From Protonemura montana (taxonomy: Eukaryota; Arthropoda; Insecta; Plecoptera; Nemouridae), in NCBI GenBank assembly GCA_947568835.1, contig OX387605.1:20960418-21024417 (forward strand): a stretch of DNA of 64,000 bases. Reading direction: 5' to 3'. The notes beneath the pieces were generated by a model. It was not told the origin of the DNA. It saw only the letters and a program-made list of their open reading frames with translations, and did not search any database. Shown here piece after piece: positions 1 to 64,000 of this stretch. The position numbers were made by a program, and so were the translations under genes. Each line of letters begins with the position of its first letter. Position 1 is the first letter of the stretch.

Positions 1-737
1 TCGTTTAAATTTTGCATGGTCACATTTTATGTACATTTTTATTACCGAAATGGAATAGAAATTAATAACTTGTCAATAAGAATTATGCGTTTATTTTTAT
101 GGCCCATCATTGCGTAAAAGTTACGACACGGAGAGACTTAATTGTAAAGAAAACAATTATTCAGAAAAGGTTACCTGGTTGTGCGTTTGCGTTAGTTTCT
201 GCAATGCTAATGCTGGGGGTCGAAATAATACCTTATGAGATAACTCTCTTATTCGCAGTCTTACCTACACGTATAGCATAGACGCCTAGAATACTAAATA
301 CAAATAGAACAGAGATTGATCGATAGCGAACAGGATTATAGGTGCACCTATGCAACCAATTGTAAGCCACAAAATTAGCAAGTAATTCCGCTGATGACGT
401 TGATATTTCACCAAAGAAAATAAAAGTCAGAATCGAGATTGGAATTGACATTGGCACGGGGGCGCACGTAATTCGAAACCGAAAACAATACTGCAAATTC
501 TCGTTACAATATTGTGCATCTTCCAATCGAGCAAAACTAGAAAACCACGCATAAATCTCATTACCATAAACCAATAGCAATGTGAAATGCAAAATTCACG
601 TGTTTTAATAAAAACACAAACATATCAGAATCGAGCTAAAAATCTCAGAATTCTGTCGTAACTTGTAAGTCCCTTTATTTTTACAAACTATTTCTGGTTG
701 TTATTTGCACCAAAATTTGTCGGCATTTCCTTCTGTA

Positions 738-1153
738 CTCTTTGTAACCACCGATCCACGACCAAATAAACCGGTTCGCGTGAGATCACCGAGGTTAAGC
801 AACACTGCACGGGTTCAAATTTCGGATGGGTGACCATCATACCGTATATATACTTAAAAGTAATTTCCTGAAGAGGGTTGAAAGACATTTAATTTATTAG
901 CCACTATAAGTTTAAACAGCTTCACTCGCCCTATTTAACAACCTCTCGCCATCACGATTAGGTGAACAGAACATTACAAAGCCAGGCAACGTGCCGGCGT
1001 CTCTTCCTGTTCTAGGTTATGTTAGGTTAAGTTAGGTTATGTTCATTTTCATCAGCGGCCCTCGTCGTCGCCCTCATTCACCAACGCCATCAGACCACAA
1101 ACCAGTTGACTAAAGATTGCGTCGTAAAACTCAATCATCACACCAATCAATAA
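738..1153 (+). mobile_element. 5S rRNA-derived SINE, diverged copy
   Basis: The head at about 778-837 keeps the internal promoter half of 5S rRNA (GAGATCACCGAGGTTAAGCA, then GGATGGGTGACC). The body carries GTTAGGTTAAGTTAGG, then the conserved CTCATTCACCAACGCCATC tail block and a (CAAT)-rich end. It matches the longer copy at 3935-4412 along its length. Not a functional 5S gene: the 5' third and 3' arm are missing. Confidence 0.75.
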
Positions 1154-2926
1154 TGAAAAAACTATAATTTTAATATTGTTTGTTTCGATCGGCTGTGAAG
1201 ACGGCACACCCGAGACAATAAAGAAAAGCAAGCGGCCATCACCAATAAATAGCAATGATGTTGGCTGCGAATCTAGCATATACTTTTTCTATTTATATAA
1301 ATATATATTATATATATATATCTATACCTATTCACTCTTCGCCTGCAATTGTAAAGTCCGACTTTATAGTAATTTAATTGTCCAGATAACATTACCTTGA
1401 TCGTAAAATGATATAATTTATTTAATGTCTTAAGTACCCACTATATTTTTTTGCTTGTTATGTATGGCTATAGCACTCGTCTGAATATTTTATACCATTC
1501 AAAGTAGGGTCATGCATTTTTTAGTAATAAAATAAAGACACAAACTATGCCGCGACTCAACCAGAGAGTAATCTTGAGCATGACGAAGACATTGATATTA
1601 TTGTATAAAACGCAGCGCGTTCAGTTTGATAGACTTGGCAAATACGAATCGATGTTACAACCAATCGAAAGAGTACCACGATTCATGACCGAGACCATAA
1701 AAACCCATGCCGAGCACGAGCTTTGTTAAATAGACTATCGTTCGAAATTGTAATCATAGTCGCAGAGGAATGAGCTTCAGAATTAAAACGAGACTGCTAC
1801 ATTTCAACGATCGCTGTATTAGCAGCTACAGATATGACAATTGTCTGAAACGAAACACTCTTGCACTCTTTCTATTGTGTTTGACATCAAATTGACGACA
1901 ACGCTACCAGAACTAGGTCAGGCGAATGAAATACGTTTTTCCCAGTGCGTCGTTAAACGAGAAGATAAGCGCGTTACTACCCTTCGTTCCTGTGCTGTGT
2001 GTGTTGAGAGGCAACGCGGTGAACGGGACTCGAATGTTGAGAACTTTGTCGTGGAAGTGGATGTAATCACGCAACTCCCCACGAGTAGGTGGTGCACTGC
2101 GAGTCATGGACAGTTGGTGCAATGAGCCAAATTAAGTTACAAATGACAGGCTCACCTTGCTCAGTACATGCTGACTGATACAAACTAGTTTTGTAAATTT
2201 ATCGGCAAATAAAATAAAATACATAAATTCCTGCCACTGAGCAAATTTTATATTATTTTATATTATACAGGTTCGTTTAATGTTTTTTTTCTGTGAATAA
2301 AATATAAGTACAGAAGTTTTTTTATAGAATAAAAAGACACGAAGTTTAAAGAGGTGGTAAAGTAGAGATGTCGAAATGGTGTTAGATAGAAGCAGCGCCG
2401 AGATCTTTAGGTAAATCATGGTAGCCAATGAAATGTTTTAAAACGTTTAGGAAATTGTGGAAGGCTCGTGAAGGAATGTCAAAATATTGTTTTGTGGAAA
2501 TCGGAGAGGTTTTGCACACGTGATCTACGGGGCTGGGCTAGGTCAAGAACGAGCGAGGCAGGTCAAGAACGAGGGAGATAAAATATCGTATCACGAGAGA
2601 CGAAGAACTCGGCTGAATGAATCGATAATTGAGGTACAAAGTCGCCACACGCGGTTCTAATCGATACAAGACAGTGGGAAGAAAAAAATAGGAAACACAT
2701 TAACATTATCATAGTTGACAAAGGGTTGTTTCCCCTGTTATTTTTACACGGAGACTAAGAAAACTCAAACTAAAGCTACCGAGTATTCAGCTGAGCATTT
2801 TACATAATTTTATTAATCTACATTTTGAAATTGAGGACGCGCTAAAAATCACCAAGTCCCACTCATCCAAAAACGGTTATTTGTGGCTCCCTCTATTTAT
2901 TTATTGTCTAAGTGACATAGAATTGT

Positions 2927-3118
2927 TTCAAAACATGACCCTATTTTTAGTCACTTATCTCAAAATGTGATTCAAATTTGATCGACGTGTCTCAAAATAT
3001 TACAAACATTTCACACAATTGGTTCAAAAAATGACAAAAATGTTGGTAAATTGCCTCAAAATATGCACCAAATTACAGACAGTCCACTCAAAATAAAGCC
3101 CAAATTGACTGATAAACT
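2927..3118. repeat. degenerate 32-bp tandem repeat, six units
   Basis: The motif YTCAAAAT or a one-base variant recurs at 2927, 2959, 2991, 3023, 3055 and 3087, exactly 32 bp apart each time. A second weaker block (CAAATT-like) recurs at about +14 in several units. The rest of each unit has diverged strongly, so this is an old array with preserved spacing. Confidence 0.7.
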
Positions 3119-3934
3119 GACCACCTATTTGATACGACATTTTACAGTTGAAACCGGTCCCCGAGACAGACATAATCCAACCCGAAATGCATCACTGTTT
3201 CACACCGCAGAGAAGCGAAGTGTTGTTCAAGATGGCAGCTCTCTGTAGCCCCAATAAAGAACTCGAAGGACGTACGACTAAATGCTGACAACATTCGAGC
3301 AGACCACGCTCATTAATGTGATCGTAAAATGCACCGAAACACTTACTTTTATCTCGCCAAATATAAATTGTATTTTCACGTAGGTGGAGAGTGCGCTGGC
3401 GTCGCAGTCTAATTGCTCAACGAAACTCGATTTATTAATCGGGAAATTGCTTTCAGTGAAAGACTCGGGTATTTGTGCCAACCAAACATTTATGATAGCA
3501 TTTCTTACTTTTGTTTACACTGCATGGAAATAAGTATTGCGAATTTTGAGTCAACGTGCATGTACATGATTCGGTTAGCGAATCAAATCAGAGAAATGCA
3601 GCCAATCCTAATGTTAGCCAATCAATTGAAATGAACACGATCGTGAGCAGAAATGTTATGAAAAAAGTTGGCGAGTTGAACTTGAACATTAGTCAAAACT
3701 TAGTAACTGAACTTGGCTAGGAAATAAAGTTGCGATAAAATTAGCGAATTGCTGAACAGGTTGCCTAAAACAAACTTCTGTCTAAGAGGTGTCGTTCGTC
3801 TAGCTCCTCTCATTTGCTACTCATGGCATGATGTGTACCACAATTATTTTTTTTCAAGATGGTCTTTTATGTTGTCATGGACCTAACCTTTCTTAACATA
3901 CTATAATGAGCAGTCATAAGAGGCACACGTTGCA

Positions 3935-4412
3935 AACCTACAGAAAACCACCCACCTACAAATGAAAACCGAACGGTTTGGCGTGCCGGAAACACCGGTT
4001 TTCGTGAAATCACCGATGTCAAGCAACACTTCGCTGGGTCAGGTATTGGATGGGTGACCATCACACACATGACCAATTCTGTTCTGGAAAGAGGTTGGAG
4101 GGATGAAAGTTGGTACAATAACTTCATCTGCCCTTGCTTATCAACTTGTCAGAAGCATAGGAACCTTGTTGTTTGAGTTGTACCTTCCTTCGGAATGGAC
4201 TTTAAGTCGGTGGTCCCCTTGGTGCTCTTCACTAGGAGTAGGCTACGTGCCGTCACCTGGTTTACCCTCCTACTTTCTAGGCTAGGTTAGGTTTATCATC
4301 ATTCTCATTCTCATCATCATCCACTCATTCACCGACGCCATTAGACCAGTGCCACATGGCCAGATGTCAAAACAGTCCGTTGTTAAACCCCAATAATCAA
4401 TCATAAACCGTT
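3935..4412 (+). mobile_element. 5S rRNA-derived SINE, long copy
   Basis: 5S-like head at 4003-4062 (GAAATCACCGATGTCAAGCA ... TTGGATGGGTGACCATC), followed by a body of about 350 bp shared with the copies at 738 and 10030, and a tail near CCGTTGTTAAACCCCAATAA. Fits the SINE3 class, SINEs with a 5S rRNA-type internal promoter. It lies about 400 bp beyond the dsx stop codon. Confidence 0.82.
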
Positions 4413-4592
4413 GAGGTAAGTATAAATAAAGATCAATTGAGCGTAGAGCAGTCTCAAATGCGGGAAAACCAAATCAAATTTCTTAACACCCGAAACGACG
4501 GTAACTCCGCCAGTAGCATCCTCCATTTCTGTCGGTTCATTTGGAGGTTATTTTTCGCGAAAACAGTTTAACATTAGCCCTATGGTAGTTAG
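4390..4592 (+). repeat. dispersed repeat family B, 3' part
   Basis: Shares AAACCGTTGAGGTAAG-like sequence, GATCAATTGAGC, AGTAGCATCCTCCATTT and CAGTTTAACATTAG with the copies at 12359-12694, 42995-43310 (minus) and 63270-63545. The 5' part with the short hairpin is absent here. Confidence 0.65.
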
Positions 4593-4823
4593 GTTCTTCT
4601 GAGTGTGTATGACTGTAGAGGATTGTACGATTGTACCCAATTTCACCCAAAAAAGAAAGTAGAAATTGCATATTTTAACAATATTTACTGCTAGTATTTG
4701 GGTAAAAAGTCCACAAAAGAAGGTGTCATCTGCAAAGATTCAAATCCACTTTCCTTCACGGGTCGAAATTGAATACACGTCCCTCGCAAAAACTCACATC
4801 GGTGGCGACGTCGACTCGTGATT

Positions 4824-5116
4824 TCAAGACTCAGTGGCGACCGGTCTCAATGGCGACGCTGGCGACGTCTGCGTTGGCGGAGTGGGCAGATGGTGAGGTG
4901 GTAGCAAAGAACGCGCTGCCGCCAACGCTGCTACATGCGCTGGGTAGATCGTTGGGAAGTACGCTGGCATGCTGTAGCTACCGTACTGGCTGTAATTGCT
5001 GGTGTAGCCAGCCGTGTACCCGCCGTTGTAGTAAGAATGGCAGTACATTCTACTGTAAGGGTCGCGCATCAAACTTAGTTCTTTGATTGCAGCTACTCTT
5101 CTCAAGTCTTCGCAAG
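4824..5116 (-). CDS. dsx: dsx terminal coding exon, male-type tail
   Basis: Codes for residues 205-300 and a TGA stop at 4826-4824. The acceptor is excellent (TTTTGTTCTCTTCCAG just before 5116). The reading frame is phase 1, which fits exon 2 (G|CT gives Ala204) and would also fit exon 1 directly. The tail has a Tyr-rich region ([19 protein letters not shown]), then an Ala/Leu stretch and a Pro/Ser/Thr-rich end. This resembles the Drosophila male DSX tail, which is also Tyr-rich then Pro-rich, so a male-specific role is inferred. Direct sequence identity to other DSX tails is low. No canonical AATAAA was seen on this strand within about 700 bp downstream, so the 3' end is unresolved. A GTGAGT at 4797-4792 just past the stop could be a 3'-UTR donor or chance. 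Confidence 0.68.
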
Positions 5117-8100
5117 CTGGAAGAGAACAAAATTCATTTTATGAATAATTAGGTGATGGTTTTGTTTTGTACATGATAAAATAGTTGTGACGGGCAGATC
5201 GGAGAAATCCAGATATGCTTACAATACGTGTTAAATCTTAAAACAAATAATTGTTCACAATGGACGGAGTAATTTACTATTATTATTTGCTCTACTACGC
5301 GCCGATTCGGTACAGATTTTTGGGATTGTAGAAGTTTACATATACTAAATAATATACTATATAATAATGAGGCATGTTTTTGTTGATGAACGTGATATTT
5401 TTTCACAGAATAGCTTAAAAAAACTTGTTGAACACGTCAAACTCAGTGCAACAGGACGCGTACAAACCAACTGGTAATGAGGACCTCGTTCTGGAAAATA
5501 AACGGATAGAAAAGTCTGTAAAAACTAGAAGACTTACCTCAGAATCTCGTGCCCAAGATAAGGAAATGTGTTCCAGGTGGACTTATGTAATGTTAGTAAC
5601 TAATTGTTTCAGTACATTTATTTGAATCATGACGGTTTATTGGGGGAAAAAAGGGTGCCCAATGTTATGTAACTTAGACAAGTTTCAACTACTTCTACTA
5701 CTAACAAGCAACTACTAACTGCAACTTACAACTAAATAAATCGCCCACACTACGTTCTGTTATAGTCTCCATGCCCACCAAGCACCCATGCAGTCTCACG
5801 TTTATATGAGCTGAGGGCGAGCAGGTCGAAGAAAAGTTATCGTTTCCTCGCTGTATGTTTCGCAATGTAAAGTATTTCCAGGACCACACAGCATTCTTGG
5901 CAACAAAAACTTTAGAGATTACTCTCATTACCAATTGCTATTAGGCGGTTTATTTTTGCCGGTAGTTTTTATCCTCAAAATACATTCGAGTATAGTGTAC
6001 CCCAAATCTCAGGTAAATCGAGTTCTAGCGACGACACGCATTTCAGAAAGTCAATATTTAAATCTAAATATTGCTAGCTGTTATAATTGTTTGATTGGAC
6101 CTCGTTGTTAGGTGTATCGCACTATTTTATTTCAGATGTTTACCTGCAGGTGATAAAGGGTGAGGGCAGTGACTAGGAAACACAGGTTAGATGATCGAGT
6201 CGAGATAAGTTGAAATGTTGACCAATGATCGAACAAAGACCCTCCTAATTGCCAAAACTTGAAACCCTTATTTACACAAGTTTTTGGGACGTAATACCAA
6301 ACCAGATCAAGTTCGAGTATTATTGTCCTATAGTCTAATAGTACAGCATGTAACAAATGTGAACAGGTAACAGGTAAGACGTAAAAGGTAAGAGTACCTA
6401 TAGGTAGCGCAGAGTAATAAAAAAATATGTCGCGTCTTCCCAAATTGTCCCAAATTTTGCAATGTTATCTGCATGTGTCACTGTTCTGAGGCAGAGAAAC
6501 CTGGCGCAGTTCTAACACAAATGTTTTGGCAGAAAGCTTTAACAGTAATGTACTTAGATTTTGCAATGGATTTTCATTACGATTTTAGTGAGTTGCGGGT
6601 GCTTGGTCTCTTTCTGCTTACCATGGCACGACGGTAAATCAAATGAGACAATACTAAAACCGTCTGCAGACGGTCTACTTTATGCCGTGCTAGTCTGTTT
6701 AACGACGCATCGAGGCACGGACCACCCTCCAACTACTGACGCTGCCTGCCTCGCAAAGATATCCGTCGTATAGAGACCACGGCTAAAGGCAGGCGGGTTA
6801 CTCTCAAAGACATATATAAAGATTTTACGATCGCAGCTTTGTGCTTAAAAGTGATCTTAAAAAACGAATAAAAAATATAAATGTAATATTTTTACAGTCG
6901 ACGTTTTAAATTGGAATGGTTTTGGTGTAGGTATGAGTTACGGTCATGTCAACTAAGGTACCGCTCGGGTGCAGAAATTAAAAGGGTTTCACAGATAATT
7001 TGGCCAATTTGACGTTTTTTTTTTTTTTTTGACGAAGAGTTTAGCAAGGTAACAGATGTACTGGTTTTAAAATAATAAAAAAAAAAAAAAATAACTTCAT
7101 CAACTTCCTGGCTACAGGTGGTGATAGCTGATAATTTAATATAATTATAAAGTCCATTAGTACACGCGGTAATACGCAGGTAATACCCGAAACTAAGCTT
7201 TCTAGCATGATTCGCGAAACGAGAATGCAAGGGAAAAAAAACTTCCACCGACTTTTTACTATTTATTCATTAATGGGTTGCAGTTCGGGTGCTAATCTGC
7301 AGTAAAATGCATCGTACACGCATCTAAAGACTGCTTGCATTTATTATATGCACTTTCAGTTTAATTCATTTTTATTGTCGTTTTAATGACTAAATGAAAT
7401 GAACGTTAGCCATCACTGCCGCTGATTATTTCTGCATTTCGATTATAATGAATTTGTAGGACCGGTTTCATCGCTGGTAATGACTTAATGTCGAATAGAA
7501 GTAATCTGCCCGACAGAGGCTCGTGGACGGTTTTTGGTTACCACGAGGCCATCAAAAGAGTAAGGAGTGCATTCCGACAACGCCGTCTGTCCTGTAGAAT
7601 GGACCGCTAGCTATTTGTTCAAAGTGCAAACTTGATGGATACGGGCTCGTAATACTTCTCAGCAAGTTTCAATGTTTGTGAGAAAAATGTCCCAAAAAAT
7701 TTAAACATGATACAGAAACTATAAACTTGGCGGTTGTTTTTTTTTAAATCACGCTGGTCTGATCGCCTTTAAAATTGTGTTTGATGGAAATACGTTGAGA
7801 TTTCAAATTTTTGATTTTTCTACAAAGATTTGGCTTTCGTACCACAATTACCTACGACGAAAAACCCTAGATTTGATATGTGAAAATAATTCACTTGCGG
7901 ATTCGTCACACACAGTCACAGTAAAATCGAGTTGTTAAAATGAGTTTAAACTTTAGTGTTTCTCTGGTAACGGAAAGGGGGACTGGAAACGTCAAATGAA
8001 AATGCTTGGCCCGATATGACGACCATAAAAGTCGCAAGAGCTAAAAATGTAGGAGAACTCCTTTTAAAGATTTCTAAATAAAATTTTACTTAGATTCGTC

Positions 8101-11100
8101 GCAGTGCTCTGTATTTATTGCATTAGCCATTTTTTGGGTCTTCGCAAATACGACAAAAAGTTACACGATTTTAAATCGGGAATACAATCTTTCTGGGTTT
8201 AAAAAAAATTAAACATCTTTTTAATGAAGTTGTTGTACATCCTGAGGATCCATTAATCTGCTTTGTCCCGACAATAAAAACACAGACAATTCCAAAAAGC
8301 TATCAAAATTCAAAAATGAAAAATCATGAAAAGTCTTTTGTGAAATTGCTGGAAAGAAAAGGAACTGTAACAAGACCGATATTAATTTTGACAGCTCAAT
8401 AATCTAAAGAAAAAAAGAACCACACGAAACGACCACGATTTTCTTTTCCACCCCAACACAATAGTTAACAACGCTTTACGATTTTATATAGACATCTTGA
8501 AAACTGTACCAATCTGCATTTTTACAGCCCATAAAAGGCTTGGTTGAGCTATGAGGTGGTCTACGCCCAGCTCCCCACAATGTATAAAACCAGGTTAAAA
8601 CGTGCACGAGGTAATCCAAAATTTTCATTTTGCTTTCCATGGCGTTGAGCCCGACGTTGGCGTCGGCGGTGGCGACAATGAAAAGTATTTTCTGTGTGTA
8701 CGCCGGTGCGTCTGGAGACAGTAAAAGTGCACCGGTAATAAAAGTACGAGCCTGCACCAGTGCAATACGCGCCGCTCTTGGGTTTATGGCATGGCTTGGT
8801 AACCATGTATTAAATGCATGTGCTTGCAACTTGCCGGCTCAGCTTGCGGCCATTGCACAGTTTTATGGGCCCCAGTGCACATTTTGTTTTAATTATATAT
8901 TATATTGTTATCCGTTGGTCTTGGAGATACTTTAGATGGAAGGGTGTTCGTTGCGAGAAGTTGTGGCCGCGATGAATGTGTTTGCATTTATATACGTGCT
9001 ATTTGGTGTTGGCAAAGATTTCTGTTGAAAAACCAGGATGAAAGAATAACAATAAACAAAATGGTATTGATGGATTTTGTAATGGGGTTTATTAACATGT
9101 AGAAGGGGGAAAAAAAGTACACCGGTATTTTATTATTATTTAGTCGCAGATCTGAGAAGATTTGAGAGTTTAGGTGGTGCATGAGATGCATGCAGAATGC
9201 AATTATGTTGATGGCGTGAAACTGGTTAAGGACGTTCGGTAAAAACGTGAGTCCTGTAGTAAGATGGGGTAAGGGGGGGGGGGGGGGGCTGGGTGCAGAG
9301 GGTGCATTTAAAAGTGCATAAAGTACGCAAAGTAGATTAAAATACATATATGTAAAGTTGTTTCTTGTACAATTATAATCGAATTTATATTTACAACTGG
9401 GTTTTTGAATGCTCAGTGAAAATACATAATTTTTACCAACAATGCGTAACAAGCGAAGGTAGTTGTTGATATATGCGTGGTTTATTATCGGAGAAATGTC
9501 ACGACTGCTTTCACCCTTGGTAAAGTTACAGGCATAAATTGCGAAAAGTCGCAAACATTTCTTGCTTTTACTTAGCTTTAAAAAAACCCAGTTGTAAACA
9601 GCTGTATTAAAAAGAAGAAAGAAATTGATAAAAGTGGCCAGATGAATTGAAACGAATCTATGAAGATATTACGAAAATTAACTATTAAAGCGTTATCGGA
9701 TAAAATTGATTTGTAAGTTTAACACGATTGAATGCGTCTTCAATTTCTCGGCCATGTGCTTTTTGTGCGAGCAAGATCAGCAAAAGCTAAGAAAAACAAA
9801 AACCCACACACACTTGCCCACAACCACACACACACACAAACAAATGTCACCTGCTTATGTCTTGGCTTGAGTGTAGTACAAGGAATCCTTTGCTCTTTCC
9901 TCCAATAAGCAGCAACGCAGATGTATTGATTGATTGATCTGTTATGTTCAGCGACAATGGGACCTGAAGCACTGACCTAGTGGCACTCGTAAATGAGCTG
10001 GTGATGAATCTTGTTTAAAAGAGAGGAGGAAGAGCGGAAGATTATTATTATTATTTGTGGTGTTTAACGACGCACTGTTTTGACAACTGGCCCTGCGGCA
10101 CTGGTCTGATGGCGTCGGTGAATGAGTGGATGATGATGAGGATGATGATGAACCTAACCTAGCCTAGAAGGGAGGAGGGGAAACCCGGTGCCGGCACGTA
10201 GCCTACTCCTGTCGAAAAGCACCAAGGGGACCACTGGCTTCACGTCCCTTCCGAAGGACGGTACAACTCGAGCAGCAGGATTCCTCCACAAATCCATGCT
10301 GTCGAGAGGTTGATAAGCAAGGCGAATGAAGTTGCTGTACTAACTTTCATCCCTCCAACCTCTCTCCCGAACAGAACTGGTCATGTGTATAATGGTCAAC
10401 CATTCAATACCTGACTCAGCGCAGTGTTGCTTAACTTCGGTGATCTAACGAGAACCGGTGTTTCCAACACGCCAAACCGTTCGGTCAAAGAGCGGAAGAG
10501 ATAGAGATGGATGAGAGACTAGAGGAAAGCGAATGAAGCATTCTTTACTATAACTTCATTCCCTCCAACCTCTTTCCCGAACAGAATCATGGTCACTATA
10601 AAGTATAATTAATTGTAACTAATCTAGAGCTTGTTTCGAAGAACAAAAGAGCGGTGAAACGAATTACAGTGATGGAGGGAATCGCGTCATGCGTAGACCA
10701 AGGAGGCTGGAAGCTCGCTCTTCTGTTTTCCTTTCCAAAACAAGACAGCAAAACAGAAGAACTAGGTTCTAGTCTCCTTGGCGTCTTCCAGTCTTCAATC
10801 TTCTAGACTGAAGGACTCTGTGGCTTCCATAAAAGATGACGAGAAGTGTGGGCCAGGTGACGTTGACCACAAGGTTTTGGAAAAGTCTGACTTTGCTATT
10901 TTCACAATGTCCGATTTGCTAAGGGTCAGCTAGTGAACAATGTCGAGGATGGAAAACAGCCAAATAAAACACTTTGTCGCGATATTAACTCAATTGATGT
11001 GGCGATCGCAAATCCGAAACTGTGCCACAATAAACAAATCAGTGTTTACATTTCTTTAAAGTTTTAGTAAATGGAATTTTTGATTTGCTTGTGTTTTTGA

Positions 11101-14100
11101 AACTACATATACGCGAGCCCTCGGAAAATCGGCGACTTCTTTGAAGGGTAAAGATCCCCCAGTGCTTTCTGACCATTTTTGCAGATATATCATGGCAGTG
11201 TCATTATAGTTAGAAGGCTAGAAATCGAGTATAATCAAAGATATTTAACTTGTGCCAGATTATGTCTGCAAAATTTGATCTGTTCTTATTTTAGTCCATA
11301 CAAAGATGATTAATTTCTGCAGAAAAAACATCCTTCTCTAACAACGTGTACGAGAGGAATACAAATTGGGTGGATCCTAAGAGTCTAAGATGGAATTTCA
11401 AGAAGTCAGCGATATTTCCCCAGACCAATTGTAGAAAAAGTACGTTGGACAGTGGATCACGTGCTCAAACATCCCTTGCCAATGCACGAACCATCTTTTC
11501 TATCGCCTCCATCTTCGATGAGCGACATTTCAGGACCACTTATCAACTATGACTATTCTCAAAAGTCACAGAGAACCGAAAATCTCACACATATCTTTAA
11601 ATCTCATTTCCTTTCTCCCTGCGGTGCAAAATTAATTTTCCCCACTTCACCAAGACGACTAGCACCGATTGCAAACGAGGAGACACGAAACTCTATTTAC
11701 TCTACCTATTTATTACGTTGCATTGTCAAGTTTTAGCTCGGGTATCCAAGCTTTATGAGACCATCGGCACACAAATGAAACGAAACATAAAAACTCGCGA
11801 GCAGCACTGGTCACCGATAAAGCAAGAATTACGCTTTTTAATGGGCGCATTTGGAGCTACTAGCGCCCTATTGAGGTTCCGTCCGCGATGCACTTTTCCC
11901 GCCGCCCTGCATGAAGTCCTGCCCCCCCCCCCCCCCACTACCCGACGCATTCGACCAGTATTTTCAAAAGCACCATTAAATTCAAATAATTTACGAGATG
12001 CATCCATGAAACCAGTAATATTATTATTTTATCGCCGGTGGAATAGGACTGCTATAGTATTTCTGTGCAAAAGTGGAGTAATAAGGGTTGTATTTGCACA
12101 AACTTTTAGTTTTACATCGCTAAACAATGGTTAGGTATAAACTAGCAAGGCGGACCACATCAGCTACCTCGATGTATCTGTCGTTTGAAAGATTTTTCTG
12201 TTTTTAGAAATAATTTTGAAACTTGAAACTAAACAGGTTGCACAAAGTCGTAGAAAAATCCAAGAATTGCATCGTAATCGCACTTTCAATAATATACTGG
12301 CGCTTTTCTGATATATTTACCTATATTGCATGACTGGCGACAGTGATTGAATGGATTATAGTCAGAAGACCATCGGTAATATGAAACTTTCTGCTGAGCA
12401 AACGAGCCGGCAGCACATGGTAAAGATAGGCGCGCCACCCGATGGCGCTTACGGGAACTCCACAAAATACCTTTAAATATCGATACTTGTTCATAAATCG
12501 TTGAGGTTAGCATTACTACAGATTAATTGAGCATAACCCAGTCGTAATGGGAGTAATCTGCGAGAAATAACGAAATTAAATTTCTGAACATTCGTGATGA
12601 CAGTAGCTCCATCAAGTAGCATCCTCCATTTGCATCGGCAAAGTCGTCATTTGGCGGCCATTTATCGCGATGACAGTTTAACATTAGCTCCATGGTAACT
12701 TTCAACTTTGAGGTTTGTTATGAAGTATTTTCGGTATTCGCAAATTATGTTTGGAGAAGAAATTTCTGCCAAGTCACGAAAATCGTAGGTCGTTTACAAT
12801 CATGTTTTTGTCTAAAAATATCACCGTCAGGGTCCGCTAAATAATTATCCGTCAATCGAGTTTAATTTCTTAATAAAGTCTCGATTGATTAAATTTTGTC
12901 TGATCCTTTACTCTACATACCTACGCAGTAAACGTAACAAAGAGGACATTTTATATTACACGCATATAGCTATTTATAAAGGTAAATTGGACATATGGTG
13001 TAATAACAAAATAGTGCAGCATATAAAGAAATATAGCAATCAGATAGAATGCAACGAGAAAAAACCCAAGAAGTTACAATTTATTTCCTTGCTTCGCCCC
13101 ATTTTATTATTCTTCGCTGCACATTATTGCAAGTTTACATTAAACAAACTGCAACTGCAATAAACCGCACGAGGGAATCATAAACATTTGTGCATAAATA
13201 AATAGTGGAGTCCATGGTTAAGAGTCACGGCATATACTCTTGCAATCGCATAATTAGCCACTTTGGCCGGCGCACTGCCGATATTAAACTGTAATTGTGC
13301 AGAGCTGGTCTATGACATTGTCGATGCCTAGTCGAGGGAAATCGGGGAACACCAGAGCGAGGTCTGTTTTTAACAGGGAGTGACAATGAAGATGTTGTGT
13401 CCATTTTCCCATCAGTTCCAAAGAAAATTCACACGCATTTTTTTGAATTACCTATACCTACATAATAGAGTTGGTAGTGTTGCAAAATATGATTGTTTAA
13501 CTTTCTGGAAAGCTGATAACAACCAAGTCTTGTGGACGATCGAGAAGTAGTACCATATGAAGGATCTCCTTGAATAAACCTATTTCATAAAATGGTAAAT
13601 CGGCAACAAAATTTCAGATATTGACACCGATTCGTTTTAATTTTACATTGGAAATAACTCGATAATTTTGCAATCCAAAACACGTTACTCCATCTAAAAC
13701 GTTCCTTAAAAACCATCGAGAAATAAAAACAGACAAAATTCGATGAAAGTATCGAAAAATAGGAACGCAAAAGAATTTAAAACCATCCGATACCTGCAAT
13801 TGAGTAACGTTATCTCACTCGTGGTTTTCCATTGAAATTCTTCTAAAATATTATTTTTCGTTGTGAACTTCGAAAAAAAAATAAAAAGCATAGGTATATG
13901 GTTCAATATTAAATTATAATCTACATCAAAAATAAATAATTTACTAACGAACTCCCTAGAGCCTCTTGCCCACACACGGAATTACATCCTAAAGAAGTGT
14001 CACACCATAGCCTGCATTTCAACCTTTCTGCCACCTGTTTTTTTGGATCTTAAAACATGCATTACACATAGACATACGCTAGATAATATTTCTCCTGTCT

Positions 14101-17100
14101 TCTGAGAGACTGACAGTAGACAGACTTAGTTGCATCTAGCACACATCGTCTCCATATACAATCTATCTGCAGATGCAAATTGATATTCTAATCTCACAGG
14201 AGCATTGATCTGTGTGAACTTGCCAGTCTTGGTCAGAGACGACGAAGCCATGCACTTACATTATGCATTTGTTTATTAATATACTTGCTAACGTTTCTTC
14301 ATCCGGTTTATTTTATTGGAAAGGTCAAGGAATGATTACAAATTAACTGAAATCGTTTGTGAACTGCAATGTTTCAGAAATGAAAACTTGAACTATTGAA
14401 AATAATTGACCAAGTCACACTCTCTATTTGTGCGGAATGCGGTAAGAAGGATCAGTCTATGGGAAATTAATCCGTCCCCATAGTTTGATACTATGGAGAA
14501 ATTTTTAATGGTGTAATAAAATGAATAGTAATAATAAAGTATGCAGTATCCTTGCAGTCAGATTCTTGAAGTGTGGTTTTTTTGTGAGTAAAATGTTGAA
14601 TAGTGAAACCATTTTTCATTGCACAATGGAAAAAGACATTTAGTTGTTACCCGTTCTGATAGGACCAGTGCAAGAGTCCAATCGAGACGCACCCAATTAT
14701 TAATTGGCTTCTTTACTAACAAAAAGGAAAATATTGGAAATATTGATGACCCGGAAGTATCGCGCCATGAACACCATCAAATTTTACAAATCGTCCAAAA
14801 AGTATGCTTTCAATAGACTCGAAACCAAATTTACGCAATGCAAGGCTCGCATTTGTTGGGATAGTTCGTAGTTTGAAAAATGTATTTCATATTTTTAGAT
14901 TATTAGAAATGTCCTACATACTTTTTTTTTTGATCGCCAAGGATGCACCTTGGTCCACATCTTTGTTTTGCCCCAGTCGCTGTTTTATCGCTATTCTTTA
15001 ACCACAGCTTTCAAAAAAATTCTAAAATTTCGAAAAAAATCGACAACTAAGAAATAGATGTCAACGACAGTGATTATTCCGATGGATTAGATTGAGAGTG
15101 AAGTTTAAGTTGCACGTAAACAAAACTCTGCAGAGAGAAAACTTCACTTACACTTCAGAGCAAAAAGAACTTGAACTTCGTTTCTAAGTTCATTTTCCCA
15201 CCGCAAAACTATTTTTTGTATTTGTTTCAGTCTCCCCGCAAACTCTCTATCAGCCAGGAAGGAAACACATTTAGAACCCGAGCATTACGTATTGTACCAC
15301 TATCTCAACGCGGACATCTTTGTTATCTGACGTTGACCTAGGCCACTTGGAAACGTAATCGGAATCCCGCACACCTGGCACCAAAAGTAACGACATCCTT
15401 GAAATCACCCCGCCATCACCTAGCGTTGCTCCATTACGTCCAAAGGGTTTCACAGCGTAGTCCAGAGTAGTCTAGTGAGTAGTCCAGTGAGCTCATAAGG
15501 ACTGTCTGACCACTGACTGCATTAGCAGCGACACACATTTAAACACACAACCAACACCTAGAATCACCTTTGCCATATACTCGGAGAACAATATGGATGC
15601 ACTGTGACCACCACGTATAATATGTATAATTTGTACAAACAAAACTTGATATTCTCAAACATTGGATCTTTCTTGATAATTAAATTGAGTAATTTTGCTG
15701 CGTCGTATTAGGTTCCATGTATACTATGGGAGGGTTATACGTGGATGTAGTTTAATATGGTTTAATGTTGTTAATAATTTTCAATGGACTGAATAGAATT
15801 ACAATATTTTGTCAGTTGTTATAGCGAGAATATTATATTGTGGCTGGCATGCATTTTCCACAGTGTGTTGTATTTGATAGGACGTGTCTTAACCAAGATA
15901 TTTACACTCAGCGTTTTGGATTCAGATATTCAAACATAAAATGAGTTTAATATCTCTTAGAGAGAGATAACGTTCAGACAAAACCTGAACCCGTGTCTAT
16001 TAAAGCGAGTGTAGTGTCACGAGGCCACGAATGGAATTTGCTCAGAGTTTCCAATATTGCTAGGGCCTATTAAGATATTTGGTTAAAGCAATACCCGCAC
16101 AAGGTGGAAATGTGGGTTCTCGTCCCCGGTTGGGTAACTTTTTGAGAGGATATAGGTGTTCCGAATGATAAAATTGAAATTATGATTTTTAATGTTGGAA
16201 GAAACTCCGGCTTTAGGTAAGAAACTGTATTCTGTTCTGCCCGGTACACGAACATAAACAACCACGCTTTGTTTTAGTAAATTTTCCTTCTCGAAACAAT
16301 CACTATAGCATTATTTGTAACAGTCCGTGCTGTACCAGAACAAGAATCAAAATATTTAAAATTTTATTAAATAATCATAATAAAAACTTTGTTACAAAAT
16401 GGGCAAAAGGTAATTAGCATTTTCACTGTTTTCCAAAGTTTAGGCAAAATCAGAAAAGTCCATGGTTTGGGAAAAACATGGTTTGAAAAAAACGATTGCT
16501 TGCAACTTGGCGATCAAGAAGGCACCGGAATTGTGTAAAAAATCTTTGTATAATTCTTGTTTGTCGTTGTCGCTGTTTAATACTGAGTGTCAAGGCCTAG
16601 GTATGTGCAAAGACTTTTTTCCAGTCGTAGTTTTCGTAATAAGTTTTCTTTCCACTGGCCTTAAAAACCCTCACACACACATTTCCCCATAAAACATCTT
16701 TCACAGATAATGGAAGACATTTTGTACCTACGATGGTTGGTATACCTGCGATATACCACAGGCATCAAAGTACCTATGTATCTCAATAACTATTTCTCCA
16801 CGCAACTATGCTAGCTAATGAAGTGGCTGTACGCCCAATTGAAAAAAGGAATTTTTGTTTTTTTACGCTTGAACAATTGAGCGCGATTGCAAAGTGCTCT
16901 TATTGGAGAAAGCCTCTCGTTCTGTCTCTTGATTGGACCATGCAGTCAATTCTATCGCTCGTAACTATGCAATTATTTATTTACACGCTAGCTGTAAACA
17001 ATACCTTAATTGTTATCACTGCACAACAATTGTTGGATAATTGCCACAATGATTATATCAGAGTAATTTTGAAATAGAATTGGCATCATCAATGAACGTA

Positions 17101-20100
17101 ATTAGATAATACAATGTGGCGATTTGTCACGATTGCGACGCACGCGTTTAGGCTCGATCTGGTGAGAAAATTAATAACGCACCTAATTTTAATCTCGAAA
17201 AGGGTTGTACATTTTGAGCTAAGAAGCAAAAAGGCCCCTAAAGGGCCTAGAGTAATTTACGTAGGGAAGAAACCACATGGGTGCATATATTTTACACCCA
17301 AAACTAGATGCATAGCATTAGATATACTGTCTGTTATCTTGGTGATGAAATAAACAGCCCTACCTTGAGAGGGAGAGGGGGGGAGGGCGAGAACTTGTAT
17401 GCCTGTTCAGAATCAGAGCCCAATGCATGTAGCGAGTTCAGTTCTGACTATCACCACAAATAATCACGCAAGATTTACACGTTTTTGATAATCACTACGC
17501 AAAGTTAAATTCTTGACCCAAAGTGAATTAGTTGCAGAATAAAATGTCGAAAAGTGACCTGCTAAATAGGATTGATGGTGTAAATACATGCGTGTATCGA
17601 GGGTAGGCTGGAAGGGTAGTTGGTTATAGTATCGGCTCCATGGTTCTACCTAGCTGGCACACAATGTTTTCAGACAACTGCTCCAAAAAGAAGAAAATAG
17701 GGGTTGATTGATGATTTCATTGACGATGCCAATTCTATTTCAAAATTACTCTGATGTAATCATTGTGGCAATTATCCAACAATTGTTGTGCAGTGATAAC
17801 AATTAAGGCATTGTTTACAGCCTGCGTGTACATAAATATCAACCCACAAATTTTGGGTTCAGGATCCTTGAACCACTTAACAATCGGTCTTGCTTCTGAG
17901 TGACATAGTAGGTACAGAAAGCATGGACCAAGCTCATTCTTCCTGGTATTAAAACCCCCAAAATTAAATGGCATCGTATTAAACCGAATCTTTTGCGAAC
18001 TTTCTTGAATTCATTAATTTTAATTTATTTATTTATTAGCTTTGTATCTTTTTAAATTATATCCTATTACATACTTGCAAAGGTATACATACAGTAAAAC
18101 AGTACCGATACCGATAGGAAAACTACCGATACCTACTCATCGATTGGTGCAAATTTAAGACACTTACGAATCTGTCACGAGAAATAAAATGTTGTCGTTT
18201 TTGGAATTTCGATCTTTTTTATGAAGCCAATCGATTCGTTTCGATACAAAGACGATTTTATTTTATCTGAAGCTTTAAAACTAATTAAACAAGGTCTAGA
18301 GACGATCAAAGTTTGAAGAGTTTGTTGACAAACTAGTGCGGTCGACTGAAGTAATTATCACCACAGAAACATACTTGCATTTATCATAAGTCTCCACTTG
18401 AAAACAGAGATTTTTAGACGGGGTTTGAGTTACGGCAGGTATTGGTAACGTGGATTAATAAAAAATCCAAGCAATTGACAAAAACCGCTATCATCAAGTA
18501 ACTGAAAATGTTGACCACAAACCAATCTAAAAATGTCAAATGATTTCTGCTTGTAAACTATTTTCCATCATAGGCCGTGTATTTAGTGGTTTCAGGGAAA
18601 AATATCAAAGTAATGGTGAGGGCGACGAAACAGCCCTTGGCTCAGAATGACTTGCTTCTCGTATCACAGCTTAGATGAAGGTGTTAACGATATTGTGTAC
18701 AAAATTGGTTTCCCTATCTCAAGTCATAACTGCTAACGAAGAGCTGAATTCCGAAATTTCGATTAACTCCGATAAAATGCGTTCAGCATCATCTCATTGA
18801 TATTTTGCTTCTACTTTTTTACGATTCCTGATCCTCAAATGTTGATAACTTTTAGATTTGACTGAAGAAAAAACTGTCATTTTTTGTGTACATTGTTATA
18901 AAAGCGTTTGTCTACAACGCCCTTACGCATCCAGACCCAGTACCTGTTGACATGCTTACTAAGTACATACCATTTTTTCTGCCAATAGACGTTTAAGCCC
19001 TCGAGACACCTGTGACCGTAATCCTACAAAAATGCACCTTCACAAAAAATTGAAAGCAATTTCTCGGACTGCAGACATTTTTTGGCACATTTAACATAAC
19101 ATGCCACACTTCAATAATGCAACATGCCTGCATGCTTAAAAGTAGTCAGCCTGCTTCCAGTCCACCTGGAAGAGAGTTTTCAAAGCAATTTGTAGAACAT
19201 AAATGTCAACCACTCACCGAAAGCTGATGGGGATCATCAAGAGGCGGCACACTTGGCGTTATTTCAAAAGATTCGTATTTTAATGATCTTAATTGAATAT
19301 CAATATAATTGGTAATTTATTAAAGTATCATTGGTCATTAATCATTTTCATTCTTCTTGACCATTTCAATATAAAAACTATTAAAAGATAAGTAAGTATA
19401 TTGTTTTTAGAATACTTTAAATGAGTTTTGATCATTCAAATTTTCAGAGTTTGAAAAGTGAAATAAATATCATAATTGAAATTATGTTCATTGGTCCATA
19501 CTCAAATAAAATAAAATTTTAAAACGATTTTTCAATAATTATTTTCTTTTTGGTTCTGCGAGCTTTCTGGTTGTTGGCTGGCTGGACTGGTCGGTAGTTG
19601 AGTTGATTCTGGTGTCGTAGAAGCCTTCACATATGATGTAACATGGTGATGGAGCTGTTGGTATCGCTGGTATGGCTGACGATGTGATGATATTGCTGAA
19701 GATTTGACGGTTTTGCTGACGATTTGACGGCATTACTCACGGTATACTGACGATATGATGAGACTGAATTATTGCTGATGATACAGCTGACTGTAGTATG
19801 AATTATACATATCTTGAGTTATCGCTTGTGATATCAAATAAGTTAACAAAAATCCACCTATTTCATCGAAATATGGCGACGAAACGAGCTTCTTCACTGG
19901 TGACACGTTTTCTGAAAGTCATCCAAATTCCCACCGCGTTTTTCATGAATTATTATTCAATTGAATAGCTCATTGCCGCAATTTGCACGGCTGTATAACA
20001 TTGTGCAGATCATTTATTACTTTGATGCAAACTCAAGGACTTGGCAAGAACGTCGGAAAACACTTCACACGTGTACACTTTTTTCGCAGAGAGGCTAATG

Positions 20101-23100
20101 CAAAATGTTTAATCATTTTCTAATGCATATTGAAAGAAAGATTCAGTTATGTAATAGAAAAATACTTGTTATTGTATTGTAATTGATTGCATGCTAGAAT
20201 TGTTTCAGTATTGTTTCAGAATAAATAGTTGTAGTACGCTCTGTATATGTCTTTGATTATATTGCTGACCATTTGTTTTAAACGCCATCTTTAATTTTCG
20301 TCAGCTGTGTTGACGATCATCGTCGAGTTTGTCTTCTGTCCAGTGCTGATTTCATCGAGTTCCCACTTTAATTAACACAATTAACAACTTGCAGATATAC
20401 TTTTCAATCATTTATTGCTAAGAGCATATTGCAAAATCGCTTTTATTTCCTTTCCAATGGCGTATAAATTCACACGAATAAGCGGAAAAAGGCTGAGCGA
20501 TTTTTTTCTATTTGACAGTACGCAATGTCAAGGACGTGATGATAAATAAAATGCGACTGCATATGCATTCGAAGCACCGATACAATAAATTAACAAAGTG
20601 GTAAGTACACACAACAGTATTGAGTGTCGGTGTCACTAACGTGTAGGTACCTCTTGGCGATAAATTTTTCATTGCACCAAACCACTGGAGCCGGTTTTCA
20701 ACACAACCGGGAAAAACAATATTACTCGGATCTATTTTACAATCGAATGCACTTTGCGACCGCGTTGCAAGAAATAGCACCGACGAAATGGCAATTGCTG
20801 GAAAACATTTTTAATAGTTTTAAACTGAAAAATCTCTGGTTTTGTTTTTAAGTTTAATGCTATTGCTGTGCGTCATGCTTATAGTGCATATTCGTTTATA
20901 ATACCATTGTTTTGTGAGTTATCTATGATCAGCAATGTCTGTTACTAGTGGTATTCATTGTTCTGATAAAACACAATTTTTATGTCACGATTGTGTGGAT
21001 TTTATGTTTTTGTAACATAGATATTTAAATTGGTAAATGCACAAATACTAAATAGCAGGTAAGCAGCGTATATATGATGTGTTCCTGGGTTGCGGTGGCT
21101 TTTCATGTGTAGGAAGAATCGAGACATCAAGCTGAGCCAATCAAAGATTGCAGATAAACGCCGTTAAATGCCGGTAATGAAGAGATAAGGTGATTTTATT
21201 TGTCGGTGAAACTTCAATTTAGTTGGAATGTTTTTATATCGACTTCTTTGGCTGTAAGATTCGCTACGATTTTTATTGCAACCTAACGATAAGAATTACT
21301 TTTTAACCTCGTATATATAAAGTGCTTTTGCTGCCTTCTGCAAGAATTTGATTTTCCTGCAATTTGCTTTAATAGTCACCAAGTTTTGATGAAGTTTTGC
21401 CATCTATTTTTCTGTTTAGAAAACGCAAAGGATCTTTTGTCAGTGTCATCTTCTCAAGGTTATTGGAACGGTATCTTCAGTTATTTGCCATACTGGAAGC
21501 TTCATCCATCTTAGAAGTCAATCAAGTAGAATCAAGTGTTATTTTTTTGGCAAATAGAAATCTCAAGGCGGGTCATTTTAACATTTCAGTCTTGTGCTGG
21601 CAACGGTTAATCCATAACGTGTAGTTCTGGAAGATTCTTTATCCCAAGATTTTTCTTTTATGAAAACTGCATTTTTCTTGTAGATTTTTATACAAAAAGT
21701 ATTTTTATTTGGTTCCTCTGGTAAAAACATTCGGTTACCAACTCGTACAATGTCCTCGGTCGTTGTACGCTTGATTTTAAGTTCTTCGAGTTATTTTGGG
21801 TATTATCCAAAGATATTGCTCCATTTAGCGATCTTTACAGCTCGTGTCACTTCTCTGGCAATTTACTTTAATTACGTTTTATTCACTCGAGTGCCACTGT
21901 GAATCACTTAAATTTCATTCAAAGTTTCTTTGCTTCAAATTCTTACTTTGTAATGGAGTCTGCAATCTTGATGACTTTCTTTTACCAAGCAATGTAAGTG
22001 ACATATAGCAAAGTTTATATTTAATCATTGAGACACAAGTTGACAATTTGAAACTGGTGTTTAGACTTGAGAAAGATAAATTTAAATTGAAAATACACCT
22101 TCTTGCATGTGTTTTTTCTTGTCGTCCGATGCATATTTAGATTTTAGATGTAAAAATCATAATTTATATAATGAAATTGTAAATTTGAGTTGATTTGTCT
22201 CAAGATACTGAAATTGAAATGACTTTAAAAATGCTTGTTAGTAAATTTTTTCTTGGAATCTCTTCGATGCAGGGTGTGTTGTCATTTGATTTTCTTCATC
22301 CAGAAGTTTCAATGCTTCTTCACTTTTTTCAAGTCACTAAATCACTTCTATCTATAATCAATTTCCTGGCTTTCTCACGCAAGACCACACAGGTAAAAAA
22401 CCCCTTCTTTATAAAGTGAAACCATCAAACAAATTTCAAAAAAATTGAAATACTTTAAAACTTTGGCGCAAACAAAATTTTAACTGAATATTTAAAAAAA
22501 TTGAAACTATTTTGCGTGAGACTTGATTAAATTTTACTTGGTACCCACCAGTATTTATTTGAATTGCCGTTTCTTTAACGTCTAGTTTGCACAGCCTCAA
22601 AATCGCGAGCACAATCGGTTGAGCGTCCACCGATAGTCGAAACATCTCAACCAGCGTCTTAATTGAGTCTACGGGGATGTCCGTCGGTAGCCCACAGTTC
22701 TCACCTGCGGCAATGTGACCTGGAAAACAAACAAAACCAAATGTCAGCGATCTTACCGTTGACCGTACTCTTTTTGTAGCAGAATGCGTGAGGTGTCCTC
22801 CACATTTGAAAACATCCGCCTAAGTTGATGGGTATAGGTCGTTTTATTAATGTTTGTCACTTCTTAATTGGTATCAGGCAGCTAGCAAGGAGAAAAAGCA
22901 GCGATGGTGCTGCTCTCTATTATCCGCTGCGCTCCACAAAAAGGAAGTGATCTGCATCTTACAAATCGGCCAGGATAAGGGACTGACTGTCGTGGCTTTC
23001 AGATGGTGGTAATACAGTTTCTAGTCCGCGAGAGAAGATACCAGCACAAGGACTGCCCATCAGCATTGATACCAACTCATGAATTAAATGTCAGCTATGA

Positions 23101-26100
23101 TCTTAGTGGCGGAAATCCAAGATATCTTATTATATTGCAAAATAATTTCCAAGATTGTTATAATTGTTAGAAAAATTCTTATAATAGCTGCAAAAATAAA
23201 ATATCTAGATTATTGGCACGACAAAAGTTTAAGAGTAAAAGAAAAGTGGCAGATCATAACGGAGATAATTTGTAGTGTTTTTAAAAATGACAGTGGGACA
23301 GCATGTCACTCGAATATAACACAAGAAAGGCTGTAAAGGAATGATGTGTGTGGTACAGCTTGTGTAACTTCGATCAAACAAACATAAATGCCTCGTTCAA
23401 TGTGCCCCATCGATTTACAGACAACATTTCAAATTATCTAATCGCATTTTAATAAAATAATGTGTACTCTAACTATAATAGTAATGCGCCTAATAGTAAA
23501 AATAACTAATATTCCTTTCAGGCAAAAAATGAGAAATATGGTATTTTCCTGGGTCGTTTCAGTCCAGGTGGAGGGTAGTCTCAACAATTAGAATATTTTC
23601 AAAATGTCGGTACATATATCAATTCCTTTCACTTTCCATTTTTAGCATATTGCAATATTTTAACCACAATAAAAAGTGGGCTATCATTCAGCAACCATAT
23701 TCACCAAACTTGCAGTACGTTTTATATTTGAACAATATTTATCGAATAGCACGAGGGTCCTGAATTGATGTATATTCATTGGACAATACTCGATTATTGC
23801 ATTTAATTTTTATTACAGTGTATTTTTGAAACTATTTCAAGCTTTATAATTCTATTAATGAAAAAATAATAATTCCCAGTTGTGCAAAGCGTCAATTAAC
23901 GCCTGAAAATCTCCGACTGGAACGTAAGGTCAACAGAAATTAAAAAACGAAGGTGTATATTATGTTGGCTCAACTGTCTGTGTTCATATCCCTTCCCCTA
24001 ACAATCTACAACTAGTCTTTTCACCAATCACAGGTAAGCCTGTGTCGTTTAACGACGCACCGTCTGATGCATTTTCACACAACCAAAACAAAACAACCAC
24101 TTAGTGCCGAGTAAGACTCTGACTGTAATATAATATTTTATAATAAAGTAGTAAAACTGTTACAATAAAATATAATTTATTACCCGCCATTTATTATGAG
24201 AAAAGAAACACGTAATTTTATATGTTGTGATTGTACCTTTTACGGTCAGTTGGAATTTCCAATTATAACCTGCAAATACTTAAAGGTATGGCAACTTTGC
24301 ATTTTGTACCTTAACATACCTGTAACTACATAATATAAACTACATGTAAAGTTACATCGTCAATGTCGCTGTTTTAATGCTGGACGTTTCTTTCTTAGCA
24401 AGTTTCCAACCTTTTGTTGAAAGAAAATATCAAGTATTTTTATAAAAAGCGTTTGCAAGCCTCGACAAACGAAAGAAGACATTTTTTGACAGCATTTCTT
24501 ATGAGTTAATTGCTTTTATATTATCCTATCAATTACATGCAAGTCAAAATAATTACAGGCAAAATTGCATTGCCTGGCGACGAAAGTTTGAAAAGCCAAT
24601 ACGTTCACAATCGACACATGTACTAGCATAATCAGAAATTATGAATAAAAACAACGACTATTTGCTGATTAAAGCGTAACGAAAAGAAATATTAAACGCA
24701 TTTAAATACCCATTGTACCCTATCGCATTCAAAACTGACGTAAAAGTAATCTCTTCATTGAATGTAAGAGAACAGGCCAGCTGCATATTATATTGATGTT
24801 CAGCTCCTTACCTAACCAGAGGTGAAAAGTGCATTAAAAACAGCCACTTCACGTTTTTACGAGCGTTTCTGAGAAGAGCTTGAAACGCATTCGTGATGCC
24901 AAGAGAACGCATTCATGTCTATGTACCAATGTCCCTATTTCCCTCGCGCTGGGGTCGCTAGGCTTATTATTTATTAATATCGGCGAACCATACAAAAACT
25001 CTGTTTCATAAAATGAATTCGTATAGACCGAGCATAATAGCCTTTTAGTGGCAGTCATTTCAAACTAGAATTCGGCCCGAGAAAGGAACCATGTATTTCA
25101 TGTCGTTTTTTAATAGTTCCTCTAAATGTATCATTGACTGCATGGTTACGCTTTGAGCAGTTTTAACAGCGGGTATAAACGAGTTGTTAGGCCAGGCATT
25201 GCCAATGCTGAAAAATTGCGCTCGAGACTTCTTAAATTAGTTTAAAAGATTATCATATTTGGAAGAGCCAAATGAAGAGTTGAAAACGAAAGATGAGTCA
25301 AGTTTTGAAAGAGATACTACGGGCGGGTTTTACCAAAATGTTCAACTATAAGTTGGACCTCTAACTCGCAGAAACATCTGAATTTCACTGCATGTGATTG
25401 GAAGTCGCCATGGCAATAGTTTCAACAAACACTTCAGCTAGGAGTTAAGATTTTGGTAAAACCGGACCTAACAATAGTAAAATCAAGCGGATTATTAAAT
25501 AGGTAAGCTTATAACTAATGGTGTGATATCTTTAAGCACTGATATGACGTATTTTCTTCAGAAACATTTTGTTCGAGATTTTAAGAGTAAAAAGGTGGCC
25601 CAGCGCCTAGAGCGCCTACATTATGTAGGAAATTATTCGTGCTAAAATTACCTTTAACTTTATCTCCGTCTTTGTTCTATGATAAGGTTTAAACTCAGCA
25701 CGCAAATGCATGTAAATCATCAGTTATTTGTTTATCAATAAGTAACCTAGCCACACAGAACCCTCTATCCTTAAAACCAAAGTTCAGGACCTCTAAAAGG
25801 TCCTAGCAATGCAACTAGCAATTACTTCCAAGAGATACTGCACCACAATTAAAATTGCACACCCCATATAATTTACGCAAATGATTATCCTTATTAACAA
25901 TTAGCTAACAAGTGTTGGTATCACAGTGGCGTGGGGAGGGTAGGGGGGGGGGGGGGGGCGGGAAGCTGCTCGGCAACTGTGTGGGTGAGCGCAGTGATAG
26001 CGTGCGACGGAGCGAGCTGTCTGAGTCACGTGACCACGACGAGACCCTGACCTAGAGCAGGTTGTCGGCGTTGAGGCAGGCTTAGCGCACGCGCCCATCG

Positions 26101-26767
26101 AGGTTTCGACGCCGACGCCGAGGCTGACGGTGTTCGCAGTGGCGTCGCTTTCAAATGGCGCCCCCAAGGGTTTTAAATAGTGTCCTAACATTTTGGAGCT
26201 TTGTAGCGGTGTTACTTTTTAATTTTTAATTTTTGCGGAAAATTATTTTTCAGTATTTTGGTTAAATTTCTTTCAAACTTACTGTGGAGCTTCATTTTGG
26301 CATTATTTTTGTAATCTTGGGGCACTCGAGGAAAAGACAGCGGTACAGACAAAGACTTCTTCAGTATTTTAGTGAATTTCGACCAGACTTATCGCTTTAT
26401 GTCAAAAAAGCAAAGAAATAAATAAGTTTCAACATTTTTTATTTTTTATTTCAGTCAATCACGTTATATTAATTAACTGTTTGTAAATGAGTTTCTTTCT
26501 TCGATTTTTTAACAATTAGCCAACTATTCGGAGTGAAAAACAGGAAAAATATGACACTTTTTTTAAATATGGACCCTCCTTGAATATGTTTGTATGTTTA
26601 AAATGAGGACTAAAATAAATTACTCTTCACGCTTTACTCATGCGGGTGCTGCATGCAGGTGTGCTCATGCGGGCGATAATATGACACTAGCTTCATCCAT
26701 TTCCGCATTCCCTAACCATTCCACCAGCGTTTAATAGCATTGAGATGGTAACGCCACTGGACGACGC

Positions 26768-26798
<31 letters not shown>

Positions 26799-29700
26799 TG
26801 GCAAGACGGCGATCTCAAGAAGCGCTTAGCACAAGGTGTGACAACAAGAGCTGAATAAATAATGCAATGCAGAAGAACTATGTTAGTGCACACATGAATG
26901 GTGCTTGTATGCCGGTGAAGCAGTGACGTAACTAGGTATTCCTGGACCCGGGGCAAGATTTTTCGTTGCCCCCCCCCCCCCCCCCCCCCCACCACAGAGG
27001 AAGGTGTCAAAAAATTAACAGTTCTAATCTTTCTGTATCGCACACATTTGCATATGTTCACTTGCTAGTGCTGAAAAAGATACTTACAAAATGTATGGTT
27101 ACTAGAAATAAACAATTTTTTGCGATTTAGTAGTAGGGATCACCAAAAACGATCCAATGTGAAAAATGACCTAGAGTTGTTTCCAGTCATGAATTCATTT
27201 CATACAAGCTGCGGCAATAGCAACGAAGTAGTGTAACCTTTACCAGGAGTAGGCTTTAGTTCCACAGACTCGATATATTTTATTTGAGCCAGCATTGCAT
27301 TGGCAACAGCATAAGCAACAATCGGAAAAATTGGTTCATTACATAGATTTCGGTCTTATCTCAGATAACTGTGAAACAGAAATTTCCTAAAATAAAAATT
27401 GAATTCGTACAACAGCACAATTTCATGTACAACCTTACATGATATACACATTTTCATTTCACCTACAACTACCGTTTTAATATTAGTCTTGGCTGCAGCT
27501 TTACGCAACAGATATCGATACCGGAGTTGGATTGTCCATCCACATATCTCACATTGAAAGCAATTACATCAAGTAGCCGTAATATAGTTTTGATAATTCA
27601 AGCATACATAAGAGGATAAAATCATGGAACAAGCTTAAATAACCACATAACTAAGTCCAACTATGCTTACATGAATCCACATGTATATCGATAACCTCTT
27701 GCCGCATATACCAAATGTAATCTGCATTATTCTGTAAAAATTTTTGAAATGGCAAATATAATCTTCTTGCCTGTCAACAACGTCTTTAGACCAAAATCAA
27801 CGTATCGTGTTTTTTTTAGCATATAACTCCATCAGTGATTTCTGTTTCTCGTAACTTTGTCGTAGTCACCAACAATTATTCCTTCCTTCTTAAATTGATT
27901 TGAAAATCACAACAAAAGTACACAATTATGAATATAAATGCAAAATACATCACATCCTAATTATCATACATGCACTCTGACTTATCGAGCTATTATATTT
28001 ACTGTACAGAGATCAAATTTGTTAAGATACCAATTGAATTTACGGCAAAATAACACGATGGCAGTAGTTTAATGCGACCAAGAATCTAAATCTAGTTTTA
28101 TTTAAATCTTAAGTGTAAATAATTACTCTTGACTTCAGCTTAAGTTTAATTCTAGTCAATAATGGATAGCTGAACACTGTGAAATTTTGATTGTTATTAG
28201 ACTCATGTGCCTCATGGCTTGCCGTAGCTTACGATTAAGCAACTCAAGCGATACTCTGCACACCTCTTGCTAGAACAGATGATTTCGAAAACACCTGATC
28301 GTGTAAGCTTTCATATCTAATATCTTAAAGAAATTAAGATTATTTGGACCTTAAAAAAGCAGTGGTTTTGCAAAAAGTACACGAATCCCGGCAAGAAATC
28401 CTCGGCATCATTTAGTTAGTGAGCCATTTCAGGTGAAGGTGGCTCAGAATTCAAGACACGTGCATCATTATCACGCACACGTACGCACATGCTAAATATT
28501 TCCACATTTACGCACAAAAAAGATCTAGGATATTACAATCTTAATCTTCCGGTTGTTAGCTGTATCTTGAACGAAAGTATATTAGCTTATATTAACCGAT
28601 ATCTTACACAAAAATATAACGCGGCACAAAATTTCAATATGTATAATTGTCTCGTCAAACATTCACATAATATGTGAATGTTTGATATATATTGAAATAC
28701 ATTTTCCTCCACGAGATTAAAACGTTCGGCACATGTTTTTGCTGCCGCCCGTAATATTTGCACTCAAGTCTGCTCCTATCACACTGAAGAAGTTAAACCG
28801 CTCCCAGATCCACACTATCACAAAGCAATCAAATGTCGATAAACTCTCCACGACTCAGCGTCAAGACTTTCCACTCCTCTTTCTCACCCGCATCTACCGC
28901 TCTTCCTTAAATAGTTAAATTGTGCGCGGACCTGTTTCATCAAATTTTTTCTAAAACTCGAGCCTTGAAGAGACAACCAGTTTAAATACTGCCAAGAAAT
29001 GCAGGTATGGACTCGAGGTGGGACATGCTTTAATAATTACACCAGACTTGCTGGCTAATTAGCAGACACTGCCGTCCGCCCCACAGCCGTTCACGCCTAA
29101 ACATTCGCCAACTAATTCAATTATATTCGTGTTAATTTGATCATGAGCACAATTTTAATCGCATGTTAATTTTAGCGACCATAATCAGTGTAATTATTGA
29201 AGCTGAAATCAAGTCTTGTAGTGAAGAGATTGACGACTATTGACTGTTAATTTAAACCAATGAGCTGTAAATTTATTTATTTTATGAAGGAGTTTTGAAT
29301 AAGACTGAAATAAAATAAATTTTAAATGAGAAAACATTGAAAAATCATTAAACACACCGAGGTGTTTTATCACCCTATATATATTGCAGATCTAGAACTG
29401 TATCAGTATGGTAACCTCCCATCGATACACTTAATCAAGCTGTTAATGTATAGATATGCTTGCACAATCTTACAAGAGGGAGTTTGAATGTGACAATTAT
29501 ATAATTCTTTGTTTCCACACCTCCAGGCTCTCAAATCCACGCATATACGTGCGTGCGTATGTTACAGATTAATAATTTTTGAATTATTACACTTTTCAGC
29601 AAGTGTGCAACGGTACGTGGGAGGTTAGACAGCAGGCTGCAACTGTCTCATGTAAAATTGTGCAATGCCAAGACGCAATATCGTAGGGCATTTATGATCA

Positions 29701-32700
29701 CTGATATTTATCGACCAGGCGCGAACGAAGATCGTTGCTTTTGGCTCATTTCCAGGGGTAATTCGTAGATTATTGGTCGTATTGGCTTTGAAACTTGTCC
29801 TAACGCCTTGATTAGTGGCAAATAAACCTTTGTAACAAAAATTGTAAGTCGGAAACTATAGGCGAGTATTTATTTATCGATAAATTAGAATTGAATTACA
29901 ATTTATATTCAAATAACTTTGATGACAAACCATGGTAATGAGTCAGACTTCCAATAAGTTTTTTTTTCTTTATGTTGCTATAGAAATTATAATGATATGT
30001 CCGTGATTATATATGTGCTTTTAAATTGTACAGGCATTTAATTTTGAGTCACCCATACCGTTTTTAGAAACAAGGCATTTTATCAAAATTACATGCTAGC
30101 CACGTTACTTTAATAATTAAAATATGATTCTGTGCGATGTACTTTTTCAAGAAAACAGATAGCTTTTTCTTTAATTAATTAATAAATCTGTTGAACGTGT
30201 ATTTCCTTGCTTTTGGTTTGTTACTTGATCATGTTTCGGAATTGTCGAGCTCGACATTTCAAATTTCAGATCATTTCCGCTCATTTTAAATCAGTTAAAA
30301 CATAAATAAAAATGGAAAATCAGTTTAAACCTGTATAACACTAAACCCCAAAGCAGGAAATCTTACTAACTCACTAGAAACTAATACACCTAAGTACAGA
30401 GACAAAAGAATAGAACATCTTCTACTATAACCCTTCAGTTTTCAACAACTCATTCAACACCCTCCTCAAGTCCAAAACGACATTAGCCCTGAGGGAATTG
30501 CAGCATGTTAAAATTGCACAACACTTATTGCACAATGGAAGAGGTACTCGCAAGCGAACAATTATTTTAACGAGCAGTTAATACAGCTTAGAAAAGATCA
30601 ACTAAGTCTACAGATGTCTTACGATAGGGTTGTCACGTACTGGCTATTTCGACCGACAAACACTTTTCTAAACACTCTTTACTCTCTCATGGTCTCTCAC
30701 ACGCAGAGTAGTGGTGATTGAAATTTATCTGACAATTTCTCTACATTCGTGACTAGATTTGTATACAGACTAAGAAATAAAGTGTGACTGGTGCTGAGAA
30801 CAGAGACTGCAAACACATGGTTAATTGTGTCTACCGCGGTATACGCACATTTTATGTAATTTTCTTCTGCAAACTTAGCATTAATGGTAAAATAGCATGA
30901 AATCTGTGTTAAGTGCAGGCATGGAGAGGCGTTCCACAAGGTAACATGAACGCGCACTCGATCTGGGACGCCGTTTTTCCTATTTTTTATGATTTGAGAT
31001 ACAAATGTGTATTTAAGGAAGATTGAAAAAGCGTATATGAATCTTCGCACTCAAAACTTGCGCCTTTGAAGTTTTCAGCTTTTTTTATCGATTATTTTCA
31101 CCACAAAGCTCTGTTTTATGTCAGAGTGAGATACTAAATATAATGAGTGTGAACGACTAAACATCCCTCTCCCTTTATTTGAATGCATTGCAGTCACTTC
31201 TGCCTTCCCCAAAAAGACAGCGTCAAAATGACACGCCATGCAAAGGGTGTAGAGGGAGAGTATTAGAGCTAAAAAAAGATTAGCCATTACTGGTCTGGTG
31301 ACAGTGGTTTGTGACCATCATCTCCTTCAAAATTATGTCAAAGAATTCGAATGGTTGGTTGTCCATGGTAAAAATTGCAACTTCAAATTGAATTGCAATA
31401 AACTGAATTTCGCGAATAAATCCCTTAGCTTCGTGTGGTTAAAACATACAACAAAGTGGAAACCGCATTAAAAAAAGGAAAATGCAGTATTTCTATCCTA
31501 GCAAATAATGGATAATGGATAATGGATAATGGATATGAGTAATGAGTTTATAAGTGACTAAGCGAGTGTAAACATAGAAATTAGCAGACCCTTACTCAAG
31601 CTAAATTCTGTGCAATGAAGGTTTCCAAACAATATTTGCAGATTGAGAAAAGACGCAAGACTTACTTTTAACTTTTGATGACTTTTTAAATGACTCTAGT
31701 CTTTATCAGATCATTGCAGGCGTTAGGGAAGGACCGTTCTGAACCGCACGGCTCCAGAACAGTTCTCCATGCTTTAGCGAGAATTGCGAGTCGTGCCTGG
31801 ACCAAAGCACAGTCCTTTGTTTACAGAACGATAAGCAGCAGCCTTGCAATAGAAGCGACGGCAATGATAACGTCAGATATTTAACTGATAAACTACAATA
31901 CTTTTTGTATTTCTGCACTTTGGTATCAATTTTGCATGTCCGAGTCATGGCGTTGAACCATTTTGGTATTTATAGATTTTCCTCAAATCTAAAGCACTTT
32001 CATCGATTTCTAAATTAGTCTTTGTAGGAATTGTCCATATATTTCAGGTTTTCAGACTCACGTCTACTTTATCTAACTTAAGCTATAGTTTAAAAAGCTG
32101 CATAACATCACATTGAAGGTAGGTTCTAAATTAGTGCGCCAACAGTTAGGCTTCACCGAATTATTCAGCCAGCTAGCTGCATAACTTCACATTGAAGGTA
32201 GGTTCTAAATTAGTGCGCCAACAGTTAGGCTTCACCGAATAATTCAGCCAGCTAGCTGCATAACTTCACATTGAAGGTAGGTTCTAAATTAGTGCGCCAA
32301 CAGTTAGGCTTCACCGAATAATTCAGCCAGCTAGCTGCATAACTTCACATTGAAGGTAGGTTCTAAATTAGTGCACCAACAGTTTAGGCTGCACCGAATA
32401 ATTCAGCCAGCTAGCTACATAACTTCACAGTGAAGGTAGGTTCTAAATTAGTGCACCAATATGTTAGGCTGCACCGAATGATTCAGCCAGCTAGCTACAT
32501 AACATCAAATTGAAGGTAGGTTCTAAATTAGTGCACCAATATGTTAGGCTGCACCGAATGATTCAGCCAGCTAGCTACATAACATCAAATTGAAGGTAGG
32601 TTCTAAATTAGTGCACCAATATGTTAGGCTGCACCGAATGATTCAGCCAGCTAGCTACATAACATCAAATTGAAGGTAGGTTCTGAATTAGTGCGCCAAT

Positions 32701-35700
32701 ATGTTAGGCTGCACCGAATGATTCAGCCAGCTAGCTGCATAATATCAAATTGAAGGTAGGTTCTGAATTAGTGCACCAATATGTTAGGCTTGACCGAATG
32801 ATTCAGCCAGCTAGCTGCATAACATCAAATTGAAGGTAGGTTCTAAATTAGTGCGCCAATATGTTAGGCTGCACCGAATGATTCAGCCAGCTAGCTACAT
32901 AACATCAAATTGAAGGTAGGTTCTAAATTAGTGCGCCAATATGTTAGGCTGCACCGAATGATTCAGCCAGCTAGCTGCATAACTTCACATTGAAGGTAGG
33001 TTCTAAATTAGTGCACCAATATGTTAGGCTTGACCGAATGATTCAGCCAGCTAGCTGCATAACTTCACATTGAAGGTAGGTTCTAAATTAGTGCACCAAT
33101 ATGTTAGGCTTGACCGAATGATTTAGCCAGCTAGCTGCATAACTTCACATTGAAGGTAGGTTCTAAATTAGTGCACCAATATGTTAGGCTTGACCGAATG
33201 ATTCATCCAGCTAGCTGCATAACTTCACATTGAAGGTAGGTTCTAAATTAGTGCACCAATATGTTAGGCTTGACCGAATGATTTAGCCAGCTAGCTGCAT
33301 AACTTCACATTGAAGGTAGGTTCTAAATTAGTGCACCAATATGTTAGGCTTGACCGAATGATTCATCCAGCTAGCTGCATAACTTCACATTGAAGGTAGG
33401 TTCTAAATTAGTGCACCAATATGTTAGGCTTGACCGAATGATTCAGCCAGCTAGCTGCATAACTTCACATTGAAGGTAGGTTCTAAATTAGTGCACCAAT
33501 ATGTTAGGCTTGACCGAATGATTCAGCCAGCTAGCTGCATAACTTCACATTGAAGGTAGGTTCTAAATTAGTGCACCAATATGTTAGGCTTGACCGAATG
33601 ATTCAGCCAGCTAGCTACATAACTTCACATTGAAGGTAGGTTCTAAATTAGTGCACCAATATGTTAGGCTTGACCGAATGATTCAGCCAGCTAGCTGCAT
33701 AACTTCACATTGAAGGTAGGTTCTAAATTAGTGCACCAATATGTTAGGCTTGACCGAATGATTCAGCCAGCTAGCTGCATAACATCACATTGAAGGTAGG
33801 TTCTGAATTAGTGCACCAATATGTTAGGCTTGACCGAATGATTCATCCAGCTAGCTGCATAACTTCACATTGAAGGTAGGTTCTGAATTAGTGCACCAAT
33901 ATGTTAGGCTTGACCGAATGATTCAGCCAGCTAGCTGCATAATATCATAGACGGCCGGGGGTCGCTAGTGAACTAGCGAGCATAAAACATTGATATCTTT
34001 TATGAGTCCAATTAGTTGCATTATATTCTGCGATGCAAATGCATCCGGTGTCGCTATCCTGCACAAGTGACCGAAGTTGAGCATGATAGGTAGATGCCAT
34101 TTCAGTGTCCTTTGCCGTCCGCGTGCAATGGCTCTTTTATGTGCTGGCATGTCGGTACTAAATGCAGTGCATGCGGGGATTGCTTTCGGTTTTCCTAGGA
34201 AAAGGTGGAGATCGGGTATCAGGATGTTGTTCACTGGCCCGCTACTTAGAACAGTGTCACATGGGCCGGTGTCTAGGCAGTGATCAGTGCTTTTTTTATC
34301 ACCACGATCAATTGGGTTATTGGTCATGGACCTAAACAGCTTTGGTACCTATATACGCACACAAAATGAAAGAGAAGAATGTATTTAGAAAGTGTGAGTA
34401 AAATGTGTATCCTTTATTAACGCGTAATTAATCCAAAATAAAATCCATAAGAAACCATCGAGAAGAATAAATGGTTTTGATGGATAAGTGTCCCTAAGAC
34501 GGGGGATGGCCGTAGCCAACCGTTTTGGTCAGGAAATGTATATTTAAGTTTGATTAAGAATTTTGACACAAATATATATTTTTTTCATTTTGTGATTCTG
34601 GGACTGTTAAAAATAAGATACTAGATTATTGTGAGAATTTTCATTGCATCAATTTTCGAGGAGGTAGTGTTCCTAGTAATAAAATATTATATTATTATTT
34701 ATGGGGTTCGCATCCTTATAAATTTGGTTTAAAATATGTTTTTAACTCGAATTCATTATTTAACATACATTACTATATACGATCGTTTAGTTATCAAACC
34801 AAGCTCAGAAACAGAGCATGCCATTGCAATGTTTGGTTCCACCAAGAAAAAGTAAAAAAAAAAAAAGAGTGCACATCCAATAATACAAGACCAGCAAACA
34901 ATTAACTAGTTCACATTTTACTTATGCAGCTGGAAACCTTGGCACTTACAATTAAAGTGTATAAGGTACTGATAATTTTGCTTCCCATCATGAGCACATT
35001 TGAATCGTTCAATCGCATTCAAATAGTGCGAGAGCACATAGTTTTAATACATGTACGCGTTGTTTGTAAGTTAATTTTATCTTGCATGCGTAATTAAGAT
35101 GTCAAGTAGTGTCACAATTAGCACATCGTGCACATTACGCACCCTCGTCATATTGTCCCTCTACTTTCCTATACAGTGCATCATACTAGAATACATTATC
35201 AGTGAGCGAGCTGATACCAGCAAGCGACGGATGGAATGGAGCTTGACTGGTAAACTGCGCGTTCGAACCGGGATACGAACCCGGGACCTCCTAATTACCG
35301 GTAGGGTGCTCTACCAACTGTGCTATCGGGGCACACATATTAGAGTTTTCGTGGGTTCATAATAAAATAGTCTGCCCTTTGCAAACATTATCAATTTGAA
35401 TAAAATTTCGCGACTAATGTAAGCTTATTATTAAGATCACTAATAACCTTTGAAAAATTGGTGCCCATACGGGAACTCAAACTCCGATCTCCACCTTTCG
35501 CGGGTGTTTCTTTAACCAATTGAGCTACTTTGACATGTCATTTCATTTGAGCACCAATTTTTTAGAGATTATTAGTGTTTCTAATAATAACATACTTTGC
35601 GCATTGCAAACATGTCCAATTAGAATCAGATTTCACAATTGTACGCGTATTTAATTAATTTTGTCTGAATGGAAATGCATGGACTCAAACTTGGTGAGCA

Positions 35701-38700
35701 TTTTTTCTTCACTTTCCATTCCATTTCATTTCTTTTTATTTCTTTTAATTTTCAAGTGTCCGGAACTATTAAGGAGTTTTAAATTTAACCCCCGAAGTTT
35801 AGAGATGGTCTGCCAATCACAGGCGGTGTTTTCAGATATTCAGAAGTTGTTACCATGGTGATAACAAGTTAACCAGCTGATTGTTGTGATTCATTGACAT
35901 AAGTAAAGTTCCGTACATCGAATTTGAGTAATTATGGGTAAGTTTAGGTAAAGAATTGCCTTCCCCACTATGGTCAAAGTATTCGATTTGAAGATTTTGT
36001 CTGAAAGAGTGCCACAAATTAAATGGGTCAGTAAGGTGATTTTTATCACTAATAGCAATAATCGACTTAGGATCTCATGTTCTGATTACCTAAGATTAGA
36101 TCAAAATAATTAACTTTATAAGGGAAGCCGGACTAGAAAAATGAGCTACCAAACCGGGATACGAACCCGGGACCTCCCAATTGCCAGTCAGGTGTTATAT
36201 TAACTGAGAGGATCCATTTTATAACCCCGTGAAAATTCGCATCCATGTTCCCGGGTAGCTCAGGTGATGGAGAACCAGACCGGAAATTGGGAGGTCCTGT
36301 GTTCGGTTGCACATCTTTCCAGTCTAGCTCCACTATACTGTACATAGCTTGCCGGTTTCGGCTCCCTAGAGGAATCACTAAAAAGACCAAAACCACTGCA
36401 TAATCAACTTTATGTTACAAATTGTATTTTTGCAGTTTGAACTGCTGGGTGTCACGTTTCATCAGTCATGATTCATTCATGACTGATGAATAATAAAGTT
36501 AAAAAGAAAAAATCTCTGTGCTGAGATACAACCTATCAGTCAAACGCGTGTGAAAGCGGAAACTGTCTTGGTATTGTAAATTCTGATTAATTAAATCGAG
36601 GTTCTGGTCGTATTTTTTCACCGTAAACGTTTCTAGAAAAATTGCGATACAAAAATGTGCACGTGTTCGATGAGACACCGTTACTTTTACATTGGATTTG
36701 CATTTTAATTTCGAATTCAAATGCATTTCTGTATAGCACTGATCGCATAACGTAACGCTGGGAAACTGAAATACTGAATGCTGGACTGAAAAAATACTGT
36801 ACCGAAAAAAACATTATCCCCAAAATTCACTAAAGAAAACTCAAGTGCCTCTTCTATCAGCGTCGCGCGCTACGCTAATCATATATTGTCAGTTACAACA
36901 TTCTTTGATGAAGCACTTGCACGAAGCTTGGCGACAGTTTTGATAGTATAATACACGTGGAGAGAATTATATAATAATATAGACGTTACAAATAAAAATG
37001 AAACGTTAAGGTCGCGGTTAATTTCAAGGGCAATTCTTGCTGAACAGAAAATCCCAGTTGGATTCGGAATAGACTTTGAGTAATTTTAACTTGGAATGGT
37101 ATCTTAATTCCTATCAGGTTTTAATACATAAGTTACAACTTACATTCGTCAAATCATTTATTGATATGAGCTTTTTTTTCTTATTATTTCCGCACCATAA
37201 ACTATTTAAAATAACTATTTTATTAGTAACAATTTTATTGTCTCTCGAAACAAATAGACAATGCACTTATTGAAAAACAAATTGTTTTTTTCTTTATTAT
37301 TTAAAATATTACGGTGTAATGTGGTCTCGGTAATAACTGCTATGTTTTGGTATCGCTAGCGAGCGCTGTCTCGAAACAATCAATACACCTTACCTATTAC
37401 TAAAACGTCTTCTTTATCGGTGATTACAATTTTATTTTGTTCAATAAAAGTGGATATCAGCTATAATCCATTTCATGTAGAGAACAAGATCAGAGAACTG
37501 ACGTTAATTACTTTGTGTCTAAGAGCTATGTAACCCTTCAGTTTTAACTTAAATGTCAACAATAACAGAATCCAAATCGGTCGGTCTTCAGATTTTAAGT
37601 TGAAGAATAGATAAATTCTTCATAAATTCAGAATAATTTTAAGTTGTAGGTGCATGTATTTGTAAAATAAACTAAGGGTAATTTAATATATTTCCTTGTT
37701 AATTTTTCGCTGATGGGAGAGATGCGTGCAGGTAATAAAATAAGTTTGTAGACAAATTATAGAAAATGATCTTAATCTTTTTGCATTATATATTTAGCAA
37801 TAAATAATTCATACCTTGCCAAGAAATCTAACAATCAAAGCCAGCAAGATAATGCATACAACCTGTGATGCAACTATATGTAATAATCAGGGCCTCAAGC
37901 TGTCGAACAAAGTGATCTACTACTGAAATATTATGCTTTGCTGTGGAGAGCTGGAAATGTTTCCTATTTTTAACAAAAAATAATTATCCAGGGCTGTGCA
38001 AACGTCAGAATCAAATGGGACGATTAGCGTTTTGATCTGGACATTTCTTTCCAAACAAGAGATACCAAAAAAGAGAATGTCGTGATATAAATTCCAGTTT
38101 TATCAATCAAATTTGGAGCGAAAGAATATGTTTTCTCTCATAATATAAAAAGCAGAAAATCCCTAAAACCCCATTGCCCCTAATCTTCGTCCCACAATAA
38201 TTTTCGAACATATTGGTAAAAAGACGCTGCTGTGCGTACTCTTTGCTTGATTTCTTATTCAATTGCTGCTTTATTATTTAAAACACTTCCCCAGTTATTT
38301 ATATGATTCAGTCTCCTTTAGTGCCATTTATTTATATATATGTATAATATATTTATATATGTATTATATATGTAAGAAAATTTTGTAATTTCTGAGATAA
38401 TTAGGAAAAAATTTGACTATCTACTCCAGCTAGATGGACCAAAAAATCCGCACATAAAAAAAAAAGTATATTTTCAGTAAAAGCCATTCCTTTCACGTTT
38501 AACATGGATCAAAAACTAAACGCACAACTTTGCTATAAAAAAAAAACACCAATGCGAAATCGACCGTAGAGATATGCGCGATTCAGACACGAGACGGCAG
38601 TAGCATCGCAATCTCGAAACTGTCGAGGCAGGTCAGTGAATAAGTGTGCAGTACATGCAGTTGTTATCAGCCCTAAGATCGGCACTCGTGTTCAGCTGTA

Positions 38701-41700
38701 GTACAGCCTATCACGGACCGGATCGGTGCTCTTTCCATACACGAACTACACATTGTTGATCGGTAGCAGCCACACGTCATAATACAGCGACTTGGAACGT
38801 GGTCTCTATGCACCCGCTATCTCGGTCGCATGTCTATATGATTGCCTATCGACTAACCAGTAGTTTAGTTGGTGCAATTTGTAATGGGTTCGTAAACGCA
38901 GTTCAGTCAGGGTAATTGTAATGGGGATACATTTTTTTATTTAGGAACGTGTTTATTGTTAAATTGTTAAATGTTCATAACAAATTCGATACAACAGTTA
39001 CTTTTAGATTCCATGTAGACTTTTTTTGTATTTGCGTCAGTTTTAAGTGCAATTTTTTCTTAATTTCTCCATTAGGTAATGGTTTTAATTTTTTTTTTTA
39101 TTTACTGCAGTCTTTGAAAAGATTAACAAGTGCTATAGTGTAAAAGCGTGGACTGATTGAAATATTTTGTAGCCTTAATTTCAATAAACGTTTCTTTATG
39201 ATTTGATTGACTTTTGGTACTTAGTACCACATTTTTGGTACTTTTGGTACTGCGGTACTAAAGGACCGGCTATCAACCACTTCACCAATACATACCTGAA
39301 GATGCATAACTTGCAATTTTTGTAGCCAATTTGACCAAGTACGAAAACACAATTAAAGAAAATTTAGAAAAAGTTGCAAATATAGGTAGTACAATTTGAA
39401 ACCTGTATGATTGATACCGAAATTTATTTTTCATCTGGCTTACCAACAAATTGCACTCTGATAAACAACTGCTATACTCAAATTTTTCTAAGAAGGTAAT
39501 TTTTGTGGCCAACTTTGAAAACAAAAAAGCTATCAAGCACATGCTATTCAACTTATGAAATTCAACTTTTGATAGCCATGAAGATGCTGAGATCGCCTGA
39601 CAGAGCTTCTAAAAAAATTACCTTCTTTTCCTAATGGGACTAAACCAGAAGCAAAATCTGATCTTCAAATCCTGTCTACGATTCGGTGGGGTGAGTGATG
39701 TAGGGATGGTATGTAAGAACACATTTGGTACCACACGTTCATGACCAGCGTCACGGTGTGCTTTTCATGCTGCCGTACATTTTGTAACGTCGGAGTTAAG
39801 CCGAAGTAACTAGGACTATATTTAGATCAGCCCCTCCCTCCCTCCCACCCCCGAAAAAGCGAGTTTTAGCAACTTGCCAATTAATTCGCTGCTACATTGT
39901 GCTCAATTGCAAGCTCACAGGAATCTTAACATTTCACCTCGGTCTTTAAACAGTTTCAAAGCCACTGTTAAATAACCTCTACAACTGACGTTGATTTTTA
40001 GGATAAAATCTATCGAACCTTTAGAATTGACAGTGAAAATGGCGGTAAAATGACCTTGAAACAACGTTAACGTATAATAGCTCTGTCACTCATAGAAGTC
40101 TCAAAGAAGTTAGGTTATTGTTTGTTATTGAATTAATTCAGATTTTAACTAAAAAAATAAAATTTTAATTATTCCCCAACACTAAAAAACATTTGTTAAC
40201 AATATTTTCAAATAATGTTCCTTCTATGATTACATCATGATGCATGTTTCCAATTTTTTCTGTAAAGGACGAAGAAGTGTAGTAGGTTTTACATAAAAAA
40301 TGTAAACAGCACAACATGTAGGTAGTATTTGCAAAACAGTATAAGATTGTAGAGCATGTGTCTGACCAATCGCTCGGAGATTTGATTAGCGCAAACTACA
40401 GGGAGGAACTTCAATAAATTTAATCAACTCCCCGACATTGAAAACTGTTTGCCTCTTGTAGCATTAATAAGACCAGCAAAAGCGATACACACAATGAATA
40501 TTTCATGTAGCAATATTGTTATAGCTTTAAAACATGATAGGTAACCACTTGGGTAGGCAACCGCATAAAAATTGCACTCCCAATGCATTTCTAAAATGTT
40601 CCGTGACTTTGAAATAAATGACTTGCAACTTACAAACACAAATGAGAATTAATTTTAAACGTGTCGCGTCGCTTAGTTCTCGCACCCAAACAATTGGTCT
40701 GTAGGAATGCATAATATCACGCATTATAATATTTATGCTTCAATATACCATAATTAATGTTAAACCAGAATATTAACAAATGCTTTTCAGTATTCATTTA
40801 TGGTTCTAAGTTTGCTCTTTCAGTTGATCCCAGAATACAGGTAATATTAATTAGATAATTACAGTGTAAATGCATGCTTCTAAAATTAATAACTCAATTT
40901 TGAACACACTTTTAACCATAAGCCATGCTTAATCTCACAGAATTTAGCCACAGTTGAGACTGTAGCACCGCGCTCAGATTAGAATCAAGATGCATCTCTA
41001 TAGGATTTGTACACCCTTTCAGACTGCAGTTTTGCATGCGAGTTGCAGTTATCTCAGTGCATGCTGCAGGCGTTGCACATAAACAACCTTGGCAAGGTGG
41101 ACGCAGGCTGGCCAATGTTGCAACACGTGTAATTTGTCATTATTGCCTGCAACATTGTAAGTCTGGTATCTTGATGTATGTGCCTGGGTTGGGAATGACA
41201 GGCAAGGGAAGCGGTATAAGGTGGCATTATCATCAACCGGTTTTAAAGACTATATGTTTTTTTTTTATATAAATCGCGCACACCGACTTGAGGTCAGATT
41301 AAGATAAAGCATCTTTGAAATTTAAGCGGTGTAGTATAATGTAAATGCAATGTATCAAATTTATCTTCTAGACCAGTCACTTGTTAAGTTAGTAATAAAG
41401 TAAGAGTGGATTGAAAGCTTCAAGATCCACCACACGGGGTGTTATTCAATGATTTTTCTAAAGAGTACTAAATTTAAAAAAAAAATCCTAAAAAGAAACT
41501 GACATTTATTGAAAAACTAAACGCATCGTGATGTAAAATCAACTCAATCAAATCTGCCAGCCTCGCACAATCGATCTAATTTAAAACGCAATTGCTATCC
41601 TCTGATCCAGACCAGGACGTGCATCTTGCAGCCAACTCAGAAATCAATTGCATTATTGCCTCGATGCATTCTGCTTCTACAAAGTTGTCTGGCAAGAAAC

Positions 41701-44700
41701 AGCGCGGTCGGCGAGGCCAGACGTTGCATGGCTTGCTCGCCACAGGCGCAATTGACAGTGTTCGTACATTGTAGCCAAGTTATGAGGTAATTACATTGTA
41801 TTTATAAATAATGCCAGGCAGGCGCAGTGCACGCAACATTTATATTCTAACTACGAGTGCAAGAGAGTTGTCGTCATCGCCGGTCACGAGCGTTAGAGTG
41901 AACTGATGATCGTGCAATCGGTGAGATGCATCTACTATCTCTAAGGAAACATGCGGGATGCGGATTGCAGTGTATAAGGACATGCCACCTGCTTTAAAAC
42001 GCATCGACTGTCTGGTGCGGTGCAATCACTTAGTCAGGCGACGTAATGTACCGGACGGAATCGAGTAGTTACTAGCCTCAAATTAAAACTACTTATTTTG
42101 TGTACTTTTTTAGCATGTGTGAACGACAAACGTGATTCGTTGCAAGACTTCTATTTTCGTGGCACGCGACGAGTCAAGCGGATTTAATTATAATTAGAAC
42201 AATTAGTGTGATTGCTCCGTCAAAGATATTGATTTGATATTGATGTAGACAGGATGTTGCATACTCTTTGTGGTGTGTAAAATGTGACGAGAATTATGAG
42301 GAATGTCATTGTTAGGTATTTGAAATGTTCTTCTCTCTTGGTGTCATCTAAAATTAATTACATTGCATTTAACTTGAATTTACAATTTCTCCGACAGTTA
42401 GCATGCTATGCAGTGATAATAAAATATAAAACACACGGCGCGTGTTAATTTCACGCTGAGTGAATCTGAGCGACTGCAATAATTCTTAACTCATTTTCAT
42501 AATATTCTTTTTGGACGTAATTTATTTTTTCTATTATTTTAGCGATTGCAATCGTAGATTATTTTGTTGATAAAAGAAAACATCCCCCGCACATTGACTG
42601 TCGTATCCGTTGTAACCTTCAGGTGGTTTTCTCGGTAAATTTGCCCCAATTACCCCATCTCTACCCCTGAGCCTGGCGGTCTCAGGTCAGATTACTAAAC
42701 CTCCTCTCTTCAGCTCCGCGGTACGCCTCCAGCCGTTCCCATTGAGACTCTTGGAGCATTTCCGTGCGACTTTCTCGATAGTTTGTCGCTCTACTCACGC
42801 TCATGTCTACAAGAAAAGTCACCAACTTCCTGTGGATCCGAAATAGTACGTCCGAAGATTTAGGGGTCGGAATAGCAATCAGAATCAGAATCAAAGAGAA
42901 ACATATTTTTTCAAATCAGACACCGGATTTCATAAAAATTCAGCCAATTATCCAAAAAGCGCCTGATTTTTGTCTCGCTACCGTAAAACCAAACGCTAAC
43001 GTTTAACTGTCTTCGCGATAAATGGCCACCAAATGACTACTTTACCGACAAAAATGGAGGATGCTACAATTCGATACACCATCGTTTTGAGTGTTAAGAA
43101 ATTGAATTTCTTTACCTATTTCATGCAGATTACTCGCAATTGAGACTGGTTCAGGCTCAATTAAACGTAACGATTGATATGCATGTACAGATATTATCAT
43201 TCGTAATTATGTAACTGTAGAGGTTTGTTGAAAAGGACGACAGCAAGCGCCATCGGGTGGCGCTTGTTACCAGCTCTTTTTCTCAGCAGAGATTTTCACA
43301 TTACCCACCGATTACCCACCCGAAGATGTTAACATACATGTACCACGAATAAAACATGCAAAGATACAATTTGCAAGTTTCTGCTAAAACAGGTCCAGGT
43401 TACAGGTTTCACGCAACGAAATCTAATACCGAACTATTACAAGCAGCGAGACGTTAAAAGTAGAGTCAATCAAGAGGAAAGGGAGCAAAACGAGAAGTGT
43501 ACAAGCATAGCGCGCTCACTCGAAGCATGGAAGCATGTACGTATACGAAGCATATTTCTTGCCAACATATTACGAACCGCGCAGCGTTAAGACTATGCAT
43601 TAGCAGAGCAAGCAACGTCTTTCATTTTATATAGATCTCAGTAAAGTCTCAATGGTCCGAAATGATGCACTGTTTCCACATAGCATTTCGAATTTCAACT
43701 GCAGAAATGCTCATTGCAAATTCTACGAAAGAAATTCGTTAGCCAAACTCTGGTCGTATAGATTTTTAGTGTCGCCTGTTAAATAAAGTAATCGCGTTAT
43801 CTCCTATCACTAAAGTTTGTTTCTTCTACGTTGAGGTTTATTTTACTGTCACTTGGCGAGCTTTTCTTGGTCGGAACATGTCGAGGAATGATTGAACGTC
43901 TCGAGTAAGTGCGCCGAGTCGCACAAACCGACTCGTTTCAATCTGAGCTAGTTTTCAGAAGGAGCATTCATTTACATGATGAGAAAACTAGAAACTTTAT
44001 CCAAATTAACCTTTTAGGGTTTACTTTGTTTTGGTGCTTGCTTTAATTTCATACACCCATTTAAACGTCAATGCATTTATATTGCCAGGCGATTTGTGAC
44101 CTTAATCAGCCGGTTAGCAAAAAGTTAATTAACAAGATTTGCGAGGCGATGAAAAATCAACAAATCGAAGAGACAACCAAAATGCGACAGGAAAACCGTT
44201 TTTGAACACAATTTTCTATGCGCTGTGAGAAATAAATGGCACTGGTCCATACGCAAATGAAACGACGTAAAGATGACACCAACATAGCGACAGTGAGGGA
44301 TTTTTGCGACTAAAAAGCAACATATCAACCCCCCCCCCCCCCCCCCCCCTCCAAAAAGGTAACCTATCACCTAGACTTCTAAAATACTGCAAGAATCTTC
44401 AAATTGCAAGCAACTCCATGCTTGCAATAATGAAATCGATTGCCTATTTTCCTGTAATTATTTCAGAATATTTACCTTATCTTTACCGACTTGTGAAAAA
44501 TTCTAATCACAGCTAAATGTCAGGCCATTCCCCCCCCCCCCCCTAAATTATCCAAAAGGCTTTCTATTTAGCACTATCTCTGTTTATCTTGATGTTTATC
44601 TTGATGTGAATTACATTACCATGATGATAGAAAATAATTCCACCGATGTAAACTTTAGCTATATTTATGACACACATTTCATTCCAGTTAAATATTTCTG

Positions 44701-47700
44701 TGAAGCTTTTCCGATCAGCATTAATTAATGTTCAAGAAATGTTGATTGACTGTTTACTCAATTTTTTTTATCGAAGCAATCAAATGTACCGGATGCCATT
44801 GAAAAAAGTAACTAAATAAATAAATTATGGATATGTATATAACCGATGTAAAGAGAATTTTGTTATGTTTCGATACTTCACAATTTTTTCTCCACCGATC
44901 TTCAATCATCTTGAGTACTGCAATAAGTATAGGACTAATTTATAATTTGTATGTGGTATTAAAGCATAAACATAAATAATTCGAGTGTTATATCAGTAAC
45001 TCGATGCTACATCATGGCAATTGGGTTAATCAGTTACGTCAAGTAGTTGTTTTGTAAAAATGCATTTCTCTCTGAATGTTAAGTCTCTCTATTTTTCTAG
45101 TCTTGAGTGACCAATTCCAGTAGAGGACCGTAGAAAATGAACCGCAGTCCGTTCATTCCAATATCGATTCTAGAGTTTCTTGAGCAATTAAACGTTAAAT
45201 AGTGTCTGGCTTGATATACAAATTCAAACATTTGTGTCCTTATGAAATGGAATTGTACATAATGTAAACCTGAATGCGCACTTTTCTTAGTTGAACTGTC
45301 AATAATACCTACATTTTATGATAGAAATCTCATCGAAGGTCTGCAGGTAAAACTGCATTTGACAGGCACCTTGCCTCACACGTTTCATTGTCTTTTCGTG
45401 AGCCGTTTGGTAATACGTGTTTTTAATCCTCAGCTTCACAAGCATCCGATGGTAAGTTTAGTAAAATATATGAGGTATTTACCATCTAAATATTATTCTA
45501 TACTAGAAAAAATGAGTGTTTCTGTCATTTGTAGCTGATAGTTGAGTTACTTTGAGTACATTATGAGATTCGAGCGGCTTACTTTCAGGTGAATATGAAA
45601 TATCAAAGCTATCTTTGCATGTGAAACACACAGAACGTAGTAGTAAGAAGCTCCTCAAATATAATAGAGACAGGTGCAAAAACCAAACTGATTTTTATTA
45701 CATTTTAATTACTTAAGTCCAACTGTAAATGTTAAAGCACTAACACCTTTATTCCGCACAGAATTTAACTGGTTTGTAGCAAAAAAAAATATGCTAAAAA
45801 TATAAATGTATACAGTTGGAAGCTAATTATTCGGTGCTTTTTTTGTGAAACTTTGAAAACTAATTATAATTTCACTTTTTACGGCTTTTTTTGTTAAGAA
45901 ATCGATAAAAATTTAACAGACCGTTTAAAAAGGAGTTTAAAAAGTTATTTTTGAAATAAAAACTTTCAATTCGTATTTTAAAACTTTTGAGCTTTGCGTG
46001 GATTTTTAATCGCCTTTTGGTTGCAAAAATTGAAAGTGCAGCATCAAGTATAACGTATCCTAAAAACTTAAGTAGGTACATCGCTGTCCGCAACTGGTTT
46101 TTTTAACTACAAATTCGAAAAAGTAAATATTTTCTTGTGAAACATACCAGTTGTCAGAATTGATTGGTTCGGCCGCGATGTCGAATGGTTCTTGTTGCAT
46201 TTGATTTTTTTAAACACCGCTATAGTGTACCTGTTGAGAAGGGATGGGGCCATATTCTTGAGTTTATAAAACAGCTTACATGGCCAGGGTTAAAATTTGG
46301 ACACCTGACAAGATACAAACTTGAAAACTTGTTACTTAAATCACATTGAAAACATTGAAACCACTTGTAAACCTTAAAATTCAGTGCACCTGAGTTTCGG
46401 ACATGACTATCCATTTCATTGCAGTGCGAATCATTTGTGTCACCATATAGAAACTGAATAAAAACTAGGGGATATAATTGACGCTGAATTAAAAACACGT
46501 TTTTACAATACGAGACATTTGTATTCAAACCTCGTTAATTTCATAATTTGTTCGTATGTTTATACAACTCAATGCTGTTGATATTTTGTATTGTTAAGAA
46601 TTACTTGCTAGCATCCCTCCAATTTCCACGCATTCAACTTTATAACACTCCATGCAATTTATCCATGCAATTTCGATGGCCGTACTGTTACATATTTGCG
46701 CCAACGAAAGAGCAAAATGTAATCAAAAGTTGACCAATCGTGAGATTTCTACAACCAGAATTCCGGTCACGAGGGAAATCGTTGCGTATTTTGGGATCAA
46801 TTGCTTTGGCTTCTTTCCACCACAAAAAACTCATTATCATCACTGATATCCCATGTAATCAAACCTCTTCGAGTCACAAAATTGTATGTTATTTTTTGTA
46901 ATATTAAAATTTTGAAGACTATAGTCATACAAAAATGAAAGTCCTAATATATCTATAAGATCTATTACGAACCCATTTTAATGTATGGGTGTGGATCGTG
47001 GAGTTTGAATGGAGCGGAGGAAAGAAGAATAGAAGCAGCGCAGATGAAGTTTGTAAGGAGTATTGAAGGGGTGACGAAATTGGACAAGATTAAAAGCAAA
47101 ATATTGAAAAAACGAATAAATTTCAAGGGATTAGCTTTTGAAATTGGAAAAGAAATATTGACATTGTTTGGAAAAATTAAAGAAGAATTTTAAGCTCGGA
47201 ATATGAGAGAAGGGGAAGAGAAAGACCAAGAGAAAGATGGATACTACACTTACAAGCAAATGTGGGGAAAGAAGTGGGAAATGGAATAAAGTACCCAGAG
47301 AAAGAAAGCTGGCTAGATACAGAGATGTGGAAGAAGTTGGTGAATGAAAAGGAATCTGAAAAAGAGCATTAGGAAGACGAAAAAAGATTACGCATAATCA
47401 AGTTAAATGCCTTAAATTAAACATTTTCTACCTATTGTAATATATGGATGAAATAATAAAATAAAATCGATTAAAAAAATATTCATTTTACAGTCATAAA
47501 ATCATGAAATATCGATATCAATAATTACTAACAATCACAACATGACTAATAGAATAAGATAGCAGTATTTTTACGTACGCAAACGGTTACCAGCTAAGGA
47601 CAGCTATAGACAGCTACACACCAACGTTATCATCGACACTATCTCATTCTTGTGCCAGTAGTTATAGCAACAAGTATCAAGTGTATTTGAAGAAACACTA

Positions 47701-50700
47701 CGTTTTTCTCACCAGCAATATCACAATAAAAATGGTTATTTGTTTATATTACATCCCCGAGGTCACAGCTTGTCTACAAACTGCATTGATAACAAGAATA
47801 TCAGAAGACTGCATGGCAACATCCTAACATTCATTTTTAATTACATTTATTATACTCTTTTACAAAGTGCACACATGCATCATCAAATAATGGCAACATA
47901 TTTTGCTAATCACGATGTCATAGATAACGTATGCAACGTAACTTTCAAGTCCTTGCTACTTTGTGTTTATTTTCTAAGCTATATTTACATGAATTGTTAA
48001 TAAGTAGCACCCATATGCAAGTCAGCTGCATATGTTCGGATATCCCTAGAGTAGCCAGCCAGTGAACATATAAGCAGCTAAAACGGCATGTGTGCCTGTT
48101 CGTGTCACTTTATTTGTTCCCCGACAGGCGCTCTGTGCGATTCTATCATGGATTATCAAACTCCTAAAGTTTGGATCAAAATGTTTAACTAATTAGAAAT
48201 TATTAATGTGTATTTGATAGCATTTATGAAGCGATCGCCCAGATAATTGACTCTCTGTACCATTTGAATTTGTATGAAATTGAAATGTAACATCTTCACA
48301 ATTTGTAATAACGAAGTCATGTTGATTAAACTATTCGTACAAAGTAATTTATTTATGTGCGTTTTAGCTATATCTTAAATTGGATATGATTGTACAGGAT
48401 TTTTTTGAAAATTCTACTTTTTTTCCTATTAGCATATAATTTAAAAATATATCGTATTCATTCGGATGATGTTGTAAATAATAAAAATATAAAGTACAAT
48501 ATTAGGTTTTATACGATGAGCATGCCTGCTCAAAATTACTTTAATAAGTTACAATTATGCAAATAAGTACTCGTTCTCTAACATTAATTAGTCAACCGTG
48601 TATACGATACATGAAATGAGAAAACTCGAATGATTTATAATATAAATAAATAATCTATTCTTGAAGTTACCAGGGCACTTGCAGTTGCACATGCATTTGG
48701 CCTCCACCGCGCACGAACTGACACGTGACTGAAATACCTACCATCGACGGGCCTAAGCGTAAACACCTTTACATTTACAAGTTGTTCGTTTTATTTATAA
48801 AAATTCAGCATGTCAGATAGCAAGGATCGCTTGTACAAAAGCAGTAGCAAACCAAGAAGATGTATGTTATGCTAATTATAATGAGAATAATTTAAATCAG
48901 AACGACAGGTTTGAAAGACGTCTGACATTTGCTTGAGTACTAAATGTCAAGAGGGTTGAAATCTTACAAAAGCCATCGAACAAGATAGTGTGACCTTGGT
49001 TATTTATTATCAAAAAGAATATATGATACCTGGTGGAATAACCTGCTCGTGAAATTCAACATAAAAAAATCATTCCACAATCCTCTCTCTCCTGAGTCAA
49101 AAAGCATATCTCAAAAATCCTTTTTCGTAGCCAACTTTGAAAACGAAAAATGCAATCAACCATATACAATTTTGATAGCCACGGAGATGCTAACGTCGCT
49201 TTACAGAGCGACTCAATTCTGCTTTCTTATAAGTTACCACGATTATATCATCTCAAAATCGTATCAAAAACACTTAAAAAAAGAATAGTTCCGCACGCAC
49301 ACAGATTCGCAAATCGTAACCAATAAAAAAACCACGTTCTCGCTAATTGGCTATAAAGGAAATACTGAATGCAACGCACATACGCCCAGGGAGTACATTG
49401 TAAAGGTAAATGTTTGCGATTAACACAAGCAGTGTGACTGTTCCGAGATATAGGCGTTCACTGTACACGGTTCTACGGAGTATAGACAACGGCACCACTA
49501 AATGCATAGTCGATCGCTATGCCTAGGTCTGTAGATACTTGCATGCATACATGCCATCTTCTCATCAAATATATTGTTAGCAAACATGCGCCAGCCATGC
49601 GAATGTAGCGTAATTCGCGCTCATTTACTGATTGCTGCCATCGGCGTTCATGCATGTATTTATAAATACATTTTACACCTACAACCTGTTGTCTTTTGAA
49701 GCTATCTTTATATCTTTATTACTTGTGGTAGTTGGGTCAAGTGATGTGCATACTTTGGCAATTTCCATTCTGGCTTTATTTGGTAAGTGAGAATTAACTG
49801 CTTTGGTAGATTATTAATGTGATAATTGTCACAGCCATGTATGTAAGCAAAAATGTAAATAAGTTGTGTGGAGACACACGTGTTGTTCTCTATTTTAGGT
49901 TAGGATTTTAAATGGTTTCCTCTCAGTCTACAGCAGAGACATCTATCCAACGCATTTAGTAAACAGAAGTAAAAATATTTTGCTTGTTGATTTTAAATCT
50001 CGTATCATTATTTCGGTTAAAATTTTAAAAATAAGCTATTCCATATTATCCAGTCGTGCTTGGTATAAATGGCAAACCAATTTGAAGTCAATTGCACGGA
50101 GACGAATCTCATAATCGCACCAACGTTTCGATCGGGCACAACGATTTTATACCGTCAGTCATAAAACAAGGGAGAAAAGCAATTTGTGACCAAGTTTTCA
50201 ACTAAACACAGAGAGCGCTGACTTAGGGGGGGGGGGGGGGGGGGGGGGGTGACGGCACACAATACAGCTGGGATTGATTTTCACACAAAATATCGCGAAG
50301 ACAGACGAGGTTAGGTTGGTCAGTGAGGTACACAGGAGACGAAGGGGTGGTTTAAGTACACTGTTTAAAGTCGTTAAAGTTATATCCCGCTGGTGATGTT
50401 GGCGGGGGTGGTAATAGAGGGGGCGGCGGTGGCAGCAGGGGCAGCGGCTGGGGGCGGTAAACCGTCGCCAGTCTCACGGCAGACAAGTGCCGCCCTTGTC
50501 GTCAAGATCTTGCAACTTTACATTTTGCTTTATGACACTAAACTAGGTTTACGTTTGTTAATAAAAGTGGTAAATGCATTTTGCTCCCAAAACTGTTTTA
50601 TCCTTTATATGTACCCTTCTGAGATAAAATACTTTTAAAAGTCTTCATATCATTTCACCAATTTTATGTGATTATCGTATACATATATATATTGTCAAGA

Positions 50701-52352
50701 TGGCTATCAGATGTTATCATCTTGAAAATATTTTATTACATTCGCAATTCCAAAAAAGTTTTCCTACACCAATCAATCACAAAGCAATGATAAGAAAGAA
50801 ATGAATAATATTTTTACTGGCGAGCGTTCAAATCTTTTTCTCCTGCTATTAATTTGTTCTTAGATTAAAACAAAGAAGCAAATTAAAGCAAACCACATCG
50901 CACCACATCCTAGCTGACCAACATCGGCGAGAGTAGATAATACAGACATGCATCACCCCGACAAGCACCCAGTGCTGACAGGCTCAGTCATATCCTAGCT
51001 ACATTTGTGCACCAATCGGGGGAAAAAAACGGCCGCCTCAGGGGCATGTTCCGAATGCACTAGCCACTTTTGACAAACCTTGCTCCCGTGTCAGCTACGT
51101 GAAACAGTCATTCCAAACATAATTGCATTTTAAATGCAGCTGTGTCTTTAGGTTATAATGCAAGCTGCTAAACACTATAATTTCAATAATTTTAGAAGAT
51201 GCAGCCGTATTCAAGAACGCGGCGAGTTCTAGTCTCGGGATTTGATTTAGAACCCTGACAGCTGCATCTAAGGTGGTCATAAGTCATGCATAAAGGGATA
51301 GAAAACCTGTGCAAAGCAATTTGCACAATTGATGCATAAGTACTAATAATTATGTAACAAGTACCATGTACTCAGAAGCATAATAAACGACCGGCACAAG
51401 TACAATGTTTCGTGTTTACCACGGGGTTTTGATGAAGAATGATCGTGAACAAAACTCGTTGCACTCGACGATGAAGTCTCACAGTCGGCTATAATTATTA
51501 ATGTTATTATGTGCGAAAAGCCGGCGAGTTTAGGGCATTTATAATTTCCTACTAGTTTTTCTGCGTCGAATCGAACGGACACGCGAACTTGCGATCGAAC
51601 CGATGCCATCCGCCAAGTTCATTAAAAGCACGGATATCTATTCAGGGACGCAAAGCATGTGATGCGATAAGAGTTTATCCACAGCACTGTGCAACAAAGT
51701 ATTAAGTCTTTGTTGACTCTGATAGTATCGTAAAGCAAGCATGTTTTTTTTTCCGTCTAGGTTCAATTTCTTTACTAGATTCGCCTTTCATATTTCTTTC
51801 AGTCATGGGTTACCCCGTCTATATCGTTAAAAAGCAAAAAAAAAAAAACACCAGACAATACGACGCCAAAAGGCGCTCATACAACTATAACAAAACTGAC
51901 GTCAAAAACTCACCGGCTGCCGCGGATTGTGCTGGCGTCGGAGGATGCGTCTTCGGATGCCAACTCGGTGGAGTCGGGAAGACAGCCGTCGATCCTGGAC
52001 GCCCGGAAGACGACATCGACGAGTCGCACGAGTTCTCCATCGAGTTACCAGCAATCTCTTCGACGATGCCGGACCCCGACGTCGCGCGTTGCTCGTCTTG
52101 CGCCTGGTTTCTCCTGAGAGCAGTTTGAGCGGCCATCACTCTTTGCCGTTCAGCCGTCAGACAACACTTTTCGCAAGGACACTTCCGAAACCGACAAAAC
52201 CGCTTGTGCCCTTTCAACGCGATTTTCAGCCCGTGATTGCGACATCGTGCGCAATTCGGCGCCGTGCGCGGGGTTCGTCGCGATGCACTGCTCGTGCTGG
52301 ACGCACTACCCACCATAACTGAACTCTTGTCGCTCTCAATATTTGCAATCAT
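4824..52352 (-). CDS. dsx: doublesex (dsx), three coding exons, male-type model
   Basis: Sex-determination transcription factor of the DMRT family; DSX dimers bind DNA in the nucleus and direct sex-specific differentiation. The model joins 52352-51914, 22719-22549 and 5116-4824 on the minus strand. Every junction is phase 1 with GT donors and AG acceptors, giving 903 nt, 300 residues plus stop. Seen directly: a DM zinc-binding domain (about residues 33-80), a UBA-like oligomerisation domain (about 160-203) and a Tyr-rich then Pro-rich tail (205-300). The paralogues Dmrt11E, 93B and 99B are unlikely because the DM domain carries GLKI, CEKC and the LTAERQ / QTALRR / QAQDE pattern of DSX. Introns are about 29.2 kb and 17.4 kb. 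Extra exons, 5' non-coding exons and a female-specific exon may exist and were not found. The join is inferred from phase, splice sites and domain order, not from transcripts. Confidence 0.85.
6690..6740 (-). mobile_element. 5S-SINE tail fragment
   Basis: Contains GTTTAACGACGCATCG, the reverse complement of the conserved tail end of the 5S-derived SINE; only a short piece is recognisable. Confidence 0.4.
8540..8870. other. GC-richer island in dsx intron 2
   Basis: About 330 bp of balanced base composition with overlapping open frames on both strands (plus from 8630, minus 8476-8829). It lies within the presumed sex-specific intron. No frame matches a known protein and no convincing acceptor or donor in dsx phase was identified. 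Confidence 0.4.
9273..9288. repeat. poly(G) run, 16 nt
   Basis: An uninterrupted G run in AT-rich dsx intron 2. Confidence 0.85.
9920..10012 (-). mobile_element. fragment of 5S-derived SINE tail
   Basis: A degraded tail of the same SINE family, with an ATTG-type tandem end (9925-9938) and a diverged version of the conserved tail block. Directly neighbours the long copy at 10030. Confidence 0.5.
10030..10495 (-). mobile_element. 5S rRNA-derived SINE, minus-strand long copy
   Basis: The reverse complement of the copy at 3935-4412. The 5S-like head is at about 10391-10450; the tail on this strand ends in an (AAT)n run (10028-10042), consistent with retroposition. A second short piece of the same body follows at 10530-10600. 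Confidence 0.82.
10530..10600 (-). mobile_element. fragment of 5S-derived SINE body
   Basis: Shares TTCATTCCCTCCAACCTCT and CCGAACAGAA with the body of the full copy immediately upstream, then loses similarity. A truncated second copy or a local duplication. Confidence 0.6.
11922..11936. repeat. poly(C) run, 15 nt
   Basis: An uninterrupted C run in dsx intron 2. Confidence 0.85.
12359..12694 (+). repeat. dispersed repeat family B, longest copy
   Basis: Runs from a TCGGTAATATGAAA-like start through the perfect short hairpin GCGCCACCCGATGGCGC (about 12431-12447), then AGATTAATTGAGC, AGTAGCATCCTCCATTT and TTTATCGCGATGACAGTTTA. Four copies in the window share this order of blocks. No tRNA or 5S head and no open frame were seen; class unknown. 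Confidence 0.7.
16005..16176 (+). mobile_element. tRNA-like SINE (family C)
   Basis: Begins near AGTGTCACGAGGCCACGAAT; the tRNA-like core holds TTGGTTAAAGCAATACCCGC and a B-box-like GGGTTCTCGTCCCC. The tail is TTTTTGAGAGGATATAGG then GAATGATAAAA. The head matches 56458-56590 and the tail matches the element at 60199-60328. Confidence 0.65.
16982..17830. repeat. 115-bp inverted-repeat pair with about 620-bp interior
   Basis: The left arm 16982-17096 and right arm 17716-17830 are near-perfect reverse complements with only a few mismatches. The outer ends both read TACACGC inward. The interior has no recognisable transposase. Either a non-autonomous element with long terminal inverted repeats or an inverted local duplication; no clear target-site duplication was seen. 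Confidence 0.7.
17380..17394. repeat. short G-rich tract
   Basis: A G-rich stretch (GAGGGGGGGAGGGCGAG) inside the inverted-repeat interior; a purine-rich low-complexity segment only. Confidence 0.4.
19675..19734. repeat. 20-bp imperfect tandem repeat, three units
   Basis: GCTGACGATGTGATGATATT and two variants start at 19675, 19695 and 19715, followed by looser GCTGATGAT-like echoes to about 19790. The open frame on the minus strand across it is explained by this low complexity. Confidence 0.6.
22549..22719 (-). CDS. dsx: dsx coding exon 2, divergent oligomerisation domain
   Basis: A 171-bp symmetric (phase 1/phase 1) exon. The acceptor is preceded by a pyrimidine-rich tract ending TTTGTTTTCCAG; the donor is G|GTGGGT with the intron starting at 22548. 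It codes for residues 147-203. The stretch [16 protein letters not shown] (172-187) aligns without gaps to the helix of insect DSX OD2 that carries FRYPW..MPL...IL, keeping F173, R174, P181, I186 and L187. The next 16 residues align without gaps to the DSX segment ending RIEE and stop exactly where other insects switch between male and female tails. The family's usual Trp is Val177 here. An alternative acceptor, GCAG|GTGAG, lies 12 bases inside the exon. This could also be read as a DMA-type UBA fold, but the DM domain argues for DSX. Confidence 0.82.
24045..24080 (-). mobile_element. 5S-SINE tail fragment
   Basis: GTCGTTTAACGACGCACCGT matches the conserved tail of the 5S-derived SINE; the rest of the element is not recognisable. 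Confidence 0.4.
25943..25958. repeat. poly(G) run, 16 nt
   Basis: An uninterrupted G run just inside a CAGTGGCGT motif (25924-25932), in a GC-rich stretch. Confidence 0.8.
26137..26759. mobile_element. putative TIR DNA element within a GACGCC repeat
   Basis: Starts CAGTGGCGT (26137-26145) and ends with its perfect reverse complement ACGCCACTG (26751-26759). GACGCC hexamer repeats lie just outside both ends (26108-26121 and 26760-26798), as if an element had inserted into or beside one hexamer tract. The inverted ends are only 9 bp and no clear target duplication was found, so this is tentative. No transposase frame. Confidence 0.4.
26760..26798. repeat. GACGCC hexamer repeat
   Basis: About six copies of GACGCC with one GACGTC variant; a shorter version lies at 26108-26121. 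Confidence 0.8.
26969..26990. repeat. poly(C) run, 22 nt
   Basis: An uninterrupted C run lying 40 bp after a CAGTGACGTAACTAGG motif (26921) that resembles the CAGTGGCGT ends nearby. Confidence 0.85.
28631..28698. repeat. two-step hairpin
   Basis: The inner arms TCAAACATTCACAT (28655-28668) and its perfect complement (28672-28685) enclose a 3-nt loop. The outer arms ATTTCAATAT (28631-28640) and 28689-28698 also pair perfectly. Probably a short foldback element or cruciform. Confidence 0.75.
31504..31534. repeat. heptamer tandem repeat GGATAAT
   Basis: Four copies of the ATAATGG heptamer, a simple microsatellite. Confidence 0.85.
32095..33947. repeat. 80-bp satellite, about 23 units
   Basis: A contiguous array in dsx intron 1 with no spacers. 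A unit contains TGAAGGTAGGTTCTAAATTA, GTGCACCAATATGTTAGGCT and CAGCCAGCTAGCTGCATAAC. The first three units are 79 bp and read CAGTTAGGCTTCACCG; later units are 80 bp. A middle block reads ATGTTAGGCTGCACCG and the right block ATGTTAGGCTTGACCG. Units are nearly identical within blocks, which indicates recent local amplification. Confidence 0.97.
33965..34327 (-). other. unexplained 120-codon open frame beside the satellite
   Basis: An open frame of 120 codons on the minus strand beginning just after the satellite ends. Its composition is more balanced than the surrounding AT-rich DNA. It has a basic stretch ([12 protein letters not shown]) but no motif I can assign. It could be a piece of a decayed transposon or chance. 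It is on the dsx strand but has no obvious splice sites in phase. Confidence 0.25.
35268..35333 (-). mobile_element. tRNA-derived SINE core
   Basis: On the minus strand: an A-box-like TAGCACAGTTGGTAGAGCA and a B-box-like GGTTCGTATCC in tRNA spacing. The 3' acceptor arm is missing, so it is not a functional tRNA gene. The sequence to its right (GGTTCATAATAAAATAG and the following 60 bp) is repeated after the next element. Confidence 0.7.
35425..35590 (-). mobile_element. foldback element with tRNA-like core
   Basis: The left arm (35425-35465, starting TTATTATTAAGATCACTAAT) and right arm (35549-35590, ending TAATAATAA) are imperfect inverted repeats of about 41 bp. Between them, on the minus strand, lies a tRNA-like core: A-box TAGCTCAATTGGTTAAAGA and B-box-like GAGTTTGAGTTCCC. 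The tail matches the plus-strand elements at 16101-16176 and 60250-60328. Confidence 0.65.
36139..36320. mobile_element. two tRNA-like SINE cores in inverted orientation
   Basis: At about 36139-36213 a minus-strand core with B-box GGTTCGTATCC; at about 36245-36310 a plus-strand core with A-box TAGCTCAGGTGATGGAGAAC and a decayed B-box. Both carry GGGAGGTCC before the B-box, so they belong to one family. Neither has an acceptor stem. Confidence 0.65.
36458..36490. repeat. perfect 14-bp hairpin
   Basis: TTCATCAGTCATGA (36458-36471), 5-nt loop, then its exact complement (36477-36490). Not followed by a T-run on either strand, and not part of a recognised gene. Confidence 0.8.
38560..38850. other. 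CpG-richer block in dsx intron 1
   Basis: About 290 bp with more CpG and balanced base use than its flanks. No open frame of note, no repeat copy elsewhere in the window, function unknown. Confidence 0.35.
39215..39262. repeat. short GGTAC-containing tandem repeat
   Basis: TTTTGGTACTT occurs three times in about 40 bp, then GCGGTACT. A small imperfect repeat. Confidence 0.6.
39440..39625 (+). repeat. dispersed repeat family D
   Basis: Shares TTTTTGTGGCCAACTTTGAA, a run of A/AGC, TTCAACTTTTGATAGCCATG, AAGATGCTGAGATCGCC and GACAGAGCTT with copies at 49100, 55670 and 59005. All four are on the plus strand. Confidence 0.65.
42995..43310 (-). repeat. dispersed repeat family B, minus-strand copy
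   Basis: The reverse complement of the 12359 copy, block by block, with the same short hairpin (about 43248-43264) conserved perfectly although the flanking DNA has diverged. Confidence 0.7.
44329..44349. repeat. poly(C) run, 21 nt
   Basis: An uninterrupted C run; a second run of 14 C lies 180 bp further on (44530-44543). Confidence 0.85.
44530..44543. repeat. poly(C) run, 14 nt
   Basis: An uninterrupted C run, same orientation as that at 44329. Confidence 0.85.
46930..47468 (+). pseudogene. decayed 3' end of a non-LTR retrotransposon (LINE)
   Basis: The frame at about 46951-47193 codes for [17 protein letters not shown] then [20 protein letters not shown], the typical C-terminal region after the reverse transcriptase domain of many insect LINEs. 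A frameshift follows; another frame continues with [16 protein letters not shown] and ends near 47370. The element closes with an A-rich (AATAAAATA) tail at 47452-47468. A stop lies just upstream and the 5' part is missing, so it is inactive. Confidence 0.75.
49100..49215 (+). repeat. dispersed repeat family D
   Basis: TTTTTCGTAGCCAACTTTGA, TTTTGATAGCCACGGAGATG and TTACAGAGCG match the other copies in the same order. Confidence 0.6.
50226..50249. repeat. poly(G) run, 24 nt
   Basis: An uninterrupted G run, about 1.7 kb downstream of the DM exon within dsx intron 1. Confidence 0.85.
50393..50500. other. G-rich block in dsx intron 1
   Basis: A strongly G-rich plus strand (GGGGGCGGCGGTGGCAGCAG). 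The minus strand, which is the dsx strand, is open across it and would code for a Pro/Ala/Thr-rich stretch ([20 protein letters not shown]). DSX linkers can be of this composition, but the upstream AG candidates lack a pyrimidine tract. Confidence 0.35.
51914..52352 (-). CDS. dsx: dsx coding exon 1, DM domain
   Basis: Codes for residues 1-146 plus one base of codon 147. The ATG at 52352-52350 has an in-frame TAG eight codons upstream, so the start is well supported. The DM domain holds the two interlocked zinc sites: C34, C37, H40, H49, C53, C58, C60 and C63 are all present. The recognition helix follows with [10 protein letters not shown] and QTALRR. A Ser/Pro/Thr-rich linker comes after it. 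The exon ends at a strong GTGAGT donor (intron starts at 51913), phase 1. Reading through the donor would add only about eight residues before a stop. Open frames on the opposite strand across this exon are shadows produced by its high GC content. Confidence 0.95.
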
Positions 52353-52850
52353 CCAAAGACAACGTCGCTAAAAAAACCCGCCGTCTCCCACCGCAAACAC
52401 TCCCAAGTTCCAACTAAAAACAAACACACACGCGGGACGCACGTGGCTTTTTTCGTCTTGAAATTCAAATAATTCGGCAGCGTTGCTGGCGCGCGAGTTG
52501 CGCATGCGTTAGGAGTCGACAAGGAGAGCGCGGCATGCGGACCGGGCTGTGGAGCGAGGCGGACTGATAAATGACGTGCCGGTGCTGTCGATGCACCGAC
52601 TGCAGCAGGCGAGTGCAGCGCTGTGCAGCGGACGTCGGAAGCGTCGTCGCGAGCGCTGCACGACGAGTGAGCTGCAATGTGTTTGTGGATAGCTGGCTCC
52701 TGACTGTCGACGACGCCGTCGCCGCGGTCTCGACTGTATGCACCGGGACGGGGCCAGGGGCACGGTGGCGGGCGAGGGACCGCGGCGAGATGGAGGTTTT
52801 TACGACTTTTGGCTGGTTGGGTGTTGCTTGGTAAAACGCCGAGATAGCTT
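51930..52850. promoter_or_regulatory. CpG-rich island over dsx first coding exon and presumed promoter
   Basis: A block of roughly 900 bp that is clearly richer in G, C and CpG than the AT-rich surroundings. It covers the DM exon and about 500 bp upstream on the minus strand. Its density of long open frames in several phases is a GC effect. The transcription start of dsx most likely lies in or near its upper part, but no TATA box or initiator was identified. Confidence 0.5.
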
Positions 52851-54469
52851 GTCTAGCTGTTTCGCGGCGACTTATGATCTCGAGGCACTTACCGACTGGT
52901 TGGTCAATTGTGTTACAGTCAATTCGTATTTCAGTAATTATGTCAGATTCTGGGGGTGAAACTCAACTGTCATGGTGTTCGCGGGTCAATTACGATCCCA
53001 TCTGGTACACAATTTTACCCACACAACTCTTGCAAACAAGTTTTAGCTACAATCGACTGTCAGCACCTTTGTTTAAAACAAGCCTAGAATCACTTCTAAG
53101 GTGGTAATTCCGTATGAAAATTGAAATTTCCCACGAAGCGATGGATTTTTTTTTCAAAAAGCCGGAACCCTAGACACCTTAAATTGAGTTAATGCACGAC
53201 GTCTCCGCTGTGAACATCACAGAAGGCCGCGTTGTTGTTCAGTTGTCGTAACCGTGGGGTCGCTTGATAAAGAGAGGGAAAAAGATAGTTATGCCAGCAC
53301 AGTTGCCCAACTCCCAAAGGATATCACTTTCCCGTCTGCGACTGATAGCAATAATCTAAGCACAATGAGGCAAAAATGCACAAGCAAGCTTGTAAAAACC
53401 ACACCATACAGTGTGTGTTATTTGTGTCATTCTGATTGATCTTTGATCTCCCACCAATCGCGTATTTCTTGGTTATATCTTCTTGGATTCATTATTCCAA
53501 TTACTTTGCTATCCCAAATGATATGAATTTATTTCTTCGAGTTCGATTTTCGTTTGGATGGAAATGTAGAACAGTGTGTTTGAGGGAACCGTCGCTTGGT
53601 GTCGGTACAATTATCAATTTCCAAATACAGTTTTCCTGTCTTTACTTTCTGTAGTTATTTCGGTAAGGTCATGGATTTGTAGGTCAATGTTTGGGGCAAG
53701 GAGGTATACTAAAAGTTTTTTTTTTAGTTTCTGTGTAAACATATTAGTCGTCTCCAAATGGGGGTGTAATTTCTCCAGGCCCCAACCAATGAGGTCCAAT
53801 GTAAATGGATATATTTTTAAGCTTCACATTCAATGTTTGACTAATTTGCCACAATCAACAAAAAATGAAGACATAGCTTGATGATAAATTTGATCAAAGC
53901 CCCGATGTTGCTAAACTGTATACAAATATTAAACCACTAATTTCAATTAAGAATTGATCTGCCAAATCCTTTGCACGGTTGATAAAAGAACTGAAATGAG
54001 CACCGAACAAGCGTTTAAAAAACTGAACCTTTTAAAATTGATGGCAGCCAATTAAAAATCAAGGTAATTAATATGGCAATTAATATGCCATGAAATCGCA
54101 AGCTTGGACAGAAACATCGATCCCGTCCCAAATGGCGTACAATACTGTAAAACTGCGAAAAAACAGATCATTTTATTACAATATATTTTATAGTGGCAAA
54201 CATACTACCTCTATAAGTTCTGTTTCGTAATGATGGCAATACACTTTTCAACATTTAACACGAGGGTTGATGCCAATGCGGTTCTCTTTGCAACAAACCA
54301 ATTGCCATATTAACTAGCCGCAGCTCCTTCGTGCTTGCAACTTGCAAGTAATTTATTAGGATATTGCCGGTATTCGCTATCCGTGGGGTATCGGTGTCGC
54401 GATCTTGGTAGAACAAAACGCTGCCGGGACGCTGCACGCGACGCCGATGGGCGTCGAAGGGTACTGGTT

Positions 54470-54496
54470 GGGGGGGGGGGGGGGGGGGGGGGGGGG
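54470..54496. repeat. poly(G) run, 27 nt
   Basis: The longest homopolymer seen, in the dsx-UXT intergenic region. Length may be affected by sequencing error. Confidence 0.8.
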
Positions 54497-54780
54497 CACT
54501 GCTATACGTTGTAGCAATTTCTGAATGAGGAACAGGGCGAAGTTTTTTTTATATCTGGTAGCTGGAAAGACACAACTGCACATATTCGGATAAATTCACT
54601 TTTTTCGTGATATCTGACGCTATTTTAAAGTTATTTCGCGGATGCATGTATATGGTAATGTAGTCTAGAAGAGGTAAATATTTCAATTCGACCCTTGATA
54701 AGTTTGAAACAAGAATTGTCATCCCACACCTCTTCTTCTGAAAATGAAATTAATTATAACCAAAAATCTAAAATTGAGTT

Positions 54781-54835
54781 ATAATTATAATATATATATA
54801 GTTATATAGTTATATATATATAGTTATATTATAAT
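54781..54835. repeat. TA-rich microsatellite
   Basis: TATATATATAGTTATATAGT-type alternating sequence between dsx and UXT. Similar tracts lie at about 1298-1325 and 38330-38375. Confidence 0.8.
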
Positions 54836-55093
54836 TGAGTTATTGAGTTTGAATCTTTGAGTTATATAGATGTCACAGTCTTGGAAAAATATTTCCTCAT
54901 AAGCTACAAATGTTCCGCCTGTGCATATTTGTAAACTCTAGGAAGTCCGTAATCTGCCACTATGTCACATAAAATTGTTTACGTTTACTAAATTACAGTT
55001 TTAACCATTTCACATTTTTTTGAGGGATTTATGAATTTGATAAAAACCGTAGAGAAAATTCGTGATTCAGAAATAAGAAGCAAGTGAATATAT

Positions 55094-55490
55094 ATGCATG
55101 AATGGATCAACGACTCTCGTCGTCTGTCGGGCCATTGTCGCCACCACCGTCGAATATCACGGCGTCTTTTTACGATCCGACGTCGCTTTTATAGGCTAGA
55201 CGTCGTGCATGTCAGTCACCCCTTCTCTCTTGTCCACCGACGCACACAGAATCGCCTTGTGACAAAAGGGAGACGAGTAATGAATCGTGAATCGTATAAA
55301 ACGATCCAGCTCGAAAGAACTATTAATTCCAGTCGACGATTTTAAATTTATTTTCTTATCCTCGACCGAATCGTAAGATTTCTCGGCGTCTAAATCGTCG
55401 TCGTTATTGCTGTACTGGCTGGATGACGTTTTTTTTTTGTATTACCGTCGGCGTCGGCTTCTATCGACAACGTAAAAATAAAAATATTCA
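55094..55490. other. CpG-rich block of unknown origin
   Basis: About 400 bp unusually dense in CGTCG and CGACG between dsx and UXT, in otherwise AT-rich DNA. It contains an 83-codon open frame rich in arginine, which the base composition explains. No product, repeat copy or promoter element was recognised. Confidence 0.45.
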
Positions 55491-55669
55491 AACTAAGTCG
55501 TCTTAATGGCAATAGACGACTGTGTGGATGTGCTAATATTTACTCAAAGGTAATTAAAATATTTTGAAAAGCTTATGACAACAAAATATGCTACTAATGT
55601 ACCATGCTACCATTCGTCTCTTAAACAGTAAATTTAAATAGGCGTCCAAGAATTAAAATTATCAAGCAA

Positions 55670-55815
55670 GTAACCATCTCAATTTTTCTTAGAATGTAAT
55701 TTTTGTTGCCAACTTTGAAAACAAAAAAAAAACTTTCAAGAATATGCTTTTCAATGGTGGATTCAACTTTTGCTAACCGTGGAGATGCTTAGATCACCCG
55801 ACAGAGCTTTTAAAT
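55670..55815 (+). repeat. dispersed repeat family D
   Basis: TTTTTGTTGCCAACTTTGAA, GATTCAACTTTTGCTAACCG, GGAGATGCTTAGATCACCCG and ACAGAGCTTTT match the other copies. It lies between dsx and UXT. Confidence 0.65.
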
Positions 55816-56457
55816 ATTACCTTACCGGGACTGTATGCAATTCTTCTGCCTTCCGTGTAGACAAGGGCAGCCCAAATATATTCATAGGCAATATTAGAAA
55901 CTTTCCTCTCAAAAGACTTAACGTAATGATAAGCGCATTTATAAAAACTAATGAAATGAAAACTTAAAGCGTGCTGTATTAGGCAAAAAGAACCGCATGG
56001 CCGAAAAGCCGGGCCTGGTATTACGTCCATTTCAAAGTAGTAGGTACCTACTAATAGTACTTTTTCTAAACGATGTATCATATTTTGCATTATGTATAAG
56101 TACCTTGGTTTTGTATAGATACTTGTTCTGTATTTTGCTGTATTTTTCTCCAGTAAAATACGTTACAGATATATTCAACAAACATTCATTTTACAAGAAT
56201 TTTGTTATTCACTAGCAGATCAGGGACTGTTTTTTGTTTGTTTGTTATGGTTTAGGAGTTTTCGGTGAGATACAATTAATTTTTAGTGCAAGGGATTACA
56301 GAGGTGTTTTTCAATGTTATTTCGTTTCAAAAATAATTCACAAACTTGAACCTTGCTACCAAATCAATCCATGGTGTGTAGTTATGTTCCCTACCCAACA
56401 ATAATGTCAATTTGAATTGGTGCCAAAACTTCAGGCCACGCCGCCTAGGTTGCGCTG

Positions 56458-56590
56458 ATGGTAGTGTCAGGGCATGAATGGAAGTTGCTCAGGGATTCCA
56501 ATTTTTCTAAAGCCTTTTAAGATATTTTGGCAGCTTATACACGTGCCGCAGATCTTGAACAAATTTGAGTTCAAGTCTCTTATTGTCTGT
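56458..56590 (+). mobile_element. tRNA-like SINE head (family C)
   Basis: Aligns with 16005-16140 over GTAGTGTCAGGGCATGAATG, TTGCTCAGGGATTCCAAT and TTTTAAGATATTTTGG. The tRNA-like part is badly decayed. Confidence 0.5.
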
Positions 56591-57206
56591 GTATTATTTC
56601 ACAATATTATGTAGACATTGTCCAGATACATACGTACAAATATTTACTATCATCTTTCACTATTTACAGCAAGTTACGAGTTAGCCCGCTAAAAATTTGT
56701 TTTTATTTACTCCTATTTTTAGTTGACAACTGATAAGTAATAATATTCGTCAATATTACAGAAAGCCCTTCTTAATAAACACTTTTCACTTTACTTCTAA
56801 GCTGTTTGAGACGTGATGTTTGAGAGATGTTGAGAGAGAGATGTTTTGTGTGAAAGATTCAGTTACTGGTTATAGAGAAGAATATCCCCTTATATTAAGG
56901 GGAAGCGGTATTGGCTACTGTTGCTCAGATAATTGTCTTTCTCTCGTGGCATTTAACTCCAAAAATCAAATGATTTACTTATGAAGTAGAGAAACAAAAA
57001 GTAAGCTTGAAAAGTAATTCTATTTGTTATCTGCATGTAAATGCTGCGTTGCTTTTGAGGTTATGTTATGATCCAGAGCATATAATTTTAAATACATTCT
57101 AAATACAATTATCATTCTCAGTCAATGGTATTTTCAAACGAAAAGAGTTAATCAGAGTTAACATTAACATGTTCTTGATTGCAGCTGTGTCTTCCAATTT
57201 TGCAAA

Positions 57207-57659
57207 ATGAATTCAGAAATCCAGGAGAAAATTCTACGATACGAGGCTTTCATCAACGATCACTTGAAAGAAGATTTAAAAAACGTGTACTTTAAACGTA
57301 ACAAGTTAAGCAGTGAAATCAGTGAATACATTCAACTCAAGAACTCCATCGAAGCTATCACCGATCTGGACGATACATTCAAAACTAAGATGGACATAGG
57401 ATGTAGTTTCTTCATGCAAGCAAATGTTGCTGATACATCAAGAATATTTGTTGACGTCGGTCTAGGATGTTTTGTTGAGTTCACACTTGCGGAGGCTCTC
57501 CGATTTGCTGACCATCGAATCAAGTCATTGACATTACAGACTGATAAGTTAAAGAAAGATTCAGCCAAAATCAATGGGACAATCAAGTTAATGCTGGGAG
57601 GTCTAGCAGAATTGCAGAGTATTAAGAATACCGAAAAGAATGTGCGGAGAGATTTATAA
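57207..57659 (+). CDS. UXT: UXT, prefoldin-like alpha-type chaperone subunit
   Basis: A 150-residue protein matching the whole length of UXT (about 157 residues in human), a prefoldin-like subunit of the URI/R2TP-associated complex that also acts as a transcription cofactor. Visible marks are the N-terminal coiled coil beginning with KILRYEAFINDHLKEDL, the central beta-hairpin block with a cysteine in MDIGCSFFMQA, then DTSRIFVDVGLGCFVEFTLAEAL, and a C-terminal helix. The coding region is one uninterrupted exon. A good acceptor (TTCTTGATTGCAG, ending 57184) lies 22 bases before the ATG, so a 5'-UTR intron is likely. The gene diverges from dsx and runs in the same direction as the decarboxylase gene 700 bp downstream. 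Confidence 0.93.
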   Translation: MNSEIQEKILRYEAFINDHLKEDLKNVYFKRNKLSSEISEYIQLKNSIEAITDLDDTFKTKMDIGCSFFMQANVADTSRIFVDVGLGCFVEFTLAEALRFADHRIKSLTLQTDKLKKDSAKINGTIKLMLGGLAELQSIKNTEKNVRRDL

Positions 57660-58358
57660 AACGATAGCAAACTTTTGAAGAAAATCGACCTTTCAAAATC
57701 TACACTCCCTTTATTTTTTGTATTTGTGTTTACTGATAATTAATATTATTGTTCAGGAATATTTCATCTTGTTATTATTTGTTTCACATTGTTTCACAAG
57801 GAAAAGTAAACAGCATGAAGAAATATAAACATCCTTAAAGCTTAGAAATGATATGGGTTTATATTTGCAGCATGCTGGATGCATTAAAGATGCTTTGTAA
57901 TTTATCACAATAGCCATATCCTTATCTTGGTCCAATTGATGCTATTTATTTACCTATAGGTTGTTTTCAGCAAAAATATTACTATTTCTAAAATATTTGC
58001 ATTCATTTTAGTACGTTCGAGTATTTCGCTTAAGGCTTCTTGGTGTGTTTTCACTGTTTTTATTTTATTTTTATTACAAGAAATCTAGCCCTAATTTGTT
58101 TTCATGTTTTCCGGCGAGCTGATCATTTTGACTGTAGGGTATTCATATTTTAATTAACTAATCAAATTCTTCATTATTGCTGACATGCCATACATTGTTG
58201 CTAAATCATAGCAGTAATACTATTATTCTCCAATCAAAGCCTAATCAGGAAGGACTTAGTGAATTAAATCAAGGTAACAAAATTGAATCAATTAAGAAAC
58301 AACAAGGACGTCCTATAAATACTAAAGCTAACCCCAACACAAGCTTTATTTCGCTACG
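57660..58358 (+). other. UXT 3' flank and decarboxylase promoter region
   Basis: About 700 bp of AT-rich DNA between two genes in the same orientation. It must contain the UXT polyadenylation site and the decarboxylase promoter and 5' UTR. No clear TATA box or AATAAA was assigned. Confidence 0.5.
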
Positions 58359-58639
58359 ATGGAGTCTAAAGATTGGTACAAAAGTTTGCCCGACGAGGGT
58401 TTCCACGGTAAATTCCTGCGCGATGTGTCCGAACTGCTTTATCGCACAGTGTTCGCCAGCTCTCTCCGCGAGAACCCCGTGGTTCGTTGGCAAGAGCCTG
58501 CTCGGCTGCGCCACATTTTGCCACACCAGCTCTCAGAAGAGCCCACATCGCACAACGATTTGTTGCAAGCCATTAAGGACACGATTACATACAGCGTAAA
58601 CACCGGACATCCGTACTTCATCAACCAACTCTTCTCTGG
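58359..58639 (+). CDS. decarboxylase exon 1
   Basis: Start codon at 58359; codes for residues 1-93 and two bases of the next codon, ending in NQLFSG. The donor is GG|GTTTGT, phase 2. The N-terminal part ([14 protein letters not shown]...) is the helical dimer-contact segment of the family. Confidence 0.9.
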
Positions 58640-61600
58640 GTTTGTATTTCTGAACATCTTGGAAACGTATTATTATTGTTTATTCCAACAGATTGCAGTA
58701 TTGTTTGACTCCCTACGGAGCTTGAACTTATGTGTCGTCCGTATAGATCAGTTAATAGAGCACCCGACCGACAACTGGAAGGTCTCCAGTTTTTATCACT
58801 GTTGGGTTCCACATTAATTCAACCTAGCTCACTTTCTAAAAAGACCTTACTCGAGAATTTCGCGGTGCAAGCGCACTTTAGGGGCTACAATATTGAACCA
58901 TCTATACTAAGTTATCAACAGATTTGACATCGTGGTAGGCTATATATACCAGCTTGTTCATTTAACAAGCCTAGACCAGGCTAGAATACTGGAATCGTTT
59001 TAAAAAGCATTTTTTATTGCTAACTTTAACAACAAGAAACACTTCTAAGCATGGGAAATTCAATGGAAGGTTTGACTTTTGAAAGCCATGAAGATGTTGA
59101 GATAGCCAGACAAAGTTTCCTAAATCTGTTTTCTTGATTCAACGGCAATTTCCATGCCAACCACTGACCCGAGTAACCACCTTCTGTGCAGCTTGGATCC
59201 TTATGGACTGGCCGGGCAATGGGTGGCAGACGCCCTCAATGCAAGCATCTACACGTACGAGGTGGCACCGGTGTTTGTCATCCTGGAGGACACCGTGCTC
59301 AAAGAAATGCGGCGTCTGGTTGGGTTTGCTGATGGCGACGGAACGTTTTGTCCAGGAGGATCGATGTCTAACGGTACGGCAACGTTCAATCTTTTTAGAA
59401 TGTATCTCTTTCCTAAAATAATCTGGAACCTGTCTGAGGGATGGTGTTAATAGCAATATCGGCTATCTCACTCATGCTACCAATCAACACTACACAGTTC
59501 TCTCTGTGAAAATCACATTAAACCTTCCCAACGTTAAACCACTCCACCGACAAAGTTCTTGCTAACACTGACATTTTTCGTGTCAAATTGCCCAATTGCT
59601 ATGAAATATTTTGTTAGTCATCTGTGCAGCTACAGTAATCACTGCAGAAATAGCGAGCAATACCGTTATTAGTTAGTGATTACCGTTGTTAGTGATTACG
59701 ATCAGTCCAGTTTTCAGCTCTTAACTTATTTTAAGACAAACTTCATGTATTATACAACTAACTTGCCACATTTTGTGAATTAGGAAATCAAACGATTGCT
59801 TAACCATTAGCTAATTTCCTCATTGTACCAAAAATGTCTCCCATCCTCTAAACCAGTATTTCCAACTAGGCTCGTAAGGCTTTTATCAATGTTTCGTCAT
59901 TTTAATTTTATTTCCTGTATAGAAAAAGTATTTTCATACATGTAAGGGGAAGAGAAAAGTAGAGCGGTTACGGAACTTACTGAGATGAGCGAAGCAATGG
60001 TGGTAAGCCACAATACATATTTGTTTTTTGATATCCATTTTGGCTGTTTTCTTTGTCTCTTGTTGAAAATTTCTGTATTTTTCATAAATATCTAACAGAG
60101 TAGGTAGCTGGCTCTCAGAATTTTTGGATCAGAAAACAACAAGAAGTGTTTTAGCTGAAATCTGATTTAAATTGCAAACGCTTGCAATGCACGAGGTATT
60201 TTATTATTATGAACACTATAACCGTCTCAAAAATGTAAGCCCAATTTTTCGAGTTAGACTTTTTCGGGGTTCGAGTCCCCGTTTGGACATCAATTTTTGA
60301 GAAGGCTATAGTGTTCATAATAATAAAACAAGAAGTGTTAATTCACCAATATTCCATTGATATGATACTGATTTCTAATTTTTCCGATCCAGGCATTGCC
60401 ATGAACCTAGCTCGGTACCACCACTCTCCAGACGTGAAAAAGCACGGCTTGTCTAGTTCTCCGAGACTCATGGCGTTCACTTCGGAGGATGCTCATTACT
60501 CGATGCACAAAATGGCAGCACTACTCGGAATTGGAGAAGACAATGTTTGTCTCGTAAAAACCGACGAAAGCGGCAGGATGATACCAAATAGCTTGGAAGA
60601 AAAAATTATTAAGGCTGTTAACGATGGGGCGGCACCATTTGTGGTTTTAGCTACTGCAGGTTAGCGAAAAATTCCCAATTTGTCCGTTTGTATATTTCAT
60701 TTTGTAGACAAGAGCGGTATAAAAAAATCAGAAATAAACGAGTCGATCTCATGGTTGACAACTTGATATTAACGACCATCATTGATTATGGAGCATTTGT
60801 GACGGTGACAAATTTCTTTTAGTTTTAGTCTTGGCTTATCAATTTCTAGCAACAATTTCAATATTAGTTACTTGAAAAATAAGAGGAGATGGCATGACAT
60901 TAATAAAGATGACTCAGGCCTAAAAAATGCACAAAATCTGGTAGGTTTCGGGGCGCAATGATGCACAGTTTTGACAACAGGCCATATGGCACTCGGTTAA
61001 TGACATAATGGTCTTCCAAATTTCCATTTTGAACATTTTTTTATGATTCAGCATCATTTTACATTTGAAATTTTGGTGATCATTCGACAAAAGTAACAAT
61101 TGTATTGACATGTGATCTTTCCGATAAGGTACAACGGTGCTCGGAGCAATCGACCCACTCCCGGCTTTGTCCGATATCTGCGAGAAACACGGCCTGTGGT
61201 TACACGTTGATGCTGCGTGGGGCGGTGGACTCTTGTTTTCTCGCATGCACCGTCATAAGTTGGCTGGTATCGAGAGGTACACAAGATTTTAAATGTCCCT
61301 GAGTTGGTTACGTTTCATGCGCTCTGAGTGCGCTGATTGAGAAAGGAAGATAATATCTGTGCACTCAATGCATTGTGCACTCGCTTCTGTTATTTCTATC
61401 GCTAAATTGTACACTAAAACAGGTACAAAATGTTGGGATAAAGTCAAAACGCTTTTTGTTTCGGAAATATCATTTTAGTTATTTGAAGATGCCCAAGTTG
61501 GAAGCAAATTTTTAAAAGTGCACAGATGATCAAAGTTGGTTTTTCACATCAGTGGCAATGCTGGACTTGAGAATACAGTCTTATCAGTGCAGATTATTAT

Positions 61601-63852
61601 AATAACAACCATGGCACTTAGAGTTATTTTTTAAAATTATCTTCTATTCCATAACAAGCAATACATTTTCTGTCTGCTTACCCTGATGGTAATTATTCAG
61701 TCCTAATTTTGGATTGTAGTTTTAATGCTGAGAAATTGTGTACAGTAAATTTCAGTTGACACCCACAACTTATCGGTCAATTTCCTTGCGCTTATATTCC
61801 AGAGCGGACTCGGTTACATGGAATCCGCACAAGCTTTTGGCGGCACCACAGCAGTGCTCTGTTCTGCTAGTTCGACACAAGAACTTGCTACGAGCCTGCC
61901 ATTCTCGCAACGCCTCGTATCTGTTCCAGAAAGACAAGTTCTACGACACTACTTATGATACGGGAGACAAGCACTTTCAGTGCGGTCGCATTCCGGATGT
62001 GTTCAAGTTCTGGTTAATGTGGAAAGCAAAGGTAAGAAATACCAGGGATGAATGTTTGACGATTTCGTTTAGTAACAGATAAAAAAAAAATGCTTCTACT
62101 TTTTTGTATTGTAGCGAAGAAGGAAAAATAGAGATAGCGTAACTTACCTGGGAAGGAAATTGGTGAGTGCACTTGTCAAGAAGTACCTATCTAGATTTTC
62201 CTAGAATTTCCTCTTAACAATGACAAAGACCAAACCCAGAAACGACTGAATTCTCGGAAATTCTAGAAATTTATCAACAAGTCCACCACATGACGCCAAT
62301 TTTCTACTCCAGTGAATTGCGCACCTTCTATTTCCCCTTCTTTACCTCAATCAATATCCAGCCTTTTGGCACCCTATTTGCATTACTTCTTTAAGAAAGA
62401 GATGTAAATCATTGTAAATTAATCTAACACCAGTTTAACTGCAAATATGGTTGAAAACGAGTAAAAATGAAAATGATGATGAACTTAGTTGTATTTAGTA
62501 ACAATAAACTACCAAATTTGCCAACATTTACTTATATAGCCGCTTAACAGATTTTTTTCCCCCAAGTGTTCAGTTTGTATGGGCACGTTTTCATAGTCAA
62601 TGATTTTTTTCTAAATTTCTATAAAAAAAAAACAGTTTCAGTATCTTGCCCTACAAGCGAACGGCATATCCTTCACTTAAAATCTCCAATAAAATGGAAC
62701 TCTACCACGAGGTGGCATTATACGCAATTTACCCCGTGATACCCTGGGCTGCCTCTCCTTGCTTTACAGTTCTCGTTTCATAGTAATTGAGAATCACACA
62801 TTACAATACTCATGTAATCCGTCAGCAGATTTCTTACATTATAAATATTTTTTTTTTTGCATCGGTAGTCTTTTAAATTGATGGATTATCAGCGTAAGCA
62901 GTATCCGTAACAGATGTGTTCTGTTGTCATATCGGTTTTTACCGTCTGTCCCTTCAGGGTTCTCTCGGCTTCGAGCGGCATGTGGACAACATCATGTCCT
63001 GTGCCGATTATTTGACCAAGAAGATACGCAACCACGTCAACTTCAAGCTTGTGCTCGATCCTGAATTTGTCAACGTTTGCTTTTGGTACATCCCAAAATG
63101 TCTCCAAGGAGCAACTGAAAGTCCAGACTATCATAAGCAGTTGCATTCAGTAAGTCTAAATCATTACTTATTCTATTTATTCATTTGTTTCTATTATATC
63201 ACACTTGTCGACTTGCCTCCGTTGTCGATCAATAAATAATAATAATTGCATCACAGCGTTAAGGTGAAACATTCTACTTAGCAAAGGAGCTACCAGCACG
63301 TGGTAATGGGGAGGGGCACCTGATGGTGTTGCAGCAGTCATTAAAACAAACCAAGTTACAGCGGAATTATTACGACCCAGAATAAAAATACTTGTAAAAA
63401 AATCATTGAGATTAGCGTTAATGAAGATTAATTGAGCATAAACCAGATTGAATGGTGATGACTTCATATCTGGGTGACTATAATTTTTTTTCGGTGTACA
63501 GTTATCGGTCAGAAATTTTCGCAAAAACAGTCCAAAATTAGTGCTTAGACTCTGACCCTTTATAAAACCAATGTCTAGTTTTATCACAAAAGATGTATTT
63601 ACAAAAAAACTTTTGATTTGATAAAAGTAACACAGTTAAGTTTAATAGACTAATTGATAATTCCAAATTCTTTTATAGGTGGCTCCAAAAATTAAAGAGC
63701 AGATGATGCGTAAGGGAAGCATGATGATTGGATACCAGCCTCTTCGAACGAAGCCAAACTTCTTCCGATTTGTTCTCCAAAACTCGGGGGTAACTTTTAG
63801 TGACATTGACTACTTTGTGGAGGAGATTGATCGACTTGGAAATAATGTGTAA
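58359..63852 (+). CDS. PLP-dependent aspartate/cysteine sulfinate decarboxylase (seven exons)
   Basis: Group II PLP decarboxylase of the glutamate decarboxylase family, closest by motif to insect aspartate 1-decarboxylase (Drosophila black type) and cysteine sulfinate decarboxylase; the expected product is beta-alanine or hypotaurine. Joining exons 58359-58639, 59192-59373, 60393-60659, 61129-61276, 61803-62031, 62958-63149 and 63679-63852 gives 1473 nt, 490 residues plus stop, with no break. Visible: the substrate-side NQLFSG and CPGGSMSN, H189 (in DAHYS) that stacks on the cofactor, D271 (in HVDAAWGG) that contacts the pyridine nitrogen, and the Schiff-base lysine K303 in WNPHK. The C-terminal domain is complete. 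APQQCS after the lysine has Gln where neuronal GAD has Leu, arguing against true GAD. Length is near the family norm. Confidence 0.93.
58735..58815 (+). mobile_element. degenerate tRNA-like SINE in decarboxylase intron 1
   Basis: TAGATCAGTTAATAGAGCAC resembles an A-box arm and GGAAGGTCTCCAG aligns with the GGGAGGTCC block of the cores at 36139-36320. The B-box is decayed. Confidence 0.5.
59005..59125 (+). repeat. dispersed repeat family D in decarboxylase intron 1
   Basis: A more diverged copy: TTTATTGCTAACTTTAACAA, TTGACTTTTGAAAGCCATGA, AGATGTTGAGATAGCC and GACAAAGTTTC align in order. It ends about 70 bp before exon 2. Confidence 0.55.
59192..59373 (+). CDS. decarboxylase exon 2
   Basis: The acceptor is CTTCTGTGCAG, the donor G|GTACGG. 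Codes for [16 protein letters not shown] through [10 protein letters not shown], the glycine-rich start of the PLP-binding domain. Confidence 0.9.
60199..60328 (+). mobile_element. foldback element with tRNA-like core in decarboxylase intron 2
   Basis: The terminal arms 60199-60220 and 60307-60328 are perfect 22-bp inverted repeats (outer end TTTTATTATTATGAACACTA). Imperfect pairing continues inward to about 40 bp per arm. The core holds a tRNA T-arm-like hairpin GGGGTTCGAGTCCCC, then GTTTGGACATCAATTTTTGA. The right half matches the tail of the element at 16101-16176. It ends 64 bp before exon 3. Confidence 0.75.
60393..60659 (+). CDS. decarboxylase exon 3
   Basis: The acceptor is CCGATCCAG, the donor GCAG|GTTAGC. 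Codes for [16 protein letters not shown] through FVVLATAG and contains the cofactor-stacking H189. The residues after HYS are MHKMAALLG, where the family more often has IKKAA. Confidence 0.9.
60945..61010 (-). mobile_element. 5S-SINE tail fragment in decarboxylase intron 3
   Basis: Contains CAGTTTTGACAACAGGCCAT and GGCACTCGG, matching the tail block of the 10030 copy (tail proximal part). It lies between decarboxylase exons 3 and 4. Confidence 0.5.
61129..61276 (+). CDS. decarboxylase exon 4
   Basis: The acceptor is CCGATAAG, with AAG in place of the commoner CAG or TAG; the donor is AG|GTACAC. Codes for [10 protein letters not shown] through HKLAGIE, including D271 of the HVDAAWGG cofactor motif. 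Confidence 0.9.
61803..62031 (+). CDS. decarboxylase exon 5
   Basis: The acceptor is TTATATTCCAG, the donor AAAG|GTAAGA, phase 0. Codes for [10 protein letters not shown] with the Schiff-base lysine K303, then the APQQCS substrate-selectivity region, [11 protein letters not shown], and ends [10 protein letters not shown]. Confidence 0.92.
62958..63149 (+). CDS. decarboxylase exon 6
   Basis: The acceptor is TCCCTTCAG, the donor TTCA|GTAAGT; phase 0 at both ends. Codes for [11 protein letters not shown] through HKQLHS, the start of the C-terminal small domain with the conserved NVCFWYIP. Confidence 0.92.
63270..63545 (+). repeat. dispersed repeat family B in decarboxylase intron 6
   Basis: A diverged copy. 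The hairpin block survives as GGGCACCTGATGGTGTTG; AGATTAATTGAGCATAAACC and TTTTCGCAAAAACAGT align with the other copies. It ends about 130 bp before exon 7. Confidence 0.6.
63679..63852 (+). CDS. decarboxylase exon 7 and stop
   Basis: The acceptor is TTCTTTTATAG. Codes for [16 protein letters not shown] through the C-terminal [10 protein letters not shown], stop TAA at 63850-63852. The KPNFFR motif of the family is present. Confidence 0.93.
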   Translation: MAPKIKEQMMRKGSMMIGYQPLRTKPNFFRFVLQNSGVTFSDIDYFVEEIDRLGNNV

Positions 63853-64000
63853 TACCATGACAACCGCAATTTATGTAACCCAACAAATGTCAAATACTTG
63901 TAGGTGTATATTGATAAATACACTTTTATTGTGAGAAAGTGCTGCTAAGTTGTGAAGTGTTATATACACACAAAGGCTCTACTTTATTCTTTAAGGTGTG
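63853..64000 (+). other. decarboxylase 3' flank
   Basis: The first 148 bases after the stop codon, AT-rich and presumably 3' UTR. A canonical AATAAA was not seen before the window ends; GATAAA at 63914 is a weak alternative. Confidence 0.4.

Follow-up and report, generated by a model that had tools for sequence, protein, structure and literature searches.

The minus strand of the 64-kb window (the whole stretch of DNA analysed here, 64,000 nucleotides from a 258 Mb, 34-contig assembly) carries a doublesex (dsx) gene in which a DM-domain exon is followed by an exon for a strongly diverged dimerisation domain, OD2. We consider it fairly probable that this domain has been maintained with a rebuilt loop, in which the YPWELM of flies is replaced by LSVDAQ; maintenance is something that we infer from the sequence of the exon and its surroundings. 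The parts of the gene are as follows.

51914 to 52352, minus strand: first coding exon, with the DM domain; begins at ATG 52352 (next in-frame ATG at 52316) and ends in phase 1 at donor CCG/GTGAGT.
22549 to 22719, minus strand: OD2 (dimerisation) exon; Val177 stands in the Trp column, and the 3' end coincides, in both position and phase, with the common/sex-specific junction of Drosophila.
22616 to 22636, minus strand: loop and start of helix 2, where LSVDAQP faces fly YPWELMP in an ungapped alignment, with helices predicted on both sides.
4824 to 5116, minus strand: candidate for a male-type terminal exon, entered at acceptor ttctcttccag; its split codon G/CT encodes Ala and its stop is TGA.

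The DM exon matches the Pfam DM family (7.7e-21) and, in the PDB, Doublesex (1lpv, 2.3e-23), the two solved chains that it matches being DMRT1 and Doublesex. Its domain is of the dsx type, with Lys at position 14 and a type-A motif (Thr-Pro-Pro-Asn-like; definition taken from the available text of PMC4538375). A 29 kb intron separates it from the exon at 22719-22549, which it joins in frame, on the same strand and in compatible phases, and with the terminal exon added the expected DM-OD2-tail protein is 300 residues long. Four of the nine DM matches listed for the assembly lie above the Pfam cut-off, and among these four there is one dsx-type gene, that of the window; the signatures of the other three point to Dmrt99B, 93B and 11E. 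The HPD exons of prospero (C3:21034514-21041271) share contig and strand with dsx, at about 22-29 kb from its ATG (about 22 kb for the nearest). This spacing falls within the 17-245 kb given for seven insect orders in the available portion of PMC6721801, which describes the linkage as lost in Hemiptera; the insect is therefore probably not a hemipteran. With a DM exon upstream in a phase that fits, prospero at about 22 kb and the remaining DM genes assigned elsewhere, the window gene is identified as the doublesex ortholog.

Several other features of the locus and of the assembly were recorded. Between doublesex and prospero lie a prefoldin-family gene (57168-57659, plus strand; 4.8e-20 in Pfam) and, at 58332-60664 on the plus strand, three open frames with matches to a pyridoxal-dependent decarboxylase, two above the Pfam cut-off and one below it. 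The first doublesex intron contains 23 copies of an 80-bp tandem unit (32096-33942, 97% match). Elsewhere, 4.3 kb of contig C4 (5759425-5763762) matches the mitochondrial contig C34 (2004-6341) at 4331 of 4338 positions, and is either a nuclear copy of recent origin or an artefact of the assembly; the mitochondrial gene order looks ancestral, with genes named by eye. A cluster of about five hemocyanin-family genes occupies C5:7158099-7195289, and two of its exons are nearest to chains labelled 'TK receptor' by their depositors, followed by phenoloxidases, ahead of hemocyanins; some matches there read through stops, which may be introns. The assembly holds 19 hemocyanin-family matches, and PDB comparison of three of them placed one closest to hexamerins and two closest to the 'TK receptor' chains. 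A mayfly is a possible source of the assembly.

The OD2 exon is an open frame with a GC content of 0.49, compared with 0.31 in the 300 bases downstream and 0.44 upstream. Scored with approximate matrices, its acceptor (ttttccag) beats 99.2% of the AG sites that the minus strand has between 51.0 and 5.2 kb (2279 in all), and its donor (CTG/GTGGGT) beats 99.5% of 2595 GT sites. The exon ends on the split codon G, which fits a following Ala (G/CT), and we take this end to match the fly dsx junction in position and phase, as well as a fly male exon that starts with Ala. The available text of PMC4538375 is consistent with that junction and reports that the alternative forms of a bristletail and a springtail part right after the last OD2 Glu, as in Holometabola.

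The initial annotation had aligned this exon without gaps to the insect DSX OD2, and this was borne out against a fly reference whose 74 residues are all identical to PDB 2jz1. Over 44 residues, 11 are identical (25%) and 24 identical or similar, and the Smith-Waterman score of 51 was never reached when the exon was shuffled 20,000 times, and once in 20,000 shuffles of OD2; the next-best of 2190 window open reading frames scored 36. As in the Drosophila domain (2jz1, 1zv1; PF08828), the register is kept, the exon follows the DM exon, predicted helices stand on either side of the loop and the end phase at the sex-specific junction is presumably the same; in contrast to it, the loop is LSVDAQ and the exon falls below Pfam detection. 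Val does occupy the column of the family's Trp, as originally reported, and is residue 177 counted from ATG 52352 (165 from the next ATG). The neighbouring replacements had been described as falling on Leu and Met positions, which holds for Ala179 (Leu) and Gln180 (Met); the residues after the fly Trp are Glu-Leu-Met, so Asp178 faces Glu, a conservative change.

Profile and database searches gave little. The initial annotation had named the lack of a significant profile match as grounds for refutation, and against Pfam DSX_dimer the exon fails this check: the native exon gave no match up to E 10 with HMMER filters, and the cut-off of 23.9 bits was not reached. A phmmer search of the exon against the PDB gave no match up to E 10, and searches with fly OD2 against the window gave E 0.21 (phmmer --max against its open reading frames, non-significant) and E 0.006 (tblastn, run with neither filters nor composition statistics). 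When fly OD2 with its tail was searched against the assembly in six frames, the OD2 exon was the only place among the matches listed, with an E of 5.4 that falls short of significance; a search with the exon as query listed no other copy among the best candidates, the only ones that it scores. Homology to OD2 is kept despite the Pfam miss because of position, splice phase, the ungapped alignment and the graft test described below. We think it very unlikely that the open frame arose by chance or marks a pseudo-exon that is skipped, with the true OD2 lost or located somewhere else. The absence of a significant profile match and the whole-genome E of 5.4 favour such a reading, as does the finding that 1956 of 45,632 windows of 56 codons (4.3%) are open on the same minus-strand stretch. 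Against it, the alignment, the splice sites, the phase at both ends and the place within dsx all agree, and no other place was listed for either fly OD2 or the exon, although the tools score only the best candidates.

Profile grafts were used to locate the divergence. Fly OD2 scores 107 bits against DSX_dimer, and single changes towards the window sequence cost it 8.2 bits (Trp to Val, the costliest of the four tried), 5.4 (Met to Gln), 3.0 (Glu to Asp) and 2.6 (Leu to Ala), or 19.4 bits for all four. In the opposite direction, fly residues grafted into the window exon restored a match in every case: 19.3 bits for Trp alone (V177W; E 8.5e-4, profile positions 5-45), 38.1 for the six-residue loop YPWELM (E 1.1e-9), 30.6 for helix 1 (15 residues), 28.8 for helix 2 (8) and 41.7 for helix 3 (15). 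None of ten composition-shuffled controls that carried the YPWELM loop matched DSX_dimer (two matched other families, E 0.03-0.04), so the residual DSX_dimer signal lies in the exon's own residue order. If bits are assumed to add, the native exon would stand at about 11 bits (19.3 less 8.2), with gains of about 27, 20, 18 and 31 bits for the loop and helices 1, 2 and 3, and their sum of about 95 would be consistent with the roughly 96 bits lost.

All segments have therefore changed by these estimates, the loop most per residue (about 4.5 bits, compared with 1.3 to 2.2 in the helices) and helix 3 by the greatest share of the total. To our knowledge, the Trp before helix 2 is near-invariant in the DSX_dimer family, and its weight was measured here: the description 'tryptophan replaced' is too narrow as judged from these profile scores, since Trp accounts for about 8 of the roughly 96 bits. 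The original focus on this residue stands in so far as the loop around it is the most altered per residue, but the drift spans helices 1, 2 and 3. Such divergence in all three helices and the loop would also be expected if OD2 were decaying, that is, still translated under relaxed selection, with pairing provided by the DM domain or another partner; the available text of PMC6721801 likewise reports no oligomerisation domain detected in the Dsx of Rhodnius or Nilaparvata. We regard decay, the main rival to maintenance, as possible but rather doubtful: reading frame, end phase and both splice sites are undamaged, identity or similarity extends to 24 of 44 positions, and profile signal persists in register along the domain.

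Five single-sequence models of the exon had mean pLDDT values from 56 to 79; the best (78.8) has predicted helices at residues 16-26 and 30-42, together with a short third piece. Its helix 2 begins at the Val, and a helix 2 that starts at the Trp column is expected for the OD2 layout. Foldseek of this model against the PDB gave four matches, the best at E 7.6; no UBA or DSX chain was among them, which may be because the exon end truncates helix 3. Six matches to viral models (best E 1.8) were of no use, and none of 25 pattern matches in viral contigs was confirmed as a relative.

For a maintained but diverged OD2, the following arrangement can be proposed. The DM exon would bind DNA, and the second exon would encode a UBA-like dimerisation domain in which helix layout and splice junction were kept as the sequence diverged throughout. 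Most likely, the domain would still pair two DSX chains, through a hydrophobic interface that has shrunk or been rebuilt in part, and helix 3 would run on into the alternatively spliced tail, as in flies. Expression, fold, dimerisation and alternative splicing of this gene are all properties that we infer from its sequence. It seems unlikely that the DSX dimer instead switched surface, with the Trp loop abandoned, helix 3 and the spliced tail taking over, and dimerisation maybe isoform-specific.

Downstream of OD2, the acceptor of the candidate terminal exon beats 99.8% of the 2279 AG sites. This exon, called male-type solely from its phase and first residue, has no Pfam match, and its resemblance to the fly male tail is not significant (a score as high came from 953 of 5000 shuffles). 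A female-type exon was sought by ranking the 865 AG sites between the OD2 and terminal exons on ungapped similarity to the fly female tail, where the best two scored 9 and had poor acceptors; good acceptors preceded 53 open frames of compatible phase, and none of the 40 listed was convincing. dsxRE-like repeats were rejected as a signal, with 14 matches at up to two mismatches where 17.7 were expected; the only one-mismatch site (17702-17714, on the gene's strand) was dropped, as it adjoins the arm at 17716-17838 of an inverted repeat. This inverted repeat (16974-17838; 123-nt arms, 95% complementary and 619 nt apart), which lies between the OD2 and terminal exons, looks like a small mobile element.

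Alternatively, the donor at 22549 may go unused in one sex, such that reading through it yields a short tail by an intron-retention switch. The open frame persists for 37 codons, and tblastn with filters off extends the fly match into this stretch (22681-22511, E 1.2e-4); a male dsx isoform made by intron retention in Drosophila and a short female-type oligomerisation domain plus tail (38 aa) in Thermobia are described in the available portions of PMC9307624 and PMC9290531, respectively. We nevertheless give hardly any credence to a read-through, as the stretch has a GC content of 0.25 and looks intronic, and modelling the exon with part of it gave a pLDDT of 46, with a low-confidence tail and no gain.

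A diverged OD2 beside a DM domain has parallels in other insects, with which the window gene was compared through published descriptions. According to the available text of PMC6721801, the Dsx of Rhodnius and Nilaparvata shares with it a DM domain and an oligomerisation domain missed by standard profiles, and differs in that the pros-dsx linkage, kept here, is lost in Hemiptera. As in the window gene, OD2 is diverged or undetected beside the DM domain in hemimetabolous insects, among them Zygentoma, Zoraptera, Embioptera and termites, from which the window differs by the single dsx-type DM gene seen in its assembly, although its exon may come from one of these groups: the accessible sections of PMC4538375 describe it as diverged in Zygentoma (with similar transcripts in Ephemeroptera) and Zoraptera and not found in Embioptera, and those of PMC8346542 as not found in termites. 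An OD2 beyond detection is thus a known pattern (two Hemiptera, termites, Embioptera), of which the window exon is a further member, and a still-recognisable intermediate. In the text available, the termite and Embioptera papers leave open whether OD2 was lost or has diverged beyond detection, and the Hemiptera paper raises loss as a possibility (PMC8346542, PMC4538375, PMC6721801). An OD2 exon invisible to Pfam is recognisable here by its place, splice phase and register, with the residual family signal shown by the graft-into-profile test, and this approach could decide between a lost and a hidden OD2 in Hemiptera, termites and Embioptera.
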